Assembly (NCBI GenBank): GCA_025355995.1
Contig: JANXYQ010000096.1
Location: forward strand, 1-64,000
Source of the DNA: Spirochaetaceae bacterium
GTDB taxonomy: Bacteria > Spirochaetota > Spirochaetia > Treponematales > Rectinemataceae
Direction: 5' to 3'
DNA: 64,000 bases
Below the pieces are notes generated by a model. It saw only the letters and a list, made by a program, of their open reading frames with translations, made no database searches and was not told the DNA's origin. This document shows, in pieces, positions 1 to 64,000 of the stretch; the first letter of the stretch is position 1; the number at the start of each line of letters is the position of its first letter. The position numbers and the translations under genes were made by a program.

Positions 1-2
1 AT

Positions 3-167
3 GAGATTGTCGCTAGGTTCACCAATAGTAAGGGGAACCCGCTGGTTTGTAGCTTCGACCAAAAGGAAGCTATTCAAGAGAAGGTGGATGAGTTGTACAA
101 TCTCCTAGTAGCAAAACCAAGCATTGCAGTTGGCTTCGTAAGTTCGAAACTAAAGGAGGCTGTCTGA
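3..167 (+). CDS. C-terminal fragment of an unidentified protein (cut by window edge)
   Basis: One frame is open from the window edge to a TGA at 165-167 and gives the last 54 residues of a protein. The fragment is polar and looks helical (a stretch around QEKVDELYNLL), and it ends SSKLKEAV. I do not recognise the family. Its TGA overlaps the ATG of the next small gene, so the two are probably translationally coupled. It lies in the same lower-GC block as the MmeI-type enzyme downstream and may belong to the same acquired segment, but this is inference from position only. Confidence 0.5.
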   Translation, partial: EIVARFTNSKGNPLVCSFDQKEAIQEKVDELYNLLVAKPSIAVGFVSSKLKEAV

Positions 168-346
168 TGGTCATACAACACTCTCGATCTAGTAATCTAA
201 CGTCCTCCTACGAAATCGTTGAGCAGGCCCGACGGGACTCGTTTATGCCTAGGTCAACTCGATGGACTGAGCTACGCCAGTCGGAGACTGAGGAAGAAGT
301 CCCGGATACGGTTTCAGAGCCAGCAAGGACAGAGGAAACTGTATAG
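167..346 (+). CDS. 59-residue hypothetical protein upstream of the restriction-modification gene
   Basis: The ATG at 167 overlaps the preceding TGA and follows a strong Shine-Dalgarno sequence (AAAGGAGG at 153-160, about 6 nt before the ATG). The product is hydrophilic. Its C-terminal third is acidic, with a Glu-rich run near residues 41-45 (ETEEEV) and TEE at the end. I recognise no domain. It is too short to appear in a 60-residue ORF list, but the ribosome binding site and start/stop overlap are good evidence for translation. About 90 nt separate it from the MmeI-type gene; a role as a partner of that enzyme is possible but unsupported. Confidence 0.5.
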   Translation: MVIQHSRSSNLTSSYEIVEQARRDSFMPRSTRWTELRQSETEEEVPDTVSEPARTEETV

Positions 347-436
347 GGAGACAACTCTCCTAGAACTTGTCACTTCCCTGGTAAGGTATCTTTTCGCTAC
401 TCCCCGTGGACGGTTTCTCATTGTATTGTAGGGGAT

Positions 437-3223
437 ATGTATACCCCAAGTGAGCTAAAAAGAAGAGCGCTCGACTTTTCCCGAGAACATGTGACAGATA
501 GTGACGAAAAGTCCCAGGCACAAACTTACTGGCGGGACTTCTTCGCCATCTTTGGTCTTACTCCACAGCGGATCGGCGTTTTTGAGGCGCGGGCGAAGAC
601 TCTCAAGGGCACGATAGGTTTCATCGACTTCTTTTGGCCCGGTACCCTCCTCGTGGAGCATAAGAGCCGAGGAAAGGACCTCGAGGCGGCTCTCAAACAA
701 GCTCTCGACTATTGCTCGAGCAGCGGCCTTAAGGATACGGAGCTCCCGCGTTTCATCGTAGTATGTGACTTCGCTAGATATATCATCGTCGAGCTCGCAA
801 CAGGGGAACGCTCGGAGTTCCCACTCGAGGAGCTCCACGCCAACCTCCACCGCTTCAACTTTATCCTCGGCTATGAACAGCGGACGTACAAGGACGAGGA
901 CCCGGTCAATATCGAGGCCGCCGAGCTCATGGGCAAACTCCACGACGAACTTCGCCGCGTCGGATACGAGGGACACCCGCTCGAGCTCTTCCTTGTCCGT
1001 CTCATGTTTTGCTTCTTCGCCGACGATACAGGCATCTTCCAAAAAGACCAGTTCGGCGATTATATCGAAGCCAGGAGTCGCGAAGACGGCTCGGACCTCG
1101 GGCAGACCATAGCCGAAGTTTTTCGCGTCCTCGAGACCACCCCGGAGAAGCGTCTCCAAAATATCCCCGAGGACCTCGCCGCTTTTGCCTACGTGAACGG
1201 GGGCCTTTTCGAGGAGGCGGAGGCCCCGCCCTACTTCGACAAAGGATCAAGGGCCATTCTTCTTCACTGCGCCCGCTTCAACTGGAGTTCAGTGAGTCCC
1301 GCGATTTTCGGCTCCCTCTTTCAAAGCGTCATGGACTCGGAAGAGCGCCGCTCACTTGGCGCTCACTACACTAGCGAGAAAAACATCCTCAAGACTGTGC
1401 ATGGTCTTTTCCTCGACGAGCTTGAGGCCGAGTTTCAGGCCTCCGCGAAACGTCGAAGCGAGAAGAACCTCAATGCACTTCTCGATCGTATCGCCGGCAT
1501 TCGTCTCCTTGACCCGGCGTGTGGCTGCGGCAACTTCCTCATCCTCTCATATCGTGAATTGCGGCGTCTCGAGATTCGTATTCATTTCGAACTCCGAAAG
1601 CTCTCAGGTGACAGGGGCTTACTCCTCGATGTTGGAGAGAAACGGGGTATTACTGTAGACCATATCTACGGTATCGAATACTGCGAGTTTCCTTCTCAGA
1701 TAGCACGTGTGGCCCTCTGGATCATGGACCACCTCATGAACGTCGAGTTATCCGCAACACTCGGCGGGTATCGCCCCTCTATCCCTCTCACGACGAGTCC
1801 CACTATCGTCCGGGGCGACGCTCTGCGTCTCGACTGGAGAGAAATCGTAAGCCCTGAGGAGCTGACCTATCTTCTAGGGAACCCCCCGTTCAGAGGGAAG
1901 CAATTCAGGACCGATGAGCAGAACGAGGGCATGGCCCTTGTTTGTGAGGGAAGAATTGAGAGTTATGGAATTCTGGATTTCGTTGCGACCTGGTATGTCA
2001 AGGCCGCAGAGTATATTCAAGGTTCGAGAATACGTTGCGCCCTTGTTTCTACGAATTCGATAACACAGGGCGAACAAGCCGGGACGCTATGGCCTTTCCT
2101 CTTCTCGCGTGGAGTTTCAATCGATTTCGCCCATAGGACATTCAGATGGACGAATGAGGCTTCCGGGGCAGCAGCAGTCTTCGTTGTCATCATCGGATTT
2201 TCACTTAAGGGTACAGGTCGCCGCCCCGCGATCATCCACGACTATAGTGATCCTGACGCCGAACCCGTCGCGCTTGAGGCTAACAATATCAATCCTTACC
2301 TCGTTTCAGGGCGTGATATTGTCGTGACTTCGAGGACTACTCCAATTTGCGATAGAGTACCTTCTATCTCATTCGGTAATATGCCCAACGATGGAGGCTA
2401 CCTACTCTTCTCTGAAGATGAACGCAGAGAATTTCTTGTCCTTGAGCCTGGAGCGGAGAAGTATTTTCGACTATTTGTAGGCAGTGAGGAGTTTATCAAC
2501 AAGATAAAACGATACTGTCTTTGGCTTCTCGATGCTGATCCTAGTGAGCTGAAACGGCTTCCGGCAGTCCTTGAACGAATCGAGGCGGTCCGCAAAGTGC
2601 GAAGCGGAAGCAAGCGAGAAGCAACAAGGAAACTTGCCGCAACACCGGCGCTCTTTGGAGAGATCAGACAGTCAAGTGAACCCTATATCGCTATACCCAA
2701 GACATCGTCAGAGCGACGTCAATATATACCGATCGGGTTTCTCAAAGAGGATGTTATCACTTCAACGGAACTTTTCATGTGCCCCGGTGGTGGGCTTTTC
2801 CATTTTGGCATTCTCGAGAGCGCTATGCATATGGGCTGGATGCGCCAAGTATGCGGGCGACTGAAAAGCGACTATCGCTATTCAAACAATCTTGTTTACA
2901 ATAACTTTCCTTGGCCAACGTCCCCTGCCGCGGAGAAAGTATCCATCGTCGAATCTGCTGGCAAGGCCGTTCTTGAGGCTCGCTCGAAGTTCCCGGACTC
3001 CTCCCTTGCGGACCTCTATGACCCCCTCTCTATGCCCGCGATCCTCGTGAAAGCCCACAAAGCTCTCGACGTGGCGGTTGACAAGTGCTACCGCTCAACT
3101 TCGTTCAAGAGTGAGCTAGAGCGGGTCGAATACCTATTTGGTTTATACGAGGAGTACACGTCGGCGTTAACCGCTGGGGCGGCGGTAGCAGAAGCGAGAC
3201 CAAGAGCAAGACGAAAGTCATAG
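437..3223 (+). CDS. MmeI-like (class IIL) bifunctional restriction-modification enzyme
   Basis: This 928-residue single-chain enzyme probably methylates adenine on one strand of its site and cuts at a fixed distance. The N-terminus has the MmeI nuclease pattern D-x9-E-x-K (Asp64, Glu74, Lys76). A helical spacer follows, then a gamma-class N6-adenine methyltransferase core with motif I LDPACGCGNF at 358-367 and motif IV NPPF at 482-485. The target-recognition region should lie around 600-830, with a helical tail. Length and domain order match MmeI. The gene is clearly lower in GC than its neighbours, which suggests transfer. Start: ATG at 437 after AGGGGAT. The nuclease residues look intact, so it is more than a lone methylase. 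Its recognition sequence cannot be read from the DNA. Confidence 0.88.
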   Translation: MYTPSELKRRALDFSREHVTDSDEKSQAQTYWRDFFAIFGLTPQRIGVFEARAKTLKGTIGFIDFFWPGTLLVEHKSRGKDLEAALKQALDYCSSSGLKDTELPRFIVVCDFARYIIVELATGERSEFPLEELHANLHRFNFILGYEQRTYKDEDPVNIEAAELMGKLHDELRRVGYEGHPLELFLVRLMFCFFADDTGIFQKDQFGDYIEARSREDGSDLGQTIAEVFRVLETTPEKRLQNIPEDLAAFAYVNGGLFEEAEAPPYFDKGSRAILLHCARFNWSSVSPAIFGSLFQSVMDSEERRSLGAHYTSEKNILKTVHGLFLDELEAEFQASAKRRSEKNLNALLDRIAGIRLLDPACGCGNFLILSYRELRRLEIRIHFELRKLSGDRGLLLDVGEKRGITVDHIYGIEYCEFPSQIARVALWIMDHLMNVELSATLGGYRPSIPLTTSPTIVRGDALRLDWREIVSPEELTYLLGNPPFRGKQFRTDEQNEGMALVCEGRIESYGILDFVATWYVKAAEYIQGSRIRCALVSTNSITQGEQAGTLWPFLFSRGVSIDFAHRTFRWTNEASGAAAVFVVIIGFSLKGTGRRPAIIHDYSDPDAEPVALEANNINPYLVSGRDIVVTSRTTPICDRVPSISFGNMPNDGGYLLFSEDERREFLVLEPGAEKYFRLFVGSEEFINKIKRYCLWLLDADPSELKRLPAVLERIEAVRKVRSGSKREATRKLAATPALFGEIRQSSEPYIAIPKTSSERRQYIPIGFLKEDVITSTELFMCPGGGLFHFGILESAMHMGWMRQVCGRLKSDYRYSNNLVYNNFPWPTSPAAEKVSIVESAGKAVLEARSKFPDSSLADLYDPLSMPAILVKAHKALDVAVDKCYRSTSFKSELERVEYLFGLYEEYTSALTAGAAVAEARPRARRKS

Positions 3224-3288
3224 GGGGGAGCAGGGCAAGTGAAAATAGGACATATCAAAAAAGATCGACGACAGCTTTGGAGGCGCCA

Positions 3289-3825
3289 ATGGGCAAAAGA
3301 TCGGTTCTAGCATTTCTCGCCGTTGCCCTTTCTCTCTTTGTCTCTGCTGAACCACCTGCGACGCCTTCCTCGGCTGTTATATGCGAAGTCGGATTCTCCC
3401 CCGGTGGGACCGCCGTCAAGCTAGTCCTCGACGTCATAGGTTCGGCGAAGTCCTCGATCCTCGTCGCCTGCTACAGCTTCACGAATCGCGATATCGCGGA
3501 GGCCCTAGAAGCCGCCGCACATCGTGGGGTCAAGGTCCGGATTGTCGCCGACGACGGCGCGGCAAAGGACAAGTATTCTCAAGTTCGGATCGTCTCGGGG
3601 GCGGGAATCCCGGTGCGCCTCGCAACGCGATACGCGATCATGCATAACAAGTTTATGGTGATCGACGGTGCAACGGTCGAGACGGGGAGCTTCAACTATA
3701 CGGCGGCGGCCGTGAAGTCGAACGCAGAGAATGCGTTCGTTATCCGAAACGCCCCGGATATCGCGAAGGTCTACGCGAGCGAGTGGGCTAGGTTATGGGA
3801 CGAGGCGAAGGGGCAAGGAAAGTAG
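3289..3825 (+). CDS. Secreted single-HKD phospholipase D-type nuclease (Nuc-like)
   Basis: A 178-residue protein begins with a signal peptide (basic MGKR, hydrophobic stretch to about residue 18, cleavage near VSA-EP). It carries one HKD motif, His119-x-Lys121-x4-Asp126, followed by GSFNYT at 133-138. This is the layout of the Nuc/plasmid endonuclease group, which is active as a dimer with one motif per chain. I chose ATG 3289 because GGAGG at 3279-3283 sits 5 nt upstream; an in-frame TTG at 3277 would overlap that site. It should act in the periplasm or outside, on DNA or possibly phospholipid. It follows the MmeI-type gene by 65 nt and may share its transcript. Confidence 0.8.
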   Translation: MGKRSVLAFLAVALSLFVSAEPPATPSSAVICEVGFSPGGTAVKLVLDVIGSAKSSILVACYSFTNRDIAEALEAAAHRGVKVRIVADDGAAKDKYSQVRIVSGAGIPVRLATRYAIMHNKFMVIDGATVETGSFNYTAAAVKSNAENAFVIRNAPDIAKVYASEWARLWDEAKGQGK

Positions 3826-3837
3826 GTTGTGGGATTT

Positions 3838-3868
3838 AGGTAGGACTATCAGAATGACAGCCCTACCT
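3838..3868. terminator. Hairpin between convergent genes
   Basis: Perfect 7-bp arms AGGTAGG (3838-3844) and CCTACCT (3862-3868) enclose a region that can extend the stem with two mismatches. The hairpin sits exactly between the stops of the PLD gene (3825) and the minus-strand YjzC-like gene (3874). Neither flank has a strong T-run, so termination is plausible rather than certain. Confidence 0.4.
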
Positions 3869-3873
3869 CTTGC

Positions 3874-4038
3874 TCATTTCTTGTGCTTGGTGGGATCAAC
3901 AAGAACATGCTTCTGTCCTGGCTGGGCGGTCGGAGGAGCTGGTTTACCTTTCACCAGGGTTGTCTCTTTCCCGCCCGGATTGGTGTACTGCCCTGATTTA
4001 GGGACAGGCTGGCCAGGTTTGACGGTAGTCTTTGCCAT
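3874..4038 (-). CDS. YjzC-like small protein
   Basis: The product is 54 residues, rich in Lys, Pro and Gly, with the pattern KPGQPVPKSGQY ... KGKPAPPTAQPGQ ... VLVDPTK. This resembles the widespread small YjzC-type proteins (PF14168), whose function is not established. Support for a real gene is strong: AGGAAGG about 8 nt before the ATG, and a consensus sigma-70 promoter some 60 nt upstream. The codons are unlike the very GC-rich neighbours. It is shorter than 60 codons and is easily missed. The family assignment is from memory of the repeating GQY / KGxPxPP / LVD pattern and should be checked by profile search. Confidence 0.75.
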   Translation of the reverse strand: MAKTTVKPGQPVPKSGQYTNPGGKETTLVKGKPAPPTAQPGQKHVLVDPTKHKK

Positions 4039-4098
4039 GCTATGTACCTTCCTAGAAAAGATTAGCTCCTCAAAAAAGAGAAGCTGTTACTGAAATAT

Positions 4099-4127
4099 GA
4101 TATAGCAAAAAGCAGAATACTTGTCAA
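4099..4127 (-). promoter_or_regulatory. Sigma-70 promoter for the YjzC-like gene
   Basis: Reading the minus strand, the -35 is TTGACA (4122-4127), the spacer is 17 nt and the -10 is TATATC (4099-4104). The predicted leader is about 54 nt and contains the AGGAAGG ribosome binding site. The AT-rich stretch beyond it (4128-4249) holds no gene I can support. Confidence 0.7.
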
Positions 4128-4249
4128 GTGTAACCACCGTATGTAGTAGCAGATGGACGATACCACTACGACATATAGATTATATACTTAGTCATATATA
4201 TGCTGTCATAGAGGCTATAGACGATACACTCAAGCTTTTTAGGACCGGA

Positions 4250-4735
4250 TTAGGGCTTATCAAAAAAGGGATGTACGACAGTCCTATTCACAAGACCGAC
4301 TGAAACCACTCGGGCTGCGATGAGCTCATGCGCGCCGTTGAGGCTGCAGCAAATGAAGCGCTCCTGCTTGCGGTCGGCCCAGTGGGAGACGATGGGCCAG
4401 AGGTCGGCGGGCGAGGAGATCTTGCGGTCGCGGGTGCCGTAGAGCCTGCGGCCCAGCTCGAGGGCGGCGCAGACGGCGCAGGCCTTGGCGCCACCGATGC
4501 CCGCGAGGCGAGCGAGCATTTCCGCATCTGGCGCTCCCTTCGGAGAATCCAGCAGGCAGAGGACTTCCTCCGCCAGATCGCGGACGCCCTTGCCTCGCAT
4601 GCCCGTGCCGAGGAGGGCGGCGAGGAGCTCGGCGTCGGAAAGGGAGGCTGCTCCCTCAAGGGCGAGGCGCTCGCGGACCTGAGGTTGGGCGGCTGCGGCG
4701 CGCCTGCCTGAGTCGTACAGGGTATTTTGGGGCAT
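4250..4735 (-). pseudogene. Truncated radC, copy 1
   Basis: The 161 residues match the N-terminal part of RadC family proteins: RERLALEGAASLSDAELLAAL, a helix-hairpin-helix with GIGGAKA, ALELGRRLYG, then the start of the JAB/MPN domain through NGAHELI and VNRTVVHP. The frame ends at FFDKP, before the HxHPSGD metal-binding motif that every catalytic RadC/JAMM domain needs. The N-terminal half is intact, with GGAGG before ATG 4735. Copies 2 and 3 (9889-10060, 13060-13329) end at the same codon, so this is one truncated ancestor that was copied. It cannot be a working JAMM peptidase; the helix-hairpin-helix part might still fold. Confidence 0.8.
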
Positions 4736-4868
4736 GAGGGCCTCCGATGACTTACGACCGAGGTAGAGCCTCTCGATTGAAGGAAGACCGATAAACTCGA
4801 GCAAACGTATTGGATTCATCCGAACGATGTTTCTCCGCGATTTCGCGAGAAATCCACAGCATGGTTAG

Positions 4869-4911
4869 TTGACATTGTTGGAAATAAACCATATGATTTA
4901 TCCATATGGTT
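4869..4911 (+). promoter_or_regulatory. tetR promoter with overlapping palindromic operator
   Basis: The -35 is TTGACA (4869-4874), the spacer 17 nt and the -10 TATGAT (4892-4897). A perfect inverted repeat with 9-bp arms, AACCATATG (4887-4895) and CATATGGTT (4903-4911), covers the -10, the predicted start site and the ATG at 4906. This is a typical position for TetR autorepression. The -10 ends 8 nt before the ATG, so the transcript is probably leaderless. A weaker hairpin lies upstream at 4830-4852. Confidence 0.8.
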
Positions 4912-5535
4912 GATAAAATGAGCATAGACAGGAACGCAGCCAGCGCCAGTCGGATCAAAGAAGCTGCAAAACAGCTCTTCCTCGACAAGGGCTACGATGG
5001 AACGACCATGCAAGCCATCGCAGACGCAGCAAAGGTCAATAAAATGCTTTTGCACTATTATTTCCAAAACAAAGACAACCTTTTTCTCCTGATCTTCGAC
5101 GAGGAATTATCGGAACTCACTGATTTTCTGGCAACGGTCTGGCAGATGGACGATTGCACGCTCCTTGAGCAGCTCGACAACTGGATCGATTCCCTGGCCG
5201 CCTTCGTTGCCCGCAATCCGCAGCTTCCCCTCTTCCTTATTACCGAGATGACCCGAAATCCCGACCTAATCAATAAGCTCTTTACAGATTTCCGAATGCC
5301 CCCGCAGATCTTAGGGCCAAGGGACATTGAGTCCGAACCGATGTCGGACATGCCCGTCCGAGTTCAACTCGTCGGGACTGTATACTCGCTTCTTTTCTTT
5401 CCTGCACTATCGGCGCCGCTCAGCAAACGTCTCCTCGACGTTGATTCTTCAATCCTCGAAAAGCTCAAAGCCAGCCACGTGCGACTCGCGAAAGACTTGG
5501 CGCGACGGATGCTGAATGGATCGACATTCCCATAG
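4906..5535 (+). CDS. TetR/AcrR family transcriptional repressor
   Basis: This 209-residue protein has a TetR N-terminal helix-turn-helix: RIKEAAKQLFLDKGYDGTTM, then IADAAKVNKMLLHYYFQNKDNLF, about residues 17-62. The C-terminal half is the variable ligand-binding region. The start is ATG 4906, with 4918 as the alternative. Neither has a Shine-Dalgarno sequence, and 4906 fits a leaderless message from the promoter just upstream. It leads an operon with an RND-type exporter, a LolA-like protein and an outer-membrane barrel. It probably represses that operon and itself through the palindrome at 4887-4911. The inducer is unknown; a lipid or hydrophobic compound would fit the cargo genes. Confidence 0.9.
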   Translation: MVDKMSIDRNAASASRIKEAAKQLFLDKGYDGTTMQAIADAAKVNKMLLHYYFQNKDNLFLLIFDEELSELTDFLATVWQMDDCTLLEQLDNWIDSLAAFVARNPQLPLFLITEMTRNPDLINKLFTDFRMPPQILGPRDIESEPMSDMPVRVQLVGTVYSLLFFPALSAPLSKRLLDVDSSILEKLKASHVRLAKDLARRMLNGSTFP

Positions 5536-5582
5536 ACCGCCGACTCGGTTTTCGACAACTCGATTAACTTGGAGGTGGATAA

Positions 5583-7835
5583 TTGCATCGATTGATGGAA
5601 GCGCTTTTCAGGCGCAGCTGGTGGGTGGTGGCGTTCTTCGTTCTCGCGAGCGTCTTTGCGGCCGTCGGTGCGATGCGCCTCCATGTCGACCACTCGACGG
5701 ACTCGTTTTTCCCCAAAAATAACCCAATTATAAAAGAGAGTCGCCAGGTTCAGGAAATGTACGGCACAGGAAAGAACGAGATAGTCGTCCTTTTTGCCTC
5801 CGATATCTTCGAGCCGGCTCGGCTCGACAAGGTCCGAGCCCTGACCGCGGCCCTTCAAAGCATCGATGGCGTTATTAAGGTCACATCGCTGACCAATGCG
5901 CCGAGGATGCGAGAGGAGGGTGGCATCCTCCTTACAGAAGATATGGTGCCCACCGACTCGCTTAGCTCTAGCCAAATCGCGGGGATCAAGGACTACCTGG
6001 CTTCCAACTATGCCATGAAGGACGGCCTCCTCGCGGCAAAGGACAAGAGCTCGAGCACCCTTATGATAAAGATCGATCCAGCCTTCAAGCTGGAGGCCAT
6101 GAGCCTGAAGATCGATGAGGCAATACGGGCCAACTGGAAGGAACGCTACGAGGCGACCGGAGAGCCGGTGCTCTCGGCGGCGATAGTGAGGATCATGCAG
6201 GGCGTACCGGCAATGGCCCTAGTAGCCCTCTTCGTCATCCTAGCCTTTTTCCTCGTCAACTTCCGTTCCCCCCTCGGAATCCTCATCCCCCTCGTACAGC
6301 TTCTCGTCAGCATATTATGGAGCATAGGCTTCCTCGGCTGGTGCAGAATCAACTTTCTTGCTCTCATGGCCGTCGCTCCCATCGCCATCCTCGCCGTCGG
6401 CTCCTCTTTCTCCCTCCATCTCCTGGGTCGTTATTTCCTGGAAATTTCCCAAGGGCGTGCGAAGGCGGACGCGATTCGAACAATAATCGGTAAAACCGGA
6501 CTTGGAGTCTTGGTCTCGGGTCTAGCCATTTCGGCCTCCATGCTTACCTTCCTCCTTTCGGAAAGCGAGATGATCCGCGGAATGGGACTCATGACCGCCG
6601 TAGGCATACTAACCTGCATGTTTGCCTCCCTCGTCCTCCTCCCTGCCCTCCTCAATCTCCTGCCCGCGCCCAAGGTCAGGATGCGCGGCGAGAAGGACGC
6701 CGGCGTGAGCCTCCGCCTGCGCCGCCTCGGCACCTTCATCGGCAGGTATCCCAAGCCCATCCTCGCGATCGGAGCCCTCCTCACGCTCCTCTCCCTTGTG
6801 GGCATATTCAGGATCGTCCCCGACTCCTCGCTCGTCGCGTATTTCCCCAAGGACTCCGCAGCCATACGCAGCATGTACGCTATCGAGAAAGTTCTAGGCG
6901 GCTCAACTACGGTGAATATGGTCGTCGATGGAGATTTTCTTGATCCGGAGCTGATAAAAGGCCTTCTCCTGTTCCAGGAGAAGGGGCGTTCGATACAAGC
7001 GGTCGGTTCGATTCAATCCCTGGCCACTATTCTGCGCAGCCTCCACGAAACGCTTTCGGGAGAGGCGGGCTTGCCGGCGACGCGCGAGCTCGTAGCTCAG
7101 GAGCTCCTCGTCTACCAGGCCTCGGGCTCGGTGAACGACATCAGCTCCCAGGTCAACCTCGATTACTCTCAGGGCCTCGTCACCATATTAATACAGCGGA
7201 CATCCACCGGCCAAACGAGGGCCATTATTTCGAAACTCGGAGCGCTCGCTAAGGAGACGCTCGGCGACAAGGCCACGATTCGGTTCACGGGCGATGCAGT
7301 CATCTCGTTGTTGAACGAACGGCTCGTCCTTAGGGACTTCGTCATCTCGCTGAGCCTCGCGATTCTCCTGGTACTTATGATCGACACCATGATCAGAAGC
7401 TTTCGGGCGGCCCTCATCACCATCATTGTCCTATTCTTCACCATCGTGCTGCAGTACGGCGTCCAGGGCCTTTTCGGACTGACCTTCAACATGGCTTCCG
7501 CCCTCATGGGCGCCTTGGCGATCGGCGTCGGGGATTACGCGATACACCTGACGGTCAGGTACATGGAGGACTGTCAGAAAGGTCTCAGCCCCGAGAAGTC
7601 CATAGAAGAAGCCATCGCTACCACGGGCAGGTCGATTTTCTATACATCCCTCACCCTGGGGGGCGGATTCGCCGCGCTCACCTTCTCGCCCTTTGTGCCG
7701 GTGGCGACTCTGGGCAAGCTCATGGTATTCACCGTCTTCGCCGTTGGTATCGCGTCCCTGACCATCCTGCCGTCGGCCTGCCTCGTTTTTCTTCGCAATC
7801 CCATCAAGAGCAGAATGGAGGTTTTCCATGAATAG
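5583..7835 (+). CDS. RND/MMPL-family transporter
   Basis: The 750-residue inner-membrane protein has two repeats. In each, one membrane helix is followed by a large periplasmic loop and a five-helix sterol-sensing-like bundle (bundles about 205-355 and 575-740). FFPKNNP near residue 43 and YFPKDS near 422 mark the two equivalent loop starts. This is the MMPL/HpnN-like exporter layout, shorter than the tripartite AcrB type. The start is TTG 5583, because GGAGGTGG at 5571-5578 is correctly spaced for it; ATG 5595 is the alternative. The gene lies 47 nt after tetR and overlaps the next gene by 8 nt. With the LolA-like and barrel proteins it probably moves a lipid or hydrophobic molecule towards the outer membrane. 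Confidence 0.88.
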   Translation: MHRLMEALFRRSWWVVAFFVLASVFAAVGAMRLHVDHSTDSFFPKNNPIIKESRQVQEMYGTGKNEIVVLFASDIFEPARLDKVRALTAALQSIDGVIKVTSLTNAPRMREEGGILLTEDMVPTDSLSSSQIAGIKDYLASNYAMKDGLLAAKDKSSSTLMIKIDPAFKLEAMSLKIDEAIRANWKERYEATGEPVLSAAIVRIMQGVPAMALVALFVILAFFLVNFRSPLGILIPLVQLLVSILWSIGFLGWCRINFLALMAVAPIAILAVGSSFSLHLLGRYFLEISQGRAKADAIRTIIGKTGLGVLVSGLAISASMLTFLLSESEMIRGMGLMTAVGILTCMFASLVLLPALLNLLPAPKVRMRGEKDAGVSLRLRRLGTFIGRYPKPILAIGALLTLLSLVGIFRIVPDSSLVAYFPKDSAAIRSMYAIEKVLGGSTTVNMVVDGDFLDPELIKGLLLFQEKGRSIQAVGSIQSLATILRSLHETLSGEAGLPATRELVAQELLVYQASGSVNDISSQVNLDYSQGLVTILIQRTSTGQTRAIISKLGALAKETLGDKATIRFTGDAVISLLNERLVLRDFVISLSLAILLVLMIDTMIRSFRAALITIIVLFFTIVLQYGVQGLFGLTFNMASALMGALAIGVGDYAIHLTVRYMEDCQKGLSPEKSIEEAIATTGRSIFYTSLTLGGGFAALTFSPFVPVATLGKLMVFTVFAVGIASLTILPSACLVFLRNPIKSRMEVFHE

Positions 7836-8610
7836 CAACGGTTGTCTCAGGAGGTCCCTCGCGGCCACAATGGTCGCGGCGACCCTCGTTTGCTGGTCCG
7901 TCTCGGCCCTCCCTGCCCAGGCCGCGCTCTCGGGCCAGGAGGTCATGGACAAGGTCTACAACAGCCCAAAGCCCAAGGGCTCGGTGCTCACGATGTCGAT
8001 GATCATCACGAAGAACAAGAAGAGCCTTACTCGCACGCTCACGACCTGGACGACCGGGGATGCCGTCAAGGGCGAGACCGAGAAGACCCTTATGAAGTTC
8101 CTCGCCCCGGCGGACGTGAAAGGCGCGGGCTTCCTCAACCTGAAGAAGCCTGACGGCGCGACCGAGAGCCTCCTCTGGCTCCCCGCCCTCGGCAAGGTGA
8201 GACGCCTCGGCTCGGGCGCCTCCGACCAGGACCAGGCTTTCTTCGGCTCGGATTTCACGAACCGCGACATCAACGGCTTTGTCCACGCGGACTTCAGCTA
8301 CGTGGTCGACTCTTTCGTGAATGGCATTTATACGATAACGGCTACTCCGAAGAAGGCTCTCGGCTACGAGAAGCTCGTCTATCAGGTCGACTCGGGTACC
8401 TGGAAGTACCTGAAGATCGATTACTGGCGCGGCGGCAAACTCGTGAAATGGCAAACCGATGCCTACGACAAGGTCCAGGGTTATGACATGCCCACAAAGA
8501 TCGTCATGAGCTCGGCCATCGGCTCCTCGACGGAACTGCGATTCACCGACTACAAGCTGGACCAGGATCTGGGCGACCAGTATTTCACCGAGCGATTCCT
8601 GAAGCAGTAA
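7828..8610 (+). CDS. LolA-like outer-membrane lipoprotein-sorting family protein
   Basis: A 260-residue periplasmic protein with a signal peptide (hydrophobic to about residue 31, ending ALPAQA). Features of the LolA-like family (PF17131) are FLAPADVKGAGFL near residue 90, a LLWLPALGKVRRLG strand near 115, and FFGSDFTNRDI near 140. Members fold as a half-barrel that shields a lipid or lipoprotein and are usually next to MMPL/RND genes, as here. The ATG overlaps the stop of the exporter gene, so translation is coupled. It is likely the periplasmic carrier of this export system; its cargo is unknown. Confidence 0.85.
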   Translation: MNSNGCLRRSLAATMVAATLVCWSVSALPAQAALSGQEVMDKVYNSPKPKGSVLTMSMIITKNKKSLTRTLTTWTTGDAVKGETEKTLMKFLAPADVKGAGFLNLKKPDGATESLLWLPALGKVRRLGSGASDQDQAFFGSDFTNRDINGFVHADFSYVVDSFVNGIYTITATPKKALGYEKLVYQVDSGTWKYLKIDYWRGGKLVKWQTDAYDKVQGYDMPTKIVMSSAIGSSTELRFTDYKLDQDLGDQYFTERFLKQ

Positions 8611-8623
8611 GTAGGGGCTGGAT

Positions 8624-9808
8624 ATGAAAAGAGCTGCAACGTTCCTTATTCTTTCGGCTCTCATCGCAGTAGGTCCCGCCCTCGGCGCCCAAGATTTATC
8701 CGGCAGCCTGGAAAGCCGGTTGGGTTGGTATTGGGGAAAGGCCAATCTCCTCCCCCAGACGCAGATTTTCGCAGGCTCTCTGGATGGCAAGGTCGGAGAT
8801 CAGGACCAGCCCGTGGCCCAGTACTCGGGGAAGCTCGAGGTCGCCTATGATCCCGCGACCGCTACGACTTCGGTCGCTCTAGAGGAGGCGTGGATCAAGC
8901 TTCTCGCCGGCCCCTTCGACCTCTCCTTCGGCAACCAGGTCGTTGCCTGGAGCGTTTCCGACGCCTTCAACCCTTCCGATATCGTGAATCCCGTCGACCT
9001 CAGCCTCCCCGTCGATCCGATCAAGATGCCCGTGCCGATGGGGCGGATCGTCTACAACGGGAATGGCCTAACAGTCGACCTCGTAACCCAGCCCTACTGG
9101 GTCGCCCCGAAGCTCCCCGCCGAACCTTGGGCAGCGTCTTCTCCCCTGCCAACGAGCTTCGAGGCTATCGGCTCGACCTGGGAGAACACAGCCTTTGGTG
9201 GGCACGTTAAGGCGAGTTTCGGGCTGCTCCAGGGCTTGGATCTCGGCTTAACAGCGTATCGTGGCCGCACCTACACCCCAACTTCGACCCTCAACTTCAC
9301 GGGGATGATGCAGACTTCGGTCACCCTCGCCTACGACCGACTCACCTACGTCGGCGTCGACATCGTCCTGGCGCCCGGAGCCGGAGTGCTGCTTAAGACC
9401 GAGTGGGGCTACAGGACCCTCCGCGACTCGAGCCTCCTCGAGCCGGAAGCTGGCGCCGCATCCCTGCAGGGGGTCTCGGGCTTCGAGTACAACCTAGCCG
9501 GAGTGCAGCTCATCGGCGAGTACGTCCTCAATTTGGCCAAGGGCGCCGCGGCCGTCGGCGACAGCTTAACGCACACTGTCGTCGGCATCGCCTCGGTGGA
9601 CATCGGTAGCAGGCTCAGCCTCAGGGCGGCTGGTGTCCATGAGTTCAAGGGCAGCAGCGGCATGGTCGCGCCTCAGCTCTCCTATACCCTGGCTGACGGA
9701 CTTAAGCTGAAGGGAGAGCTGTTCTTCTTCTATGGGGAATCGGATACGACCTACGGCGACTGGTCGGGGAATTCGCTCGGACGGGTGTCTTTGAACTACG
9801 CGTTCTGA
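8624..9808 (+). CDS. Outer-membrane beta-barrel protein of the RND operon
   Basis: The 394-residue product has a signal peptide (MKRAATFL ... ALGA), then alternating amphipathic strands with aromatic girdles, and ends in a Phe residue (NYAF) typical of outer-membrane barrels. The segment VSDAFNPSDIVNPVDL near residues 115-130 resembles DUF1302-type and related barrels that accompany MMPL/LolA-like pairs. It starts 13 nt after the LolA-like gene and is the last gene of the operon, followed by a hairpin. It probably provides the outer-membrane step of the export route. The exact family is uncertain; the barrel topology is clear from the strand pattern and C-terminus. Confidence 0.75.
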   Translation: MKRAATFLILSALIAVGPALGAQDLSGSLESRLGWYWGKANLLPQTQIFAGSLDGKVGDQDQPVAQYSGKLEVAYDPATATTSVALEEAWIKLLAGPFDLSFGNQVVAWSVSDAFNPSDIVNPVDLSLPVDPIKMPVPMGRIVYNGNGLTVDLVTQPYWVAPKLPAEPWAASSPLPTSFEAIGSTWENTAFGGHVKASFGLLQGLDLGLTAYRGRTYTPTSTLNFTGMMQTSVTLAYDRLTYVGVDIVLAPGAGVLLKTEWGYRTLRDSSLLEPEAGAASLQGVSGFEYNLAGVQLIGEYVLNLAKGAAAVGDSLTHTVVGIASVDIGSRLSLRAAGVHEFKGSSGMVAPQLSYTLADGLKLKGELFFFYGESDTTYGDWSGNSLGRVSLNYAF

Positions 9809-9810
9809 CT

Positions 9811-9836
9811 TGTTCGCCCTGCGTATCGGGCGAGCA
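9811..9836 (+). terminator. Possible terminator of the RND operon
   Basis: A 9-bp stem, TGTTCGCCC (9811-9819) with GGGCGAGCA (9828-9836), contains one G-U pair and an 8-nt loop, two bases after the stop region of the barrel gene. No T-run follows, so it may only stabilise the 3' end. Confidence 0.4.
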
Positions 9837-9888
9837 GATTAGGTACTGCTGGGGAATAAACACCTTAGGTGATAATAGACATAAAATA

Positions 9889-10060
9889 GGCCTTATCAAA
9901 AAAAGAATGCACGACCGTTCGACTCACGAGTCCGACCGATACGACCCGCGCGGCGATGAGCTCGTGCGCGCCGTTGAGGCTGCACTAGATGAAGCGCTCC
10001 TGCTTGCGGTCGGCCCAGTGGGCGACGATAGGCCAGACCTCCCCCGGCGAGGCGCTCGCG
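9889..10060 (-). pseudogene. Truncated radC, copy 2 (fragment)
   Basis: On the minus strand this stretch matches copy 1 from the segment before VWPIVAHWADRKQERF through the start of the JAB domain to SRTVVHSFFDKA, and stops at the same point. The helix-hairpin-helix half is missing. It lies directly after the 3' end of the propeller-SH3 pseudogene on the same strand. Similarity to copy 3 continues about 20 nt past the coding break (both have AAGGCC, then a T-run, then CTATT). This supports duplication of a larger unit. Confidence 0.75.
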
Positions 10061-10078
10061 CACGGCGGAATCGCCCTG

Positions 10079-12998
10079 TTATTTCTCATACCTCAGGTAG
10101 CGACCGTAGCTCCAGCCCTCGAGACCGTCCGAGAGTCGCCGCACGAGATACCAGTAATCGCTCCAGCCCTCGACGGTCATTGTCTAGGCGCTTTTGTCCA
10201 ACACTTCGAGCTTATCGCCATTGGCGAGGTAGCCGGCGGTTCCGGCCTCGAGATCCGGTTTGACCCTGACACGCACCCTCGCATTGGTACACTCGGCGAG
10301 TTTGAGGGCTCCGCCGATTCCCGAGTAGTCGATCGACGAATAGCTCGCGATGGCACTGGCGGAGAAGGCGGTCAATGGCCTGTCGACAACCATTAGGTCA
10401 GCTGGAATCGTTGAGGAAAGGGAGGTCGGCATCCTCTGCATGGGCGATCCTCCCTCCTGAAGCGACGGTGCGGAGGCGGGACGGAGCCTAGCAAGGAAGG
10501 GTTTGTCATATCGAGGTTTCCCTTCTGGCAGCCAGCGGGATCGGCATGCCCCGCCGTATAGAGAAGCTCTCCCGAGGCGATGAAAAGAGGCTTGAGGTCC
10601 ACGGTATCCTGAAGCGAGACTCCCCACCGCTCTGCGCCGTCTACGTCGATCGATTTGAGGTTCGTAAGCGTGGCGTCGTCCCTGCCGGGCTTGTCGTTCC
10701 AGCAAATCAGGAAACCGCCGTCCGGGCTAGCCATCGCGCTCCTCATGAGTTCGGCGCGGCTATTCTGGAAATACCACTGTCCCGAAAGCGTGCCCTTCCC
10801 ATCCAGGGCGAGCATTCCGAGTTCCGCCGCGCCGTCCTTGCGCAGCGAGCCGCTCCTGAATAGCACCCGCAGGCTGCCTTGGGTCGGGGATGCGCAGAGC
10901 GCTTCGTCATCCCCGGAGGCGCCGATCCGCCTCTGCCACGAGAGCTTCCCCGCGGCGTCGAGCCTCGCGACGAGGATGTCCCGGCTCGCCGAGGCTTTCG
11001 CGCGCTCGTTGGCCACGAGGTAGGCTCCGCCGTCCTGCGCCGCGACGATGTCCACCGGTTCCTCGAGGCCGGAGCCCGCGAGGGTCTTGATCCACTGAGG
11101 CCTGAGATCGCCGTCGATCCTCGCGACCAGGATGCCGGGGCGCGCGAGGTCCCAGGATTGCGTCGCTGCGAGGTGGAAGTAACCGTTCCCCGCGACAGGG
11201 ACGAGCTTCGCCGGTCGATCCATAGTCCCGCCGCCGATCATGGCGGCCTTTTTAATGCCAAGGCTAGAGTCGAGTTTTGCGATGAAGACAGCCAAGCCTT
11301 GATCGCCTTGCCTCGCGCTCCCCAGCGCTAGTACGCTGCCGTCCTCCGCTCCGAGCAATTGAACGCCGGTCGTGTCAGAGCCCATGTCCAGGAACGACTT
11401 CCCTAAAACGCCCCCATCCAGCCCGAGCTTGAGGAGTAGAATGCCGGCGGAATTGTCAGCCACAGCCTCCATCGTTATCAGGCTATCCTTGCCCAACTCC
11501 GCTGCGGAGGCAGGGAGATAGTAGGGCAAATTTCGCGCGCCGCCCGAGACCGAATACCACGCGGCCAAGTCCGCCCCGGCGATGGGCGGCATGACCTTCG
11601 CTTCAACCGCGAGGGCCTTGATCGAGGAATAGTCCTTGCCATCCTCGCGGGTTTTACCGTTCGTGTTCAGCAGCCAGGCATCCTCGGTGCTCGCGGAAAC
11701 GGGGAAGGCCCTCAGTTCCCTTGGGGCTTTCGATGTAAGTTCCTATAGGCCCGCTATCGCCCTTCGGCTCTCGCGGACCGAAGCTGGCCTTCATGTTAAC
11801 GATGGGAGGCGCTTCGGGCCGGCAAGCCCACGTCGGGATCGGTCCGTCGAAGATGCCCGCCATGACGAGGCAGGAATCGCCGGCAGCCGCGATGGAGAGG
11901 CGGTTGCTACCGGCTTCGTAGAGCCTTTGCATGAAGTCGGCGCGCAGGTAATCCGCTGCGCTCCTCTGCTCCACGATCTTGCCATTGGGATCCGTAACAA
12001 CCGCGTCGCCGAGCCCCAAGACCATCGCGAGATGGCCGTCAGGGAAGCGGGTCGCGGCAACCAAGGCCCTCGGTGCGTCGCCATTCGTCTTGGGCTCGTA
12101 GCCCCTGCCCCAGAGGTACTCTCCGGACTTATCCACGCGCAGGAGATAGGCTCCCTCCCGATCCGGCACGTTGGACGAGCGGTCGTCGATTGCCGTTATG
12201 GCAGCCGTATAGCCGTCCTCGGTATCCGCCGCGAAGATAGTCCTGCCCTTGAAACCTAGGTAGGCATGGGACCATTCCACGCTACGGCTAGCATCGACCT
12301 TAATCAAGACGGGGACCGAGCTTGGATTCGCGTATATGAGCAGGCCACCGTCCCGGGTTGATATCAGGCCCTCGTATTCGAAACTGTTAGAATCCTATTG
12401 CAGCCCCGATGCATTGGCGCCGAGAATGGCGGGCTTAATCTGCGAGCCGGAGAAGGGGAAGCCGTCGCGATCCAGGTATATGAGCGTTCCCGGATTGACC
12501 AGGAGCGGCGCTAGCGTACCGTTTGCGAACTCCGCCATCCGCGCGGAGCCTTCGAACGGCGGCCATCCGAGAGCCCTGGACCAGAGGATCTTGCCCTTCG
12601 AGTCCAGGCGATACGTCTCGAGACTCCCTTGGACGTCTTCTCCCGCCACTCCCGTTACCTGGCTGTATCCCAAGCGAGCGATACAGCCAGCCACCCTCCC
12701 CGTCGGCCGTCTCGATGAAGGCGTAGGGAACGTCGTCGGCCGGCGAGCCGACCGATGTCGCCCATAGGCAATTTCCGGACGAATCGAGCTTGACGACGCA
12801 TGCGTCGCGCATCCGATCCGGGAACCTGGCGCTACCGAGGAGAAGGGAGCCGCCGTCCTTGACCGACACTAGTCCCTTGAGCTCCAGACCCTTACCTTCC
12901 GAGACGAGTTTCGAGAATTCCTGAGAGCCGACTGTAGTCTGAGGGCAGATCGCTCCGATGAGCGCGGCTGCAAAGATCGCGTCGAATCTTCTTTCCAT
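10079..12998 (-). pseudogene. Decayed secreted beta-propeller protein with C-terminal SH3b domain
   Basis: The minus strand encodes a signal-peptide start (MERRFDAIFAAALIGAI at 12998) and then many copies of a propeller-type repeat (forms such as DILVARLDAAGKLSW followed by GASGDDEA) spread over several reading frames. The frame shifts near 12.6, 12.35, 11.65 and 10.5 kb. The 3' end is a bacterial SH3 domain with an in-frame TAG at 10184-10186, after which the same frame continues through GWSDYWYLV and GWSYGRYL to a TAA at 10079. The original product was probably about 950 residues, exported and envelope-associated. It is now non-functional as one protein, although the 399-residue frame 10393-11592 remains open. 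Confidence 0.75.
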
Positions 12999-13059
12999 GG
13001 CGGTTTCTTCAAGGTTATTAATATATCACGGTATCGATTGGAGAAATAGGCCAAAAACG

Positions 13060-13329
13060 GGCCTTGTCAAATAAAGGATGAACGATAGTGCGGTTCGCGA
13101 GGGCCGCCGAGACAACGGGGGTTGCTATGAGTTTGTGCGCCCCATTGTGGCTGCAGCAGATGAAGCGTTCTTGCTTGCGGGCGGCCCAGTGGGAGACGAT
13201 GGGCCAAACTTCGGATGTAGGGGATATTTTCTTGTCCCTGACGCCATAGTGCCTCCGGCCTAGCTCGAGGGCTGCGCATGCGCCCGAGCCCGCGCGTCGC
13301 GCCGAATCATAAAATGATTTTTGGGGTAT
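13060..13329 (-). pseudogene. Truncated radC, copy 3 (internally deleted)
   Basis: The minus strand reads PQKSFYDSARRA, then jumps straight to ALELGRRHYG and continues through WPIVSHWAARKQERF to ANRTIVHPLFDKA. The helix-hairpin-helix region present in copy 1 is therefore deleted. The start codon has become ATA (13327-13329). The 3' break point is identical to copies 1 and 2, before the JAMM residues. It lies about 60 nt upstream of the propeller pseudogene on the same strand. The remaining 12999-13059 holds only that pseudogene's AT-rich upstream region. Confidence 0.75.
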
Positions 13330-13422
13330 GTGAACTTCCCGAAATATACGCGCTAGTATCGGGCCGTGATGAAAATGGAATCGCCGCTAGAAAATCCGAT
13401 GTGCGAAAAACGGAGACTGCTG

Positions 13423-13428
13423 TATAAT
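13423..13428 (+). promoter_or_regulatory. -10 element of the DUF4129-MoxR operon
   Basis: A perfect TATAAT ends 10 nt before the ATG at 13439, and there is no Shine-Dalgarno sequence. The -35 is poor (GTGCGA with 16 nt spacing is the best I can find). The position suggests a very short or absent leader. Confidence 0.5.
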
Positions 13429-13438
13429 TGCGCTCACG

Positions 13439-14311
13439 ATGACCAAATCGGCGAAGCGATGGTCGCTCATCTTCTTCTCGATCGCCCTGTTACTGACGAG
13501 CGCTATCGCCGCCGGCCTGGACTCCCTCGGTTTCTCCCTGGGGATGCCGTTCCCCGAGGCCGAGGTCCAGGGTTCGACGCTGGTGGTCCAGCAGAAGGAC
13601 AGCCGCCTCGATCTACCGATCAACCGAGTAATCGGTCTCGCTTTCCTGGTTCCCATCGCTGCGACCATCCTGTACGCGGCGATACGAATGGTCATGGGGA
13701 TGGACTGGAAGGGCTTGAGGCGCTACCTGACCAAGGCCATTTTGGCCGTTGCGGGCATCGTGGCCCTCGTCTTCCTCGTCTTCCGTTCCTTTCCCCGAGG
13801 CTCTCCGCGAAGCAAGGACTCGTTCCTCATCCCGCCGCCCCCGCCGCGATTCGCCAAGACTTCCCCCCTCGGGGCGCCGCCGGGGATACTCGTCTGGCTG
13901 GCGGCGATCGCCGTCGCGTCGCTCGCGCTGGCCCTAGCCTGGCGGCTCCTGGCCAGGAAGGGCGAGCCGGGCGACGCTCTGAGCCCGATAGGGATGGCGG
14001 CAGGGGAGGCCCGGCAGGCCCTCCTCGAGGGGAGGGATTTCAAGGATACCATCACGCGCTGCTACCGGAGGATGAGCCGCGAGATGGAGATAGACCGCGG
14101 CATCGAGCGGATGGCGTCGATGACAGCCCGCGAGTTCGAGGAACTGCTCGCCCGCGGGGGGATTCCGATCGAAAGCGTCCATCGCCTAACGTTGCTCTTC
14201 GAGAAAGTGCGATACGGCGACTTCGAGCCCACCTCCGCGGACGAAGCTGAGGCCGTGGCTTGCCTGGATGCGATCGAAGCCCATTCGCGAGAAACCGGCG
14301 GGGAGCCATGA
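13439..14311 (+). CDS. DUF4129 domain membrane protein
   Basis: A 290-residue inner-membrane protein. Hydrophobic segments lie near residues 9-27, 62-82, 97-118 and 145-167. The C-terminal cytoplasmic part has the DUF4129 pattern: ALLEGRDFKDTITRCYRRM near 197, MTAREFEELL near 227, and VHRLTLLFEKVRYGDF near 245. DUF4129 proteins are nearly always encoded with MoxR ATPases and DUF58 proteins, as here, in a system thought to assemble or regulate envelope proteins. The gene heads the operon and overlaps the next by ATGA. It starts without a ribosome binding site, 10 nt after a TATAAT. Confidence 0.8.
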   Translation: MTKSAKRWSLIFFSIALLLTSAIAAGLDSLGFSLGMPFPEAEVQGSTLVVQQKDSRLDLPINRVIGLAFLVPIAATILYAAIRMVMGMDWKGLRRYLTKAILAVAGIVALVFLVFRSFPRGSPRSKDSFLIPPPPPRFAKTSPLGAPPGILVWLAAIAVASLALALAWRLLARKGEPGDALSPIGMAAGEARQALLEGRDFKDTITRCYRRMSREMEIDRGIERMASMTAREFEELLARGGIPIESVHRLTLLFEKVRYGDFEPTSADEAEAVACLDAIEAHSRETGGEP

Positions 14312-14955
14312 GAGCTGCCAATCGCGTCCTGGCCCTGTTGCTCATCGGCGCCCTCCTGGCGCTCGCCGCCATCCTGTTCGGCCCCTTCCTCTCGGTGGTC
14401 GTCCTCGCGCCCCTCGCAGGGCAGCTTTGGGGCTTCCTGCGGATTTTCATCCTTTGCTTGAACCAGGAAGAGCTCTGGTCCTACGTCGTCCTGGCCCTCT
14501 TCGTGTTCCTTTGCTACCGCCTGCTCCGAGCCCTCGCGGCGGCCTCCCCGGAGCTCGCGCCGGAGCGGGGAGGCCGGGATGCGAATACCGCGCTCGGCGA
14601 GCTGGAGTATTGGCGCTACATGTTCGCCAAGCCGCCGCGCGACGAGCGAGAGAGGGTACTATGCCGGCGCGAGCTCGCGCGGCTCCTCGTCTCGGCCTAC
14701 TCGACGAGCAATCGCGTCGAGGCGAACTTCGAGTTGCTCGAATCCTTCAGGTCGGGACGGATCGCCTTGCCCGAGACCGTTCACGAGCTCCTCTTCGGAG
14801 GGGCGGGGGATGCGCGGACCCCGAGGGGCGCGCGGAGACTCGGGGTCTGGCTGCGCCGCGCTTCGGGCCGAGAAGGGGCCGACTATCGAAAAGCCATCGG
14901 GGAGTACCTCGATTTCGTAGCCTTCCAAATGGAGATGGTCGATGACGAACGATGA
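14308..14955 (+). CDS. Membrane protein of the MoxR-DUF58 operon
   Basis: A 215-residue protein with two hydrophobic segments (about residues 5-40 and 54-73) followed by a charged cytoplasmic domain with no motif I recognise. ATG 14308 overlaps the TGA of the upstream gene (ATGA), and its stop lies past the start of moxR. It is therefore a tightly coupled member of the operon. Homologues in this position are usually uncharacterised; an adaptor between the membrane and the MoxR ATPase is a guess from context. Confidence 0.7.
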   Translation: MRAANRVLALLLIGALLALAAILFGPFLSVVVLAPLAGQLWGFLRIFILCLNQEELWSYVVLALFVFLCYRLLRALAAASPELAPERGGRDANTALGELEYWRYMFAKPPRDERERVLCRRELARLLVSAYSTSNRVEANFELLESFRSGRIALPETVHELLFGGAGDARTPRGARRLGVWLRRASGREGADYRKAIGEYLDFVAFQMEMVDDER

Positions 14956-15931
14956 ACGAGAGCGCATGACTATCGAGGGCGTCGCGGGAGCCGCGGCGCG
15001 CGTGATCGCCGAGGTCGAGAAGGTCGTAGTCGGTAAGCGCGAGCTCCTCCAGCAGATGATGGCGGCCTTCCTCTCGCCGGGCGGGCACATCCTCCTCGAG
15101 GACTACCCGGGGCTCGCCAAGACGCTGATCGCCAACTGCTTCGCCGAGGCCTTCGGGATGAGCTTCAAGCGGATCCAGTTCACGCCCGACCTCCTTCCCG
15201 GGGACATTACCGGTGGCTACGTCTTCGACGGTGGCCAGAATAAATTTTCGCTCCGGAAAGGCCCGATCTTCACGAACGTCCTCCTCGCCGACGAGATCAA
15301 TAGGGCTTCGCCGAAGACTCAGTCGGCGCTCCTGGAGGCCATGCAGGAAAATCAGGTGACCCTCGAGGGCGAGACCCTGGCCCTGCCCCGGCCGTTCGTC
15401 GTGGTGGCGACGCAGAACCCGATCGAGTACGAGGGAACCTTCCCTCTCCCCGAAGCCCAGCTGGACCGCTTCATGGTCAGGCTCTCCATCGGCTATCCCT
15501 CTCCCGAGGATGAGACCGAGATCCTCAGGCGTCGCATGGCGAATCGGCGGGACCGAGCCGAGATCGAGGCCGCGTTGGATCCGGAGTCCTTCCTCGCCAT
15601 GCGCGAGGCCATCGAGTCCGTGCACGTCGATCCGGACTTGAGCCGCTATATCGTCGAGCTCGGCGTACGCTCGCGCTCCTTTCCCAAGGTCGTCGTGGGC
15701 TCGAGCCCGCGGGGCTCCCTCGCCCTGCTTAAGCTGGCCAGGGCCTGGGCGGCTATCCAGGGCAGGAGCTACATAATTCCCGACGACGTCAAGCGCTTCG
15801 CCCAGGCGGCCCTAGCCCACCGCCTGGTCCTGGACTCGAGCCTCTGGGACGTCCGCCGGTCCGAGAACGGGATAGTCGACGGCATACTCCGCGCCGTTCC
15901 GGTACCGATGCTCGCGAACGATGCGCGGTAG
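14942..15931 (+). CDS. MoxR-family AAA+ ATPase
   Basis: A 329-residue AAA+ protein (AAA_3 with AAA_lid_2). The Walker A is the MoxR variant EDYPGLAKT (53-61), Walker B is LLADEIN (113-119), the sensor region ATQNP is near 160, and EAQLDRF follows near 176. MoxR ATPases act as chaperones in maturation of large complexes, usually together with DUF58 and vWA proteins. ATG 14942 overlaps the upstream gene by 14 nt; an in-frame ATG at 14966 (MTIEG) is possible. The next gene overlaps by 11 nt. Confidence 0.92.
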   Translation: MTNDERERMTIEGVAGAAARVIAEVEKVVVGKRELLQQMMAAFLSPGGHILLEDYPGLAKTLIANCFAEAFGMSFKRIQFTPDLLPGDITGGYVFDGGQNKFSLRKGPIFTNVLLADEINRASPKTQSALLEAMQENQVTLEGETLALPRPFVVVATQNPIEYEGTFPLPEAQLDRFMVRLSIGYPSPEDETEILRRRMANRRDRAEIEAALDPESFLAMREAIESVHVDPDLSRYIVELGVRSRSFPKVVVGSSPRGSLALLKLARAWAAIQGRSYIIPDDVKRFAQAALAHRLVLDSSLWDVRRSENGIVDGILRAVPVPMLANDAR

Positions 15932-17213
15932 CCGAGCGAAGGCCCTCGGGCTCCTGGTAATCGTCCTCCTCCTCGCCGCCCTGGCGTTCCGCAACGGCGC
16001 CCTCGCCTGGATGTGCTTGCCCCTGATGTCCTATCTCGGGCTCGGCCTGCTCCTGGCGCCCGTCCGCGAGGACCTGCGCCTTCGCGCAAGCCGCCGCTGC
16101 GAGGAAAGCAGGGGGGCGGGAAGCTCCTCGATAGAAGTCATCCTCCGTCTCGAGAACGAAGGCCGAAGGAGAATTCGCCTTCTCGTCATCGAGCCCCGCC
16201 TGCCGGGCATGAAGGTCGCCGAGGACGCGCTGTTCCTTCGCGTGGATCTGGAAGCCGGGGCGGGAACCGAGCTGCGTTACACCTTCGAAGCTAGGCGAGG
16301 CCGCTTCCGCTGGGAATCCCTGCGCGCGCTGGCCGGGGACCCCTTCGGCCTCTTCGAGGTCGAGACCCTCGTCGAGGCCGGCTGCGAGATCCTCGTCCAG
16401 CCGCATTATCGAAGGATGCCCTCCATTCCATTGCGCCTCGCGAAGACTCTCTCGTCGCCGGGATCGATTCCCATCCGGCTCGGCGGTAGCGGGACGGACT
16501 TCTGGGGCATTCGCGAGTATCGGCAGGGCGATCCCCTGCGGCGTCTGTATTGGCGGCTCAATGCGCGCGATCCATTGCGTCGCTACACCAAGGAATTCAT
16601 TCAGGAGAGAACGGCCGAAATCATCCTCATCCTCGACGGCCGCGAGCGGATGGAGCTGGCCGTCGGCGACGAGAGCATCTTCGGGCGGGAGGTCGAGGCG
16701 GTAGCCTCCCTGGCCGCGATGCTCATCCGGCAGGGCCAGCGCGTCGGACTGTTCATCATCGGGACCGTGGGCCGGAGCGTCATGCCCGATTACGGCAGGA
16801 TACAGCTCCGAAGGATCCTCAATTGCCTGGCCGAAGTCCAGCCCGAGCGCGAGGGATCGCGCAACGCACTTCACTACTTGCCTGCCCTGCGCTACTCGAG
16901 GAGCACCTTCATGATAATAGTAAGCCCCTTCGCCAAGGACGACGATTCGGTCTTCCAGCGGCTGCGGGCCTTGGGCTATCAGGGAATCTTGGTCAGCCCG
17001 GACGCCCTGGACTTCGCCCGCGGCTCGACGGCGGGCGACGCGTCGACTGCCTTGGCACGCAAGGCCTGCCGAATCGAGCGCAAGATCGAGCTCGACCGGA
17101 TCGCCGAGCTCTCATTCCCGGTCCTCGATTGGCGAGTCGGGGAGGACCTCTCGGGCCTCATCGAGGCGCGGCTCCGGTTGGCGGGCCGAGCGGCCGCGGG
17201 GAGAGGATCATGA
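15921..17213 (+). CDS. DUF58 domain protein
   Basis: A 430-residue protein with two N-terminal hydrophobic segments (about 8-25 and 28-47), a beta-rich region, and the DUF58 signature GTDFWGIREYRQGDP with LRRLYWR about residues 190-215. A vWA-like fold follows (EIILILDGRERM near 235). DUF58 proteins partner with MoxR ATPases. The MIDAS-type sequence is incomplete (DGRERM rather than DxSxS), as in many members. It overlaps moxR and the next small gene at both ends. Confidence 0.85.
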   Translation: MRGSRAKALGLLVIVLLLAALAFRNGALAWMCLPLMSYLGLGLLLAPVREDLRLRASRRCEESRGAGSSSIEVILRLENEGRRRIRLLVIEPRLPGMKVAEDALFLRVDLEAGAGTELRYTFEARRGRFRWESLRALAGDPFGLFEVETLVEAGCEILVQPHYRRMPSIPLRLAKTLSSPGSIPIRLGGSGTDFWGIREYRQGDPLRRLYWRLNARDPLRRYTKEFIQERTAEIILILDGRERMELAVGDESIFGREVEAVASLAAMLIRQGQRVGLFIIGTVGRSVMPDYGRIQLRRILNCLAEVQPEREGSRNALHYLPALRYSRSTFMIIVSPFAKDDDSVFQRLRALGYQGILVSPDALDFARGSTAGDASTALARKACRIERKIELDRIAELSFPVLDWRVGEDLSGLIEARLRLAGRAAAGRGS

Positions 17214-17573
17214 GCAGGCATGCGCGCGAAGGCGCGAGCCTTTGGCTGGTCGCCTGCGTCCTCCTCGCCGCGCTGGGCATACTCCTCTCCGCTCCGCCCG
17301 CATTTATGATCGCGGGAACGGCGGCCGTCCTCGTCCTCTGGGATTTCGCAGGCGCTCGGCGGGGGGGGCTATATGCGCTCACGCCTACCCTACGCGCTTG
17401 CCGCCGTCGGTCTGGGTACGACGATCGCCATCGCAGGAGTCGGCATGCGGCTCGACCTGCCCTTCTTCGCCATGCTCTTCTGCGCCCTCGCCTGCGCCTT
17501 TTGTATCGATCGAATCGCGCGCGCAGCGTTTCCACGGAAATCTCGCCACCATAAAATGAACTTCCCGGAATAG
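17210..17573 (+). pseudogene. Small membrane protein interrupted at a G8 tract
   Basis: ATG 17210 overlaps the DUF58 stop. The frame encodes two membrane segments and then runs into GGGGGGGG at about 17361-17368. After it the natural continuation (MRSRLPYALAAVG, then two more membrane segments, ending HKMNFPE) is in another frame. Removing one G gives a single protein of about 120 residues with four membrane segments. As written, the frame continues into a low-complexity Arg-rich read-through. The cause may be slippage (phase variation), a real mutation or a consensus error. It is the last gene of the MoxR operon. Confidence 0.65.
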
Positions 17574-17577
17574 ATGC

Positions 17578-17606
17578 TTGACATAGCGAATAGTAATTGT
17601 TACAAA
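17578..17606 (+). promoter_or_regulatory. Promoter of the PaaX-like gene
   Basis: The -35 is TTGACA (17578-17583), the spacer 17 nt and the -10 TACAAA (17601-17606). The ATG at 17615 lies 8 nt after the -10 with no ribosome binding site, so the message is probably leaderless. A short ACAC/GTGT inverted repeat spans the start. Confidence 0.6.
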
Positions 17607-17614
17607 TACACGAT

Positions 17615-18469
17615 ATGTGTGATGATAGTGCCACTGATGTTATGGCGGACTTCCGAAAAGCCTACCCACTTTCGGCGAAGGGCTCCGTCTACAATTTCCT
17701 GATCCTCCGCGATGGTGCCCCGTTTTTAGCCGGATTGCCCTATCCTTCGCTTTCGACGATCCGCGACTTCGCCCACTACGCCGGTACTTCCGATTCGGCG
17801 ATCAGGACGCTGCTCTCTCGGGAGGGGAAGGCAGGATATATCGCGAAGGGAAAGGACGCCGAGGGCATAATGCGCTATCGGCTCGCGGAACCTTCGCTCG
17901 TCCTCAGCATGGTCAACAGCCGTCAGAGCGGGCTTCCCGAAGGCTTCATCGTCGCCGTCTTTAGTTTCACCGCAGACGCCGTCAGCGAGCGGAGCATCGT
18001 CCGCGAGACGCTCAAGAACTTCGGCTTCAAGAAGATCGCCCAGAATGTCTATCTTAACGGCCGGATCGACGCCGAACCCCTGAGGGCCGCGATGCGCGAG
18101 TTGGGTCTGGACTCCCACCTGTACCTCTTCCAGTGCCCGGAGCTCGAGGATGAGGCCCTTATTCGCCGTGTCATAGACCTGTTCGAGCTCGGCGAGCGCT
18201 CCGCAGAGCTCGCCGGCTTCGAGGCGGCGATGCTCGCCTTCCTCGGCCCCTCCCGGGCCGAGGACTCGGATCGGGACGCGGCTGCGCGGCGGATCATCTA
18301 CGCAGGACTGGTTTTCTGGGAGCGATTCAAGACTACGGAGCCGCCCCTGCCCGCGCGGCTCCTGCCCGAAGGATACCGCTTTGGCGCGATAGCCCGAGCC
18401 TATGAGGAGCGCTATGCCGCGAGCGCGCCGGCCATCGCCGAATACTATATGCGTATTTCCGCGCGATAA
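17615..18469 (+). CDS. PaaX-like transcriptional regulator
   Basis: A 284-residue protein. It has an N-terminal winged-helix region (TIRDFAHYAGTSDSAIRTLL near 47-67, as in PaaX), a middle RRM-like domain (VAVFSFTADAV ... FGFKKIAQNVYL, about 112-150), and a C-terminal region with PPLPARLLPEGYRFG near 246, which matches the PaaX C-terminal motif. PaaX proteins repress catabolic operons and bind CoA thioesters in characterised cases. Here the downstream genes encode membrane proteins rather than catabolic enzymes, so the ligand is unknown. The start is ATG 17615 (leaderless); ATG 17642 is an alternative. Confidence 0.65.
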   Translation: MCDDSATDVMADFRKAYPLSAKGSVYNFLILRDGAPFLAGLPYPSLSTIRDFAHYAGTSDSAIRTLLSREGKAGYIAKGKDAEGIMRYRLAEPSLVLSMVNSRQSGLPEGFIVAVFSFTADAVSERSIVRETLKNFGFKKIAQNVYLNGRIDAEPLRAAMRELGLDSHLYLFQCPELEDEALIRRVIDLFELGERSAELAGFEAAMLAFLGPSRAEDSDRDAAARRIIYAGLVFWERFKTTEPPLPARLLPEGYRFGAIARAYEERYAASAPAIAEYYMRISAR

Positions 18470-18478
18470 GGAGTAGAT

Positions 18479-19237
18479 ATGGAAATCTCGGGAAAGAAGG
18501 ATTTCGGCCCATTCTTGGCCTTCGGAGCGATCGCGGGCTTAGTGTCCGTCCTCGGCGGCATATCCGACATCGGCCTGAGCGCCGTCCTCGGGGGGGCCGA
18601 TATCAGCACCCTGCCTAGGGGCGCACTTGGGCGATTCGCCTCGTTTCGCGCGAGTCCCCTCGTAGGGCTCTACCAGCTGGATCTCCTGAACGTCTGCGTA
18701 TCGCTGGCGAGCCTACCGTTTTTCCTGGCCCTTGGAATGGCTCATCGCGAGCGACGGCCCGCTTTCTCCTTCTTCGCGATATCGGCGGCGGCCATCGGGA
18801 CGGCGGTATTCGTCGCGGGCAATGCCGCCTTGCCGATGCTAGGACTCGCCGGTAAGTATTACTCCGCCGCCGACGAGTCGGGGCGGCAGGCCATCGCGGC
18901 GGCCGGCGAGGCATTGTTGTCCCGAGGAGCGCACGGCAGCCCCGGGGCCTTCCCCGGCTTTATCCTTTCCTCGCTCTCGAGCCTGCTTTTCGCGTTCCTC
19001 ATGCTCGGCGGCGGGGTATTCCCCAAGCCAGTCGCCGCGCTTGGCATCGCGGGAAGCTCGATAATGATCCTCTACCTGGTCGCGGTCACCTTCATACCCG
19101 GTATGGAACATGCGGCGATGTTCATCGTCATGTTCGGCGGCCTGGCGACGATGGCTTGGCTGATCCTCGCCTCCATCCGGTTATTCGCCCTGGCCTCCCT
19201 CACTGCGTTCTCGCGTTCGAAAAGGAGCATGAAATGA
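18479..19237 (+). CDS. Polytopic membrane protein (DUF4386-like)
   Basis: A 252-residue protein with about six membrane helices (near 12-32, 58-84, 93-115, 157-178, 183-204 and 213-235). Size and helix spacing resemble the uncharacterised DUF4386 membrane proteins, but I see no diagnostic motif. It starts 9 nt after the PaaX-like gene with a weak GGAGT and overlaps the next ORF by ATGA. It is probably controlled by that regulator. No transport or enzymatic residues can be identified. Confidence 0.6.
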   Translation: MEISGKKDFGPFLAFGAIAGLVSVLGGISDIGLSAVLGGADISTLPRGALGRFASFRASPLVGLYQLDLLNVCVSLASLPFFLALGMAHRERRPAFSFFAISAAAIGTAVFVAGNAALPMLGLAGKYYSAADESGRQAIAAAGEALLSRGAHGSPGAFPGFILSSLSSLLFAFLMLGGGVFPKPVAALGIAGSSIMILYLVAVTFIPGMEHAAMFIVMFGGLATMAWLILASIRLFALASLTAFSRSKRSMK

Positions 19238-19473
19238 CGAGACTTGGCATTAATCCCTTTGGAATAGCCATCAACCTGGCTATCGGGTGGTTTGTGATCT
19301 CCTTCCTGCAGGCGGTCCTGCGCGGGATCGGTTCCTCGAGTGGTTCAAGCCTTTGGACTCGCTTTCTGGCCATCGCTCTGTTCAGGAACGGCCCGGCCGT
19401 GTTGATCAATCTGATCGCCATCGCCGTTTTGGGCGGCATAGGGACCGTTCTTTGGTTCCTAGCGAAAAAGTAG
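19234..19473 (+). CDS. Small two-helix membrane protein
   Basis: A 79-residue protein with an N-terminal hydrophobic helix (about 9-30) and a C-terminal one (55-76), ending in KK. ATG 19234 overlaps the TGA of the preceding gene and has GGAG at a good distance. It is not recognised. It sits between two DUF4386-like genes and is presumably co-translated with them. It could be a small subunit of a membrane complex, but only position supports that. Confidence 0.6.
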   Translation: MTRLGINPFGIAINLAIGWFVISFLQAVLRGIGSSSGSSLWTRFLAIALFRNGPAVLINLIAIAVLGGIGTVLWFLAKK

Positions 19474-19480
19474 CGGCAAA

Positions 19481-20266
19481 ATGGAGTATGCATCCATGGA
19501 TCAATCAAGCGCCGGGACGTCGCCTCTTCGACCGGAGCGCGAGTGGGCCGCGCTGTATAGAGCCGGAGCCGTCGCCTCATTCATCTACGTGGCCATGATG
19601 CTCGCGCCTCTCGCGCTCATGATCGTCGCGCCCCTTCCTCCGATGGATGGCGGCGCGGCCATCCTCGACTACGTGAACGCGCATCGAGGCATTTACGTCG
19701 CCGAGTTGGTTTGCTTCGTCGGGCTTTGCATACCTGCGATCGCCATGTTCCTAGCGCTGGGAGTCGCCCTTCGTTCCGCGAGCCCGAGCCTCGCCCTCCT
19801 CGGTTCGGCGCTGGGCATCTCCTCCGAGGTCGCCGCCTTCGCCATCGGCTCGAGCCCGCCCTCGCTGAGTTGGGGGCTCGTCGAGCTCGCGACGCGTTAT
19901 GCCAAGGGCGTCGGACCTGCGCGCGACGCTTTCGCAGCGGGAGCGGAAGCGCTCGCGGCTAACGTGAACGCAGTTTCGTTGGTGGGCGTTCTCACCGCCA
20001 TGGGGATACTGATTATCTCATTGATCTTCGCAAAGGGGGCCCTCGGCCGCGTCGCCGGCGTCATAGGCATTATCACCGGGGCTTCGGGCCTTTTCCTCGA
20101 AGCCTTCAGGCCCTACGTCGGCGCAGTCTACAGCATTTATGGGTTGCTTCTGCTCGCATGGTCCGTCGCCGTGGGCATCTGTCTCGCGCGAAAGGCGCGC
20201 ATCGCCGCCTCGGGCAGCGCGGGGACCGTCGGCTGGCTGGCCGGGGCGAGACGATTGAAGGAATAG
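19481..20266 (+). CDS. Polytopic membrane protein (DUF4386-like)
   Basis: A 261-residue protein with an N-terminal hydrophilic stretch and about six membrane helices (near 28-52, 70-92, 98-125, 165-187, 190-210 and 212-236). The overall plan is the same as the gene at 18479, which suggests a distant paralogue and perhaps a heteromeric complex. The start is ATG 19481 or the in-frame ATG 19496 (MDQSS); neither has a strong ribosome binding site. It is the last gene of the PaaX-like cluster. Confidence 0.6.
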   Translation: MEYASMDQSSAGTSPLRPEREWAALYRAGAVASFIYVAMMLAPLALMIVAPLPPMDGGAAILDYVNAHRGIYVAELVCFVGLCIPAIAMFLALGVALRSASPSLALLGSALGISSEVAAFAIGSSPPSLSWGLVELATRYAKGVGPARDAFAAGAEALAANVNAVSLVGVLTAMGILIISLIFAKGALGRVAGVIGIITGASGLFLEAFRPYVGAVYSIYGLLLLAWSVAVGICLARKARIAASGSAGTVGWLAGARRLKE

Positions 20267-20346
20267 CGCGAGCCTGGTTTGACTTTGATGCCCTCCGGCA
20301 TCTATTTTCCCACTATGGCCGTGTTGGGCGGGTAGTGCCGAGATGG

Positions 20347-20664
20347 TCGCCGCTTTGTATCGCGGCCTTCCTGTTCTCCGCAGGATTCCTAACCAGGACG
20401 GAGGCCAAGGTGCCGGAAATGCTTATCGACGATTACTACATCTTCCTTCGAACGTCGGGCAACATGATGCCCTGGTCTTTCTTCATGGCGCGACTCCCCG
20501 TCGCGGACGGGTGGCAGGAGATATCGATCCCCTGGGAAAGCTTCAAGAAAGGCTATTTCGATTCTTTCCTTTCCCTCACTACCTCGAAGCTCACGAGCCT
20601 GGCAGTTACGTCGGCGTTCCCTGCGCTCGTCTCGTTAGGGATCGCGGGGTTCTCGGTATGTCTC
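20347..20664 (+). pseudogene. Possible CIA30-like domain remnant
   Basis: The only protein-like signal between 20267 and 20668 is in one frame: IDDYYIFLRTSGN, then WQEISIPWESFKKGY, then SLGIAGFSV. It resembles the end of a complex-I-intermediate-associated-protein-30 (CIA30) type beta-sandwich (flavin reductase or carbohydrate-binding-like). It has no good start or ribosome binding site and runs out of the domain into the lipocalin region. I read it as a degraded 3' piece of a gene; it may instead be coincidence. Confidence 0.35.
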
Positions 20665-20668
20665 ATGC

Positions 20669-21199
20669 GAAGGTCTCCTTATTGCCTCGCTCGCCCTGCT
20701 CTCGGCATCTACGATCGCGTTCGCCGAGGGCAGTCGTCAGCCCTTCCAGAAAGTCGCGGACAGGATGGACCTGCAGAAATTCCTCGGCTCCTGGTACGTC
20801 ATCGGCGTACTGCCGACCCTCTTCGAGAAGGGCGCCGCCAACGGCATCGAGACCTACTCCCTCGACGAGAAAGGCGACCTCAGGGTCGAATGCGTCTTTT
20901 ACGAGGGCAGTCCCGCTGGCAAGAAGACGGTCATGCATCAGAAGGGCTGGGTCGTGGACAAGGAGAGGAACACCGAGTGGAAGGTGCGGCCGCTCTGGCC
21001 CCTCAAGCTGCCCTACCTGATCATCGACCTCGCCGAGGATTACCGCTACGCCGTGATCGGGACGAACAACTACAAGTATGTCTGGATCATGTCGAGAACG
21101 CCGACCATCGCGGACTCCGATTACGCTGGAATCCTTTCCCGGCTCGCGGAGCGCGGATACAAGACGGCCGCGATTCAGCGAATGCAGCGGGTTTGGTAG
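20669..21199 (+). pseudogene. Lipocalin (Blc-like), probable frameshift in signal peptide
   Basis: From ATG 20765 the frame encodes a lipocalin core: LQKFLGSWYVIGVLPTLFE, then a beta-strand series with YRYAVIGTNNYKYVWIMSR, the classic bacterial Blc motifs. The residues before it in the same frame (LLIASLALLSASTIAFAEG) are a good signal peptide but have no start codon. ATG 20669 (MRR) would join them if one base were removed from the GGTCTCC stretch at about 20676. Lipocalins of this type bind lipids in the outer membrane or periplasm. Without the signal the 144-residue core would be cytoplasmic. It is either a mutation or a sequence error. Confidence 0.6.
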
Positions 21200-21203
21200 G
21201 CGC

Positions 21204-22976
21204 CTACTCCTTCATCATAACGAGGGCTAGCGTGTTCATGCCCGCGTTGAGCGCGATTATCGGCGAAATCTCCTGGATGAAGAGGGGTTTCTTCCCCAGC
21301 GCTCCCTCGATCTGCAAGGCGAAGGACTCGGCGTCCGCGACGTCGCCCGCATGGACTACGCCGTAGCAACGAAGCTCGTCGCTCCCGACGAATCCCCGTG
21401 CTAGCTCGATGATCCCCTGCAGGTTCTTGCGCCTCGAGAAGGCCTTGCCGCAAATTTTGGAGCCGCCCTCCTCGTCGAGCGAGACTATGGGCTTGAGGTT
21501 GAGCAGGCCGGCCAGGGCTCCCTTGAGCGGGCTCACCCGGCCTCCCTTCACCATGTACTTGAGGGTGGGGACGCTCACCAGGATCCGCGCCTTGGGGATG
21601 AAGGCCTCGACGGCTGCCACCACTTCGTCGTGGGTCTTCCCCTCCGCGATCAGCTCGGCCGCGCGAAGGACGATGAGGGCCTGGGACCCGGAGTTGTTCC
21701 GCGAGTCTATGACGGAGATGCGCTTGTCGGGGATGAGGGCCGCCTCTCTCGCGGAGAGGCCGCAGGTACCCGACAACTTGCCGGAAACATGGATCGCGAT
21801 GACCGATTCGTAGTAGGTGGAGAGGAAGGAGTAGAGGAGCTTGAATGCGGCCGGGCTCGGCTGGGAAGTGGTCGGGTAGGGACCTCGAGCCTCCATGCCC
21901 TGGTAGATCCCGTCGTTCGAGATGGTGAGCCCGTCCAGGTATTGCGCGCCGCCGAGGATTATATTCAGCGGCACGACGTGAATCTGGTATCTATCGAGCA
22001 GGCTCTTCGGCAGGTCGCAGACCGAGTCGGTCACGAGGGCTATCGGGAACTTCCGCGAGTGGCTGACTTCGTACTCGCGGAGTATGTCGTCCACTTTCTG
22101 CTCATGGACTGTCCCGTAAGCCGAGAGCCGTCGTACGACCAGGGCCGGATTGTCGGTATGCACGTGGATGCGGGCCTTATCGCCGCTTCCCGCCGCAATG
22201 GCGCAGTCGCCGAAGGAGCTCAGCTCGTTCCTGAGGCTCCCCAGGTCGATGCCCTGGCCGCGGATAAATACCTCGGTGCAATACCTGAACGCCGGGTACT
22301 CGCCGCCATGCACGAACGGAGGCAGGTTGACGAGGCCATCCGCCACGCTGGGCGCCAGGTCTTTCGATTCCGAGACGAGATACTTGGTGGCGCCGCTCAG
22401 GAAACGGAAAAAACCCTCCGCCCCGGCATCTACTACATGCTCCTTCTTGAGCGCGGGCAGCAGGTTCGGGGTATTGTCCAGCGACCGCTTCGCGGCCTTT
22501 AGGGTATTCTGAAAGATCAGGCCGAAATCGCGCAGGTGCTTGTGCTCCTCGAATTCCCTCACCCAGTCCTTGATCACCGTCAGTATCGTGCCCTCGATCG
22601 GCGCGACGACCGCTTCGCGGGCGCGCCTCTCGGCATTCTTTGCGGCCTGGGCGAAGTCGTCGCTGGAGACGCTATCGATCTCGCCGATGGACTCGCTAAG
22701 GCCCATGAAAAACTGGGCGAAGATGATCCCCGAGTTGCCTCGCGCCCCCGAGAGGGCCGCATCGGCCATGGACCGCATGGTTTCGCCCGCGGTCGTCATC
22801 GGTGCGCTGCCCGCGATGAGCGAACCCATCGTCATCGCGAGGTTGGTCCCCGTATCGCCGTCGGCGACGGGGAAGACGTTGATCTTGTTGATCTCCTCGC
22901 GCTTGCGCATGATCTCCTTGCCGCCGGAGACGAAGGTGTTATAGAGGGAGACTGAATCGAGCTCGAAGCGTTGCAT
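21204..22976 (-). CDS. DAK2 domain-DegV domain fusion (fatty-acid-binding/kinase-related)
   Basis: A 590-residue cytoplasmic fusion. The N-terminal DAK2/DhaL-like domain has INVFPVADGDTGTNLAMTM (about 30-48) and SGARGNSGIIF, which hold the Asp residues that bind Mg-ATP in DhaL/FakA. The C-terminal half is DegV/FakB-like: IALVTDSVCDLP near 290, a TSQPSPAAF lid near 345, and the IHVSGKLSGT fatty-acid-binding segment near 375. In Firmicutes FakA and FakB are separate and phosphorylate exogenous fatty acids. A fused form with acyl-phosphate formation is a reasonable inference here, given the plsY-type gene 1.5 kb away. I chose ATG 22976 (MQRF) with GGAG upstream; 22985 is possible. Confidence 0.85.
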   Translation of the reverse strand: MQRFELDSVSLYNTFVSGGKEIMRKREEINKINVFPVADGDTGTNLAMTMGSLIAGSAPMTTAGETMRSMADAALSGARGNSGIIFAQFFMGLSESIGEIDSVSSDDFAQAAKNAERRAREAVVAPIEGTILTVIKDWVREFEEHKHLRDFGLIFQNTLKAAKRSLDNTPNLLPALKKEHVVDAGAEGFFRFLSGATKYLVSESKDLAPSVADGLVNLPPFVHGGEYPAFRYCTEVFIRGQGIDLGSLRNELSSFGDCAIAAGSGDKARIHVHTDNPALVVRRLSAYGTVHEQKVDDILREYEVSHSRKFPIALVTDSVCDLPKSLLDRYQIHVVPLNIILGGAQYLDGLTISNDGIYQGMEARGPYPTTSQPSPAAFKLLYSFLSTYYESVIAIHVSGKLSGTCGLSAREAALIPDKRISVIDSRNNSGSQALIVLRAAELIAEGKTHDEVVAAVEAFIPKARILVSVPTLKYMVKGGRVSPLKGALAGLLNLKPIVSLDEEGGSKICGKAFSRRKNLQGIIELARGFVGSDELRCYGVVHAGDVADAESFALQIEGALGKKPLFIQEISPIIALNAGMNTLALVMMKE

Positions 22977-23076
22977 GATCGGCATACTCCACTGATTCAA
23001 GTTCAATATATCAAAAAATATATCTAAATGGCCGGTGAATCGCAAACTCGTCGTATCGTTGATTGTATATTCAAAC

Positions 23077-23106
23077 TTGATAATACTATTTTACCCAGAC
23101 TAGAAA
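23077..23106 (+). promoter_or_regulatory. Candidate promoter of the DUF1295-HAD-plsY operon
   Basis: The -35 is TTGATA (23077-23082), the spacer 18 nt and the -10 TAGAAA (23101-23106), followed by GGAGGGG and ATG 23122. The same AT-rich intergenic region also serves the divergent DegV fusion, where TATATT is the likely -10. Confidence 0.4.
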
Positions 23107-23121
23107 TCATGGAGGGGCGCG

Positions 23122-23919
23122 ATGCTATTCAGTTTCGATCCCTATAATATCCTGACTACCTTGATAATCAGCTTCGCGATCCAGGCCCTTTTCTTCATCT
23201 TCGCGGCTTCGTTTAGGACCGACAAGGTTACCGACCTGTCCTACAGCCTCTCCTTCGCCATCCTGTCGATCGTGCTGGTAGCCTTGAGCCGCGCGTTCGC
23301 GCCCATCCAGCTCCTCGCCTCCGCCCTCGTCATCGTCTGGGCAGCCCGACTCGGCGCCTACCTGCTATCGAGAATCCTAAGAATCGGCAAGGACGCGCGC
23401 TTCGACGACAAGCGGGGGAACTTTCTCGTATTCCTTCGCTTTTGGGTCGTCCAAGCGATCGCGGTCTGGGCAATCATGCTCCCCGTGACCGTCCTGCTCA
23501 GTCTGAGCTCGGCTCCATCCCTCGGCGCGGTCTCTTTGGCTGGCGCCGCCCTATGGGCCATCGGCTTCGCCATAGAGATCGCGAGCGACGCCCAGAAATA
23601 CGCCTTTCGAAACAATCCCGTGAACGATGGACGCTGGATCCAGTCGGGGCTCTGGAAGTACTCCAGGCACCCCAATTACTTCGGCGAGGTAGTACTGTGG
23701 TGGGGGCTCTTTATCCTCGCCTTGCCCGGCCTCTCGGCTTCGATGCTCTTCGCTCTCGTGGGCCCGGTCTTCATCACCCTCCTCCTCCTCTTCGTCTCGG
23801 GCGTTCCGCTGCTCGAGAAGAGCGCCGAGGAGAAACACGGGAATAACCCCGAGTACCAGGCTTATAAACACCGCACCAGCGTTTTCATCCTAATGCCGCC
23901 CCGCAAGGATGGCCGGTGA
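23122..23919 (+). CDS. DUF1295 / steroid 5-alpha-reductase-like membrane protein
   Basis: A 265-residue protein with six to seven membrane helices. The C-terminal signature [20 protein letters not shown] (about 179-198) defines the DUF1295 family, related to steroid 5-alpha reductases and isoprenylcysteine methyltransferases that bind NADPH or SAM at this site. The substrate is unknown, probably a lipid. The start is ATG 23122 with a strong GGAGGGG. Its TGA overlaps the GTG of the HAD gene, and plsY follows, so a lipid-metabolism operon is likely. Confidence 0.85.
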
Positions 23920-24491
23920 AGGTCCACATCTTCGACGTGGACTTCACGATAGTCCGATGCTCGACCGTGAGGGCATTCATACTCAGAGGCCTGCGCGAAG
24001 GGCTGGTAGGCCCTTCCATCGGTTTTTACCTACCCCTTCTTTCCCTGCGCTACGGCCTCAAGGGATACTCGGGCAGCTGGGATCAACGGGCTTACCCCTT
24101 CATGCAGGGCGTTCCTCAAGCCGAGCTGCAAGCCCTAGCCTCCTCGTCCTTCACGACCATACTCGAGCCCATCGCCCGGCATCTCGGGATCTCCGATATC
24201 GTGGCGAGCGAGCTCGAGTTTCGGGACGGAGCATCGACGGGGCGAGTGACCGGCGAGCCTGCCTTCGGCGAAGGCAAGCGCTCAAGGGCCCTTGCCTATC
24301 TGCGAACGATCGGCGTCGAGCCCGGCGAGTGCTCTTTTTATTGCGACAGTCACCGCGACCTTCCCCTGCTTCGCGAGGTAGGCGAGGCGGTGGCCGTCAA
24401 TCCGGACGCCCGGCTCCGCCGCGACGCGCGTGCACGGGGATGGGAGATACTCACGACGATGCCGGCGCACAAGGAAGTGCAGTATGCTTGA
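23916..24491 (+). CDS. HAD-superfamily (subclass IB) phosphatase
   Basis: A 191-residue HAD protein. Motif I is DVDFTIV (7-13), with the DxDxT pattern intact. An alpha-helical cap follows (about 20-95). The motif III lysine is probably in GEGKRSRAL, and motif IV is [10 protein letters not shown] near 149. Subclass IB members include phosphoserine, phosphatidylglycerophosphate and acyl-phosphate-type phosphatases. Adjacency to plsY suggests a phospholipid or lysophosphatidate-type substrate, but this is inference. GTG start at 23916 overlapping the upstream TGA; it overlaps plsY by 8 nt. Confidence 0.8.
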
Positions 24492-25044
24492 CCTGATAAT
24501 AATCGCGGCTGCGAGCTACCTTGTGGGCTCAATACCGACTGGCTTCATCGTAGGAAGGCTAGCGAGGGGGATGGACATACGAAAGCACGGCTCGGGCAAC
24601 ACGGGAGCGACCAATTCCTTTCGCGTCCTCGGGTGGAGGCTCGGATTCCTGGTGGCCTTGGTAGATATCGCGAAAGGATACCTGGCGGTCGGCCTAATTT
24701 CGCATATTTCCCTCTTCCCCGTTTCGGCTCCACCGGCATCCGTCGCGTTTATCGTCGCGAGCCTCGCGGCCGTTTTCGTTCATATCTAGCCGATATTCGC
24801 GGGCTTCAAGGGCGGCAAGGGCTTTGGCACGGCGGCGGTCGCTTCCTTCGCGCTCCCCTTCATTTATCTCCTTACGGCGTGGCTCTTCGGCTTTCCCTTC
24901 GATATAGTGATATTGGCCTTTTTCGTGGTGACTCTTGGGTTCACGACAGTCGGCGTCCGGAAAAAGCTCGCCTTGTACTTAAGGGGTGAGGCGGAACTCT
25001 TTGAGAAAGCCATGTTTCTGCGTCCGCGCAGGCGTCGATCCTAA
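24484..25044 (+). pseudogene. plsY: Glycerol-3-phosphate acyltransferase PlsY with in-frame UAG
   Basis: The frame shows PlsY throughout: GSIPTGFIVGRL, then GSGNTGATN (motif 1), and after an in-frame TAG at 24787-24789, PIFAGFKGGKGFGTAA (motif 2), ending at TAA 25044 with about 186 codons in all. The stop replaces the residue between HI and P, where homologues usually have Tyr or Phe, so a single-base change from a Tyr codon explains it. PlsY transfers acyl from acyl-phosphate to glycerol-3-phosphate and is normally essential where PlsB is absent. Possible explanations are a sequence error, a second copy elsewhere, or suppression. Recoding is unlikely because TAG ends several neighbouring genes normally. 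Confidence 0.8.
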
Positions 25045-25154
25045 GATAATTCAGGATAGGGTGAAGCCGATTCAGGCGCCATCTCGAGGCGGCGGAGGTC
25101 GAAGTCCTCACCTAAGGCCCGGGGCGGAAAAATCGTCGGGGGGCCTGATATTCG

Positions 25155-25183
25155 TTGCGCCACAATCCTCTATTGACTATATT
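25155..25183 (+). promoter_or_regulatory. Promoter of the rubrerythrin operon
   Basis: The -35 is TTGCGC (25155-25160), the spacer 17 nt and the -10 TATATT (25178-25183). A leader of about 70 nt follows, with small inverted repeats (GACT/AGTC around 25175-25190; CCGG/CCGG near 25220), ending in AGGAGAGG before ATG 25261. No recognisable PerR box was found. Confidence 0.55.
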
Positions 25184-25260
25184 AACAGTCGCCAGCAGGA
25201 AGGCTGCGCACCGCCCGGATTCGAGCCGGCCCGGATAATCCTATGTCGAAGGAGAGGGCA

Positions 25261-25836
25261 ATGAAAAGCCTAAAGGGTACGAAGACCGAGAAAAACCTCA
25301 TGGCGGCGTTCGCCGGGGAGTCGCAGGCGAGGAATCGTTATACCTATTTCGCTTCGAAAGCCAAGGAAGAAGGCTACTTCCAAATATCCGTCATTTTCGA
25401 GGAGACGGCGAACCAGGAAAAGGAGCATGCCAAGCGCATGTTCAAGTTCATGGAGGGCGGAGAGACCCAGATAACCGGGTCCTTCCCCTTCGGGGTCGTC
25501 GGATCGACGATGGACAACCTCCTCGCGGCCGCCGCCGGCGAGAACTACGAGTGGAAGACGATGTACCCGGACATCGCCAAGACCGCGCGCGAGGAGGGCT
25601 TCGACGCGATCGGCGCCGTCTTCGACGCCATCGTCGTCGCCGAGAAGCAGCACGCCAAGCGATACGAGAAGCTCGCCGCCAATATCGACGCGGGCAGAGT
25701 CTTCAAGGCCGAGGGGACCGCCGTTTGGCGCTGCATGAACTGTGGCTACCTCTACGAGGGGGCCGAGGCGCCCAAGGCCTGCCCGGCCTGCGCGCATCCT
25801 CAGGCCTACTTCGAGCGCCTCGGCGAGAATTGGTGA
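25261..25836 (+). CDS. rbr: Rubrerythrin
   Basis: A 191-residue non-haem di-iron peroxidase. The four-helix diiron domain has ligands in [10 protein letters not shown] (Glu20), [13 protein letters not shown] (Glu53, His56) and [11 protein letters not shown] (Glu128, His131). The C-terminal rubredoxin-like FeS4 site uses Cys158, Cys161, Cys174 and Cys177. It reduces hydrogen peroxide in anaerobes. The start is ATG 25261, not ATG 25243, because AGGAGAGG lies at the right distance for 25261. It is first in a cluster with desulfoferrodoxin and rubredoxin, its likely electron donor. Confidence 0.96.
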
Positions 25837-25847
25837 GGGAGGAGGAA

Positions 25848-26246
25848 ATGGCTAAGAAGACGCAAGTGTTCAAGTGCGATTCCTGCGGCAGCGTAGTCGA
25901 AGTCCTCCGCGGCTCTGATTGCGACCCATCCTGCTGCGGCAAGACGATGGCCGCCCTCGCCGAGAACTCCACCGACGCCGCCAAAGAGAAGCACGTTCCC
26001 GTGATCGAGGCCAAGGGCGACGGGCTCCTCGTGCACGTCGGCTCCGTGGCGCACCCGATGGAGGCGGACCACTTCATCGAATGGATCGAGCTCCTCGTGC
26101 CCGGGGCGGACGGCGAGGTCGCCGCCTCGTATCGCACCTTCCTCAAGCCCGGGGACAAGCCGGAGGCCTTCTTTCCCGTCAAGGCGGCAAAGGCTTGGGC
26201 GCGCGAGCACTGCAACAAGCACGGCCTCTGGAAGGCTCAGCAATAA
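25848..26246 (+). CDS. dfx: Desulfoferrodoxin (2Fe superoxide reductase)
   Basis: A 132-residue protein. The N-terminal desulforedoxin domain binds iron through Cys10, Cys13, Cys29 and Cys30. The C-terminal superoxide reductase domain has the His4Cys1 site: His49, His69, His75, Cys122 and His125 in [19 protein letters not shown] and EHCNKHGLW. It reduces superoxide to peroxide without releasing oxygen and works with rubrerythrin and rubredoxin. ATG 25848 follows GGAGGA, 11 nt after the rubrerythrin stop. Confidence 0.96.
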
Positions 26247-26255
26247 GGAGACAGC

Positions 26256-26414
26256 ATGAAGAAGTACGTGTGCGATGTGTGCGGCTACGTTTACGATCCG
26301 GCGATCGGGGATCCCGACGGGAACGTCGCCGCGGGGACGGCCTTCGAGAGCATCCCCGACGATTGGGTTTGCCCGCTCTGCGGCGCCTCAAAGGAAAGCT
26401 TCTCTCCTGCGTAG
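26256..26414 (+). CDS. Rubredoxin
   Basis: A 52-residue FeS4 electron carrier with the invariant pairs [10 protein letters not shown] (Cys6, Cys9) and WVCPLCG (Cys39, Cys42), at canonical length. It is shorter than 60 codons. AAGGAG precedes ATG 26256, 9 nt after the desulfoferrodoxin stop. It is the expected reductant of both upstream enzymes, so the three genes form one oxygen and peroxide defence operon. Confidence 0.96.
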
Positions 26415-26474
26415 CCCTAATGGGCCGCCCATCGCCTGGTGGACGGCCCTCCCCACTCGACCCAACGGAGCGTA

Positions 26475-26774
26475 ATGATGCTATCCCGCGAAGATTTCGT
26501 TTTTACCATCGGCTACGACGGGGCCTCGGCGATCGTCGACGGCAGGGCCAAGAAGCAGTACGGGAAGCTCTCGACCATGGAGCTCGCCGAAGAGGGGCTC
26601 TACAGGTCGGCTTTCGCCTCGGCCTTTTACGAGATGAAGAAGGACGAGGGCCCGATGAAGGAATTCATCCGATTCTTCAACTCCAAGGCGGGGACTTCCT
26701 ATACGAAGGCCGAGGAGCTCCAGCGGCTATTCGGCGTCAACCTCGAGGAAGTGTCCAGGGCCATCGTCCTCTAG
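26475..26774 (+). CDS. 99-residue hypothetical cytoplasmic protein
   Basis: A soluble mixed alpha/beta protein with a FTIGYDGASAIVDGRAKKQYG N-terminal half and a helical C-terminus with KAGTSYTKAEELQRLFGV. I recognise no family. GGAG lies upstream of two adjacent ATGs (26475, 26478). It follows the rubredoxin gene by 60 nt in the same direction and could be a fourth member of the oxygen-defence operon. It is convergent with rlmI; the 53-nt gap has small hairpins (for example CTAGCG/CGCTAG at 26771-26785). Confidence 0.65.
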   Translation: MMLSREDFVFTIGYDGASAIVDGRAKKQYGKLSTMELAEEGLYRSAFASAFYEMKKDEGPMKEFIRFFNSKAGTSYTKAEELQRLFGVNLEEVSRAIVL

Positions 26775-26827
26775 CGCTTCGCTAGCCGCAGGCATAGCGA
26801 GCGCAGCGAGCATTTGAGCTCTTTATC

Positions 26828-28048
26828 CTACATGGCTTCCGCGATCGTGCATTTCAGGTATCTCGACTCCCCGTAGCCCGAGACTATGGGGTGGTCGAGG
26901 TCCTGCGTCCTCTCCTCTATTATCCTTATCCGCCGGCCGGAGTCCTCGGCCGCCTCCTCGAGCATCCCCGCGAAGAGCTCGCTCCCGAACCAATGCGAGC
27001 AGGAGCAGGTGACGAGGACCCCGCCGCTCTCGAGCAGCTTGAGCGCGCGGAGGTTCAGCTCCTTGTAGCCGCGCTTGGCGCCGTCCACCGACGCGCGGTT
27101 CTTCGCGAAGGCCGGAGGATCGAGTATGACGAGGCCGAATTTCCTTCGATCGCGCTCGAGCGCGTGCAGCAGGTCGAAGGCGTTGGCCTCGCGCGCCTCC
27201 ACGAGCGGGGAGAGTCCGTTGCGCGCCGCGTTCGCCGTCAGCGAGGCGATGGCGTCGGCCGAGGAGTCTACCGCGAGGACGCTCGCGGCGCCCGCCGCCG
27301 CGCAGGCGAGGCCGAAGCCGCCCGCGTTGCAGAATGCGTCGATGACGCTCCTGCCCTTTGCGAATTTGGCCGCTGCGGCGCGGTTGGAGCGCTGATCCAG
27401 GAACCAGCCCGTCTTCTGCCCGCCGAGCATGTCGACGCCGAAGGTGAGGGCGTTCTCCTCGATGAGGACGCTCCGGGGCACGCTCCCCGAGAGCACGCCC
27501 ACCGAGGACTCGAGGCCCTCGAGCGCTCGCACTGGCGCGTCGCTGCGCTCCGCGACTCCGTCGGCGGGGAATACCCGCTCGAGCGCTTTCAATATCGCGC
27601 CCTTGCGGGCGTCCATCCCGAGGCTCAGGAATTGCGCGGATAGCCACCTGCCGCGATCCGCAGCGGCGGGAGAGTCCTCGGAACGGCCGACGAAGGAGTC
27701 CACGATCAGCCCGGGCAGGCCGTCGGCCTCGCCGAAGACCAGGCGTAGGCTCATGCGTTCGGGGTCGAAGAAGCGCTTGCGCCACTCCAGGGATCGGCCG
27801 ATGGCCTCGGCGAAGAAGTCCTCGTCCGCGGCCCGCGGGATCCGCGAGTAGATGCGGGCGCGGATCTTGGATTTGGGGTTGAAGAATGCCGAGCCGAGGG
27901 ATCGGCGACGCGAGTCGAGGATCTCGACCTCCGCGCCCGGCGCGGGGTCGCCCTCGGATCCGGCTATCTCGTTATCGTATACCCAGGGATGTCCGGCGCG
28001 GATCCGCGTCTCTTCCCTCGGCCTAAGTATCAATCTGGCTCTTTCCAT
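26828..28048 (-). CDS. rlmI: RlmI-like 23S rRNA (cytosine-C5) methyltransferase
   Basis: A 406-residue protein of the COG1092 family. It has an N-terminal PUA domain (about 1-75, with GHPWVYDNEI), a central EEHEE-type region, and a C-terminal SAM-dependent domain with VIDAFCNAGGFGLACA near 236 and LDPPAFAKN near 302. It methylates 23S rRNA (C1962 in E. coli). There is no ribosome binding site before ATG 28048. The -10 of a TTGCCC/TAGTCT promoter ends 6 nt before it, so the mRNA is probably leaderless. RlmI versus a close paralogue of the same COG cannot be settled from motifs alone. Confidence 0.88.
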   Translation of the reverse strand: MERARLILRPREETRIRAGHPWVYDNEIAGSEGDPAPGAEVEILDSRRRSLGSAFFNPKSKIRARIYSRIPRAADEDFFAEAIGRSLEWRKRFFDPERMSLRLVFGEADGLPGLIVDSFVGRSEDSPAAADRGRWLSAQFLSLGMDARKGAILKALERVFPADGVAERSDAPVRALEGLESSVGVLSGSVPRSVLIEENALTFGVDMLGGQKTGWFLDQRSNRAAAAKFAKGRSVIDAFCNAGGFGLACAAAGAASVLAVDSSADAIASLTANAARNGLSPLVEAREANAFDLLHALERDRRKFGLVILDPPAFAKNRASVDGAKRGYKELNLRALKLLESGGVLVTCSCSHWFGSELFAGMLEEAAEDSGRRIRIIEERTQDLDHPIVSGYGESRYLKCTIAEAM

Positions 28049-28054
28049 GCATCG

Positions 28055-28084
28055 AGACTACACGCGATGGGATAGTGGGGGCAA
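28055..28084 (-). promoter_or_regulatory. Leaderless-type promoter of rlmI
   Basis: On the minus strand the -35 is TTGCCC (28079-28084), the spacer 18 nt and the -10 TAGTCT (28055-28060), followed by 6 nt and the ATG. There is no Shine-Dalgarno sequence. Confidence 0.55.
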
Positions 28085-28094
28085 GGGACACTTG

Positions 28095-28123
28095 TTGCCT
28101 CGCGAAGTGTTACACCATATATT
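28095..28123 (+). promoter_or_regulatory. Promoter of the DUF2807 gene
   Basis: The -35 is TTGCCT (28095-28100), the spacer 17 nt and the -10 TATATT (28118-28123). It directs a leader of about 87 nt that ends in AGGAGGAAATAAA before ATG 28217. It is divergent from the rlmI promoter. Confidence 0.6.
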
Positions 28124-28216
28124 ATACGCGAAACGGCCGATCGGCTTCGGTATCCGGGACTCGCGGCGTCATGCCGGTGCCCGGAACCGCCCGGGCCGGT
28201 TTCAGGAGGAAATAAA

Positions 28217-28978
28217 ATGCGCGCTCTCATCGCAACCGCCATGCTGGCCCTCGCCGCCCTCGGAGCTTCCGCGGATATCGTCTCTGGAAACGGCAAGATC
28301 GAATCCGACCGGCGCTCCCTGCCCGCCTTCTCGTCGATCAGCGTCGGAGGCTCGGGAACGCTACGCGTACACCGCGGCGGGCAGAGGGTCGAGATCACGG
28401 CCGATTCCAATATCCTTCCGTATATTACGACTACCGTGTCCGGGAACGAACTCAAGATAGGCTTCAAGCCCTTCACGAGCATCATGATCGCGACGAAGCT
28501 GCAATTCGACGTCACCCTGCCGGAGCTCGCGGCCGTTCGCGTGGCGGGATCGGGGGACGCCTACGTGGACGCCTTCAAGGGCTCCGCCTTCGAGGGCAGC
28601 GTCTCGGGCTCGGGCGGGATCAAGGCCGAGCTGGAGTACGGGAGCGTGTCCCTCAGCTGTTCGGGCTCGGGCGGCTTCGACGCGACCGTGAAGGCGGGCA
28701 GCCTCGCCCTGCGCTGCACGGGCTCGGGCGGCGCCTATCTCAAGGGCTCGGCCGATAGGCTGGACGCCACCATCTCGGGCTCGGGCACCCTCGGCGCCCG
28801 TGCCTTCGCTGCCCAGGAGGCTCGGATCGTCATCAGCGGCTCGGGCGAGGCGGAGCTCAGGGCGGCCAGGAGCCTCGACGCGGTCCTGAGCGGATCGGGC
28901 TCCGTGAGGTACTGGGGAAGCCCCGCGCTGACCCGGCGGGTGAACGGGTCCGGAAGGGTGAGCAAGGCGGGCGACTGA
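28217..28978 (+). CDS. Exported DUF2807 (GIN-domain) beta-helix protein
   Basis: A 253-residue protein with a signal peptide (MRALIATAMLALAALGASA). It is built of short beta-helix-like repeats around the recurring turn GSG/SGSG, at least nine times from residue 48 onward (VGGSGTLRV, VAGSGDAYV, VSGSGGIKA, CSGSGGFDA, CTGSGGAYL, ISGSGTLGA and so on). This is the DUF2807 head domain, known as an auto-transporter adhesin-like or envelope-stress-linked module. The strong ribosome binding site and dedicated promoter make it monocistronic, ending in a good terminator. Its function is unproven; a periplasmic or surface location is likely. Confidence 0.9.
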   Translation: MRALIATAMLALAALGASADIVSGNGKIESDRRSLPAFSSISVGGSGTLRVHRGGQRVEITADSNILPYITTTVSGNELKIGFKPFTSIMIATKLQFDVTLPELAAVRVAGSGDAYVDAFKGSAFEGSVSGSGGIKAELEYGSVSLSCSGSGGFDATVKAGSLALRCTGSGGAYLKGSADRLDATISGSGTLGARAFAAQEARIVISGSGEAELRAARSLDAVLSGSGSVRYWGSPALTRRVNGSGRVSKAGD

Positions 28979-29000
28979 GGGACCTCGCCGGCGAGGACGC

Positions 29001-29039
29001 GTCCCGGAGGCCGAATCGGCTTTCGGGACGTTACTTTTC
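29001..29039 (+). terminator. Intrinsic terminator after the DUF2807 gene
   Basis: A 13-bp stem (arms beginning GTCCCG at 29001 and ending CGGGAC at 29029, with two G-U pairs) has an AAT loop and is followed by TTACTTTT. The rest of the gap to 29225 holds only the AAGGAGGGACT ribosome binding site of the next gene. Confidence 0.75.
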
Positions 29040-29225
29040 CCGCGGTACCGCGTACTATCCTCGAAGGGCGATATACCGAGGTCTTCGATGGTAGGGCGAC
29101 ATGCTTCGAAAGTCGCCGCTTCGAAGGAAGGCTCGGTGAGTGGCCTTCATCGCGACGCTCCCGTTGGTCGTGTCGCTTTATTAATGATGGCCACTATCCT
29201 ACGTGGAGATAGAGAAGGAGGGACT

Positions 29226-31121
29226 ATGCGTGGTTCGCGCGACGGTTATCGAGGCAGGGCTGGACGATTCCTGGCGTGGGCTCTCTGCCTAGCCGCTAGT
29301 GTCGCGATCCTCGCGGCCTGCGCCGGCGCCCCGAAGGACCGCGCCGCCACTCCGGGCGCCTCTTCCGCCCCGAGCTCCGGAGGCGCGAAGGCTTCCGCGC
29401 CGCTTTCCAAGCCCCTTACCGCTGCCGCCCCGGCTCCCGTCTCTCCGTCGACCGAGGCGAAGGCGAGGGAGGAGGCGGCGGATTCGCCCAAGGATAAGGC
29501 CTCGGGCGTCCGCGCGGATGCCGTCGAGATGGCCAAACCCGGGTTCGAGCCAGCCGAGTCCTCGGCCTCCGCCCCGCGAGCCCCTTCCCAGTCCGGCCTC
29601 AAGGCGGGATATTCCGACGACAACGATCAGTTTAATTACTTCGTCAAGTTCCTCGATCAGTACAAGGAGGTCCCCCACTACGAGCTCGCCATCGGGGAGC
29701 GCATAGTGGTCAAGGTCCTCGACTCGGCCGGGCGCGGCGTCGCCAACGCCGACGTGGAGGTCAAGCTGGCCGGGAAGGCAGTCGTGTCGGGCAAGACTTA
29801 CGCCGACGGCAGCTTCTACCTCTATCCCCTCGAGCTGGGAAGGCCCGACGCCTCGGACTATCTCGTCGAGGCGAAGTCGAGGGGCGGCTCGGCCTCCGCC
29901 GACGTGCCGCGCTCGGGCCCGCGGGCGGTGACGATGGTCATCGGCGCGGCCCGCGCCGTGCCCGCGCCCCTGCCGGTCGACGTGCTATTCGTACTGGATA
30001 CGACGGGGTCGATGGGCGAGGAGATCGAGCGGCTGAGGTCCACGATCGAGATCATCAGCGCGAACATCACCGCCCTCAAGCCCAAGCCGGCGCTGCGCTT
30101 CGGGATGGTCCTCTATAAGGACAAGGACGACGAGTACGACACGCAGATCGTGCCCTTCACCGCGGACCTCGCGAAGTTCCAGAAGGCCCTGGACGAGGCG
30201 AGCGCCGACGGCGGCGGCGACGATCCCGAGGATCTCCAGTCCGCGTTGCGCGACGCCATTACGGGCATGAAGTGGAATGCGGACGGCATCAGGATGGGAT
30301 TCATCGTCACCGACGCCCAGCCCCACCTGGACTACGGCCAGGAATACACCTACGCGAAGGCGGCGAGGGAGGCCAAGGCAAAGGCTATCAAGCTCTTCTC
30401 GATCGGCGCCGGGGGCCTCCCCCTCGAGGGCGAATACCCCTTGAGGCAGGTAGCCCAGTATACGCAGGGCAAGTACATCTTCCTCACCTACGGCGAGAAG
30501 GGCGAGGCGGAGGGGGGGAAGGAGGGCTCGGTCTCCCACCATACGGGCTCGAACTTCGCGACCGACAAGCTCGAGGCCATCATCATCAAATTCGTGCGGG
30601 AGGAGATCGCGAGGCAGTCCGATAAGCCGCTCGAGGCCGACCAGGCCTACAGCGACGCCCGCAAGATCGCCGACGAGACCCGCGAGGAGACCCTGTCGAA
30701 GCTCTTCTCCCAGGCCCTGCAAGACCTCTCGGACTACTCGAGCCTGAGGCTCCCGCCGGACGCGCGGCTCGCGGTCATGCCCCTGGTCGCCGCGGAGGCC
30801 TCAGCCGAGGGCACGGCCGCCCAGGCGGAGTACTTCGGCTCCCAGCTCGGCTTGGCGGCCGCCAAGGCGAAGCTCTTCACGATAGTCGAGCGGGGCAACC
30901 TGCAGGCCATCCTGGGCGAGCTCGAGCTCCAGCTCTCCGGCCTCGCCGACGAGGGCGCCGCCGCGAAGGCGGGCAAGCTGCTCGGCGCGGACTTCCTGGT
31001 GACCGGCACGGTGTTCCGCGGGTCGGAGCGCTATGAGCTCTTCCTGAAGCTGGTGCGCGTCGAGACGGCCGAGGTGCTGGCGGCCACTAAGGCGCGGCTC
31101 GACCTGAATCTGGGCCTGTAG
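29226..31121 (+). CDS. vWA domain lipoprotein with C-terminal FlgO/CsgG-type domain
   Basis: A 631-residue protein. It has a lipoprotein signal (basic start, hydrophobic stretch, lipobox ILAAC), a long Ala/Pro/Ser-rich linker (about 35-130), a beta-sandwich segment (RIVVKVLDSAGRGVANADV near 160), and a vWA domain from about 252 with the MIDAS start LFVLDTTGSMGEE. At the C-terminus (about 510-631) is a FlgO/CsgG N-terminal-like domain: RLAVMPLVA, IVERGNLQAIL, GKLLGADFLVTGTV. Such domains assemble on the periplasmic side of the outer membrane. ATG 29226 was chosen over the upstream in-frame start because of AAGGAGGGACT. Pairing vWA with CsgG-like is unusual. Confidence 0.85.
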   Translation: MRGSRDGYRGRAGRFLAWALCLAASVAILAACAGAPKDRAATPGASSAPSSGGAKASAPLSKPLTAAAPAPVSPSTEAKAREEAADSPKDKASGVRADAVEMAKPGFEPAESSASAPRAPSQSGLKAGYSDDNDQFNYFVKFLDQYKEVPHYELAIGERIVVKVLDSAGRGVANADVEVKLAGKAVVSGKTYADGSFYLYPLELGRPDASDYLVEAKSRGGSASADVPRSGPRAVTMVIGAARAVPAPLPVDVLFVLDTTGSMGEEIERLRSTIEIISANITALKPKPALRFGMVLYKDKDDEYDTQIVPFTADLAKFQKALDEASADGGGDDPEDLQSALRDAITGMKWNADGIRMGFIVTDAQPHLDYGQEYTYAKAAREAKAKAIKLFSIGAGGLPLEGEYPLRQVAQYTQGKYIFLTYGEKGEAEGGKEGSVSHHTGSNFATDKLEAIIIKFVREEIARQSDKPLEADQAYSDARKIADETREETLSKLFSQALQDLSDYSSLRLPPDARLAVMPLVAAEASAEGTAAQAEYFGSQLGLAAAKAKLFTIVERGNLQAILGELELQLSGLADEGAAAKAGKLLGADFLVTGTVFRGSERYELFLKLVRVETAEVLAATKARLDLNLGL

Positions 31122-31130
31122 GCGGGAACG

Positions 31131-32063
31131 CTACAGCGAGAGCTCCCAGGTCTCGGCCGCGCTGCCGTCCGAGAACATCGGGTCGGGAGCGCTCGAGACG
31201 AGGGCGAAGCCGGCGGCCGCGTATATGCCCCGCGCGGCTTCGAGCGCGCTGTTCGTCCACAGCGCCAGCCTTCGATAGCCGGCGCCTCGAGCGAAGCGGA
31301 CGCACTCGTCGACGAGGCGCCTGCCGAGGCCGAAGCCGCGCGCGCTCGGCTCGAGGATGAGGAGCCTGAGCTTGGCCGTCGACTCGTCGACCTTGACGAG
31401 GAAGATCGAGCCGACGGGGACGCCGTCGAGATCCGCGATCCAGCAGCGCTCCTTCGCGGGGTTTCTGCTCGAGGCGAAGTCCGCGACGATGCGCGCGACG
31501 AGGGCCTCGAAGTCGGGACCGTAACCGTATTCGCGCGCGTAGATCTCGCCATGGGCCCGCAGCACCCAGCCATAATCGCCCGGGCGCGGCTCGCGTATGA
31601 CGAATGCAGGGGCCGATTCGCCGGGGAGCCTGCCTTCAAGCAGCGACTCGACGCGGGCCATGGCCTCGATGAGGCTTCGCTGGCCGGACTCGTCGAGCCC
31701 GCCGAGAGTCCTCGCGGCATCGAGCCGCGATCGCTGGTCGAGTTCGGCGAAGCGCTTTCTGCCCTTGGGTTCGAGGACCAGGGTTTTCCTCCGGCCATCG
31801 CCATCGGACCTTTGCCTGGAAAGGAGTCCTTCCTTCTCGAACTTCCTGAGCATGCGGCTGAGATACCCCGGGTCCAGGCCCAGAGTGGCGCAGAGCTCGG
31901 CCGCGCCGTCGGTTCCCATGGCAATCTCGAACAGCACCCGTGCCTCGGCGAGGGAATAGCCGCTTCCGAGGAGGCCTTCATCGAGGGCCCCTATTTTCTT
32001 GGTATAGAAGCGATTAAACCTTCGATAGGCAGCGACGCGCCTTACTGCCTGTTGTTCGCTCAT
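31131..32063 (-). CDS. MarR-family regulator fused to GNAT acetyltransferase
   Basis: A 310-residue fusion. Residues 1-150 are a MarR-type winged helix (YSLAEARVLFEIA, LGLDPGYLSRMLRKFEKEGLL, DGRRKTLVL wing). Residues 160-310 are a GNAT domain (IREPRPGDYGWVL ... RGFGLGRRLVDECVRFAR with the acetyl-CoA loop, then YAAAGF). This known bifunctional family may link DNA binding with acyl-CoA-dependent modification; its substrate is unknown. ATG 32063 follows the -10 by 7 nt with no ribosome binding site. A perfect palindrome over the -35 suggests autorepression. It is convergent with the vWA gene. Confidence 0.88.
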   Translation of the reverse strand: MSEQQAVRRVAAYRRFNRFYTKKIGALDEGLLGSGYSLAEARVLFEIAMGTDGAAELCATLGLDPGYLSRMLRKFEKEGLLSRQRSDGDGRRKTLVLEPKGRKRFAELDQRSRLDAARTLGGLDESGQRSLIEAMARVESLLEGRLPGESAPAFVIREPRPGDYGWVLRAHGEIYAREYGYGPDFEALVARIVADFASSRNPAKERCWIADLDGVPVGSIFLVKVDESTAKLRLLILEPSARGFGLGRRLVDECVRFARGAGYRRLALWTNSALEAARGIYAAAGFALVSSAPDPMFSDGSAAETWELSL

Positions 32064-32070
32064 AGTTGAT

Positions 32071-32102
32071 ATAATCATATGTATAGTTGATTATGTCAAC
32101 TA
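32071..32102 (-). promoter_or_regulatory. Promoter and operator of the MarR-GNAT gene
   Basis: On the minus strand the -35 is TTGACA (32094-32099), the spacer 17 nt and the -10 GATTAT (32071-32076), with 7 nt to the ATG. A 7-bp perfect inverted repeat TAGTTGA (32084-32090) / TCAACTA (32096-32102) covers the -35. A further TAGTTGA-like half-site (AGTTGAT at 32064-32070) lies over the start. The region 32103-32295 beyond has no gene I can support. Confidence 0.65.
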
Positions 32103-32295
32103 ATAATACAAGACCATCGCATAGTCCTCGCAACCATCGCACGTAGGAAAAACCGCCAAGGTACGCGAAGGAACGCTAAAAAACGAACGGGGAAGGTGCT
32201 GGACTTAGCGAACCCTAACGCACATTGGCGGCTTTCCTCGACCTCGGCTCCGCGTCGTCCGCTCGCCGCCAGAAGCGGGGACCTGGCAGAAAGCC

Positions 32296-32700
32296 TTAGA
32301 GGGATCTGCTGCCGACTATCCAAATAGAGACGAGTATCACCGAGTTCGACGCGAGGTTGTAAAACCAGGTCACGGCGTTCGGCTTGAAGAAGGAATCGTT
32401 GAGGAAGAGGTTGAGCACCATGTAGAGGGCCCAAAGCACGAAGAGGGCGATGACGAAGATCTTGCTGAGGTCCGCGGATACGGAGACGAATAGACCGAGC
32501 ACGAAGATGACTCCCATCACCAGCTCGACGACGGCCATCACGACCCTGAGGGTATCGTCCCTACCGAGGAAGCGGGCGACCCTGCTGAGGCCGGAATCGT
32601 AGCCGCCGAGGCCCATGATGCCGAGCATGAGGAAGAACACGCCGAGGCTGAGCTGGAGGAAGAAGACAGGGAGGGTCAGGGATCCTACTTTCTTTGTCAT
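32296..32700 (-). CDS. Small four-helix membrane protein
   Basis: A 134-residue protein with four hydrophobic segments (about 10-30, 50-72, 78-98 and 112-131). The plan resembles DoxX-like small membrane proteins, but there is no decisive motif. AAGGAGA lies at a good distance before ATG 32700. It has no close same-strand neighbour and is probably monocistronic. Its function is unknown. Confidence 0.7.
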   Translation of the reverse strand: MTKKVGSLTLPVFFLQLSLGVFFLMLGIMGLGGYDSGLSRVARFLGRDDTLRVVMAVVELVMGVIFVLGLFVSVSADLSKIFVIALFVLWALYMVLNLFLNDSFFKPNAVTWFYNLASNSVILVSIWIVGSRSL

Positions 32701-32806
32701 GCGATCTCCTTGTGGTAATCAGTGTTCCTTAAGCATATCGCTCGCGGGTCCGTCGCGCTAGTCGAGGCCTCGACCCCGGGCCCTCCTTCGGGCTAACCTT
32801 TCCGCC

Positions 32807-33628
32807 ATGAAAGTCGACCTTATTGCCATCGACCTCGACGATACCCTCCTTAGGGCCGACCTCACGATTTCCGCGAGGAACAAGGGCGCCCTCGCCCGGG
32901 CGGCGGCTGCGGGGATCCGCGTCGTGCTAGCCTCCGGTCGCAACCTCCATTCGATGCGCGCCTACGCCGAGGAGCTCGGCCTGGTCGGGCCAGGGGATTA
33001 CATGATCTGCTCCAACGGCGCGGAGATCATCCAGTCAGCGTCCGGCCGCGTCCTCGACGAGCGGCGCCTCGATCCCTCGTTCTGCCGCGAGATCTCCCGG
33101 GAGATCGAGGCCCGCGGCTTTCCCTGGCAGATCTACGAGGAGGGCCTGATCCACGTGAGCGAGCCGAACCCCTGGGCGCTCGAGGACTCCCGGCTCACCG
33201 GCCAGCCGAGCATCCTCGTCGAGGATCGGGAGGCCTTTTTCGCGCTCGGCCTGATAAAATTCGTCGTTCCCGGGGAGCCTGCGCGCCTGTCGAGGCTGGT
33301 CGCGGAGCTCTCGGCCGCCTTCGGGGAGCGGGCGATAGTCCTCACGTCCAAGCCCTATTTCCTCGAGGTCCTGCCGCCCGGGGCGGACAAGGGCTCCGCG
33401 CTGGAGCGCCTCGCCGCGATGCTGGGCCTGACGCTGGGCACCGCGATGGCCGTGGGGGACGCGATGAACGATCTCGGCATGGTTCGCGCCGCCGGCTTCG
33501 GCTGCGCGCCCGCCAACGCCATTCCTGAAGTCAGGGCGGCGGCGCGCTATATTTCTGCGCTGACCAACGAGGAGGACGCGGTGGCCGACCTCGTGGACCG
33601 CGTGGCACTCGGGATTTATTCGGCATGA
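32807..33628 (+). CDS. Cof-type HAD-IIB phosphatase
   Basis: A 273-residue cytoplasmic HAD hydrolase. Motif I is DLDDTLL (9-15), motif II is in VVLASGRN near 39, there is an alpha/beta C2B cap (about 85-190), the motif III Lys is in GADKGSALERL near 195, and motif IV is GDAMNDLGMV near 216. The layout and length match the Cof/YidA family, which dephosphorylates sugar phosphates and similar small molecules. There is no clear ribosome binding site. TAACCT ends 7 nt before the ATG and may be the -10 of another leaderless gene, but the -35 is weak. Confidence 0.9.
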   Translation: MKVDLIAIDLDDTLLRADLTISARNKGALARAAAAGIRVVLASGRNLHSMRAYAEELGLVGPGDYMICSNGAEIIQSASGRVLDERRLDPSFCREISREIEARGFPWQIYEEGLIHVSEPNPWALEDSRLTGQPSILVEDREAFFALGLIKFVVPGEPARLSRLVAELSAAFGERAIVLTSKPYFLEVLPPGADKGSALERLAAMLGLTLGTAMAVGDAMNDLGMVRAAGFGCAPANAIPEVRAAARYISALTNEEDAVADLVDRVALGIYSA

Positions 33629-33727
33629 GCGATTTTCGCTTCCTCTTTTAGCTGCTCTTTCCGATAGTGAGATATAATCGAGTCGGCGCTCGGCGACGCG
33701 AAAATAGAGAACGTTTGGAGGACGGCC

Positions 33728-33916
33728 ATGCCCCAGGACATCTATCAGCTCACGGGTCGGCACTGCTATATCTGCATCCAGTGGGACGGGCATCGGACCT
33801 TCGACCAGGTCAAGAAGTCGGTCAGGGTCGATGCGGCCTCGGAAGGCCGATGCCGCGTCAAGCACGTGGACGTCAAGGGCTCGCATTACTGCGAACTTTT
33901 CTTCCCGCTCAAATAG
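33728..33916 (+). CDS. 62-residue hypothetical protein
   Basis: A small soluble protein with two Cys near the start (RHCYICIQW) and another near the end (HYCELFFPLK). The pattern suggests a compact beta-rich fold, and metal binding is conceivable (three Cys, three His). GGAGG lies 6 nt before ATG 33728, and a perfect TATAAT lies at 33673-33678, so expression is likely. It is convergent with the ABC exporter gene. I do not recognise it. Confidence 0.65.
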   Translation: MPQDIYQLTGRHCYICIQWDGHRTFDQVKKSVRVDAASEGRCRVKHVDVKGSHYCELFFPLK

Positions 33917-33917
33917 G

Positions 33918-35780
33918 TTAGGCGCTCTCCTCCTCCTCCTCCCCGTTCGGGGCGTCGCCGAAGAGCGAGCGCTCCTCGTCCCTGACGAATTGCGCCGAGT
34001 ATAGCCTCCGGTAGTATCCCCCCTCCGCTATTAGCTCCTCGTGGACGCCCCGCTCGACGACGCGGCCGTCCTTCAGCACCAGGATCAGATCCGCCTCTAC
34101 GATCGTGGAGAGGCGATGGGCGACGACGAAGCTGGTCCTGCCCGCGAGCAGGGTGGCGATCGCCTCCTGGACCAGCCTTTCGGTCTCCGTATCCACCGAG
34201 CTCGTAGCCTCGTCGAGGACGAGTATGGCTGGGTCGGCCAGTATCGCCCTGGATAGGGAGATGAGCTGCTTCTGCCCGGTGGAAAGGAGCAGTCCTCCCT
34301 CTCCGACCTGGGCGTCGTAGCCGCCCTCGAGGCCGCGCGATCCCCCGCTCCCGACGATGAATTCGTGGGCACGCGCGGCCTTCGCCGCGGCCTCGATCTC
34401 CTCCTGGCCCGCGTCCAGCCTCCCGTAGCGGATATTGTCACGCACCGTTCCCGAGAAGAGGTAGGGCTGCTGCAGCACGTAGCCCAGGTTGCCGTGCAGG
34501 AGCGAGAGGGGCAGCTCGCGGTAGTCGACGCCGTCGACGAGGATGCGGCCGCGCGTGGGCTCGTAGAAGCGGCAGGCCAGGTTGACGATCGTGCTCTTGC
34601 CGGACCCGGTCTCGCCCACGAGCGCGACCGTTCGGCCCGGTTCCACTACCAGGCTGAAGTCCGATAGCACCTCGCGCCTGCCGTCGTAGGAGAAGCCCAC
34701 GCCCTCGAATGCGATCCCCCCCCGGAGCCTCCGCCTCTCCCCCGACGCGGCCAGGCTCTCCCCCAAGGCGCGGGCAGCGGGACCGTCGACGATGGCGGGT
34801 TCGGTCTCGATCAGGCCTACTACCCGCTCGGCCGAGGCTTGGGCGTATTGAACGTCGGCTATGACGCGCGCGAGGTCGGTCGCCGGGTCGAAGAACCTGG
34901 CCGCGCTGAATATGAAGGCCGTGAGGAGCCCGATAGTCGCCGTGCCCCCGAGCACGCGCACGCCTCCCTGCCATAGCGAGAGGCTCATGCCGATGTAGCC
35001 GAGGAAGACGACGAGGGGAAGGTAGAGCGCCGAGAGCCGCGCCTGCCTCGTCGAGGCGCGGCGCATGGTCTCGGAGAGCCGCCTGAACGCCACGCCCTGC
35101 CTCTCCTCGGCTACGAGGGCCTTTACCGCCTTCACCCCGCGGATGTTCTCGGAAAAGGCGGCCGTCAGCTTGGAGTTGTGTTTGCGCACCTCCCGCGACC
35201 GCTCGAGTATGCCCCGCTCGAAGAAGACCGAAGCCAGGACGAGGAGGGGGAAGGCCGAGAGCGCGAAGAGGGCGAGACGCCAGTCCGTCGCCAGCATGAG
35301 GATGGCCGAGATGAGCATCATGGAGGCGCCCCAGATCATATCGATGAGGCCCCAGGTGATTATGTCGGCGAGCCTCCCGACGTCGCTCGTCAGGCGCGCG
35401 GTGATCCAGCCGGCGCTCGTCTTGTCGAAGTACGAGAAGGTGAGGGCCTGGAGCTTCTTGAAGGCCGCCGCGCGGATGCTGTAGTTCATGCCCATCTCGA
35501 TGCGGCCCCCGGCGCCGATGAAGAGGCGGATCGCGATCGCCTGGCAGGCCATCAGCGCGCCGTAGACGAGCACGAAGGGGGTCAGGCGATCGAGCCTGCG
35601 GGCTATGGCGATATTGTCGACCGCCCAGCCCGTGAGGAAGGGCTGTACCGCGTCGATGGCGGCGACGAATACCATCATGACGCCGAGGAAAATGAGGTCC
35701 CTCTTGTAGGGAACGGCGAATTCGAATAGGGAGCGCCAGAGCGCGAGCTTGAGCGACTGCCTCGTATCTATCTCTTCCAT
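33918..35780 (-). CDS. ABC exporter half-transporter, canonical ATPase site partner
   Basis: A 620-residue protein with a six-helix type IV exporter domain (about 20-330) and an NBD with Walker A GETGSGKST near 389, Q-loop LQQPYLF, signature LSTGQKQ, Walker B ILVLDEATS near 518 with the catalytic Glu present, and H-loop VVAHRLST. It is downstream of a second half-transporter with 13 nt between them. The pair matches heterodimeric multidrug or lipid exporters (TM287/288, YheI/YheH type). The altered signature (STGQ instead of SGGQ) and the intact Glu are what is expected of one half of an asymmetric pair. Confidence 0.92.
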   Translation of the reverse strand: MEEIDTRQSLKLALWRSLFEFAVPYKRDLIFLGVMMVFVAAIDAVQPFLTGWAVDNIAIARRLDRLTPFVLVYGALMACQAIAIRLFIGAGGRIEMGMNYSIRAAAFKKLQALTFSYFDKTSAGWITARLTSDVGRLADIITWGLIDMIWGASMMLISAILMLATDWRLALFALSAFPLLVLASVFFERGILERSREVRKHNSKLTAAFSENIRGVKAVKALVAEERQGVAFRRLSETMRRASTRQARLSALYLPLVVFLGYIGMSLSLWQGGVRVLGGTATIGLLTAFIFSAARFFDPATDLARVIADVQYAQASAERVVGLIETEPAIVDGPAARALGESLAASGERRRLRGGIAFEGVGFSYDGRREVLSDFSLVVEPGRTVALVGETGSGKSTIVNLACRFYEPTRGRILVDGVDYRELPLSLLHGNLGYVLQQPYLFSGTVRDNIRYGRLDAGQEEIEAAAKAARAHEFIVGSGGSRGLEGGYDAQVGEGGLLLSTGQKQLISLSRAILADPAILVLDEATSSVDTETERLVQEAIATLLAGRTSFVVAHRLSTIVEADLILVLKDGRVVERGVHEELIAEGGYYRRLYSAQFVRDEERSLFGDAPNGEEEEESA

Positions 35781-35793
35781 TGCGTCTTCCTTT

Positions 35794-37644
35794 TCATGCC
35801 GGGGCCGGGGCGAAGCCGCCCGCGCCTTGGATCTCCCAGACCCGGGAGTAGAGCCCGGGCCTGGATAGGAGCTCCGCGTGGGTGCCGATATCGGCGACGC
35901 GGCCCTCCTCCAGAACGATTATCCTGTCAGCCCCCATCAGGGTGGTTATGCGATGGGCGACGATGATGGTCGTCGGAGCCGTGCCCGCCGCCCGGGCCGC
36001 GGCCGTGGTCTCCCCGCCCAAGGCGCGCCTGACGGCGGCGTCCGTCTCGGTATCGAGCGCGGAGAGCGTGTCGTCGAGGACGAGGACGCGGGGCCGCTTG
36101 GCGAGGGTCCGCGCGAGGGCGAGCCGCTGGCGCTGCCCGCCGGATAGCGTTACGCCCTCCTCGCCCACAGCCGTGGCCCAGCCCGCCTCGAAGGAGGCGA
36201 CGACGGGGCTCAGCCCGGACAGCTGCGACGCCCGCTCGAGCTCGCCCTCGCCGAGTGGGCCAGTACCGAGCTCGACGTTCTCCCTGAGCGAGCGCGAGAA
36301 CAGGTAGGGCTCCTGCAGGACGATGCCGACCAGCTCGCGCAGCTCCCTCCTGTCGATGAGGGCTATGTCGACGCCGTCGAGCCGTATGGAGCCCGAGCTC
36401 GGCTCGACGAGGCGGACCAGGGTCGCGGCCAGGGTCGATTTTCCCGAGCCCGTCCGCCCTAGTATGGCGACGGTCTCGCCGGGCTCGACCGTGAAGCTCA
36501 CGTCCGCGAGGACGCGCTTGCCGGGCTCGTATTCCACGCAGAGGCGGTCTATCTCGATCCGGCCCCTAGGCTCGCGGCCGGCGCGCGCGCCGGTATTGAT
36601 CAGGCGGACGCGATCCCTCGAGAACTCGTCGGGGGCGTTCAGGACCTGCGTTATGCGGCCGAGCGACACCATCGCCTTGCCGACCTCGGTGAGGGTCCGG
36701 CCGAGCTGGCGCACCGGCCAGAGCACGCGCCCTACGTAGGCGATGAAGGCCAGGTAGGTGCCGGCGGATAGGAGCCCCGCGGCTACGCGGGAGGCGCCGA
36801 AGCCGATCGTCGCGGCCTCCTGCGCGGCGCAGAGGAGGACGGATATCCCCCAATACCAGCCGAAGAGGACTATGAGCTTTCGCGTCTCGCCGGTGAAGCG
36901 CCGGTTGCGCGCGTCGAAGCGGTCGATCTCGAAGTCCTCGCGGGCGAAGGCGCGGACGACCCGGATGCCGTGGAGGTTCTCCTCGAGCACCTGGGTTAGG
37001 GCCGCCTCGGCCTCGTCCGATATCGTGAAAGCCTTCTGTATCTTCCGGAAGAAGAGGTAGGAGAAGGCGAAGACCGCGGGGATGACGGGCACTGAGACCA
37101 GGGTCATCGGGCCGTCGATGCCCGCCATCATGACGACCGTGAGGGAGAGGAGGGCGACGGCGCGCCCGACCTCCTCGACTTGGGTAGCCAGGAAGCGCCT
37201 GACCGTGTCCATGTCGCTCGTCGCGCGCTGGACGAGGTCGCCCGCGCTCGCCTGGCCGAAATAGGAGGCGGGGAGGGCGTCGAGGTGGGCGGCGAGGCGG
37301 TCGCGGAGGTTCTTGGCGGTGCGCTCGGCGGCGACGGCCGACAGATTGCCGCGCAGGAACGAGAAGAGCGCGTTGACCAGGCTCGCCCCCAGCAGGGCGA
37401 GGCCGCAAAGCCAGAGGTTGCGGGCGAGGTACGAGGTCCCGCCGAGGCTCGCGAGCATCGAATCGAAGGGGGCCGGGAGCTCGGGAGCCTTCCCGGCGAG
37501 GACCGAGTCGAGCGTGAAGCGGATGACCAGCGGGTCGACGAGGGAGGCGAGGGCCGCGAGTATGACGCAGGCGAATGCGAGGGCGAAGACCGACCTTACG
37601 CCGGACATCGCCCGCCACAATACCGTGAGCGGACGCGAGGGCAT
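35794..37644 (-). CDS. ABC exporter half-transporter, degenerate ATPase site partner
   Basis: A 616-residue protein with six membrane helices and an NBD with Walker A GRTGSGKST near 393, signature LSGGQRQR, and Walker B RVLVLDDTLSALD near 517, where Asp replaces the catalytic Glu. The H-loop IVAHRITT is intact. The non-consensus site formed with the canonical partner would bind but hydrolyse ATP poorly. This is a hallmark of heterodimeric exporters. It is the first gene of the pair, with AAGGCGG before ATG 37644. Its substrate is not evident. Confidence 0.92.
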   Translation of the reverse strand: MPSRPLTVLWRAMSGVRSVFALAFACVILAALASLVDPLVIRFTLDSVLAGKAPELPAPFDSMLASLGGTSYLARNLWLCGLALLGASLVNALFSFLRGNLSAVAAERTAKNLRDRLAAHLDALPASYFGQASAGDLVQRATSDMDTVRRFLATQVEEVGRAVALLSLTVVMMAGIDGPMTLVSVPVIPAVFAFSYLFFRKIQKAFTISDEAEAALTQVLEENLHGIRVVRAFAREDFEIDRFDARNRRFTGETRKLIVLFGWYWGISVLLCAAQEAATIGFGASRVAAGLLSAGTYLAFIAYVGRVLWPVRQLGRTLTEVGKAMVSLGRITQVLNAPDEFSRDRVRLINTGARAGREPRGRIEIDRLCVEYEPGKRVLADVSFTVEPGETVAILGRTGSGKSTLAATLVRLVEPSSGSIRLDGVDIALIDRRELRELVGIVLQEPYLFSRSLRENVELGTGPLGEGELERASQLSGLSPVVASFEAGWATAVGEEGVTLSGGQRQRLALARTLAKRPRVLVLDDTLSALDTETDAAVRRALGGETTAAARAAGTAPTTIIVAHRITTLMGADRIIVLEEGRVADIGTHAELLSRPGLYSRVWEIQGAGGFAPAPA

Positions 37645-37794
37645 GATAGAACCGCCTTTTCAAGCATGGCGACGGCGCAGTAGCGCTCGGCGCGAGGCGC
37701 CGAAATCGCTAGGACGCTACCCATTAGGCGCCGGTTGGCAGCAACGACCGGCTCGTTGACTAGTGATCCTGGGAAATGAATCGCGGCGCGCCGA

Positions 37795-37864
37795 CCCTTC
37801 CGGGAACCGGAAGGGCAGCTGCGGGCAGGGCGGAAGAGCCCGAAGGCTCTAGCGTTTCCCTGCC
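37795..37864 (-). ncRNA. Structured leader or small RNA candidate upstream of the ABC exporter
   Basis: The 428-nt gap 37645-38072 contains no gene. It holds a perfect 9-bp hairpin (37795-37803 with 37807-37815). It also holds a nested structure: outer GGCAGGG/CCCTGCC (37824-37830, 37858-37864) around inner AGAGCC/GGCTCT (37835-37840, 37845-37850). Read on the minus strand the inner loop is UUCG closed by C-G, an exceptionally stable tetraloop, which favours an RNA on that strand in the exporter leader. It matches no riboswitch consensus I know. An ACGTAC/GTACGT inverted repeat lies further right near 37950-37976. Confidence 0.35.
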
Positions 37865-38072
37865 GGCTTCAGCATGCGGCCTTGTACCGGGAGGCCCGAG
37901 CCGCGAAAACCGTATTGATGCGTTTCATAGCTAGGCCCCTCCTTCGATGGACGTACGATTCGATCGATGAGGTACGTTAGTCGATGCGTATCGTTATCGT
38001 CAAGCCCCCGGTTTGCGACCGCCCGGTTTACATCCGGACCGCGATGGCCGACAATATGAAGGGATGGTAACC

Positions 38073-40409
38073 ATGAAGAAAAGCATAGCGGTTCTCGCCC
38101 TCGGCCTCACCCTCTCCGCGGCCGCCTGGGCGGAGCTCGAATACAAGGGACTCGACCTAGGCAAGGACGACAATCTCCTCTTCTCGACCCAGACGGAGCT
38201 TCCCGGCGACGGGGCCTACGACACGCTCTTCGCCTCGGACCTGGCCGGCGGCGGGACGGCGCAGCTCACCGTATTCCCCGAGCAGGTTACTCTGGTCGAG
38301 GGCGGGGCCCGGTTGCAGGTGCAGAACCGTTTCGGGCTCTTCCGCAGCGATCGCTCCCTCTCGGGGCTCGCCCCCGTCGCGGGCTATCCCGCCTTCGCCC
38401 GCGGCTCGGCGGTCCGGCAGGGGCGGCTCCTTCCCGGGGCGGCGAGCCCGGACGGCGCCTACGTCCTCTCCGCCATGCCCACATCCCCGGCCTACGCGCG
38501 CCTCGTGCTCTTCGACGTGGCGAAGGGCTCCGAGACCGTAGTCGCCTCCAAGGTCGGCTACTCCATCGAAAACCTCCCCGCGCGCTGGTCGCCGGACTCG
38601 CGCAATTTCGTGTACTCCAAGGAAGGGTCGATCTATTACTACAGCGTCGACCAGCTCTCCGGCTCCCGCGTCCTCGACGAGGAGTACAGGCGGATAGGCC
38701 CCGGCAGGATCCAGTGCGCCCGCTGGGCTTCGGACGGCTCCCTCTTCTACCTGAAGGACAACGCCCTCTTCAGGATACTCCCCGCCGAGTTCTTCACCCA
38801 GGCCCTCTATCGAGGCGTAGCCGGGATGGGCGTGCTCGCGGGCAAGACGCCCTTCCCCTTCGACCCGAATTTCGACGATTTCTGGGTTTCCCGCGACGCC
38901 TCGAGGATCATCCTCTCCAAGGGCGGACGCAACCTCTTCCTCATCTACCTCGATCCCGACGACTTCGGCTCGGACCCTCGGGTGACCGCCCTACCCTACC
39001 TTTTCCTCCAGGGCGACACTATGGTGCGCGACGTGCTCTGGCCCGCGGGCGGCATGGTGACCGTCTTCACCGGCTCGCTCCGCGAGGGCGCGAGGACCTC
39101 GGGCGCCTTCCGCCTGACCGCGCCGCCCGACCCCGCCCTGCTCGGCCTGGCGCCCGCGGTGCAGTCCCTCGACGCCAAGGGCGCCCTCGAGCTCGTCCTC
39201 TCCCCCGACGAGTCCAAGGTAGCCGTGGTGACTAACGCCGGAATCACCGTGCGCTCCTACGTCGACTGGTCGATCAAGGCGCAGGTGAAGGGGGCGGGAG
39301 CCCTGCACGCCCTCTGGCTGTCCGAGGACAGACTGGTGGTGGCCGGCTCCTCGCTCATCGAGACGGTGATAATCTCCACGGGGCAGCGGAACCTGGTGGC
39401 CCTTTCCCAGGTCGAGAAGTACGGTCGCTCGGACGACGGCACCTTCTACGCCCAGGCCGGCGGGGTCCCGTACAGGCGCCCCGCCCTGGCCGGAGAGGCC
39501 ATCGGCAAGGCGGCCGCCTCGGGCGGGGCGACGGGGGGATGGATACCGGCCGCGACCTTCGCGTCCGCGCCGCCCTCCTCGAGCTCGCCGGCCTATCGCG
39601 TCTACCTCGACGCCCTGGCGGCAGGCTCCTATCGCAACAATCTCCTGATCCGCTCCGTGAAGGCCCTGGGCACCAGGCCCCTGTTCCCGCCGCCCGCGAC
39701 CAGCTACGCGCCCTTCCCCGATCGGGACGAGCCGCGCAACGGCGCCTCCTTTGACCACGGCTCGCGCATCAGGCGCCGGGAGCTGGCCATAGCCTTCGAC
39801 GCCCTCGGCTCCGCGGAGGGCCTGGTCGGCGTGCTCAACGTCCTCAAGGACTACGGCGTGACGGCGACCTTCTTCGTCAACGGCGAATTCGTCCGCCAGA
39901 GCCCCGGCGCGGCGCGGCTCCTCGCCGGGTCGGGCAACGAGATAGGCTCGATGTTCTTCACGGCGGTCGACCCGACCGACGCGCGCTTCAAGATCGACGC
40001 CGATTACGTCAGGCGGGGACTCGCGCGGGCCGAGGACGAGTGGTTCGCCGCCACCGGCAAGGAGCTGTCCCTGCTCTGGCATACGCCCTATTACACGGTG
40101 AACACCGACATCCTCGCGGCCGGCGCTTCGATGAACTACGGCTACGTCGGCCGCGATGTCGATCCCCTCGACTGGGTCACCCGCGCCGATATCCCCAAGC
40201 TCCCGGGCTCCTACCTGGACGCCCACCGCATAGTGGAAAAAGTAGTGGCGGAAGCGAAGCCGGGATCGATCATCCCGATACGCCTCGGGATCACCGACGG
40301 CGGGCGCGACGACTACCTGTTCCGGGAGCTCGCCCTCCTGATAGACGACCTGATGGGGATGGGGTATCAGATCGTCCCCATCTCGACCCTCGTCGAGCAC
40401 GCGAACTGA
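38073..40409 (+). CDS. Exported propeller-like protein with C-terminal degenerate NodB domain
   Basis: A 778-residue protein. It has a signal peptide (MKKSIAVLALGLTLSAAAWA) and a long N-terminal region of WD40/TolB-like repeats (forms such as ARWSPDSRNFVYSK, LVLSPDESKVAVV). From about 565 there is a NodB polysaccharide-deacetylase fold (AIAFDALGS, TATFFVNGEFVRQSP, GNEIGSMFF, DVDPLDW). The metal ligands are lost: TFDDG is AFDAL and the HxxxH motif is replaced by MFFTAVD, so deacetylase activity is unlikely. It may bind glycan. ATG 38073 follows AAGGGATGG. Its TGA overlaps the ATG of the Lon-like protease gene. Confidence 0.82.
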   Translation: MKKSIAVLALGLTLSAAAWAELEYKGLDLGKDDNLLFSTQTELPGDGAYDTLFASDLAGGGTAQLTVFPEQVTLVEGGARLQVQNRFGLFRSDRSLSGLAPVAGYPAFARGSAVRQGRLLPGAASPDGAYVLSAMPTSPAYARLVLFDVAKGSETVVASKVGYSIENLPARWSPDSRNFVYSKEGSIYYYSVDQLSGSRVLDEEYRRIGPGRIQCARWASDGSLFYLKDNALFRILPAEFFTQALYRGVAGMGVLAGKTPFPFDPNFDDFWVSRDASRIILSKGGRNLFLIYLDPDDFGSDPRVTALPYLFLQGDTMVRDVLWPAGGMVTVFTGSLREGARTSGAFRLTAPPDPALLGLAPAVQSLDAKGALELVLSPDESKVAVVTNAGITVRSYVDWSIKAQVKGAGALHALWLSEDRLVVAGSSLIETVIISTGQRNLVALSQVEKYGRSDDGTFYAQAGGVPYRRPALAGEAIGKAAASGGATGGWIPAATFASAPPSSSSPAYRVYLDALAAGSYRNNLLIRSVKALGTRPLFPPPATSYAPFPDRDEPRNGASFDHGSRIRRRELAIAFDALGSAEGLVGVLNVLKDYGVTATFFVNGEFVRQSPGAARLLAGSGNEIGSMFFTAVDPTDARFKIDADYVRRGLARAEDEWFAATGKELSLLWHTPYYTVNTDILAAGASMNYGYVGRDVDPLDWVTRADIPKLPGSYLDAHRIVEKVVAEAKPGSIIPIRLGITDGGRDDYLFRELALLIDDLMGMGYQIVPISTLVEHAN

Positions 40410-42856
40410 TGACCGCGGCGCCGGCGGGCGACCAGGGAAGCCTCGAGCTCTCCATCGCGGACCTCTCCTTCTCCGTCGAGCCGGAGAGGGCTGAGGCGGC
40501 CATCCGCGCCGCCGCCCCCGAATCCGGCGGCGAGGAGTGGGGTAAGGTTGTGATCGGCCAGCCCCGTGCCCTCGAGGCGATCCGCATGGGGGTGCGCGTC
40601 AGGGCGAGGGGCTACAATATCCACGTCTCGGGGGCGCCGGGCACCGGAAGGCGCACCGCAGTCTTGCGGGTCCTTCGCGACGAGGCGCCAGCCTCCGCCG
40701 CTCAGCTCAACGATATCGTCTACGTGTACAACTTCGCCTCTCCCCTCGAGCCGACCGCGTTGACCCTGCCGGCCGGCGGCGGGAGGGCCCTGAAGCGGGA
40801 CCTCCACCGCATGGTCGAGGCGCTCAAGCGCATAATCCGCCTCCAGGCCGAGAGCTCTGCCGCCGACCCCGCGCGCGACTTCGAGCAGAAAGAGAACGCC
40901 ATGCTGGCTTCCCTCGAGGTGGATCTCCTGGCCGACGGCTTCAGGCCCGTCCAGGTCGACGCCGCGGACGGGATAGCCATGGACATAGTGCCAGTCCTCG
41001 GCGCGGAGGTCGAGGCCTGCGCCGACTCGAGCTCCGGCTTCGAGGCTTTCCAGGCCAAGGTCATCGCCGGGGAAATGACGCAAGAGGCCTACGACGAGCT
41101 CCGACGCCGCTGGTACGGCCATATGGACAGGATGAAGAAGCTCTTCGCCGAGATCAGGAAGGGTCGCCTCGAGGCGGAGGCCCGCGCGGAGGAGCAGCGC
41201 GCGGCGATCCTCGCACCGCAGGTCGCGGCGGAGGCCGCCCTCATTGCGGGGAAATGGCCGGACCCCAAGGTCCGCTCCTGGGCCGCCGGCCTCGAAAAGG
41301 ACATCATGTCCCACCTCTTCCTGTTCGCGGCTGAGGGAGTAGCGCCCGTCTCGAGGCGTCGCCGGAGTCCGGCGCTCGCGCGCTACGGCGCGAACCTCCT
41401 CGTCGACCGCGAGGGGCAGTCCGGGGCTCCCGTCGTCATGGAGAGCCACCCGAGTGGCGCGAACCTCTTCGGCACCGTCGAGGCCAAGCCGGATGAGGAG
41501 GGCGACACTCGCTCCGCCTACCTGCGGATCAGGGCTGGCTCCTTCCTGCGCGCCTCGGGCGGCTTCCTCGTCCTCAAGGCCGAGGACGTGATCGCGGACG
41601 AGGAAGCGTGGCTAAGGCTCAAGCGGGCCTTGCAGGACGGCTGCGCGGAGATACAGGGCCGCGACGGCCCCCTCGGCCCCGGCGGCTGGCTCAAGCCCGA
41701 GCCGCCCAGGGCCGACGTCAAGGTGATAATGATCGGCGGCGAGTCGAGCTACGACATCCTCTACCAGGCCGATCCCGATTTCCAGAAGCTCTTCAAGATC
41801 CATGCCGAGTTCGATTCCTCCATGCCGATGGACGCGGACTCGCTTCGCGATTATGCGGCCTTCGCGCGGCGGGTCTCCCTCGACGAGGGACTCCTGCCCC
41901 TCGATCCCGGCGGCCTCGCGGCCGTCATCGAGCAGGGATCCCGCCTGGCGGAATATCGGAACCGCCTCACGACGAGATTCGGGGCGGTCGCCGACCTCCT
42001 TCGGGAGTCGGATTATCGCGCCCGGCTAGCCGGCGCCTCGACGATCGGCGCGGCGCAGGTCCGGGGCGCCGTCGCCGCGCGCAGCCGGCTCGCCAATCTC
42101 CCCGAGGAGAAGATAGAGGACATGATCGCCACGGGCGAGATCATCCTTCAGGCCTCCGGCGGGGCGGTGGGCAGGGTCAACGGCCTCGCGGTGCACGACC
42201 GCGGCTATTACGCCTTCGGCATGCCCGCGGTCATCTCGGCCCAGGTGAGCCCCGGCGAGGGCGGCGTCATCAATATAGAGGGAGAGTCCGGCCTTTCGGG
42301 CGAGATCTACGACAAGGCCGTGCTCATAGTCGAGGGCTTCCTGCGCAGCCGATACGCCCGGGATTTCCCCCTCGCCGTCACCGCGAGCATCTGCTTCGAG
42401 CAATCCTATACGGCCGTCGAGGGCGATTCCGCCTCCTCGACCGCCGTCTATGCCCTGCTATCGGCCATAGCGGACATACCGCTTCGCCAGGACATCGCCG
42501 TCACCGGCTCGCTCAACCAGGTAGGGCAGGTCCAGCCGGTCGGGGGCGTGAACGAGAAGATCGAGGGTTTCTACCGGGTGTGCCTGCACGCGGGGCTCTC
42601 GGGAACGCAGGGGGTCATGATCCCGCGCAGGAACGTGGTCAACCTGACCCTCTCGCCGGAGGTCCAGGAGGCGATCTCGGCGGGGCGCTTCCACGTCTGG
42701 GCAGTTTCCACGATCGACGAGGGGATCGCGGTTCTGACCGGCATGTCCGCGGGGGTCCCCGACCCCCGCGGGGACTTCCCGCCCGACTCCTTCAACGGGA
42801 GGGTCAGGCGCGAGCTCCTAAGGATGGCGAGGACGGTCAAGAGCTATATGAGCTGA
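40409..42856 (+). CDS. Lon-like AAA+ protease (AAA_32/Lon_C family)
   Basis: An 815-residue protein. It has an N-terminal ATPase domain with a P-loop variant SGAPGTGRRT near 73-82 (Lys replaced by Arg, as in part of this family), a charged helical insertion (about 290-330), and the Lon proteolytic domain at the C-terminus. The catalytic dyad is Ser674 (EGDSASS) and Lys717 (NEKIEGF), 43 residues apart as in Lon. Members are cytoplasmic and lack the Lon N-terminal substrate domain. ATG 40409 overlaps the NodB-protein TGA, so the two are translationally coupled although one product is exported. Confidence 0.88.
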   Translation: MTAAPAGDQGSLELSIADLSFSVEPERAEAAIRAAAPESGGEEWGKVVIGQPRALEAIRMGVRVRARGYNIHVSGAPGTGRRTAVLRVLRDEAPASAAQLNDIVYVYNFASPLEPTALTLPAGGGRALKRDLHRMVEALKRIIRLQAESSAADPARDFEQKENAMLASLEVDLLADGFRPVQVDAADGIAMDIVPVLGAEVEACADSSSGFEAFQAKVIAGEMTQEAYDELRRRWYGHMDRMKKLFAEIRKGRLEAEARAEEQRAAILAPQVAAEAALIAGKWPDPKVRSWAAGLEKDIMSHLFLFAAEGVAPVSRRRRSPALARYGANLLVDREGQSGAPVVMESHPSGANLFGTVEAKPDEEGDTRSAYLRIRAGSFLRASGGFLVLKAEDVIADEEAWLRLKRALQDGCAEIQGRDGPLGPGGWLKPEPPRADVKVIMIGGESSYDILYQADPDFQKLFKIHAEFDSSMPMDADSLRDYAAFARRVSLDEGLLPLDPGGLAAVIEQGSRLAEYRNRLTTRFGAVADLLRESDYRARLAGASTIGAAQVRGAVAARSRLANLPEEKIEDMIATGEIILQASGGAVGRVNGLAVHDRGYYAFGMPAVISAQVSPGEGGVINIEGESGLSGEIYDKAVLIVEGFLRSRYARDFPLAVTASICFEQSYTAVEGDSASSTAVYALLSAIADIPLRQDIAVTGSLNQVGQVQPVGGVNEKIEGFYRVCLHAGLSGTQGVMIPRRNVVNLTLSPEVQEAISAGRFHVWAVSTIDEGIAVLTGMSAGVPDPRGDFPPDSFNGRVRRELLRMARTVKSYMS

Positions 42857-42961
42857 GGCGGAGGGTACGGTGCCCTCCGAGGCGGGTTGAAAAGCCGCCC
42901 GATCGGGATTATTATTCTTTTGCCCCGTTTGCATTAATAAAGTGAAAGAAAGGTGGGACGC

Positions 42962-44485
42962 ATGAGCGCAAGCGAGCTCGTAGTTGACGTCGCGAAGATA
43001 AAAAGGGCGGCGCACAACGCGATAGCGTTGAATATACTCACGTATACCCTCCCCCACGATATCGAAGTCTACATGGAAGAGGTCCTCGACGTATTCTTGG
43101 GCGAGCTCGGCCAGAAGAAGCTGAAGGATTACGTCGTATATTGCCTTAGGGAATTGGCCGTCAACGCGAAGAAGGCCAATACCAAGCGCGTGTACTTCGA
43201 CTCGCGGGGCCTCGATATCAACGATTCCGACCAGTACGAGGAAGGCATGACCGCCTTCAAGCAGGATACGATGGACAACATCGCCTGGTACCTGCAGAAG
43301 CAGAAGGAAAAGGGCTACTACATAAAGATCATCTTCCAGGCCAAGGGCCCTAACATCATCCTCGAGGTGCGGAACAACGTCGAGATCAACAAGAAGGAGT
43401 ACGTCCGCATCCACGACAAGCTCGCGCGCTCCCGCAAGTACACTAGCCTCGAGGAGGCGCTCCAGCAGGTGCTCGACCCCTCGGAGGGCGCTGGCCTCGG
43501 TCTCGTGATCCTGGTCCTCATGCTCAAGAAGATCGGCCTCGACGAGGATTGCTTCGACATCTGGGCGGAGTCGGGCGAGACCGTCGCCCGCATCACCGTG
43601 CCCGTCGCTACGGCCAGGATCGAGTCGGTATCCACCCTCACCGACGAGATCGTCAAGTCGATCACGAGCCTGCCCCAGTTCCCGGAAAACATTGTGCAGA
43701 TCCAGCGCCTGATCGCCAACCCCGACAGCCAGATCGTGGACATCGCCCGGTACATCTCGACCGACCCCGCCATGACGGCCGACCTCCTCAAGCTCGTGAA
43801 CTCCGCCGCCTACATGATGTCGAAGAAGGTGGACAACATCGTCGACGCGGTCAAGCTCGTGGGCCTCCGCGGCATCAAGAACCTCCTGTACTCTTACGGA
43901 ACCTTCAAGATCCTCGACGACGGCGCCGCCGACAAGAAGAAGCTCTGGGACCACTCCTACAGGACCGCCTATTACGCCTATAACCTGGCGAAGAATTTCA
44001 AGGCGAACGTCAAGGGCCTGCTCGACGACGCCTACGTCGGCGGCATGCTCCACGACATGGGCAAGATCATCTTCTCCTCCGTCCACCCCGACCTCCTCGA
44101 GAAGATCCGCGGCTTCTGCAAGGACAAGGACATTCCCGCGGATACCTTCGAGGGCATAGTCGGCGGCATGAACCACGCCGAGATCGGCGCGAAGATATCC
44201 GAGAAATGGAATTTTCCCGAATCCCTCGTCGCCGCCATCCGCTACCACCACGAGCCCAGCCTCGAGCCCGGCGATCACCGCGACGTGGTCCACGTCGTCT
44301 ACCTGGCGAACGTATTCTGCGAGTACGAGGCGGGCAACGTCTCCTACGAGCAGATTGAGCCCTCGGTCCTCCAGGACTACGGCCTCACGAGCGAGAAGCA
44401 CTTCAAGACGGTCGTGGAAAAGATGTCGGAGGGCTTCAGAATGGAGTCGAATCGCACGGCGCGGGACTCCATCGCGAGGAAGTAG
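42962..44485 (+). CDS. Histidine-kinase-like ATPase fused to HDOD domain
   Basis: A 507-residue cytoplasmic signalling protein. The N-terminal part has HATPase features: N-box LRELAVNAKKAN near 65 and a G-box DPSEGAGLGLVIL near 175. It has no DHp dimerisation His, so it is not a standard kinase. From about 225 it is an HDOD domain: SLPQFPENIVQIQRLI, then VGGMLHDMGKIIF with the His-Asp pair near 360, and IRYHHEP near 420. HDOD proteins act in cell-cycle, motility and second-messenger signalling. The start ATG 42962 fits the GGTGG upstream better than GTG 42953. Monocistronic. Confidence 0.85.
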   Translation: MSASELVVDVAKIKRAAHNAIALNILTYTLPHDIEVYMEEVLDVFLGELGQKKLKDYVVYCLRELAVNAKKANTKRVYFDSRGLDINDSDQYEEGMTAFKQDTMDNIAWYLQKQKEKGYYIKIIFQAKGPNIILEVRNNVEINKKEYVRIHDKLARSRKYTSLEEALQQVLDPSEGAGLGLVILVLMLKKIGLDEDCFDIWAESGETVARITVPVATARIESVSTLTDEIVKSITSLPQFPENIVQIQRLIANPDSQIVDIARYISTDPAMTADLLKLVNSAAYMMSKKVDNIVDAVKLVGLRGIKNLLYSYGTFKILDDGAADKKKLWDHSYRTAYYAYNLAKNFKANVKGLLDDAYVGGMLHDMGKIIFSSVHPDLLEKIRGFCKDKDIPADTFEGIVGGMNHAEIGAKISEKWNFPESLVAAIRYHHEPSLEPGDHRDVVHVVYLANVFCEYEAGNVSYEQIEPSVLQDYGLTSEKHFKTVVEKMSEGFRMESNRTARDSIARK

Positions 44486-44497
44486 CGGCCGCTGGCC

Positions 44498-45292
44498 CTA
44501 TTCTAGGGCCTCGAGGAAGAGCAGCAGGTATTCCTGGACTCCGCCGAAGTACCCGGCCTCCATCGCCGCCGCCGCCTTGCCGACGTATCGGTAGTGCCAG
44601 CTTTCCCACTTGTAGCCCGTGATTTCCGCCAAGCCCTTGGGGTAGGAGAGCGTGAAGCCGAAGCGGCGCGCGTTGGCCGCTAGCCATCGCGAGGCCTTCG
44701 TGTCCGCGAAGGCGTCGGTGATCGAGCCGAAATCGATGGCCGTGCCCAGCTGGTGCTGCGAGTGGCCCGGCTTGGCCACGCTCGCGGCGGTTTCAACGGC
44801 GCCGTCGGCCTTTACGCCCCTGTCCCAGACTTCAACCTGGTAGTCGTAGGAGCGATAGCTCGACGAGACGAGGAGGGTCAGACCCTCCTTCAGCGCGGCG
44901 GCGTTCATGTCTTCGAGGGCAGCGAGGGCGGCCGCACGGAGCCGATGACCCGGGCGGGAAACCGACAGCCCGGTCCCGTCGAGGGCCCGGAGATCGGCCG
45001 GCGCGAAGCCGACGGGAAGGGCCTTCGACTTGTCGACGCGGAACAGCAGCATCGGGTCGGCCGCCCGATCGGCCAGGGCCTGGGCCACGTAGAGCCGGAA
45101 GGGCTTCGGCGCCCCGTCTATTCGCGCTTGGATGGCTGCCTTCGCCTCGGGAGCTATGCGCATCGCGGAGATGGCGGCTCGTATGCGCTCGGCGTCGGGC
45201 CCCGATGCCTTAACTTGCGCGCAAGCCGGGGCTAGAGCGGCGAAAACCATTAAAAAGCCCACATTCCGAAGCATGAACCGCGCACTTCGCAT
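44498..45292 (-). CDS. VanY-family D-alanyl-D-alanine carboxypeptidase
   Basis: A 264-residue exported peptidase with a signal region ending APACA. The last Cys could be a lipobox Cys (LAPAC), making it a lipoprotein. The VanY zinc motif is present: SQHQLGTAIDFG near 178-189 (the HxxxxxxD pattern) and the ESWHYRYVG third-ligand motif near 229. It trims peptidoglycan stem peptides in the periplasm. There is no ribosome binding site; a TATACT -10 (45299-45304) ends 6 nt before ATG 45292, another candidate leaderless start. ATG 45274 is an alternative. Confidence 0.88.
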   Translation of the reverse strand: MRSARFMLRNVGFLMVFAALAPACAQVKASGPDAERIRAAISAMRIAPEAKAAIQARIDGAPKPFRLYVAQALADRAADPMLLFRVDKSKALPVGFAPADLRALDGTGLSVSRPGHRLRAAALAALEDMNAAALKEGLTLLVSSSYRSYDYQVEVWDRGVKADGAVETAASVAKPGHSQHQLGTAIDFGSITDAFADTKASRWLAANARRFGFTLSYPKGLAEITGYKWESWHYRYVGKAAAAMEAGYFGGVQEYLLLFLEALE

Positions 45293-45339
45293 GACGGGAG
45301 TATATATTGAGTTGAGGTCTTGCTAAAGCGGTCCTTGGC

Positions 45340-45368
45340 TTGCGCGACTGCCCCGTGTGCGATAATCT
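45340..45368 (+). promoter_or_regulatory. Candidate promoter of the CsgG-barrel gene
   Basis: The -35 is TTGCGC (45340-45345) and the -10 is TAATCT (45363-45368, 17 nt spacing) or GATAAT (45361-45366, 15 nt). A leader of about 25 nt contains AAGGAAGGAA before ATG 45400. Confidence 0.45.
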
Positions 45369-45399
45369 TTGAAAGTAGATCATTAAGGAAGGAACGAGT

Positions 45400-46575
45400 A
45401 TGAAACGAGCGATTCTTGCCCTGTTGTTCGTGTCCATCGCGGTCTTCGCTGCTTGGTCCCAGCCCAAGGTCGCCGTCCTGGACGCGATAATACCCCAGAA
45501 TATGGACCCCTCGGTCATCATCCCGGTCACCGAGAAGATAGCCGAGCGCCTGGTCGTCTCGGGCCGCTTCACGGTGCTGGACCGCGCGAACATCGAGAGC
45601 GTTCTCAAGGAACGCGAGTTCCAGGTATCGGGCATGGTGAGCGACCAGGACGTGGTGACCGCCGGGAAGTACCTCGGCGCGGATTTCGTCGTCGTGGCGA
45701 AGGTCACCAAGGTCAGCGACACCTACTTCATCAGCGCCAAGATGATCGCGATAAAGACCGGAGTAATAGCCAACCAGACCTCTGCGCAGGGCGAGGGAAA
45801 GCTGTCCGCCTTGATAGCGCTGGCAGAGCAGGTGGGCGAGGTCCTGTCCGGAGGGGCAGTGCTGGCTCAGTCGGCGGCCGGGGGGCAGAAGGACATCTCC
45901 AAGCCGGACGAAGGGACGGGAAAGGCTCCAGAGACGAAGGCGAAGGTCCGGGCACCGAGCTCGACCGCATCGTCGCGCTTCGTAGGCGCGGGGTTCGCCT
46001 ACTCTCTCGATACGCTGGCGATCGACGCTACGCATTCCACTGGGACCTACACGGGCTCGGATGCCTGGAACCTGGGCGATTTCACGGTGACCTACGCCGG
46101 GAAATATACGCAATTCGGGATCGGGTATCTTTCCTCCCTTTCGGCCACGACGAAATTCGACAATACCTCTTTGAATACCAGCGATTCGCAGCCGCTCGAA
46201 GATAAGGAATCCTTCCTCGTGATCAGCGCCCTCCTCAAGTACCCCGTGAGTCTTGGGTCGGTTTCGCTTTTCCCGCTCGGGGGGATCGAGTATGACCTGA
46301 ATCTGAGCTATAAGGATTCGAACGGCAATGACCTTAAGACGGGATCCGATACAACCTGGGAAGCCGGGCTTAACCACCTCTTCCTTCAGGTCGGCGCCGG
46401 CGCCGCGTTCAATTTCGGGAAGGTGGTCGTCAGCCCCGAGTTCGTTTTTGGCTGGAAGGTCAAAACGTCGCAGGATACCGCGATTGAAGACCACTTCACC
46501 GGCTTGGGCTGGGACTCGGTCTCCGTCAAAGAAACCAAGCTCGACTTTGGGCTGCTGGTCGGCGTTCAGATCTAG
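45400..46575 (+). CDS. CsgG-like domain fused to outer-membrane barrel
   Basis: A 391-residue exported protein with a signal peptide (MKRAILALLFVSIAVFAAWS). The CsgG/FlgO-type domain spans about 22-145: KVAVLDAIIPQ, FTVLDRANIESVLKE, AGKYLGADFVVVAKV. A Lys/Pro/Ser-rich linker (about 165-190) follows, then a region of alternating amphipathic strands (about 190-391) ending FGLLVGVQI, as in small outer-membrane barrels. The domain pair suggests an envelope sensor or secretion component; no substrate is evident. Strong ribosome binding site and good terminator: monocistronic. Confidence 0.8.
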   Translation: MKRAILALLFVSIAVFAAWSQPKVAVLDAIIPQNMDPSVIIPVTEKIAERLVVSGRFTVLDRANIESVLKEREFQVSGMVSDQDVVTAGKYLGADFVVVAKVTKVSDTYFISAKMIAIKTGVIANQTSAQGEGKLSALIALAEQVGEVLSGGAVLAQSAAGGQKDISKPDEGTGKAPETKAKVRAPSSTASSRFVGAGFAYSLDTLAIDATHSTGTYTGSDAWNLGDFTVTYAGKYTQFGIGYLSSLSATTKFDNTSLNTSDSQPLEDKESFLVISALLKYPVSLGSVSLFPLGGIEYDLNLSYKDSNGNDLKTGSDTTWEAGLNHLFLQVGAGAAFNFGKVVVSPEFVFGWKVKTSQDTAIEDHFTGLGWDSVSVKETKLDFGLLVGVQI

Positions 46576-46599
46576 GCTGAGGATTTATTCTGAATCAGG

Positions 46600-46635
46600 G
46601 GGCCGTCCGGCGTTTTTCGCCGTGCGGCCCTTTTT
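46600..46635 (+). terminator. Intrinsic terminator of the CsgG-barrel gene
   Basis: The stem GGGCCG (46600-46605) + CGGCG (46608-46612) pairs with CGCCG (46618-46622) + CGGCCC (46625-46630). There is a 2-nt internal loop and a T5 loop, followed directly by TTTTT. Confidence 0.9.
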
Positions 46636-46647
46636 GCTTCTGATACG

Positions 46648-46673
46648 CTCTCTTTGAGAGAGTGGCGCTCTCT
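46648..46673 (+). promoter_or_regulatory. Triple half-site operator before the XRE gene
   Basis: CTCTCT (46648-46653), AGAGAG (46657-46662) and CTCTCT (46668-46673) alternate in orientation and end 1 nt before ATG 46675. They form two overlapping palindromes with 3-nt and 5-nt spacers. Position and symmetry fit autoregulation by the XRE protein. No ribosome binding site or clear -10 is visible in this stretch. Confidence 0.5.
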
Positions 46674-46674
46674 T

Positions 46675-47091
46675 ATGGCGAATTGCTTTTCCCGCATGGA
46701 CTTCTACCATGTCCTCGTGACCGAGTTGCATCGCCTTCTATTCCGTAACATGAAGCGCTATAGGAAATTCCTTGGCATTACGCAGGCCGAGCTCGCCGAA
46801 AAGGCGGGCATCTCGGTGGGCTTCGTCGGAGAGGTCGAGATGGGAAGGAAATTCCCCTCGCCGGAAAAGCTCGAGGGCATCGCGAAAGCCCTCGGCGTGC
46901 GGGCCTTCCGCCTCCTGATGGGACCCGAGGACGTGACCGACGCCATGGGACCCGACGCCGTGTACGAGACGGCCGAAAAGCTGAAGGCACGGCTTTCCAA
47001 CGAAATCGACCAATTCGTCAAGGAAGTCGACCCGAAGAACAAGCCGCCGCCGGTCTATTTCCATAACGGGAAGAGGCTCCGGGGCCGCTGA
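46675..47091 (+). CDS. XRE-family helix-turn-helix regulator
   Basis: A 138-residue protein with a classic HTH_3 domain: RYRKFLGITQAELAEKAGISVGFVGEVEMGRKFPSPEKLEGIAKALGV in pattern, about residues 26-75. A helical C-terminal tail (ETAEKLKARLSNEIDQFVKEV) may mediate dimerisation. The start is ATG 46675; ATG 46696 (MDFYHV) or ATG 46750 (MKRYRK) would still contain the whole domain. It lies just after a terminator, so it has its own promoter, and the CTCTCT repeats before it are a likely operator. Its targets are unknown. Confidence 0.85.
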   Translation: MANCFSRMDFYHVLVTELHRLLFRNMKRYRKFLGITQAELAEKAGISVGFVGEVEMGRKFPSPEKLEGIAKALGVRAFRLLMGPEDVTDAMGPDAVYETAEKLKARLSNEIDQFVKEVDPKNKPPPVYFHNGKRLRGR

Positions 47092-47110
47092 CTCGGGGCT
47101 TCGATTATCC

Positions 47111-47139
47111 TTGCCCCGGCCTCCTCCATCCCATAGGAT
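47111..47139 (+). promoter_or_regulatory. Leaderless-type promoter of radA
   Basis: The -35 is TTGCCC (47111-47116), the spacer 17 nt and the -10 TAGGAT (47134-47139), with 8 nt to ATG 47148 and no Shine-Dalgarno sequence. Confidence 0.55.
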
Positions 47140-47147
47140 ACTAGCCC

Positions 47148-48536
47148 ATGGCGACGAAACCGAAGGGACCCGTATACCGCTGCTCGAACTGCGCCCATAT
47201 TGAGCCTAAATGGCTCGGGCGCTGCCCCGAGTGCGGCCAATGGAATACGCTCCGCGAGTCCGCCCAGGCGCAGGGAAGGCCCGATAGGGCGGGGGAGACC
47301 TTTCCCCTGCCCATAGCGTCCATCGATCCGGGGCAGGGAACGCGCCTTCCTTCTGGCTTGGCGGAGATGGATCGAGTGCTGGGCGGGGGGCTCATGCGCG
47401 GCTCGGTGACCCTGATCGGCGGGGAGCCCGGAATAGGCAAGAGCACCCTCCTGCTCCAGCTCTGCGCCCGAGCCGGGACCGCGGGGCGGATCCTCTACGT
47501 GTCGGGCGAGGAATCGCCGGCGCAGATCCGGATGAGGGCCGACCGCCTGGGCGCGTTGCGCGACACCATAGAGGTCTTCTGCTCCTGCGACCTCGATCTC
47601 GTCCGCTCGACCCTGGACGCGCTCAAGCCCTCGATCGCGGTGATCGACTCGATCCAGACGCTCAGGGCCGAGGAGGCGGGGTCGGTCCCGGGCACGGCCA
47701 ACCAGATCAAGTACTGCGCCCAGGAGCTCTCGGCCTGGGCGAAGGCCCACGACTCGGCCCTGATCCTGGTGGCGCACGTCACCAAGGAGGGCGCGATCGC
47801 CGGCCCCAAGGCCGCCGAGCACCTCGTCGACGCCGTCCTGAGCTTCGAGCAGGGCGAGGGTGACATGCGCGTGCTGCGGGCGAGCAAGAACCGCTTCGGC
47901 AGCGCGGAGGAAGTGGGCATTTTCCGGATGGGCGAGGCGGGGCTCGAGGAGGTGGCCGATCCCTCGGGGCTCTTCCTCGTGAGGCGGGAGGGGGGCTCTC
48001 TGCCCGTGGGCGCGGCGGTCGCCCCCGTCCACGAGGGCTCGCGCGTGCTCCTGGTCGAGATCCAGGCCCTCACCGTCTCCGCCAAGGCGGGGATCACCCG
48101 GGTCTACTCCGAGAGGATCGAGACGGGACGCGTTAGCCGAATCGCGGCGATCCTGGAGAAGCACACGGGGCTGAGGTTCTCGGACCAGGATATCTACGTC
48201 AACGTTGCGGGCGGCATGCGCCTCACCGAGCCGGGGATCGACCTCGCCCTCGCCTGCGCCCTCTTTTCCGCCCGCTCGGACGTCGCGCTACCCGCGAATA
48301 CCGCCCTCGCCGGGGAGCTCTCGCTGGCCGGGGAATTGCGGCCGGTCCGCCAGATGAGGCGGAGAGCCAAGGCCGCGGCCGCGCTGGGCTTCTCTCGCCT
48401 CCTGGGTCCTCCCGAGGTCGCAGGAGAGGGCGGCAAGGCAAAGGCGAAGGCCGGGGGGAGCGAGTTCCGCGAGGCGGCCGCCTGGGCCGAGGCTTCGGAT
48501 ATCAAGTCCGCCTTGAAAGCGTTGTTCGGTAAATAG
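47148..48536 (+). CDS. radA: DNA repair protein RadA
   Basis: A 462-residue RecA-like branch-migration ATPase. It has a C4 zinc finger (CSNCAHIEPKWLGRCPECGQW, from about 12), Walker A GEPGIGKST near 92, Walker B IAVIDSIQT near 165, the RadA-specific KNRFG motif near 247, and a C-terminal Lon-protease-like domain (from about 285) with GGMRLTEPGIDLALA near 351. It processes recombination intermediates. Length and domains are canonical. It has no ribosome binding site; the promoter position implies a leaderless mRNA. Confidence 0.96.
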   Translation: MATKPKGPVYRCSNCAHIEPKWLGRCPECGQWNTLRESAQAQGRPDRAGETFPLPIASIDPGQGTRLPSGLAEMDRVLGGGLMRGSVTLIGGEPGIGKSTLLLQLCARAGTAGRILYVSGEESPAQIRMRADRLGALRDTIEVFCSCDLDLVRSTLDALKPSIAVIDSIQTLRAEEAGSVPGTANQIKYCAQELSAWAKAHDSALILVAHVTKEGAIAGPKAAEHLVDAVLSFEQGEGDMRVLRASKNRFGSAEEVGIFRMGEAGLEEVADPSGLFLVRREGGSLPVGAAVAPVHEGSRVLLVEIQALTVSAKAGITRVYSERIETGRVSRIAAILEKHTGLRFSDQDIYVNVAGGMRLTEPGIDLALACALFSARSDVALPANTALAGELSLAGELRPVRQMRRRAKAAAALGFSRLLGPPEVAGEGGKAKAKAGGSEFREAAAWAEASDIKSALKALFGK

Positions 48537-48619
48537 CCGGGATTCGCGGTTCCGCAGGCCCCCGTTAACTTCCAATACTCATTTCCTCGCACTATACTTG
48601 CGGGAAGGGGTCAACTGGC

Positions 48620-50668
48620 ATGAAATTCACCCAGGGCGAGCGTCGTCTCAGCGGTATCGCTATTCCGCTATCCGCCATCCGCAGCGAGTCGTCGCCGGGT
48701 TGCGGCGAATTCCCCGACTTGGCGCGAGCGGCCGATCTGGCCTCCGCCTGGGGCTTCGATCTCGTCCAGCTCCTGCCTGTCAACGATTCGGGCTTCCAAA
48801 GCTCGCCCTATTTCGCTCTCTCCGCCTTCGCGCTCAACCCCATCTATATAAGGATAGGCGATCTGCCCGAGCTCTCGGCCGGGGCCTCGAGCCTAAAGGC
48901 GGAGGCAGAAGCCCTCGTCGACCGCTACTCGGGCTCGGAGAGGGTTCCCTACGAGGCCCTGCTCAAGGACAAGCTGGCCCTGCTCCGCACGATATGGCTC
49001 TCCGCGAGCACGGGCGCGCGCGGTCGCGCCCTCCTCGAGGAGCTCGAGCTCTGGATCGCCGCGAATCCCTGGTCCAGGGACTACGCCGCCTTCGTCGCCC
49101 TCAAGTCGCAGAACGGCGAGAAGCCCTGGTGGGAATGGCCGCGCCTCCGCGATCCCGGCAGCGACGACATAGCCTCGCTCTGGAAGGACAAGAATCTCGC
49201 GACGGAGCTGCGCTTTTGGGCCTGGTTGCAGCTGAGGGCCGCCGCGCAGTTCGCGGCCGCGGCGAACTGCCTCGCGGAGAAGGGCATCGCCCTGATGGGC
49301 GACATACCGATATTGATGAACGCGGATTCCGCCGACGTATGGGCGAGGCGCGGCTGCTTCTCCCTCGAGCTGTCCGCCGGCGCGCCTCCCGACATGTACT
49401 CGAGCTCGGGCCAGAATTGGGGCTTCCCGATCTACGACTGGGAGGTCCTAGAGCGCCAGGGCTACGCCTTCTGGGTCGAGCGCCTCGCGGAGGCGGACAA
49501 ATATTACTCCTGCTACCGCATAGACCACGTCCTCGGCTTCTTCCGCATCTGGTCGCTCTCGGAGCGCGATAGGACGGGAGCGTTGGGGCGCTTCATCCCC
49601 GATATCCCGCTCAAGCGGGAGGAGTTCGAGGCCCTCGGCTTCGGTCCCGAGAGGAGGCGTTGGCTGTCGAGGCCGCACGTCCCGTCGTGGAAGCTCGTCC
49701 AGGCGGCGGGCGAGTCGGCTGCCAAGGGCGCCGTCGCCGCCGCCCTCGACCGGATCGGCGAAGAGGATCTCTTTCTTTTCAAAGAAGGAATCAAGGGGGA
49801 AAAGGATATCGAGGCCCTGCCCTCGCTTTCGCCCGCCGCCAGGGACTTCCTCCTCGCCGCGTGGAGGGACCGAGCCTTCATCGAGTACGAGCCCGGGTCC
49901 TTCATCCCGACCTGGAGCTACCGCTCTTCCTCCTGCTGGCCCAGCCTCTCCGACGGGGAGAGGGTCGAGCTCGAGGGCCTCATCGGGCGGAAGAGGGCTC
50001 AGGCGGAGGAGCTCTGGGCGAAGACGGGCAGGAAACTCCTAGGCACGCTCTCCAAGGCGGTTCCCATGCTTCCCTGCGCGGAGGACTTGGGCTCCGTCCC
50101 CGACTGTGTCCCCAGGGTCCTCGAGGAGCTCGGCATACTTGGCCTCCGGGTCCTGCGCTGGACCAGGCGCTGGAACGAGGGCGGACAGCCCTACATCCCT
50201 ATCGGCGACTACCCGAGGCTCTCCGTGGCCAGCCCCTCGGTCCACGATTCGTCGTCGATCCGGGAGTGGTGGGAGGGCGAGGCCGACCGGGAGGGGACCT
50301 GGCGCTTCGCCTCCGCCGCGCTCGAGAGGGACCTCGGGGCCTGTCCCGATCGCCTCTCCCCGGAGCAGGTCGAACCGCTGCTAGAGCTCATCGCCCGGTC
50401 CGCCTCGCGCTTCGCGGTCTATCCCCTTCAGGACCTCCTCGCGATGAGCGCGAAGCTGCGTCCCGCCGATCCGAAAGGCGAGAGGATCAACGTGCCCGGC
50501 ACGGTGGGGATCGGCAATTGGTCCTATCGGGCTCCCGCGACAATCGACGCGATCCTGGAGGAGAAGAAGCTGGCGGCCAAGGCCCGCGCCTTGGCGAAGA
50601 TCAGGACCGTACCTAAAGCTCCGGTGCCTAAAGCCCCGGTCCCGAATAAATCCGGCGCGAGGAAGTGA
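48620..50668 (+). CDS. malQ: 4-alpha-glucanotransferase (GH77)
   Basis: A 682-residue cytoplasmic amylomaltase. GH77 landmarks are LLPVNDSG near 52, SSPYFALSAFALNP near 61, GDIPILMNADSADVW near 229, the nucleophile Asp in YRIDHVLGFFRIW near 297, and the acid/base Glu in AEDLGSVP near 485. It rearranges alpha-1,4-glucans in maltose or glycogen metabolism. The extra C-terminal tail contains a KAPVP repeat. ATG 48620 follows GAAGGGG, and a TATACT -10 lies about 30 nt upstream. Its stop overlaps the region of the GH3 gene start. Confidence 0.95.
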   Translation: MKFTQGERRLSGIAIPLSAIRSESSPGCGEFPDLARAADLASAWGFDLVQLLPVNDSGFQSSPYFALSAFALNPIYIRIGDLPELSAGASSLKAEAEALVDRYSGSERVPYEALLKDKLALLRTIWLSASTGARGRALLEELELWIAANPWSRDYAAFVALKSQNGEKPWWEWPRLRDPGSDDIASLWKDKNLATELRFWAWLQLRAAAQFAAAANCLAEKGIALMGDIPILMNADSADVWARRGCFSLELSAGAPPDMYSSSGQNWGFPIYDWEVLERQGYAFWVERLAEADKYYSCYRIDHVLGFFRIWSLSERDRTGALGRFIPDIPLKREEFEALGFGPERRRWLSRPHVPSWKLVQAAGESAAKGAVAAALDRIGEEDLFLFKEGIKGEKDIEALPSLSPAARDFLLAAWRDRAFIEYEPGSFIPTWSYRSSSCWPSLSDGERVELEGLIGRKRAQAEELWAKTGRKLLGTLSKAVPMLPCAEDLGSVPDCVPRVLEELGILGLRVLRWTRRWNEGGQPYIPIGDYPRLSVASPSVHDSSSIREWWEGEADREGTWRFASAALERDLGACPDRLSPEQVEPLLELIARSASRFAVYPLQDLLAMSAKLRPADPKGERINVPGTVGIGNWSYRAPATIDAILEEKKLAAKARALAKIRTVPKAPVPKAPVPNKSGARK

Positions 50669-50676
50669 GGCGGGGT

Positions 50677-52251
50677 ATGTCACGCAGCACGCGCGCCGCT
50701 GGGCTGGTGTTGGGGGGCGTGAGGGGCCTGTCCCCCCTCGGATCCGATGACGGCGCGGTGGAACTCCTCGATTCCTACGCCTCCGCGGGGATATTCGCGT
50801 ATCTCCTCCCCGGATTCCTCGCGCAGGAGCCCGAGCGGCTCGGCGGCCTCGTCGCGATCGCCCGCCGGGCCTCGGCGTCGGCGGGACTGGGAAAGGCCCT
50901 CGTTGCGATCGGCGGCGACGGCCTTCCGGCCTTCGGCCTCCCTCCCTTTCCTGACGCCCCTACGCCCCTCGGGCTAGCCTCCCTGAAATCCCCGAGGGCG
51001 GCGATGAGGGCGGGCCTCCTCCTCGGCTCCCTCCTATCCTCCTGCGGCGTAGACTTGGTCATGGCTCCCCGGCTCGACCTCGCGAGCGACCCCAAGGACC
51101 CGGCAGGCGCCCTCGGGGGCTTCGGAGAGGACAGCCGCCTGGCGGGACTGCTCGGCTCGGCCTACGCTCGGGCCCTCAAGCGCGCGGGCGTCGAGGCCTG
51201 CATAGGCCGATTCCCGGGGCTCGGGGCGACCTGCAGCGATTGCTACGAAGGCATGCCCTTCATTTCCCTCCCGGTCGAGCGCCTGGAGCGCTGCGAGATG
51301 CGCCCCTTCTCGCGGGCCGTGGCCGCGGGCGCGGCCGCCGTCCTCGTGGGGAGAGTCCTCGTTCCCGCCCTCGAGAGCGAGCGCATACCCGCCTCCGCGA
51401 GCGCCCGGGTGATAGAGGGGCGGCTCCGGGAATCGCTGGGCTTCCGGGGCATCGTGATCGGCGACGATGTCGGTCCCGAGGAGGATAGCGGCAAGGCCGC
51501 GGTGCTCGGCGCGCTGGCCGGCTGCGACCTCTGCCTCTATACCCGGCCCGAAGCGGCGCTGGCGTCAGCGGCGGCGCTGGAAAAGGCGGCCGCGATGGGG
51601 GAGCTCCCGGCGGTCCGCGTCGAGATGGTCCGCAGGCGCCTGGATTCGCTGCTCTCCAGTCGTCCCGCCCCCGCGCCCAGCCCCGTGGGCCGCCGCTTTT
51701 TCCCGGCGGCGCGCCGCCTCGCGAGGGCGAGGCGCGATATAGAGGAGAGCGTGAGCCTGCTGCGAGGCTCCCTGACCCTACGGGGCGGAGAGTCGGGCAG
51801 CTTCGAGGGCGCCTTCATCCTCGTATTCCTCCCTCCTGCCGGCGCGCCCGATGCCCCCGAGTCCGATGCCGTCCTCGCGGCCCTCCGCTCCGAGCTCCCC
51901 GGCGCCGAGATCCTAGGCTTGAGCGCGGACCCCGGAAACGAGGCGACGGATGAGCTCGCGCGCCTCGTTTCCGCGCGCGGCCGTTTTCCGGAAGCGGCCA
52001 TCCTCACCTACGACGCGCACTTTCGCCCGGCGCAGGAGGGCTTGGCGAGGCTCGTAGAGGAGTTCATCCCCGATTATCGGGTGATAGCGATGCGCGATCC
52101 CTACGACGCCGCCTTTTTCCCGCGAGCGATCGGCCTCGGAGCCGCCTACGGCTTCTCGGAAGGCGGGGCCCGAGCGATCGCGCGCCTTCTGGCGGGCCGG
52201 ACCAAGGCCCGGGGGGGGCGGCCGGTAGAGGTTATCGGACTCGAAGTCTAG
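50677..52251 (+). CDS. Glycoside hydrolase family 3-like protein with altered active site
   Basis: A 524-residue protein with the NagZ/GH3 barrel (about 10-320) and a C-terminal alpha/beta region. The usual KHFPGHGDT-DSH loop is here GRFPGLGATCSDCYEG (near 180), so the Lys, His and catalytic His of NagZ-type enzymes are missing. The nucleophile-like Asp in GIVIGDDVGPEED (near 268) remains. It may be a weak or different glycosidase or a binding protein. There is no signal peptide. I chose ATG 50677 with GAGGCGGGGT; GTG 50665 overlapping the malQ stop is the alternative. It is probably co-transcribed with malQ. Confidence 0.75.
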   Translation: MSRSTRAAGLVLGGVRGLSPLGSDDGAVELLDSYASAGIFAYLLPGFLAQEPERLGGLVAIARRASASAGLGKALVAIGGDGLPAFGLPPFPDAPTPLGLASLKSPRAAMRAGLLLGSLLSSCGVDLVMAPRLDLASDPKDPAGALGGFGEDSRLAGLLGSAYARALKRAGVEACIGRFPGLGATCSDCYEGMPFISLPVERLERCEMRPFSRAVAAGAAAVLVGRVLVPALESERIPASASARVIEGRLRESLGFRGIVIGDDVGPEEDSGKAAVLGALAGCDLCLYTRPEAALASAAALEKAAAMGELPAVRVEMVRRRLDSLLSSRPAPAPSPVGRRFFPAARRLARARRDIEESVSLLRGSLTLRGGESGSFEGAFILVFLPPAGAPDAPESDAVLAALRSELPGAEILGLSADPGNEATDELARLVSARGRFPEAAILTYDAHFRPAQEGLARLVEEFIPDYRVIAMRDPYDAAFFPRAIGLGAAYGFSEGGARAIARLLAGRTKARGGRPVEVIGLEV

Positions 52252-52273
52252 GCCTTCTCCGTCCCGAGCTTCC

Positions 52274-52302
52274 TTGACAGCTGTCGCCCTCCCGGCTAGA
52301 GT
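52274..52302 (+). promoter_or_regulatory. Leaderless-type promoter of the Gate-domain gene
   Basis: The -35 is TTGACA (52274-52279), the spacer 17 nt and the -10 TAGAGT (52297-52302), with 9 nt to ATG 52312 and no ribosome binding site. Confidence 0.65.
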
Positions 52303-52311
52303 CGCTACCAC

Positions 52312-53277
52312 ATGGAGGAAAACCAGGAAAAGTCGCGGATATCGCGGGTCATGGCCGCTTCCGGCTCGGGCTTTTCGAGGGCCCTCCGCGCTATATGGTT
52401 CCTCCTGCGAATCATAATCCCGCTAACCCTGGCAATCGCCTTCCTCGATCGGCTGGGCGTAATGCCCTGGATTGCCAGGCTCATGGCGCCCGCGACGGCC
52501 CTCGTCGGCCTTCCCGGCGAGGCGGCCCTCGTTTTCTTGGCCTCGATTTTCCTGAATGTCTATGGCGCGATCGCGGTAGCTTGCTCCCTGTCCCTCGACC
52601 TGCGGGCGATGACCATCCTGGCCGTAATGTGCATGACGGCGCATAACCTGATCGTAGAGACGGCGGCCATGAAGAAGACGGGATCCCCGGTCGCCAAGAT
52701 GGTCCTCCTGAGGATCTGCGCCGCCCTCGCCTCCGGCTTCGCCTTCAGGTTCCTCCTCCCGGGCTATCTGTCCTCGGTCGCCTTCTCGTCCGCGGCTTCG
52801 GGGCGGGATGCCGACCTCCTCGCCATGCTGGGAGGCTGGGGGCTATCGACCGCGGCCGTCGCGCTGAAGATCGCCCTCGTCGTCGTGGCCGTGAACGTCG
52901 CCCAGCGCCTCCTGGAAGAATTCAAGGCTATGGAGCTGCTCGCGAGGCTCTTCGCGCCGGTGATGAGGCTTTTCGGCTTGCCGAGGGAGGCTAGCCAGCT
53001 CTGGATCGGGATCAACGTCGTCGGCTATCCCTACGGAGCCCTCATGGTCGCGGAGCGGATGAGCGCCGGGAGAATGAAGCCCCAGGACGGCGATCTCGTC
53101 AATCATCACGCGGCCCTCTGCCACTCCCTTCTCGAGGGAACGGTCTTGTTCTGCGCCTTCGGCGTCCCGCTGTTCTGGGTCACCGTCCCGCGGCTCGCCC
53201 TCGCCCTCGTCTCGGTCTGGGTCGAACGGGCGCGGCGCCGCTTCTTCCGCCGCTCTTTCCGCGTCGGTACCGCATAG
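52312..53277 (+). CDS. Nucleoside-recognition (Gate) domain membrane protein
   Basis: A 321-residue inner-membrane protein with about eight hydrophobic segments arranged as two repeats. Each repeat contains the Gate-domain pattern: GLPGEAALVFLASIFLNVYGAIA near 68, and LFGLPREASQLWIGINVVGYPYGA near 222. Related proteins include SpmA/SpmB and FeoB-type gate modules. Transport of a nucleoside or ion is assumed for the family but not shown. The predicted transcript begins about 2-3 nt before ATG 52312. The 105-nt gap to clpP holds only that gene's ribosome binding site. Confidence 0.75.
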   Translation: MEENQEKSRISRVMAASGSGFSRALRAIWFLLRIIIPLTLAIAFLDRLGVMPWIARLMAPATALVGLPGEAALVFLASIFLNVYGAIAVACSLSLDLRAMTILAVMCMTAHNLIVETAAMKKTGSPVAKMVLLRICAALASGFAFRFLLPGYLSSVAFSSAASGRDADLLAMLGGWGLSTAAVALKIALVVVAVNVAQRLLEEFKAMELLARLFAPVMRLFGLPREASQLWIGINVVGYPYGALMVAERMSAGRMKPQDGDLVNHHAALCHSLLEGTVLFCAFGVPLFWVTVPRLALALVSVWVERARRRFFRRSFRVGTA

Positions 53278-53381
53278 TCCCATAGCGGTTCCCGCTGGCC
53301 GCGATCCCTGCGGCCGTTGTATATTCTTACTCCGGCGGGCCGAGCTCGGATCCTCGAGACGGGCGCCGCGAAGGAGAATCC

Positions 53382-53999
53382 ATGAGCATAGAGCGCCAGC
53401 GCCCCCGTTTCGACGAGGACGACGATGAAGCCAAGGCCCCGCCCCCCCGCCCGGAGGACGCCCTCGCCGAGCGCTTCCTCAAAACCAGGACGATCCTTCT
53501 CTCGGGCGAGATAGACAAGGAGTCCAGCGAGCGCTTCATACGCCAGCTCCTCCTCCTCGAAAGCCTCGGCGGCGAGCCTATCACCGTGCTCATCGACTCG
53601 CCGGGCGGCGACGTGGACGCCGGCTACGCCATCTTCGACATGATTCGCTTCGTCGCCGCGCCGGTGCGCATCGTAGGCATGGGCCTCGTCGCGAGCGCGG
53701 CCGCCTTGATCCTCCTCGCGGTGCCCAAGGACAGGAGGCAAGGCCTCCCCAACTCGCATTACCTGATCCACCAGCCCCTCTCGGGGATCCGGGGGGTCGC
53801 TACGGAGATCGAGATCCACGCCCGCGAGCTCGAGAAGACGCGGGAACGGGTCAACAAGGTCATCGCGGACGAGACGGGCCAATCGATCGAGCGGGTGCGC
53901 AAGGACACCGATCGCGACTTCTGGATGAACGCCGAGGAGGCGATAGCCTACGGCCTAATCTCCCGGGTCGCCGCGGCGCGGGCGGACCTGGGCGCATGA
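53382..53999 (+). CDS. clpP: ClpP-family serine protease
   Basis: A 205-residue subunit. The catalytic Ser is Ser105 (GLVASAAAL, in place of the usual ASMGA), His130 is in LIHQPLSG (25 residues on, as in E. coli), and the Asp lies in the DTDRD motif (175-179). The acidic N-terminal extension (DEDDDEAKA) replaces the usual propeptide and axial-loop region. The unusual Ser loop and extension suggest a second ClpP paralogue rather than the main housekeeping copy. AAGGAG lies before ATG 53382, and it overlaps purC by ATGA. Confidence 0.88.
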   Translation: MSIERQRPRFDEDDDEAKAPPPRPEDALAERFLKTRTILLSGEIDKESSERFIRQLLLLESLGGEPITVLIDSPGGDVDAGYAIFDMIRFVAAPVRIVGMGLVASAAALILLAVPKDRRQGLPNSHYLIHQPLSGIRGVATEIEIHARELEKTRERVNKVIADETGQSIERVRKDTDRDFWMNAEEAIAYGLISRVAAARADLGA

Positions 54000-54970
54000 C
54001 GAGGGACCGGGTCGAGGCCGCCTTGGGCGACGCCTTCGCCTCCCTGGGCGAGGCGGCCGCGCGCGGGCGTCCCGTTTACCGGGGCAAGGTCCGCGACGTC
54101 GTAGGCGGCGAGAGGGCACTCCTCCTCGTCGCAAGCGACAGGATCTCGGCCTTCGACCGCGTACTCTCGACGGTACCATTCAAGGGCGAGGTTCTCTCCC
54201 GCGTCTCCGCCTGGTGGTTCGAGCGCTGCTCGGACATCCTTCCCAACCACCTGCTGCCCGGCGGCGATCCGGTCTCCCTCGGACTGGGAAGGGCCACCCT
54301 GGTCCGCAAGGCCGAGATGCTCCCGGTCGAGGTAGTCGTCCGCGGCTACCTCTCAGGCTCGGCTTGGCGCGACTACAGCTCCGGCAAGGGCATCTCGGGC
54401 ATAGCCCTCCCCAGCGGCCTCGCGCGCAACGAGCGTTTCCCGGTCCCCCTCGTCACCCCGACGACGAAGGAAGCGAACGGCCACGACAAGCCGATATCGG
54501 GGACGGAGATAGTGGCCTCCGGCCTGGTCGGGGCGGACCTGTGGCGCGAAGTCAAGGCGGCGGCCCTCGCCCTCTTCCGCAGGGGCCAGGAGCTGGCCGC
54601 GGTAGCCGGGCTCATCCTCGCGGACACAAAATACGAATTCGGGACAGTCGATGGCCGGCTCGTCATCGCCGACGAGCTTCACAGCCCCGATTCAAGCCGC
54701 TATTGGTGGTCCGGGAGCTATGAGCGCCTCTTCTTCGGGGCCGATGAGCAGCGGGAGCTCGACAAGGAGCCCTTCCGGCGCTGGCTTTCGGAGAAGGGCT
54801 TCGTCGGCGAGGGGAGTCCGCCCTCCGTTCCCGACTCCGTCCGCGCGGATACCGCGTGGCGATATGTGCAGGCTTTCGAGGCGATCACCGGCGAGAATTT
54901 CGAGAGTATCGGCGCCGACCCTCAATCGGAAGAGGCCCTCGTCGGGCGTATCGTAGCCGAGCGCCTCTAG
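53996..54970 (+). CDS. purC: SAICAR synthetase (phosphoribosylaminoimidazole-succinocarboxamide synthase)
   Basis: A 324-residue enzyme of de novo purine synthesis, with the longer form of the family. Motifs are YRGKVRDVV near 28, LLVASDRISAFDRVL near 43 (the SAICAR signature), VVRGYLSGSAWRDY near 114, and the second signature ILADTKYEFG near 207. It joins CAIR and aspartate using ATP. ATG 53996 overlaps the clpP stop, so the protease and a purine enzyme are translationally coupled. This is unusual but may only be compaction. Confidence 0.95.
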   Translation: MTRDRVEAALGDAFASLGEAAARGRPVYRGKVRDVVGGERALLLVASDRISAFDRVLSTVPFKGEVLSRVSAWWFERCSDILPNHLLPGGDPVSLGLGRATLVRKAEMLPVEVVVRGYLSGSAWRDYSSGKGISGIALPSGLARNERFPVPLVTPTTKEANGHDKPISGTEIVASGLVGADLWREVKAAALALFRRGQELAAVAGLILADTKYEFGTVDGRLVIADELHSPDSSRYWWSGSYERLFFGADEQRELDKEPFRRWLSEKGFVGEGSPPSVPDSVRADTAWRYVQAFEAITGENFESIGADPQSEEALVGRIVAERL

Positions 54971-54992
54971 CCAGGGGCGCTCGGGGGGTCAC

Positions 54993-56063
54993 ATGCGCCT
55001 ATCCTCGGCGGCGGTCCTCGCCGTCGCCTGCCTCCTCTGCCTCTCGGCCTCGCGTTGCTCATCGCCCTCGTCCCCCGCGGCCGGCCGCTCGGTGTCGATA
55101 GTCGCCTACAACGTGAAGAGCCTCTTCGACGCGACTGACGACGGGCCCGAGTTCCCGGAATTCTCGGTGGCGAGGGGCAAGTGGGACGACGCGCGATACA
55201 GGATCCGGCTCGCGAACGTCGCGGCGGCCGTCCTCGCGGCCGGGCCTTCGGGGAAAATCCCGGGCCCGGACATCCTCTGCCTCGAGGAAATCGAGAACGG
55301 CAGGGTACTGGAAGCCCTCCGGACGGGCCCCCTTTCCGCAGCCCGCTACGGCTACGCGGCGATCGCCCCGGCGGAGGGAGGCCCCTTCTCCGACTGCGTG
55401 CTGTCGCGCCTGCCCATCCTCTCCGCGGCCTGCCACTCGGCCTCGACTCCCGCCGGGCCCGCCGGGCGCGATATCCTCGAGCTCGAAATCGACGCGGGGG
55501 GGAGGCGCCTCATCCTCATCTCCTGCCACTGGAAGTCCAAGTCCGGAGGGGCCGAGGCGACCGAGGAGGCGCGCCGAGAGGACGCGGCCCTCGTGCGCGG
55601 CCGGGTAAGGGCGCGACTCGCCTCCGACCCCGGGGCGGAGCTCCTGGTCTGCGGCGACTTCAACGAGAGCCCGGACGAGTACCTGCGGGTCGCGCGGCAG
55701 TACGCGACGGGCCTGATGCCCGTCGAGGAGTCGACGGCGCGGGGCTCGGCTTCGGCCAGGCTCCTCGTGACCTCCTCGCCCGAGCTCGCGAAGAGTCTGG
55801 GCGACGAGCCGGTCCTCTTCAGCCCCTGGGCCGAGGCGGGCGGCTACAGCTACAGCTACCGCGGCAGCCGGGAACGGCTCGACGGCTTCCTCCTAAGCCC
55901 TGGCCTCCTCGACGCGGAGGGCCTCTCCTACGCGAGCTTCGCGGCGGCGAGCGCGCCTTCCCTCAAGGACGCGGCCGGCGACCCCATCGCGTGGCCGGGT
56001 TCCGGGTCGACGGGCTACTCGGACCACCTGCCCATCCTCCTCGTCCTCGATGCCGAGCCTTAG
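54993..56063 (+). CDS. Exported endonuclease/exonuclease/phosphatase-family protein
   Basis: A 356-residue protein with an N-terminal hydrophobic signal. A Cys in LSASRCSS may serve as a relaxed spirochaetal lipobox. The EEP fold shows VAYNVKSLFD near 37, ILCLEEIENG near 95 (metal-binding Glu), HWKSKSGG near 177, GDFNESPDEY near 220 and the final YSDHLPIL with catalytic Asp-His near 342. It could act on nucleic acid or on phospho-lipid/inositol substrates in the envelope. It starts 22 nt after purC with GGGGGGT. Confidence 0.82.
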   Translation: MRLSSAAVLAVACLLCLSASRCSSPSSPAAGRSVSIVAYNVKSLFDATDDGPEFPEFSVARGKWDDARYRIRLANVAAAVLAAGPSGKIPGPDILCLEEIENGRVLEALRTGPLSAARYGYAAIAPAEGGPFSDCVLSRLPILSAACHSASTPAGPAGRDILELEIDAGGRRLILISCHWKSKSGGAEATEEARREDAALVRGRVRARLASDPGAELLVCGDFNESPDEYLRVARQYATGLMPVEESTARGSASARLLVTSSPELAKSLGDEPVLFSPWAEAGGYSYSYRGSRERLDGFLLSPGLLDAEGLSYASFAAASAPSLKDAAGDPIAWPGSGSTGYSDHLPILLVLDAEP

Positions 56064-57028
56064 CGGCGGCGCGGGCCCGAGTTGCGCTCCCAGAAGAGGC
56101 CTTCCTCGTAGCCCTGAATCCGGGGCTCTTCCTCCGCGAGCTCGAGCCTGCGCAGCGCCGCCAGGCAGTGCTCGGCGTCGATCTCGATGCCGACGAAGCG
56201 CCTCCCGAGCTTCCTCGCGGCCACCGCGGTCGTGCCCGAGCCGAGGAAGGGATCGAGGACGAGGTCCCCGGGCCGGGACGAGGCGAGGATCAGCTTGGCC
56301 GCCAGCTTCTCCGGCTTCTGCGTCGGGTGGCTCGTGTTCTCGCTCATGGACCAGAAGGGCACGGTGAGGTCGGTCCACAGGTTGGAGGCGGCGGTGTCCC
56401 GGTAGCGCCCGTCGGGGCCCTCTCCCCAATCCTTGGGCCGGCCATCGCCGTCGCGGTAGGGAGCGCGGACCCTTCGCCTCTGCCGAACGGCGTCCCCGTC
56501 GAAGCGGTAGTCCTCGGATACGGTCGCGAACCAGATGTCCTCGTGGGAGTTCTTCCAATTCCGGGCGGAGGCGCGGCCCTTCTCCCTTTCCCAGGTTATG
56601 CGATTCCGAACGACGAGCGAGCCGGAGAGGACGCGTTGCACGGCCGAGGAGCAGCGCCAGTCGCAGCACACGTAGACGCTTGCGTCGGCCTTGAGGAGGG
56701 GGAGGGCCGCGTCGAGCCAGGAGCGCGTGTACTCCTCGTACTCGCCCTCGGCCATTCGCCTCCCTCGCGCGGCCCCGAAGTCCTTGTCCATGTTGTAGGG
56801 CGGGTCGGCGACCAGGAGGTCCGCCGAGGCGGGCGGGAGGCGGGTGAGCGCCGCGAAGGCGTCGCCGAGGATGATCGCGTCGGCCGCCTCCTCCAACGGA
56901 ATGGGCGCCTCCGAGGCCCCGAGCCTCCGCGCCGCCTCGAGGGCGCTGCCGAGGCGTTCCCTGTCCTCGGGTCTCAAGGAGAGGCCGCGGTTGCGGGACG
57001 GCGGCGCGGGCTCATCGCTGGATTCCAT
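56060..57028 (-). CDS. Beta-class DNA methyltransferase (orphan)
   Basis: A 322-residue site-specific methylase. Motif IV DPPY is at 75-78 (VADPPYNMDKD), and motif I DPFLGSGTTAVAA follows near 270, which is the beta-class order used for N6-adenine or N4-cytosine methylation. HPTQKPEKLAAKLI precedes motif I. No restriction gene is adjacent. I chose ATG 57028 (MESSDE) because a TTGCCG/TACTAT promoter ends 8 nt before it; the longer frame to 57139 lies upstream of that promoter. It is divergent from the XPB helicase operon, sharing a gap of about 90 nt. Confidence 0.88.
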   Translation of the reverse strand: MESSDEPAPPSRNRGLSLRPEDRERLGSALEAARRLGASEAPIPLEEAADAIILGDAFAALTRLPPASADLLVADPPYNMDKDFGAARGRRMAEGEYEEYTRSWLDAALPLLKADASVYVCCDWRCSSAVQRVLSGSLVVRNRITWEREKGRASARNWKNSHEDIWFATVSEDYRFDGDAVRQRRRVRAPYRDGDGRPKDWGEGPDGRYRDTAASNLWTDLTVPFWSMSENTSHPTQKPEKLAAKLILASSRPGDLVLDPFLGSGTTAVAARKLGRRFVGIEIDAEHCLAALRRLELAEEEPRIQGYEEGLFWERNSGPRRR

Positions 57029-57036
57029 CGCCGTGA

Positions 57037-57065
57037 ATAGTAGCGCCGATGCATCGAAGCGGCAA
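57037..57065 (-). promoter_or_regulatory. Leaderless-type promoter of the orphan methyltransferase
   Basis: On the minus strand the -35 is TTGCCG (57060-57065), the spacer 17 nt and the -10 TACTAT (57037-57042), with 8 nt to ATG 57028 and no ribosome binding site. Confidence 0.6.
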
Positions 57066-57077
57066 CGCATTCGCGCC

Positions 57078-57107
57078 TTGGCTTCCGCCGCCCGTTCGCA
57101 GTATGCT
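57078..57107 (+). promoter_or_regulatory. Leaderless-type promoter of the XPB operon
   Basis: The -35 is TTGGCT (57078-57083), the spacer 18 nt and the -10 TATGCT (57102-57107), with 9 nt to ATG 57117 and no Shine-Dalgarno sequence. Confidence 0.5.
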
Positions 57108-57116
57108 CTATCGGAT

Positions 57117-58808
57117 ATGGCCGAAGGTAAACCTCTCATCGTCCAGAGCGATCTCTCCCTCCTCCTCGACGTCCACGACCCGGCGTTCGAGGCGGGCAGG
57201 GCGGCGATCGGCGTCTTCGCCGCCCTGGAGAAGAGCCCGGAGCACCTTCATACCTATCGGATGTCCGCGCTGTCGCTGTGGAACGCTGCCAGCGCGGGCC
57301 TGACTCCCGACGGCGTCGCCGCCGCCCTCCTTCGATACAGCCGCTACGAAGTCCCCCGCGACGTCTCCTTCATAGTCCGCGACACGATGGCGCGCTTCGG
57401 CCGCCTCGTGCTCAAGGAGATCCCGGGACGGGCGGCGCCGGGAGACGAGGCCTTCGTCCTCTCCGACAGGCTCCTCCTCTCCTGCGCGGACCGCGACGCC
57501 GAACGCGAGCTGGGCTCGTCGAAGAAGCTCCAGAAGTGGCTCGAGCCCGTCCCCGGCGGCTTCGAAATCCGCCTCACGGAGCGAGGCACCGTCAAGCGCG
57601 AGCTGCTCAAGCTCGGATGGCCGGTCAAGGACGAGGCTCCCCTCGCCCCGGGCGATCCGCTCGAGATCCACATGCGCCCCTCGCGCGCCTCGGGCGGGAG
57701 TTTCGGCCTGCGGCCCTACCAGGTGGACGCCCTCGGCGCCTTCGTGGGCGGCGGGCTTCCCGGCTCGGGCTACGGCGTCGTCGTGATGCCCTGCGGCGCC
57801 GGCAAGACGATAGTCGGCATGGCCGCGATGGAGGCCATAGGCAGGAAGACCCTCATCATCACGACCAATATCGCCGCCGTGCACCAATGGATGGACGAGC
57901 TCGCCGACAAGACCGACCTCCCGCCCGAGTCCATCGGCGAATATACAGGCGCCGAGAAGACCGTGAGGCCCGTCACGATCGCGACCTACCAAATCCTCAC
58001 GTGGAGGCCGGACAAGGAGTCGGATTTCCCCCACTTCGACCTCTTCCGAAGGGAGAAGTGGGGCCTCATCATCTACGACGAGGTCCATCTCCTCCCGGCG
58101 CCGGTCTTCCGCGTGGTCGCCGAGATCCAGGCCGTGCGCCGCCTCGGCCTCACCGCGACCCTCGTCCGCGAGGACGGCCGGGAGGAGGACGTCTTCAGCC
58201 TGATCGGGCCCAAGCGCTACGATGTCCCCTGGAAGGATCTCGAGCGCCGGGGCTTCATCGCCGAGGCCTATTGCCGCGAGATCCGCGTGCCCCTGCCCGA
58301 GGACGAGCACCTTCGCTACTCCGTGTCGGAGCCCCGCGACAAGCATCGGCTCGCCGCGGAGAACACCGCGAAGTACGAGGCGGTTCGCGAGCTCGTTGAG
58401 AACCACCCCGACGAGCCGGTGCTCGTCATAGGGCAGTTCCTCGACCAGCTCGGCAGGCTCGCGAAAGAGCTCGCCGCTCCCCTCATCACCGGCCGCACGC
58501 CCAATCCCGAGCGCGAGCGGATCTACTCCGACTTCAAGGCGGGCCGGGTGCGGGTGATCGTCGTATCCAAGGTTGCGAATTTCGCCATAGACCTGCCCGA
58601 CGCATCCGTCGCCATCCAGGTCTCGGGCTCCTTCGGCTCCCGCCAGGAGGAGGCCCAGCGCCTGGGGCGAATCCTCAGGCCCAAGGCCCGCAATTCCTAT
58701 TTCTATTCCCTCGTTTCCCGCTATACGGTCGAGGAGGAATTCGCGGCCAATAGGCGCAAATTCCTGACCGAGCAGGGTTACCGCTACCACATCGAGGCCT
58801 GGGAATGA
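57117..58808 (+). CDS. XPB-type DNA helicase
   Basis: A 563-residue SF2 helicase. The N-terminal helicase-associated domain (Helicase_C_3, about 5-115) has LIVQSDLSLLL and SPEHLHTYRMSALSLWNA. The helicase core begins LRPYQVDALG near 198, with Walker A MPCGAGKT near 224, DEVH box near 322, TAT motif near 345 and motif VI QRLGRILRPK near 512. This is the bacterial XPB layout also seen in mycobacteria and Treponema. It unwinds DNA with 3'-5' polarity in characterised cases. It is first in a run of four overlapping genes; the downstream ORF starts inside its stop (ATGA). Confidence 0.93.
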   Translation: MAEGKPLIVQSDLSLLLDVHDPAFEAGRAAIGVFAALEKSPEHLHTYRMSALSLWNAASAGLTPDGVAAALLRYSRYEVPRDVSFIVRDTMARFGRLVLKEIPGRAAPGDEAFVLSDRLLLSCADRDAERELGSSKKLQKWLEPVPGGFEIRLTERGTVKRELLKLGWPVKDEAPLAPGDPLEIHMRPSRASGGSFGLRPYQVDALGAFVGGGLPGSGYGVVVMPCGAGKTIVGMAAMEAIGRKTLIITTNIAAVHQWMDELADKTDLPPESIGEYTGAEKTVRPVTIATYQILTWRPDKESDFPHFDLFRREKWGLIIYDEVHLLPAPVFRVVAEIQAVRRLGLTATLVREDGREEDVFSLIGPKRYDVPWKDLERRGFIAEAYCREIRVPLPEDEHLRYSVSEPRDKHRLAAENTAKYEAVRELVENHPDEPVLVIGQFLDQLGRLAKELAAPLITGRTPNPERERIYSDFKAGRVRVIVVSKVANFAIDLPDASVAIQVSGSFGSRQEEAQRLGRILRPKARNSYFYSLVSRYTVEEEFAANRRKFLTEQGYRYHIEAWE

Positions 58809-60931
58809 CCGCAGTCCCCAAGCCGACCGCCGCCGATTGGTCGGATGCCCTGCTCACCTCCGGGACCGAGGCCCTGCTCGGGGCCGTGCGGAATTATATC
58901 GGACCCATCAAGACGCCCTATGACAAGCGGGACCTCGTCGGCTACCTCGAGGCCTTCTTGCGCCGGGCGGAGACGAAGGAATCTCTCCTCTCCCTCCTCG
59001 ACTCCCTCGACATCCGGATCCTGGGCTCCTCGCTGCTCCTGGGCCCCGTCCCCGAGCAGGCCCTCAAGGACCTGTTCGTCGGCGAGCTGCCGCTATTCGA
59101 TCTGGGCGTCCGGCTCGCCAACCTCCTCGATCGCCTCCTGCTGTTCCGATACCAGTCGGGCGGGCGGCGCTTCGTAGCGGTCAATCCCCTGCTCGAGGAC
59201 GAGTTGAGGACCAGGGCCCTCGACCCGGAGATATTCTTCTCCGCGAGCGGTCCTATTCCCCCTCCCCCGGAGGCCGGCGGATGTGCCGTCGACGCCCGCT
59301 CGGCCATCGCGCTCTTCTCCTTCCTCTTCCATTCCCCGCTCTCGACCCGGAAGGGCGGGGGGCTGACGAAGAGGGCGGCGGAGCGCGCGGCGCTGATGCT
59401 CCCGGAGCTCGCCGGGGCCTCGGAGGATCGCCTCGGCACTCTCGCCCGCGCCTTGGCGGCGTCGGGCGCCCTGGTCGCGGGGGACGGCGACGAGCGGAGC
59501 CCCGACTACAAGGGCTTCGCGAAGATACTGGGGGAGTGGGGTGAGGACCTGCCCTATTTCCTCGCGGCCTGCCTGGCTGGGGAAGGCGAGGGCGCCGAGG
59601 GGCCCCTCGCCCTCGTCTTGGCGAGCGCGCTGGAGTCCCTGCCTGCCGGCGTCGCCATACCCCGTCCGGCCCTCGCGCGATGGCTCAGGATCGCGGCGAG
59701 GCGCGTGAACCTCGCCGAGCGAGGCTCGGCCGCCGAGTTACGCTCGGCGACGGACGGCAACCCCGCCGCGGATCCCGCCGCGGCGCTCGCCGCGCTCGAG
59801 TCTTTCGGGATCCTGGCGCCGCGGGACGGTTGCCTCGTGCCCGTCCTTCCCGGCCGCGCGGCGAAGGCTGCGAAGGACGCGATGGACGCGTCGGCCGGGG
59901 CGGGCCATCCCGTCCTCGTCGCGGAGGGCTCGCACGCCCTCCATCTCATGCCCGAGGCGGGCCTCGAGGACAGGCTCTTCGTGGGTTGCGTCGCTAGGCC
60001 GGTCTCGATAGGGACGGTGTGGAGCTTCGACGTGGAGCGCGACACCGTCCGCCGCGCCTTCTCGGCGGGATTCTCAGCGGCCGCCGTCAAGGCGCGCTTC
60101 GAATCCTTGGGCGGCGCGCCCCTGCCGCAGAGCTTCGCCTTCTCACTCTCCGCCTGGGAGGAGGAGTACCGCTCGCTCAGGCTGTATCGGGGTTTCGTCC
60201 TCGCGGCGGACGAGCGGCAGAGGCTGGTCATCGAGCGCTCCGCCGCCCTCGGGAAGATCGTCGTCGAGCGCCTGGCTCCCGGCGTCTACTTCCTCTCGGT
60301 GGCGTCGCCGGACGACGCCGTCGCCGCCCTGGCCGCGGCCGGCCTGGAGGCGCCCCCACTGATACAGGCGGCGCCCCGCGCCGGCCGCGCCCGCGACTCA
60401 GCGGCCGCCGAGCTCTTCGCCCCGCCGAAGGCCGGGGACGGGGCGCGACGGTCGATCGACGCGTTGCGCGATCTCATCGGCGCGGCCGCGCTCGCCGCCG
60501 GGGCGCCCGGGCCCGACCCAGAGGCGAGGCTGGCCGTCCTGCGCGCCGCCCTCGCGACCTCGCATCGGACCGAGGACGAGCGGCGAGAGCTCTCGGATCG
60601 CATCGAGCGCCGGCTCGTGCTCACCGAGAGGCAGATAACCCAATCCGACCCGAGGTCCGAGCGCCTCGAGGCCGGCGGGCTCGATTACCTGGGGAAGGTG
60701 CGCGTCGTCGAGCGCGCCCTCCGCTCCTCGGGCGACAGGCTCGAAGTGCTCTACAGGCTGCCCGGCGAAGAGCCCGTCAGGGCGCTGCTGCGGCCCGTCA
60801 GGCTCGACAAGAACGAGAAGGGGCTAGTCCTCGAGGCCGAAGACCTCGCGACGGGCGGCCCCGCCCGCGTACCCCTGGGCGCCGTAAGCACGGTGCGCAG
60901 GGTGCGCGCATCCTTATTCGGAGAAGACTAA
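58805..60931 (+). CDS. Helicase-associated (Helicase_C_3) protein with WYL-like C-terminus
   Basis: A 708-residue cytoplasmic partner of the XPB helicase. The middle region (about 365-485) matches the same Helicase_C_3 domain as XPB (VLVAEGSHALHLMPEAG, VWSFDVERDTVRRAFSAGF, LPQSFAFSLSAWEEEY). Residues about 625-708 resemble a WYL-type SH3-like module (VERALRSSGDRLEVLYRLPG, RALLRPVRL, VPLGAVSTVRRV). The N-terminal 350 residues contain winged-helix-like stretches but no known motif. It has no nuclease or ATPase signature. It overlaps both neighbours, implying fixed stoichiometry with XPB and the NYN protein. Confidence 0.75.
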   Translation: MTAVPKPTAADWSDALLTSGTEALLGAVRNYIGPIKTPYDKRDLVGYLEAFLRRAETKESLLSLLDSLDIRILGSSLLLGPVPEQALKDLFVGELPLFDLGVRLANLLDRLLLFRYQSGGRRFVAVNPLLEDELRTRALDPEIFFSASGPIPPPPEAGGCAVDARSAIALFSFLFHSPLSTRKGGGLTKRAAERAALMLPELAGASEDRLGTLARALAASGALVAGDGDERSPDYKGFAKILGEWGEDLPYFLAACLAGEGEGAEGPLALVLASALESLPAGVAIPRPALARWLRIAARRVNLAERGSAAELRSATDGNPAADPAAALAALESFGILAPRDGCLVPVLPGRAAKAAKDAMDASAGAGHPVLVAEGSHALHLMPEAGLEDRLFVGCVARPVSIGTVWSFDVERDTVRRAFSAGFSAAAVKARFESLGGAPLPQSFAFSLSAWEEEYRSLRLYRGFVLAADERQRLVIERSAALGKIVVERLAPGVYFLSVASPDDAVAALAAAGLEAPPLIQAAPRAGRARDSAAAELFAPPKAGDGARRSIDALRDLIGAAALAAGAPGPDPEARLAVLRAALATSHRTEDERRELSDRIERRLVLTERQITQSDPRSERLEAGGLDYLGKVRVVERALRSSGDRLEVLYRLPGEEPVRALLRPVRLDKNEKGLVLEAEDLATGGPARVPLGAVSTVRRVRASLFGED

Positions 60932-61719
60932 TGAAGAACCAGAACCAACCAGAACACCAGGGCTACCAGGGCCAGCTCAAGCTCGCCGTCCTCGTCGACG
61001 CGGACAACACCCAGGCCTCCATCATGGAGGGCCTCCTCGCCGAGATCGCCAAGTACGGTGTCGCGAGCGTCAAGCGCATCTACGGCGACTGGACCAGCAC
61101 GAACCTCCGCAGCTGGAAGGACAAGCTCCTCGAGTACGCCATCCAGCCCATCCAGCAGTTCTCGTACACCACGGGCAAGAACTCGACCGACAGCGCTATG
61201 ATCATCGACGCGATGGACCTGCTTTACACCGAGAACCTCGACGGCTTCTGCATAGTGTCGAGCGACTCGGACTTCACCAGGATCGCGATGCGCCTGCGCG
61301 AGGACGGCAAGATGGTCCTCGGCTTCGGCCAGCGCAAGACCCCCAAGCCCTTCGTGGCGGCCTGCGACAAGTTCATCTACACCGAGATCCTGCGCGAGGG
61401 CGAGGAGGAGCGCGAGTCCCGCGGCGACCGCGACGCCCCGCCCCGCCAGGCTGCGGTCGACCTCAAGATCGACCGCAAGGCGGCCAACCTCATGCGCTCC
61501 GCCGTCGAGGACGCGGCGGACGAGTTCGGCTACGCCTACCTAGGCGCGGTCGGCACCTACATCATGAACAGGCAGCCCGAGTTCGATCCCCGCAACTACG
61601 GCTACCGCAAGCTCGGCGACCTCATCAAGGCCTCGGGCCTATTCGACATCGACGAGAGGGCGAGCCCGACCGACCAGGGCAAGCAGATCTACATCAAGAC
61701 CAGGGCCAAGGGGCGTTGA
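60931..61719 (+). CDS. NYN (LabA/DUF88) domain protein with LOTUS-type C-terminus
   Basis: A 262-residue protein. The N-terminal NYN/PIN-like nuclease fold has the acidic residues VLVDADNTQAS near 20, STDSAMIIDAMDLL near 92 and IVSSDSDFTRIAMRL near 113. The C-terminal OST-HTH/LOTUS-like domain runs about 180-258 (LMRSAVEDAADEFGYAYLGAVGTYI, YGYRKLGDLIKASGLF). The family contains metal-dependent RNases, and LOTUS domains bind RNA or G-quadruplexes. ATG 60931 overlaps the TAA of the upstream gene by one base. Coupling to an XPB-type helicase is notable. Confidence 0.88.
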   Translation: MKNQNQPEHQGYQGQLKLAVLVDADNTQASIMEGLLAEIAKYGVASVKRIYGDWTSTNLRSWKDKLLEYAIQPIQQFSYTTGKNSTDSAMIIDAMDLLYTENLDGFCIVSSDSDFTRIAMRLREDGKMVLGFGQRKTPKPFVAACDKFIYTEILREGEEERESRGDRDAPPRQAAVDLKIDRKAANLMRSAVEDAADEFGYAYLGAVGTYIMNRQPEFDPRNYGYRKLGDLIKASGLFDIDERASPTDQGKQIYIKTRAKGR

Positions 61720-62186
61720 GCGAGCCGATCCGCCTCCGGCGCGCGGGTCCGCCCGACCTCGGCGCGATCGTCGCCCTGCGGATCGAGTTCGAGCGCCTGA
61801 CGCGCGACTCCGGCTCACTCGACGAGGGAGCCCGGAGGGCCGAGCTGGCGGAGCTCCTCGGCCGTGACCTCGGGTCGGGGCGGCTCCTGGCCTGGCTCGC
61901 CGAGGACGGCGCCCTCCCCGTCGCCCAGGCGGGCCTGCGCCTGGGCGATGGGGCGGCCGCAGGCCAGGGTACCCGTCAGGGTAGGGGCGGCGAGCTGCTG
62001 AACGTCTACTGCGAAGGGACGCACCGAGGCCGCGGGATCGCCACCGCCCTCGTCGGGCTGGCCGTGGACGAGGCCCGCTCGCTCGGCCTCAAGCGCCTGG
62101 CTCTACGGCCCACGGAGGCTTCGCGGCGGATCTACGAGAGGGCGGGCTTCCGCGCGTCAGGCCGGGAGATGGTCCTCGAGCTATAG
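61716..62186 (+). CDS. GNAT-family N-acetyltransferase
   Basis: A 156-residue acetyltransferase with IRLRRAGPPDLGAIVAL at the N-terminus and an acetyl-CoA-binding region near 100-118: LNVYCEGTHRGRGIATALV. YERAGF follows near 143. The substrate is unknown. The only good start is TTG 61716, which overlaps the TGA of the NYN gene, extending the chain of overlapping genes to four. It is convergent and slightly overlapping with the UDG-like gene (end 62181). Confidence 0.82.
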   Translation: MSEPIRLRRAGPPDLGAIVALRIEFERLTRDSGSLDEGARRAELAELLGRDLGSGRLLAWLAEDGALPVAQAGLRLGDGAAAGQGTRQGRGGELLNVYCEGTHRGRGIATALVGLAVDEARSLGLKRLALRPTEASRRIYERAGFRASGREMVLEL

Positions 62187-62957
62187 CCCGAAGACTCGGA
62201 TCCTGTTCTCCCGCCCTATCCTCGCCAATTCGCCGTCCATCGCGGCGCCCGGCCGGGCCTTCTTCTTCATCTCGATCGCGAACTGGTTCATCGAAAAGTG
62301 GTTGAAGGCCCAGACGCCGGAAAGCAGGCCCGGTTTGGCCTTGGCCATGCGGCGGACGAGCTCGTCGCGGTAGATCTCGAAGAGGCCGCCCCTGCGCAGC
62401 TCCCCGACGCCCGATATCCAGAGCGCGGGCAGGTCGGCTCTCGATCCCGTCCCGGTTTCGCGCAACGCGCAATAGAGACGCCACGCCAGATCGGCCATCG
62501 CCGCCTGGCTCCCGGCGAGCAGGGCCGACAGGCGCTGGGCGTGGATGCCCGAGGCCTTAGCGAGGAGGGCGAGCTCGGCGGTCTTGGGCGTGTGGACGGG
62601 GGTCTTATTCAGTATCAGGACCTCCTTGCGGAAGTCGAGGCCGAGCTCCAGCTCGAGCCAACCCTCGGCCAGCTTCCCCGATTGGCCCACTAGATAGCGG
62701 TTGTTGGCGGCTAACTGCTCTTTTTTGCCGGGGTTGTCCGCGACGAGGATTATCTTGATCTCGCTGTCCGGCCCCAGCTCGTCGAGGGCGCGGTTGTAGA
62801 CGACGGGCGTCTCCACGAGGTAGTCCACGTAGCCCCGTTGGACGCGAACCCGCTCCTGCGCCTCGAGGAGGTAGGGGTTGGCCGCGGTCCAAGCGTCCAC
62901 GAGGCCGCGGAATTCCTTCCGTATCGAATCGAGGACGGCGTAGGCTTCGATCTGCAT
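62181..62957 (-). CDS. Uracil-DNA glycosylase superfamily-like protein
   Basis: A 258-residue protein. The segment IILVADNPGKKEQ near 69 followed by YLVGQSGKLAEGW near 87 matches the UDG superfamily pattern (a VGxxPGxxE-type motif A and the downstream GxxG loop). LILNKTPVHTPK near 113 fills the strand and loop usually holding the conserved Asn. The C-terminal motif expected as HPS appears as VWAFNHFSMNQF, which is altered, so catalytic activity is uncertain. A TTGCCG/CATTCT promoter ends 6 nt before ATG 62957 with no ribosome binding site. Confidence 0.6.
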   Translation of the reverse strand: MQIEAYAVLDSIRKEFRGLVDAWTAANPYLLEAQERVRVQRGYVDYLVETPVVYNRALDELGPDSEIKIILVADNPGKKEQLAANNRYLVGQSGKLAEGWLELELGLDFRKEVLILNKTPVHTPKTAELALLAKASGIHAQRLSALLAGSQAAMADLAWRLYCALRETGTGSRADLPALWISGVGELRRGGLFEIYRDELVRRMAKAKPGLLSGVWAFNHFSMNQFAIEMKKKARPGAAMDGELARIGRENRIRVFGL

Positions 62958-62963
62958 CGGGCC

Positions 62964-62992
62964 AGAATGACGGCCGATGTCGATTACGGCAA
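62964..62992 (-). promoter_or_regulatory. Leaderless-type promoter of the UDG-like gene
   Basis: On the minus strand the -35 is TTGCCG (62987-62992), the spacer 17 nt and the -10 CATTCT (62964-62969), with 6 nt to ATG 62957. Confidence 0.5.
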
Positions 62993-63062
62993 GGGGGTCC
63001 CCCCAATCAGGCTATTATTCGCGCTATGCTTATGGAATAATGCAGCGAGATCTGGAGATGCC

Positions 63063-63785
63063 ATGAGGGAAACCTTCGCAGCCTTCTCGTTAATGCTCGC
63101 CCTGCCCGCGGCGAGCTTCGCCCTCTCGCTCGGCCTGGGCGCCCGCGCCTACGGCGACGCGGCCGGCGCCTTCGGCGGGACCTATGCCGCCGCAACCGCC
63201 GAGCGCTACGCCGAGCTCGGGGCCTCGTCCTTCAGCGCCCTTGGCTCCTCGTCGATCCTTCCCGCCTTCGCCTACGGAGGCGGACTCGAATTCGATCTCG
63301 GCGGCCTGTTCGCTCCGCGCTTCAGTCTAGCCATCGGGGCGGGTTACGGCCTCTGGGGCGCGGGGCTCGTCGGCAAGGACTCGAGCGGGAAAGGCTTCGC
63401 GAGCACCCTCTGGTACGCGCCCGTCCTCGACCTCAGCGCGGAGGCCAGGTATGCGTTCCGAGTCGGCCCGGGCTCGATCGAGCCCGGCCTCGGCGCCTTC
63501 GTCGGAGCCATCTTTCCCAAATATAAGATTGAGGAGAGAATCTCCGGAGTCGGCTCGAGCGTCGATCCGTCCCCCTTGGCCGCCGACGCCCTTGTCCTGG
63601 GACTGCGCGCCTCGGCCGCCTATGCCCTGCGCCTCGGGCCCGGCGACCTCCGGCTCGGCCTTTCGGTAGCCGTCGGACAGTCCCTCGCCTCCGCCGCAGG
63701 CAGCCTCGGCGCCTCCATCCTTTGGCCCTGGCGGGCCGGCCTCGACCTGGGCTACGTCTATTATTTCGCGGGAGGTAAAAAATGA
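63063..63785 (+). CDS. Outer-membrane beta-barrel protein
   Basis: A 240-residue exported protein with a signal peptide (MRETFAAFSLMLALPAASFA). Alternating hydrophobic/polar strands rich in Gly and Tyr follow (SLGLGARAYGD, FSLAIGAGYGLWGAG, LDLGYVYYFAGG near the end). The pattern fits an eight- to ten-stranded outer-membrane barrel. GGAG precedes ATG 63063. Its TGA overlaps the ATG of the downstream lipoprotein gene, so the two are likely made together. Confidence 0.75.
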   Translation: MRETFAAFSLMLALPAASFALSLGLGARAYGDAAGAFGGTYAAATAERYAELGASSFSALGSSSILPAFAYGGGLEFDLGGLFAPRFSLAIGAGYGLWGAGLVGKDSSGKGFASTLWYAPVLDLSAEARYAFRVGPGSIEPGLGAFVGAIFPKYKIEERISGVGSSVDPSPLAADALVLGLRASAAYALRLGPGDLRLGLSVAVGQSLASAAGSLGASILWPWRAGLDLGYVYYFAGGKK

Positions 63786-64000
63786 AATCGGCCGGGATAG
63801 CATTCGCCCTGCCCGCTTTCTTCGCCGCATCCCTCCTGGCCGCCTGCTCCCTGCCCGGCTCGACGGCCTCGACGGTCCCCGTCGTTCAGCATATGGCAGT
63901 CTCGGGCACGTACAATTACAGCGTCGATCTGGGCAGTAGCCCCCGCGATCTCTACTTCGTGTTCACCAACACCGACCTGCAGCAGAGCGCCACCAAGCCG
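63782..64000 (+). CDS. Lipoprotein, N-terminal part (cut by window edge)
   Basis: The frame is open from ATG 63782 to the window end (73 codons). It has a clear lipoprotein signal: a Lys near the start, the hydrophobic stretch IAFALPAFFAASL, and lipobox LLAAC. The mature part begins with Ser/Thr-rich sequence, then a beta-type segment (VSGTYNYSVDLG, DLYFVFTNTDL). GGAGGTAAAA precedes the ATG, which overlaps the barrel gene's TGA. The family cannot be decided from the visible part. Confidence 0.75.
   Translation, partial: MKSAGIAFALPAFFAASLLAACSLPGSTASTVPVVQHMAVSGTYNYSVDLGSSPRDLYFVFTNTDLQQSATKP

Follow-up and report, generated by a model that had tools for sequence, protein, structure and literature searches.

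Why does a single genome carry three copies of radC that all stop at the same codon? The window, i.e. the whole 64 kb stretch of DNA that was analysed, comprises the start of contig C94 of a spirochaete genome (G000; 4.5 Mb in 138 contigs, 95% complete). A preliminary description had reported three truncated radC copies on the minus strand with one common break, and had proposed that a pre-truncated radC was spread or duplicated together with cargo, possibly as the scar of a mobile or recombining unit.

Three radC 5' halves end at one codon

Alignment to the intact radC genes of relatives confirmed the common break. All three copies are cut at residue 161-162 of the same-genus reference RadC (L041, 237 aa), after Val-His-Pro and before Arg-Glu-Val (...NRTVVHP^REVFADP), where relatives continue with Arg-Glu-Val-Phe. 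The end had been placed after VHP(F/L)FDK; that it is shared holds true, but (F/L)FDK turned out to be translated tail, and the cut lies directly after Val-His-Pro. Copy 1 (4268-4735, minus strand) has an intact frame up to the break. Copy 2 (9904-10090, minus strand) contains two internal deletions and one TAG. Copy 3 (13075-13329, minus strand), which is nearest to the conserved rubrerythrin side, is the most decayed: ATA replaces ATG, and one internal deletion is present. Copies 2 and 3 keep their start-codon regions and are set apart from copy 1 by internal deletions; each therefore appears to have been a complete 5' half at one time. The full N-terminal half of copy 1 and the deletion in copy 3 had been recognised correctly, but copy 2, which had been taken for a fragment only, retains its start region too. 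A search of the entire genome for further or intact radC genes returned only these three 5' parts, and no radC 3' half was found in the G000 assembly.

The junction sequence adjoining radC is GTNSAYYCYTTWTWTRAYAAG. Tails follow copy 1 at 4251-4267, copy 2 at 9874-9903 and copy 3 at 13045-13074, all on the minus strand. The tail TTTTTTGATAAGsCCTA is identical at 16 of 17 positions between copies 1 and 2, a value reached in 0 of 2000 dinucleotide shuffles. By the same kind of shuffling, the likeness between the tails of copies 2 and 3 has p = 0.002, and that between copies 1 and 3, taken alone, is not significant (p = 0.15). The non-radC sequence beyond the break had been ascribed to copies 2 and 3 only. 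These two do share it, but copy 1 has the tail as well. Across 394 genomes of the order, a 21-nt junction pattern, derived from the three window copies and a fourth site in genome G003 (see below), matches without mismatch at these same four sites and once elsewhere; matches with one mismatch are about as frequent as those of a reversed control pattern. In IMG/VR, neither the radC half nor the junction pattern had a match, and a plasmid search with radC retrieved only distant RadC proteins.

The same break in another genus

The break was also sought in other genomes, since its absence there would have spoken against the reading of the preliminary description. It is present in G003, which belongs to another genus of the same family: radC is cut at the identical codon and followed by GTTGACCCTTTTTATAATAAG, an exact match to the 21-nt pattern. 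Taken alone, the likeness of this tail to that of copy 2 is weak (p = 0.07). About 30 bases past the break in G003 lies the coding sequence for a PLD protein C-terminus, in the same orientation as in the window, where the corresponding gene lies to the left of copy 1; the two C-termini are 87% identical over 30 aa. The G003 contig ends 117 bp beyond the junction, and no integrase was identified with it. radC is intact in two sister genomes, G001 from the same genus as G000 and G015 from that of G003, and neither yielded a match to the PLD protein at the threshold used. The idea of a mobile or recombining unit that is marked by a common radC break and has its cargo between the copies is supported, and the same break in G003 means that it withstood this check.

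In G032, a genome from another family, radC ends within 2 codons of the same place and is followed by AT-rich DNA with a short resemblance to the tail of copy 2 (14 nt, p = 0.007). This break may be due to a different element. In all three genomes (G000, G003 and G032) the upstream side of radC is syntenic with relatives, and no radC 3' half was found in any of the three assemblies. A further interruption was observed in G057 (L117/L118 on contigs C65 and C101; L094), 17 codons further downstream and before HNHPSG. Here, both halves of radC were recovered, and a phage/plasmid-primase-like gene was read by eye, indicating a different element at a different site. As this interruption lies elsewhere in the gene and both halves are present, insertions of more than one kind occur in radC.

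Divergence and decay of the three copies

Across their 48 shared codons, copies 1 and 2 are separated by 26 substitutions, of which 19 fall on third positions (binomial p = 4e-5). With dN 0.06 and dS 0.87, dN/dS is ~0.07, an estimate that, like the radC tree, rests on 48-56 codons. Nucleotide identity between the two is 82% and among all pairs 72-82%; the distance between copies 1 and 2 equals that to radC of other genera. In the weakly resolved tree, copies 1-3 and G005 group together with moderate support. By the pattern of their codon substitutions, copies 1 and 2 are shown to have been under purifying selection before truncation: as the differences are mostly silent, each spent most of its divergence inside a working radC. 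The spread or duplication of a pre-truncated radC is therefore unsupported, since copies 1 and 2 are biased towards silent sites and as divergent as genes from different genera. Descent of the common end from one truncated gene is disfavoured, and repeated use of one insertion site is preferred.

At 32 residues that are invariant in eight relatives, copy 1 has 0 changes, copy 2 has 2 (plus the stop) and copy 3 has 9. This means that decay rises towards the conserved rubrerythrin flank, which is the order expected if each arrival sits distal to the previous one and displaces the resident 5' half. A comparison of N-terminal and C-terminal halves among intact relatives revealed no supported conflict, and no chimeric radC was demonstrable among them.

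The locus in relatives and the missing 3' side

In relatives, the gene order is rubrerythrin - radC - CoA-ligase - YdcF-like gene - 5S rRNA. Both in relatives and in the window, rubrerythrin/desulfoferrodoxin genes are located upstream of radC, which places copy 3 on the native side. In the window, ~10 kb (13366-25000, including a DUF4129 gene) separate copy 3 from the rubrerythrin cluster; in L041, this cluster is ~500 bp from radC.

The radC 3' half and the neighbouring CoA-ligase gene are missing from both the G000 and the G003 assembly. In eight close relatives, contigs end 1-8 kb downstream of radC, in four of the eight within the 5S rRNA gene (L038, 15735-15845; L047, 14543-14654; L048, 11497-11608; L049, 6075-6174). 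Metagenome-assembled contigs of the family thus end at the 5S rRNA gene just past radC, which hides any insertion between the two. The missing segment would be a short contig between the element and the rRNA operon, so the absence of the 3' half says little.

Cargo of the three units and search for a recombinase

Unit 1, between copies 3 and 2, holds one decayed gene (10079-12998, minus strand) that ends at the start of copy 2. For its longest ORF, Pfam and NCBIfam gave no family at the thresholds applied; a beta-propeller, named in the preliminary description, and an SH3-like C-terminus were read by eye. The cargo of unit 2, between copies 2 and 1, is a single operon (4906-9808, plus strand) that encodes a TetR regulator, an MMPL/RND transporter, a LolA-like protein and a last gene for which no family match was obtained. 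A second copy of the entire operon, from TetR to the last gene, is present on contig C43 of G000 (L182, 7709-12584) and is 80% identical at the DNA level. An RND relative with 72% identity was detected in G015, and none in G001 at the threshold used. Unit 3 is cut off by the contig end. It comprises a 54-aa ORF (3874-4038, minus strand), which may be YjzC-like, a gene for a PLD-superfamily protein (Nuc/NucT-like; 3277-3825, plus strand) and, at the contig end and still inside the array, a complete gene for an MmeI-like type IIG restriction-modification enzyme (437-3223, plus strand). An IMG/VR scan with the PLD protein revealed three distant homologues.

When the ORFs of window positions 1-13400 were scanned, none of the three units yielded a recognisable recombinase; units 1 and 2 consist of cargo only, with neither integration nor transfer genes. 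No tyrosine recombinase was found on contig C94. Ten regions around tyrosine recombinase loci of G000, G003 and G032 were retrieved, and the loci scanned contained no copy of the tail in a scan that allows five errors and would miss divergence of the G003 kind. In G003 (L135, C50), an integron integrase gene (TIGR02249) was observed at a contig end, and behind it come an ORF and a sequence that by eye resembles attC (1724-3076 and 1-420). A similar integron integrase was read by eye in G032 (L140, C27; 5907-7391).

How the array may have arisen

The explanation that we favour, with a probability of roughly 60%, is that tandem site-specific insertions took place at one radC codon and that each unit brought a replacement 5' half which displaced the resident one. 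For site-specific integration at the Val-His-Pro^Arg codon boundary as such, confidence is high. In these spirochaetes, integrative elements would use this boundary as their insertion site. A circular unit would arrive with cargo and a complete radC 5' half, which extends from the start codon as far as the crossover and is followed by the element end, i.e. the tail. On integration, tail and cargo would become joined to the resident 5' half, and the incoming 5' half would fuse to the chromosomal 3' half. radC would stay whole, and the displaced old half would decay. Repeated rounds would yield the observed series: on the rubrerythrin side copy 3 as the oldest, with its tail and cargo, then copy 2 with its tail and the operon, and finally copy 1 as the newest, followed by its tail, the PLD and restriction genes and the contig end. 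Lacking a recombinase, units 1 and 2 may have been left behind in the manner of CIMEs or been moved as passengers in trans. We infer a recombinase, a circular intermediate, a restored radC and, past the contig end, an intact radC; the contig ends before any far junction of the array. An unlikely extension would be a cassette-like system, in which a trans-acting integrase stacks recombinase-free cassettes at one radC codon, each with a ~470-nt replacement 5' half. The host would then keep swapping half of its RadC, and the order of arrival would be recorded as decaying halves.

A break and a tail common to three copies in direct orientation could also go back to a single truncated radC plus tail that was subsequently multiplied by tandem duplication or travelled with cargo through homologous recombination. 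The grouping of copies 1-3 with G005 would fit such a single source, but a truncated copy is not expected to be under the selection that left copy 1 unchanged at invariant residues and made the differences between copies 1 and 2 mostly silent, with a significant departure from neutrality at a between-genus distance. Moreover, the radC locus of G003 itself bears this junction, so that a single truncated source is very unlikely. It is quite unlikely, too, that plain repeated disruption occurred, i.e. fixed-site insertions in several intact radC genes whose 3' halves were later deleted, with radC never restored. The lack of a radC 3' half in G000, G003 and G032 agrees with it; however, several tandem intact radC genes and the separate loss of every 3' half would be required, with no 3' remnant anywhere, and the contig break at the rRNA operon accounts for the missing distal part. 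Least probable are Campbell-type single crossovers, in which circular DNAs would recombine through the homology of their radC 5' halves and a site-specific recombinase would be dispensable. Units devoid of any recombinase are in line with this, and radC 5' halves could supply the homology, but copy pairs that are only 72-82% identical are poor substrates for RecA-dependent exchange, and both the first break and the recurrence of the junction in a second genus would be left unexplained.

Relation to known systems

Tn554-like transposons integrate in radC (PMC3788773). Insertion of this family takes place after HNHPSGD, with a 6-bp core GATGTA at the left end (PMC7843796). Like the array, the family (Tn554, Tn558, Tn559, Tn5406, Tn6188) combines a fixed site in radC with truncation of the gene and varied cargo. 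Its members carry tnpABC and no radC 5' half, whereas in the array no tnpABC was recognised and radC 5' halves are present. Compared with the S. aureus and Listeria sequences, the Tn554 site HNHPSGD^(V/P) lies 27 codons downstream of the break at VHP, and a Tn554-family transposon was rejected on these grounds. ICEs and IMEs of Mesorhizobium also use radC as integration site and were reported adjacent to the gene (PMC8627217); in the array, no integrase was found.

Tandem accretion of genomic islands with CIMEs is documented, and in such ICESt1-related islands direct-repeat att sites lie between cargo units that lack recombinase or transfer genes, as they do in the array (PMC5704250). Here, three radC halves with their tails flank the cargo like direct att sites at one target gene, and the interior of units 1 and 2 is free of integration and transfer genes. 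In CIME-type islands the repeat is usually a short gene end, whereas the target of the array is inside the gene and the repeated piece is a ~470-nt 5' half. Composite SCC elements of staphylococci resemble the array in their stacked insertions at one site and in their passive units, but their target is the 3' end of rlmH, they depend on ccr serine recombinases and their repeats are short. An integron cassette array was rejected as well: by eye, the junctions contain no attC-like sequence, the direct repeats are radC halves, and no tyrosine recombinase found in G000 reads as IntI.

As far as searches of literature and databases show, the site inside radC, the half-gene that is apparently borne by each unit and the three-layer stack are new. 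The array adds to the spirochaetes a radC-internal insertion site that is distinct from the Tn554 site, as well as a dated stack of insertions, in which the decay of the displaced half-genes reveals the order of arrival. Should it be confirmed that an element-borne half of a core gene restores that gene, mobile elements would drive the replacement of half a conserved protein, and such half-protein replacement could mislead gene trees and annotation.
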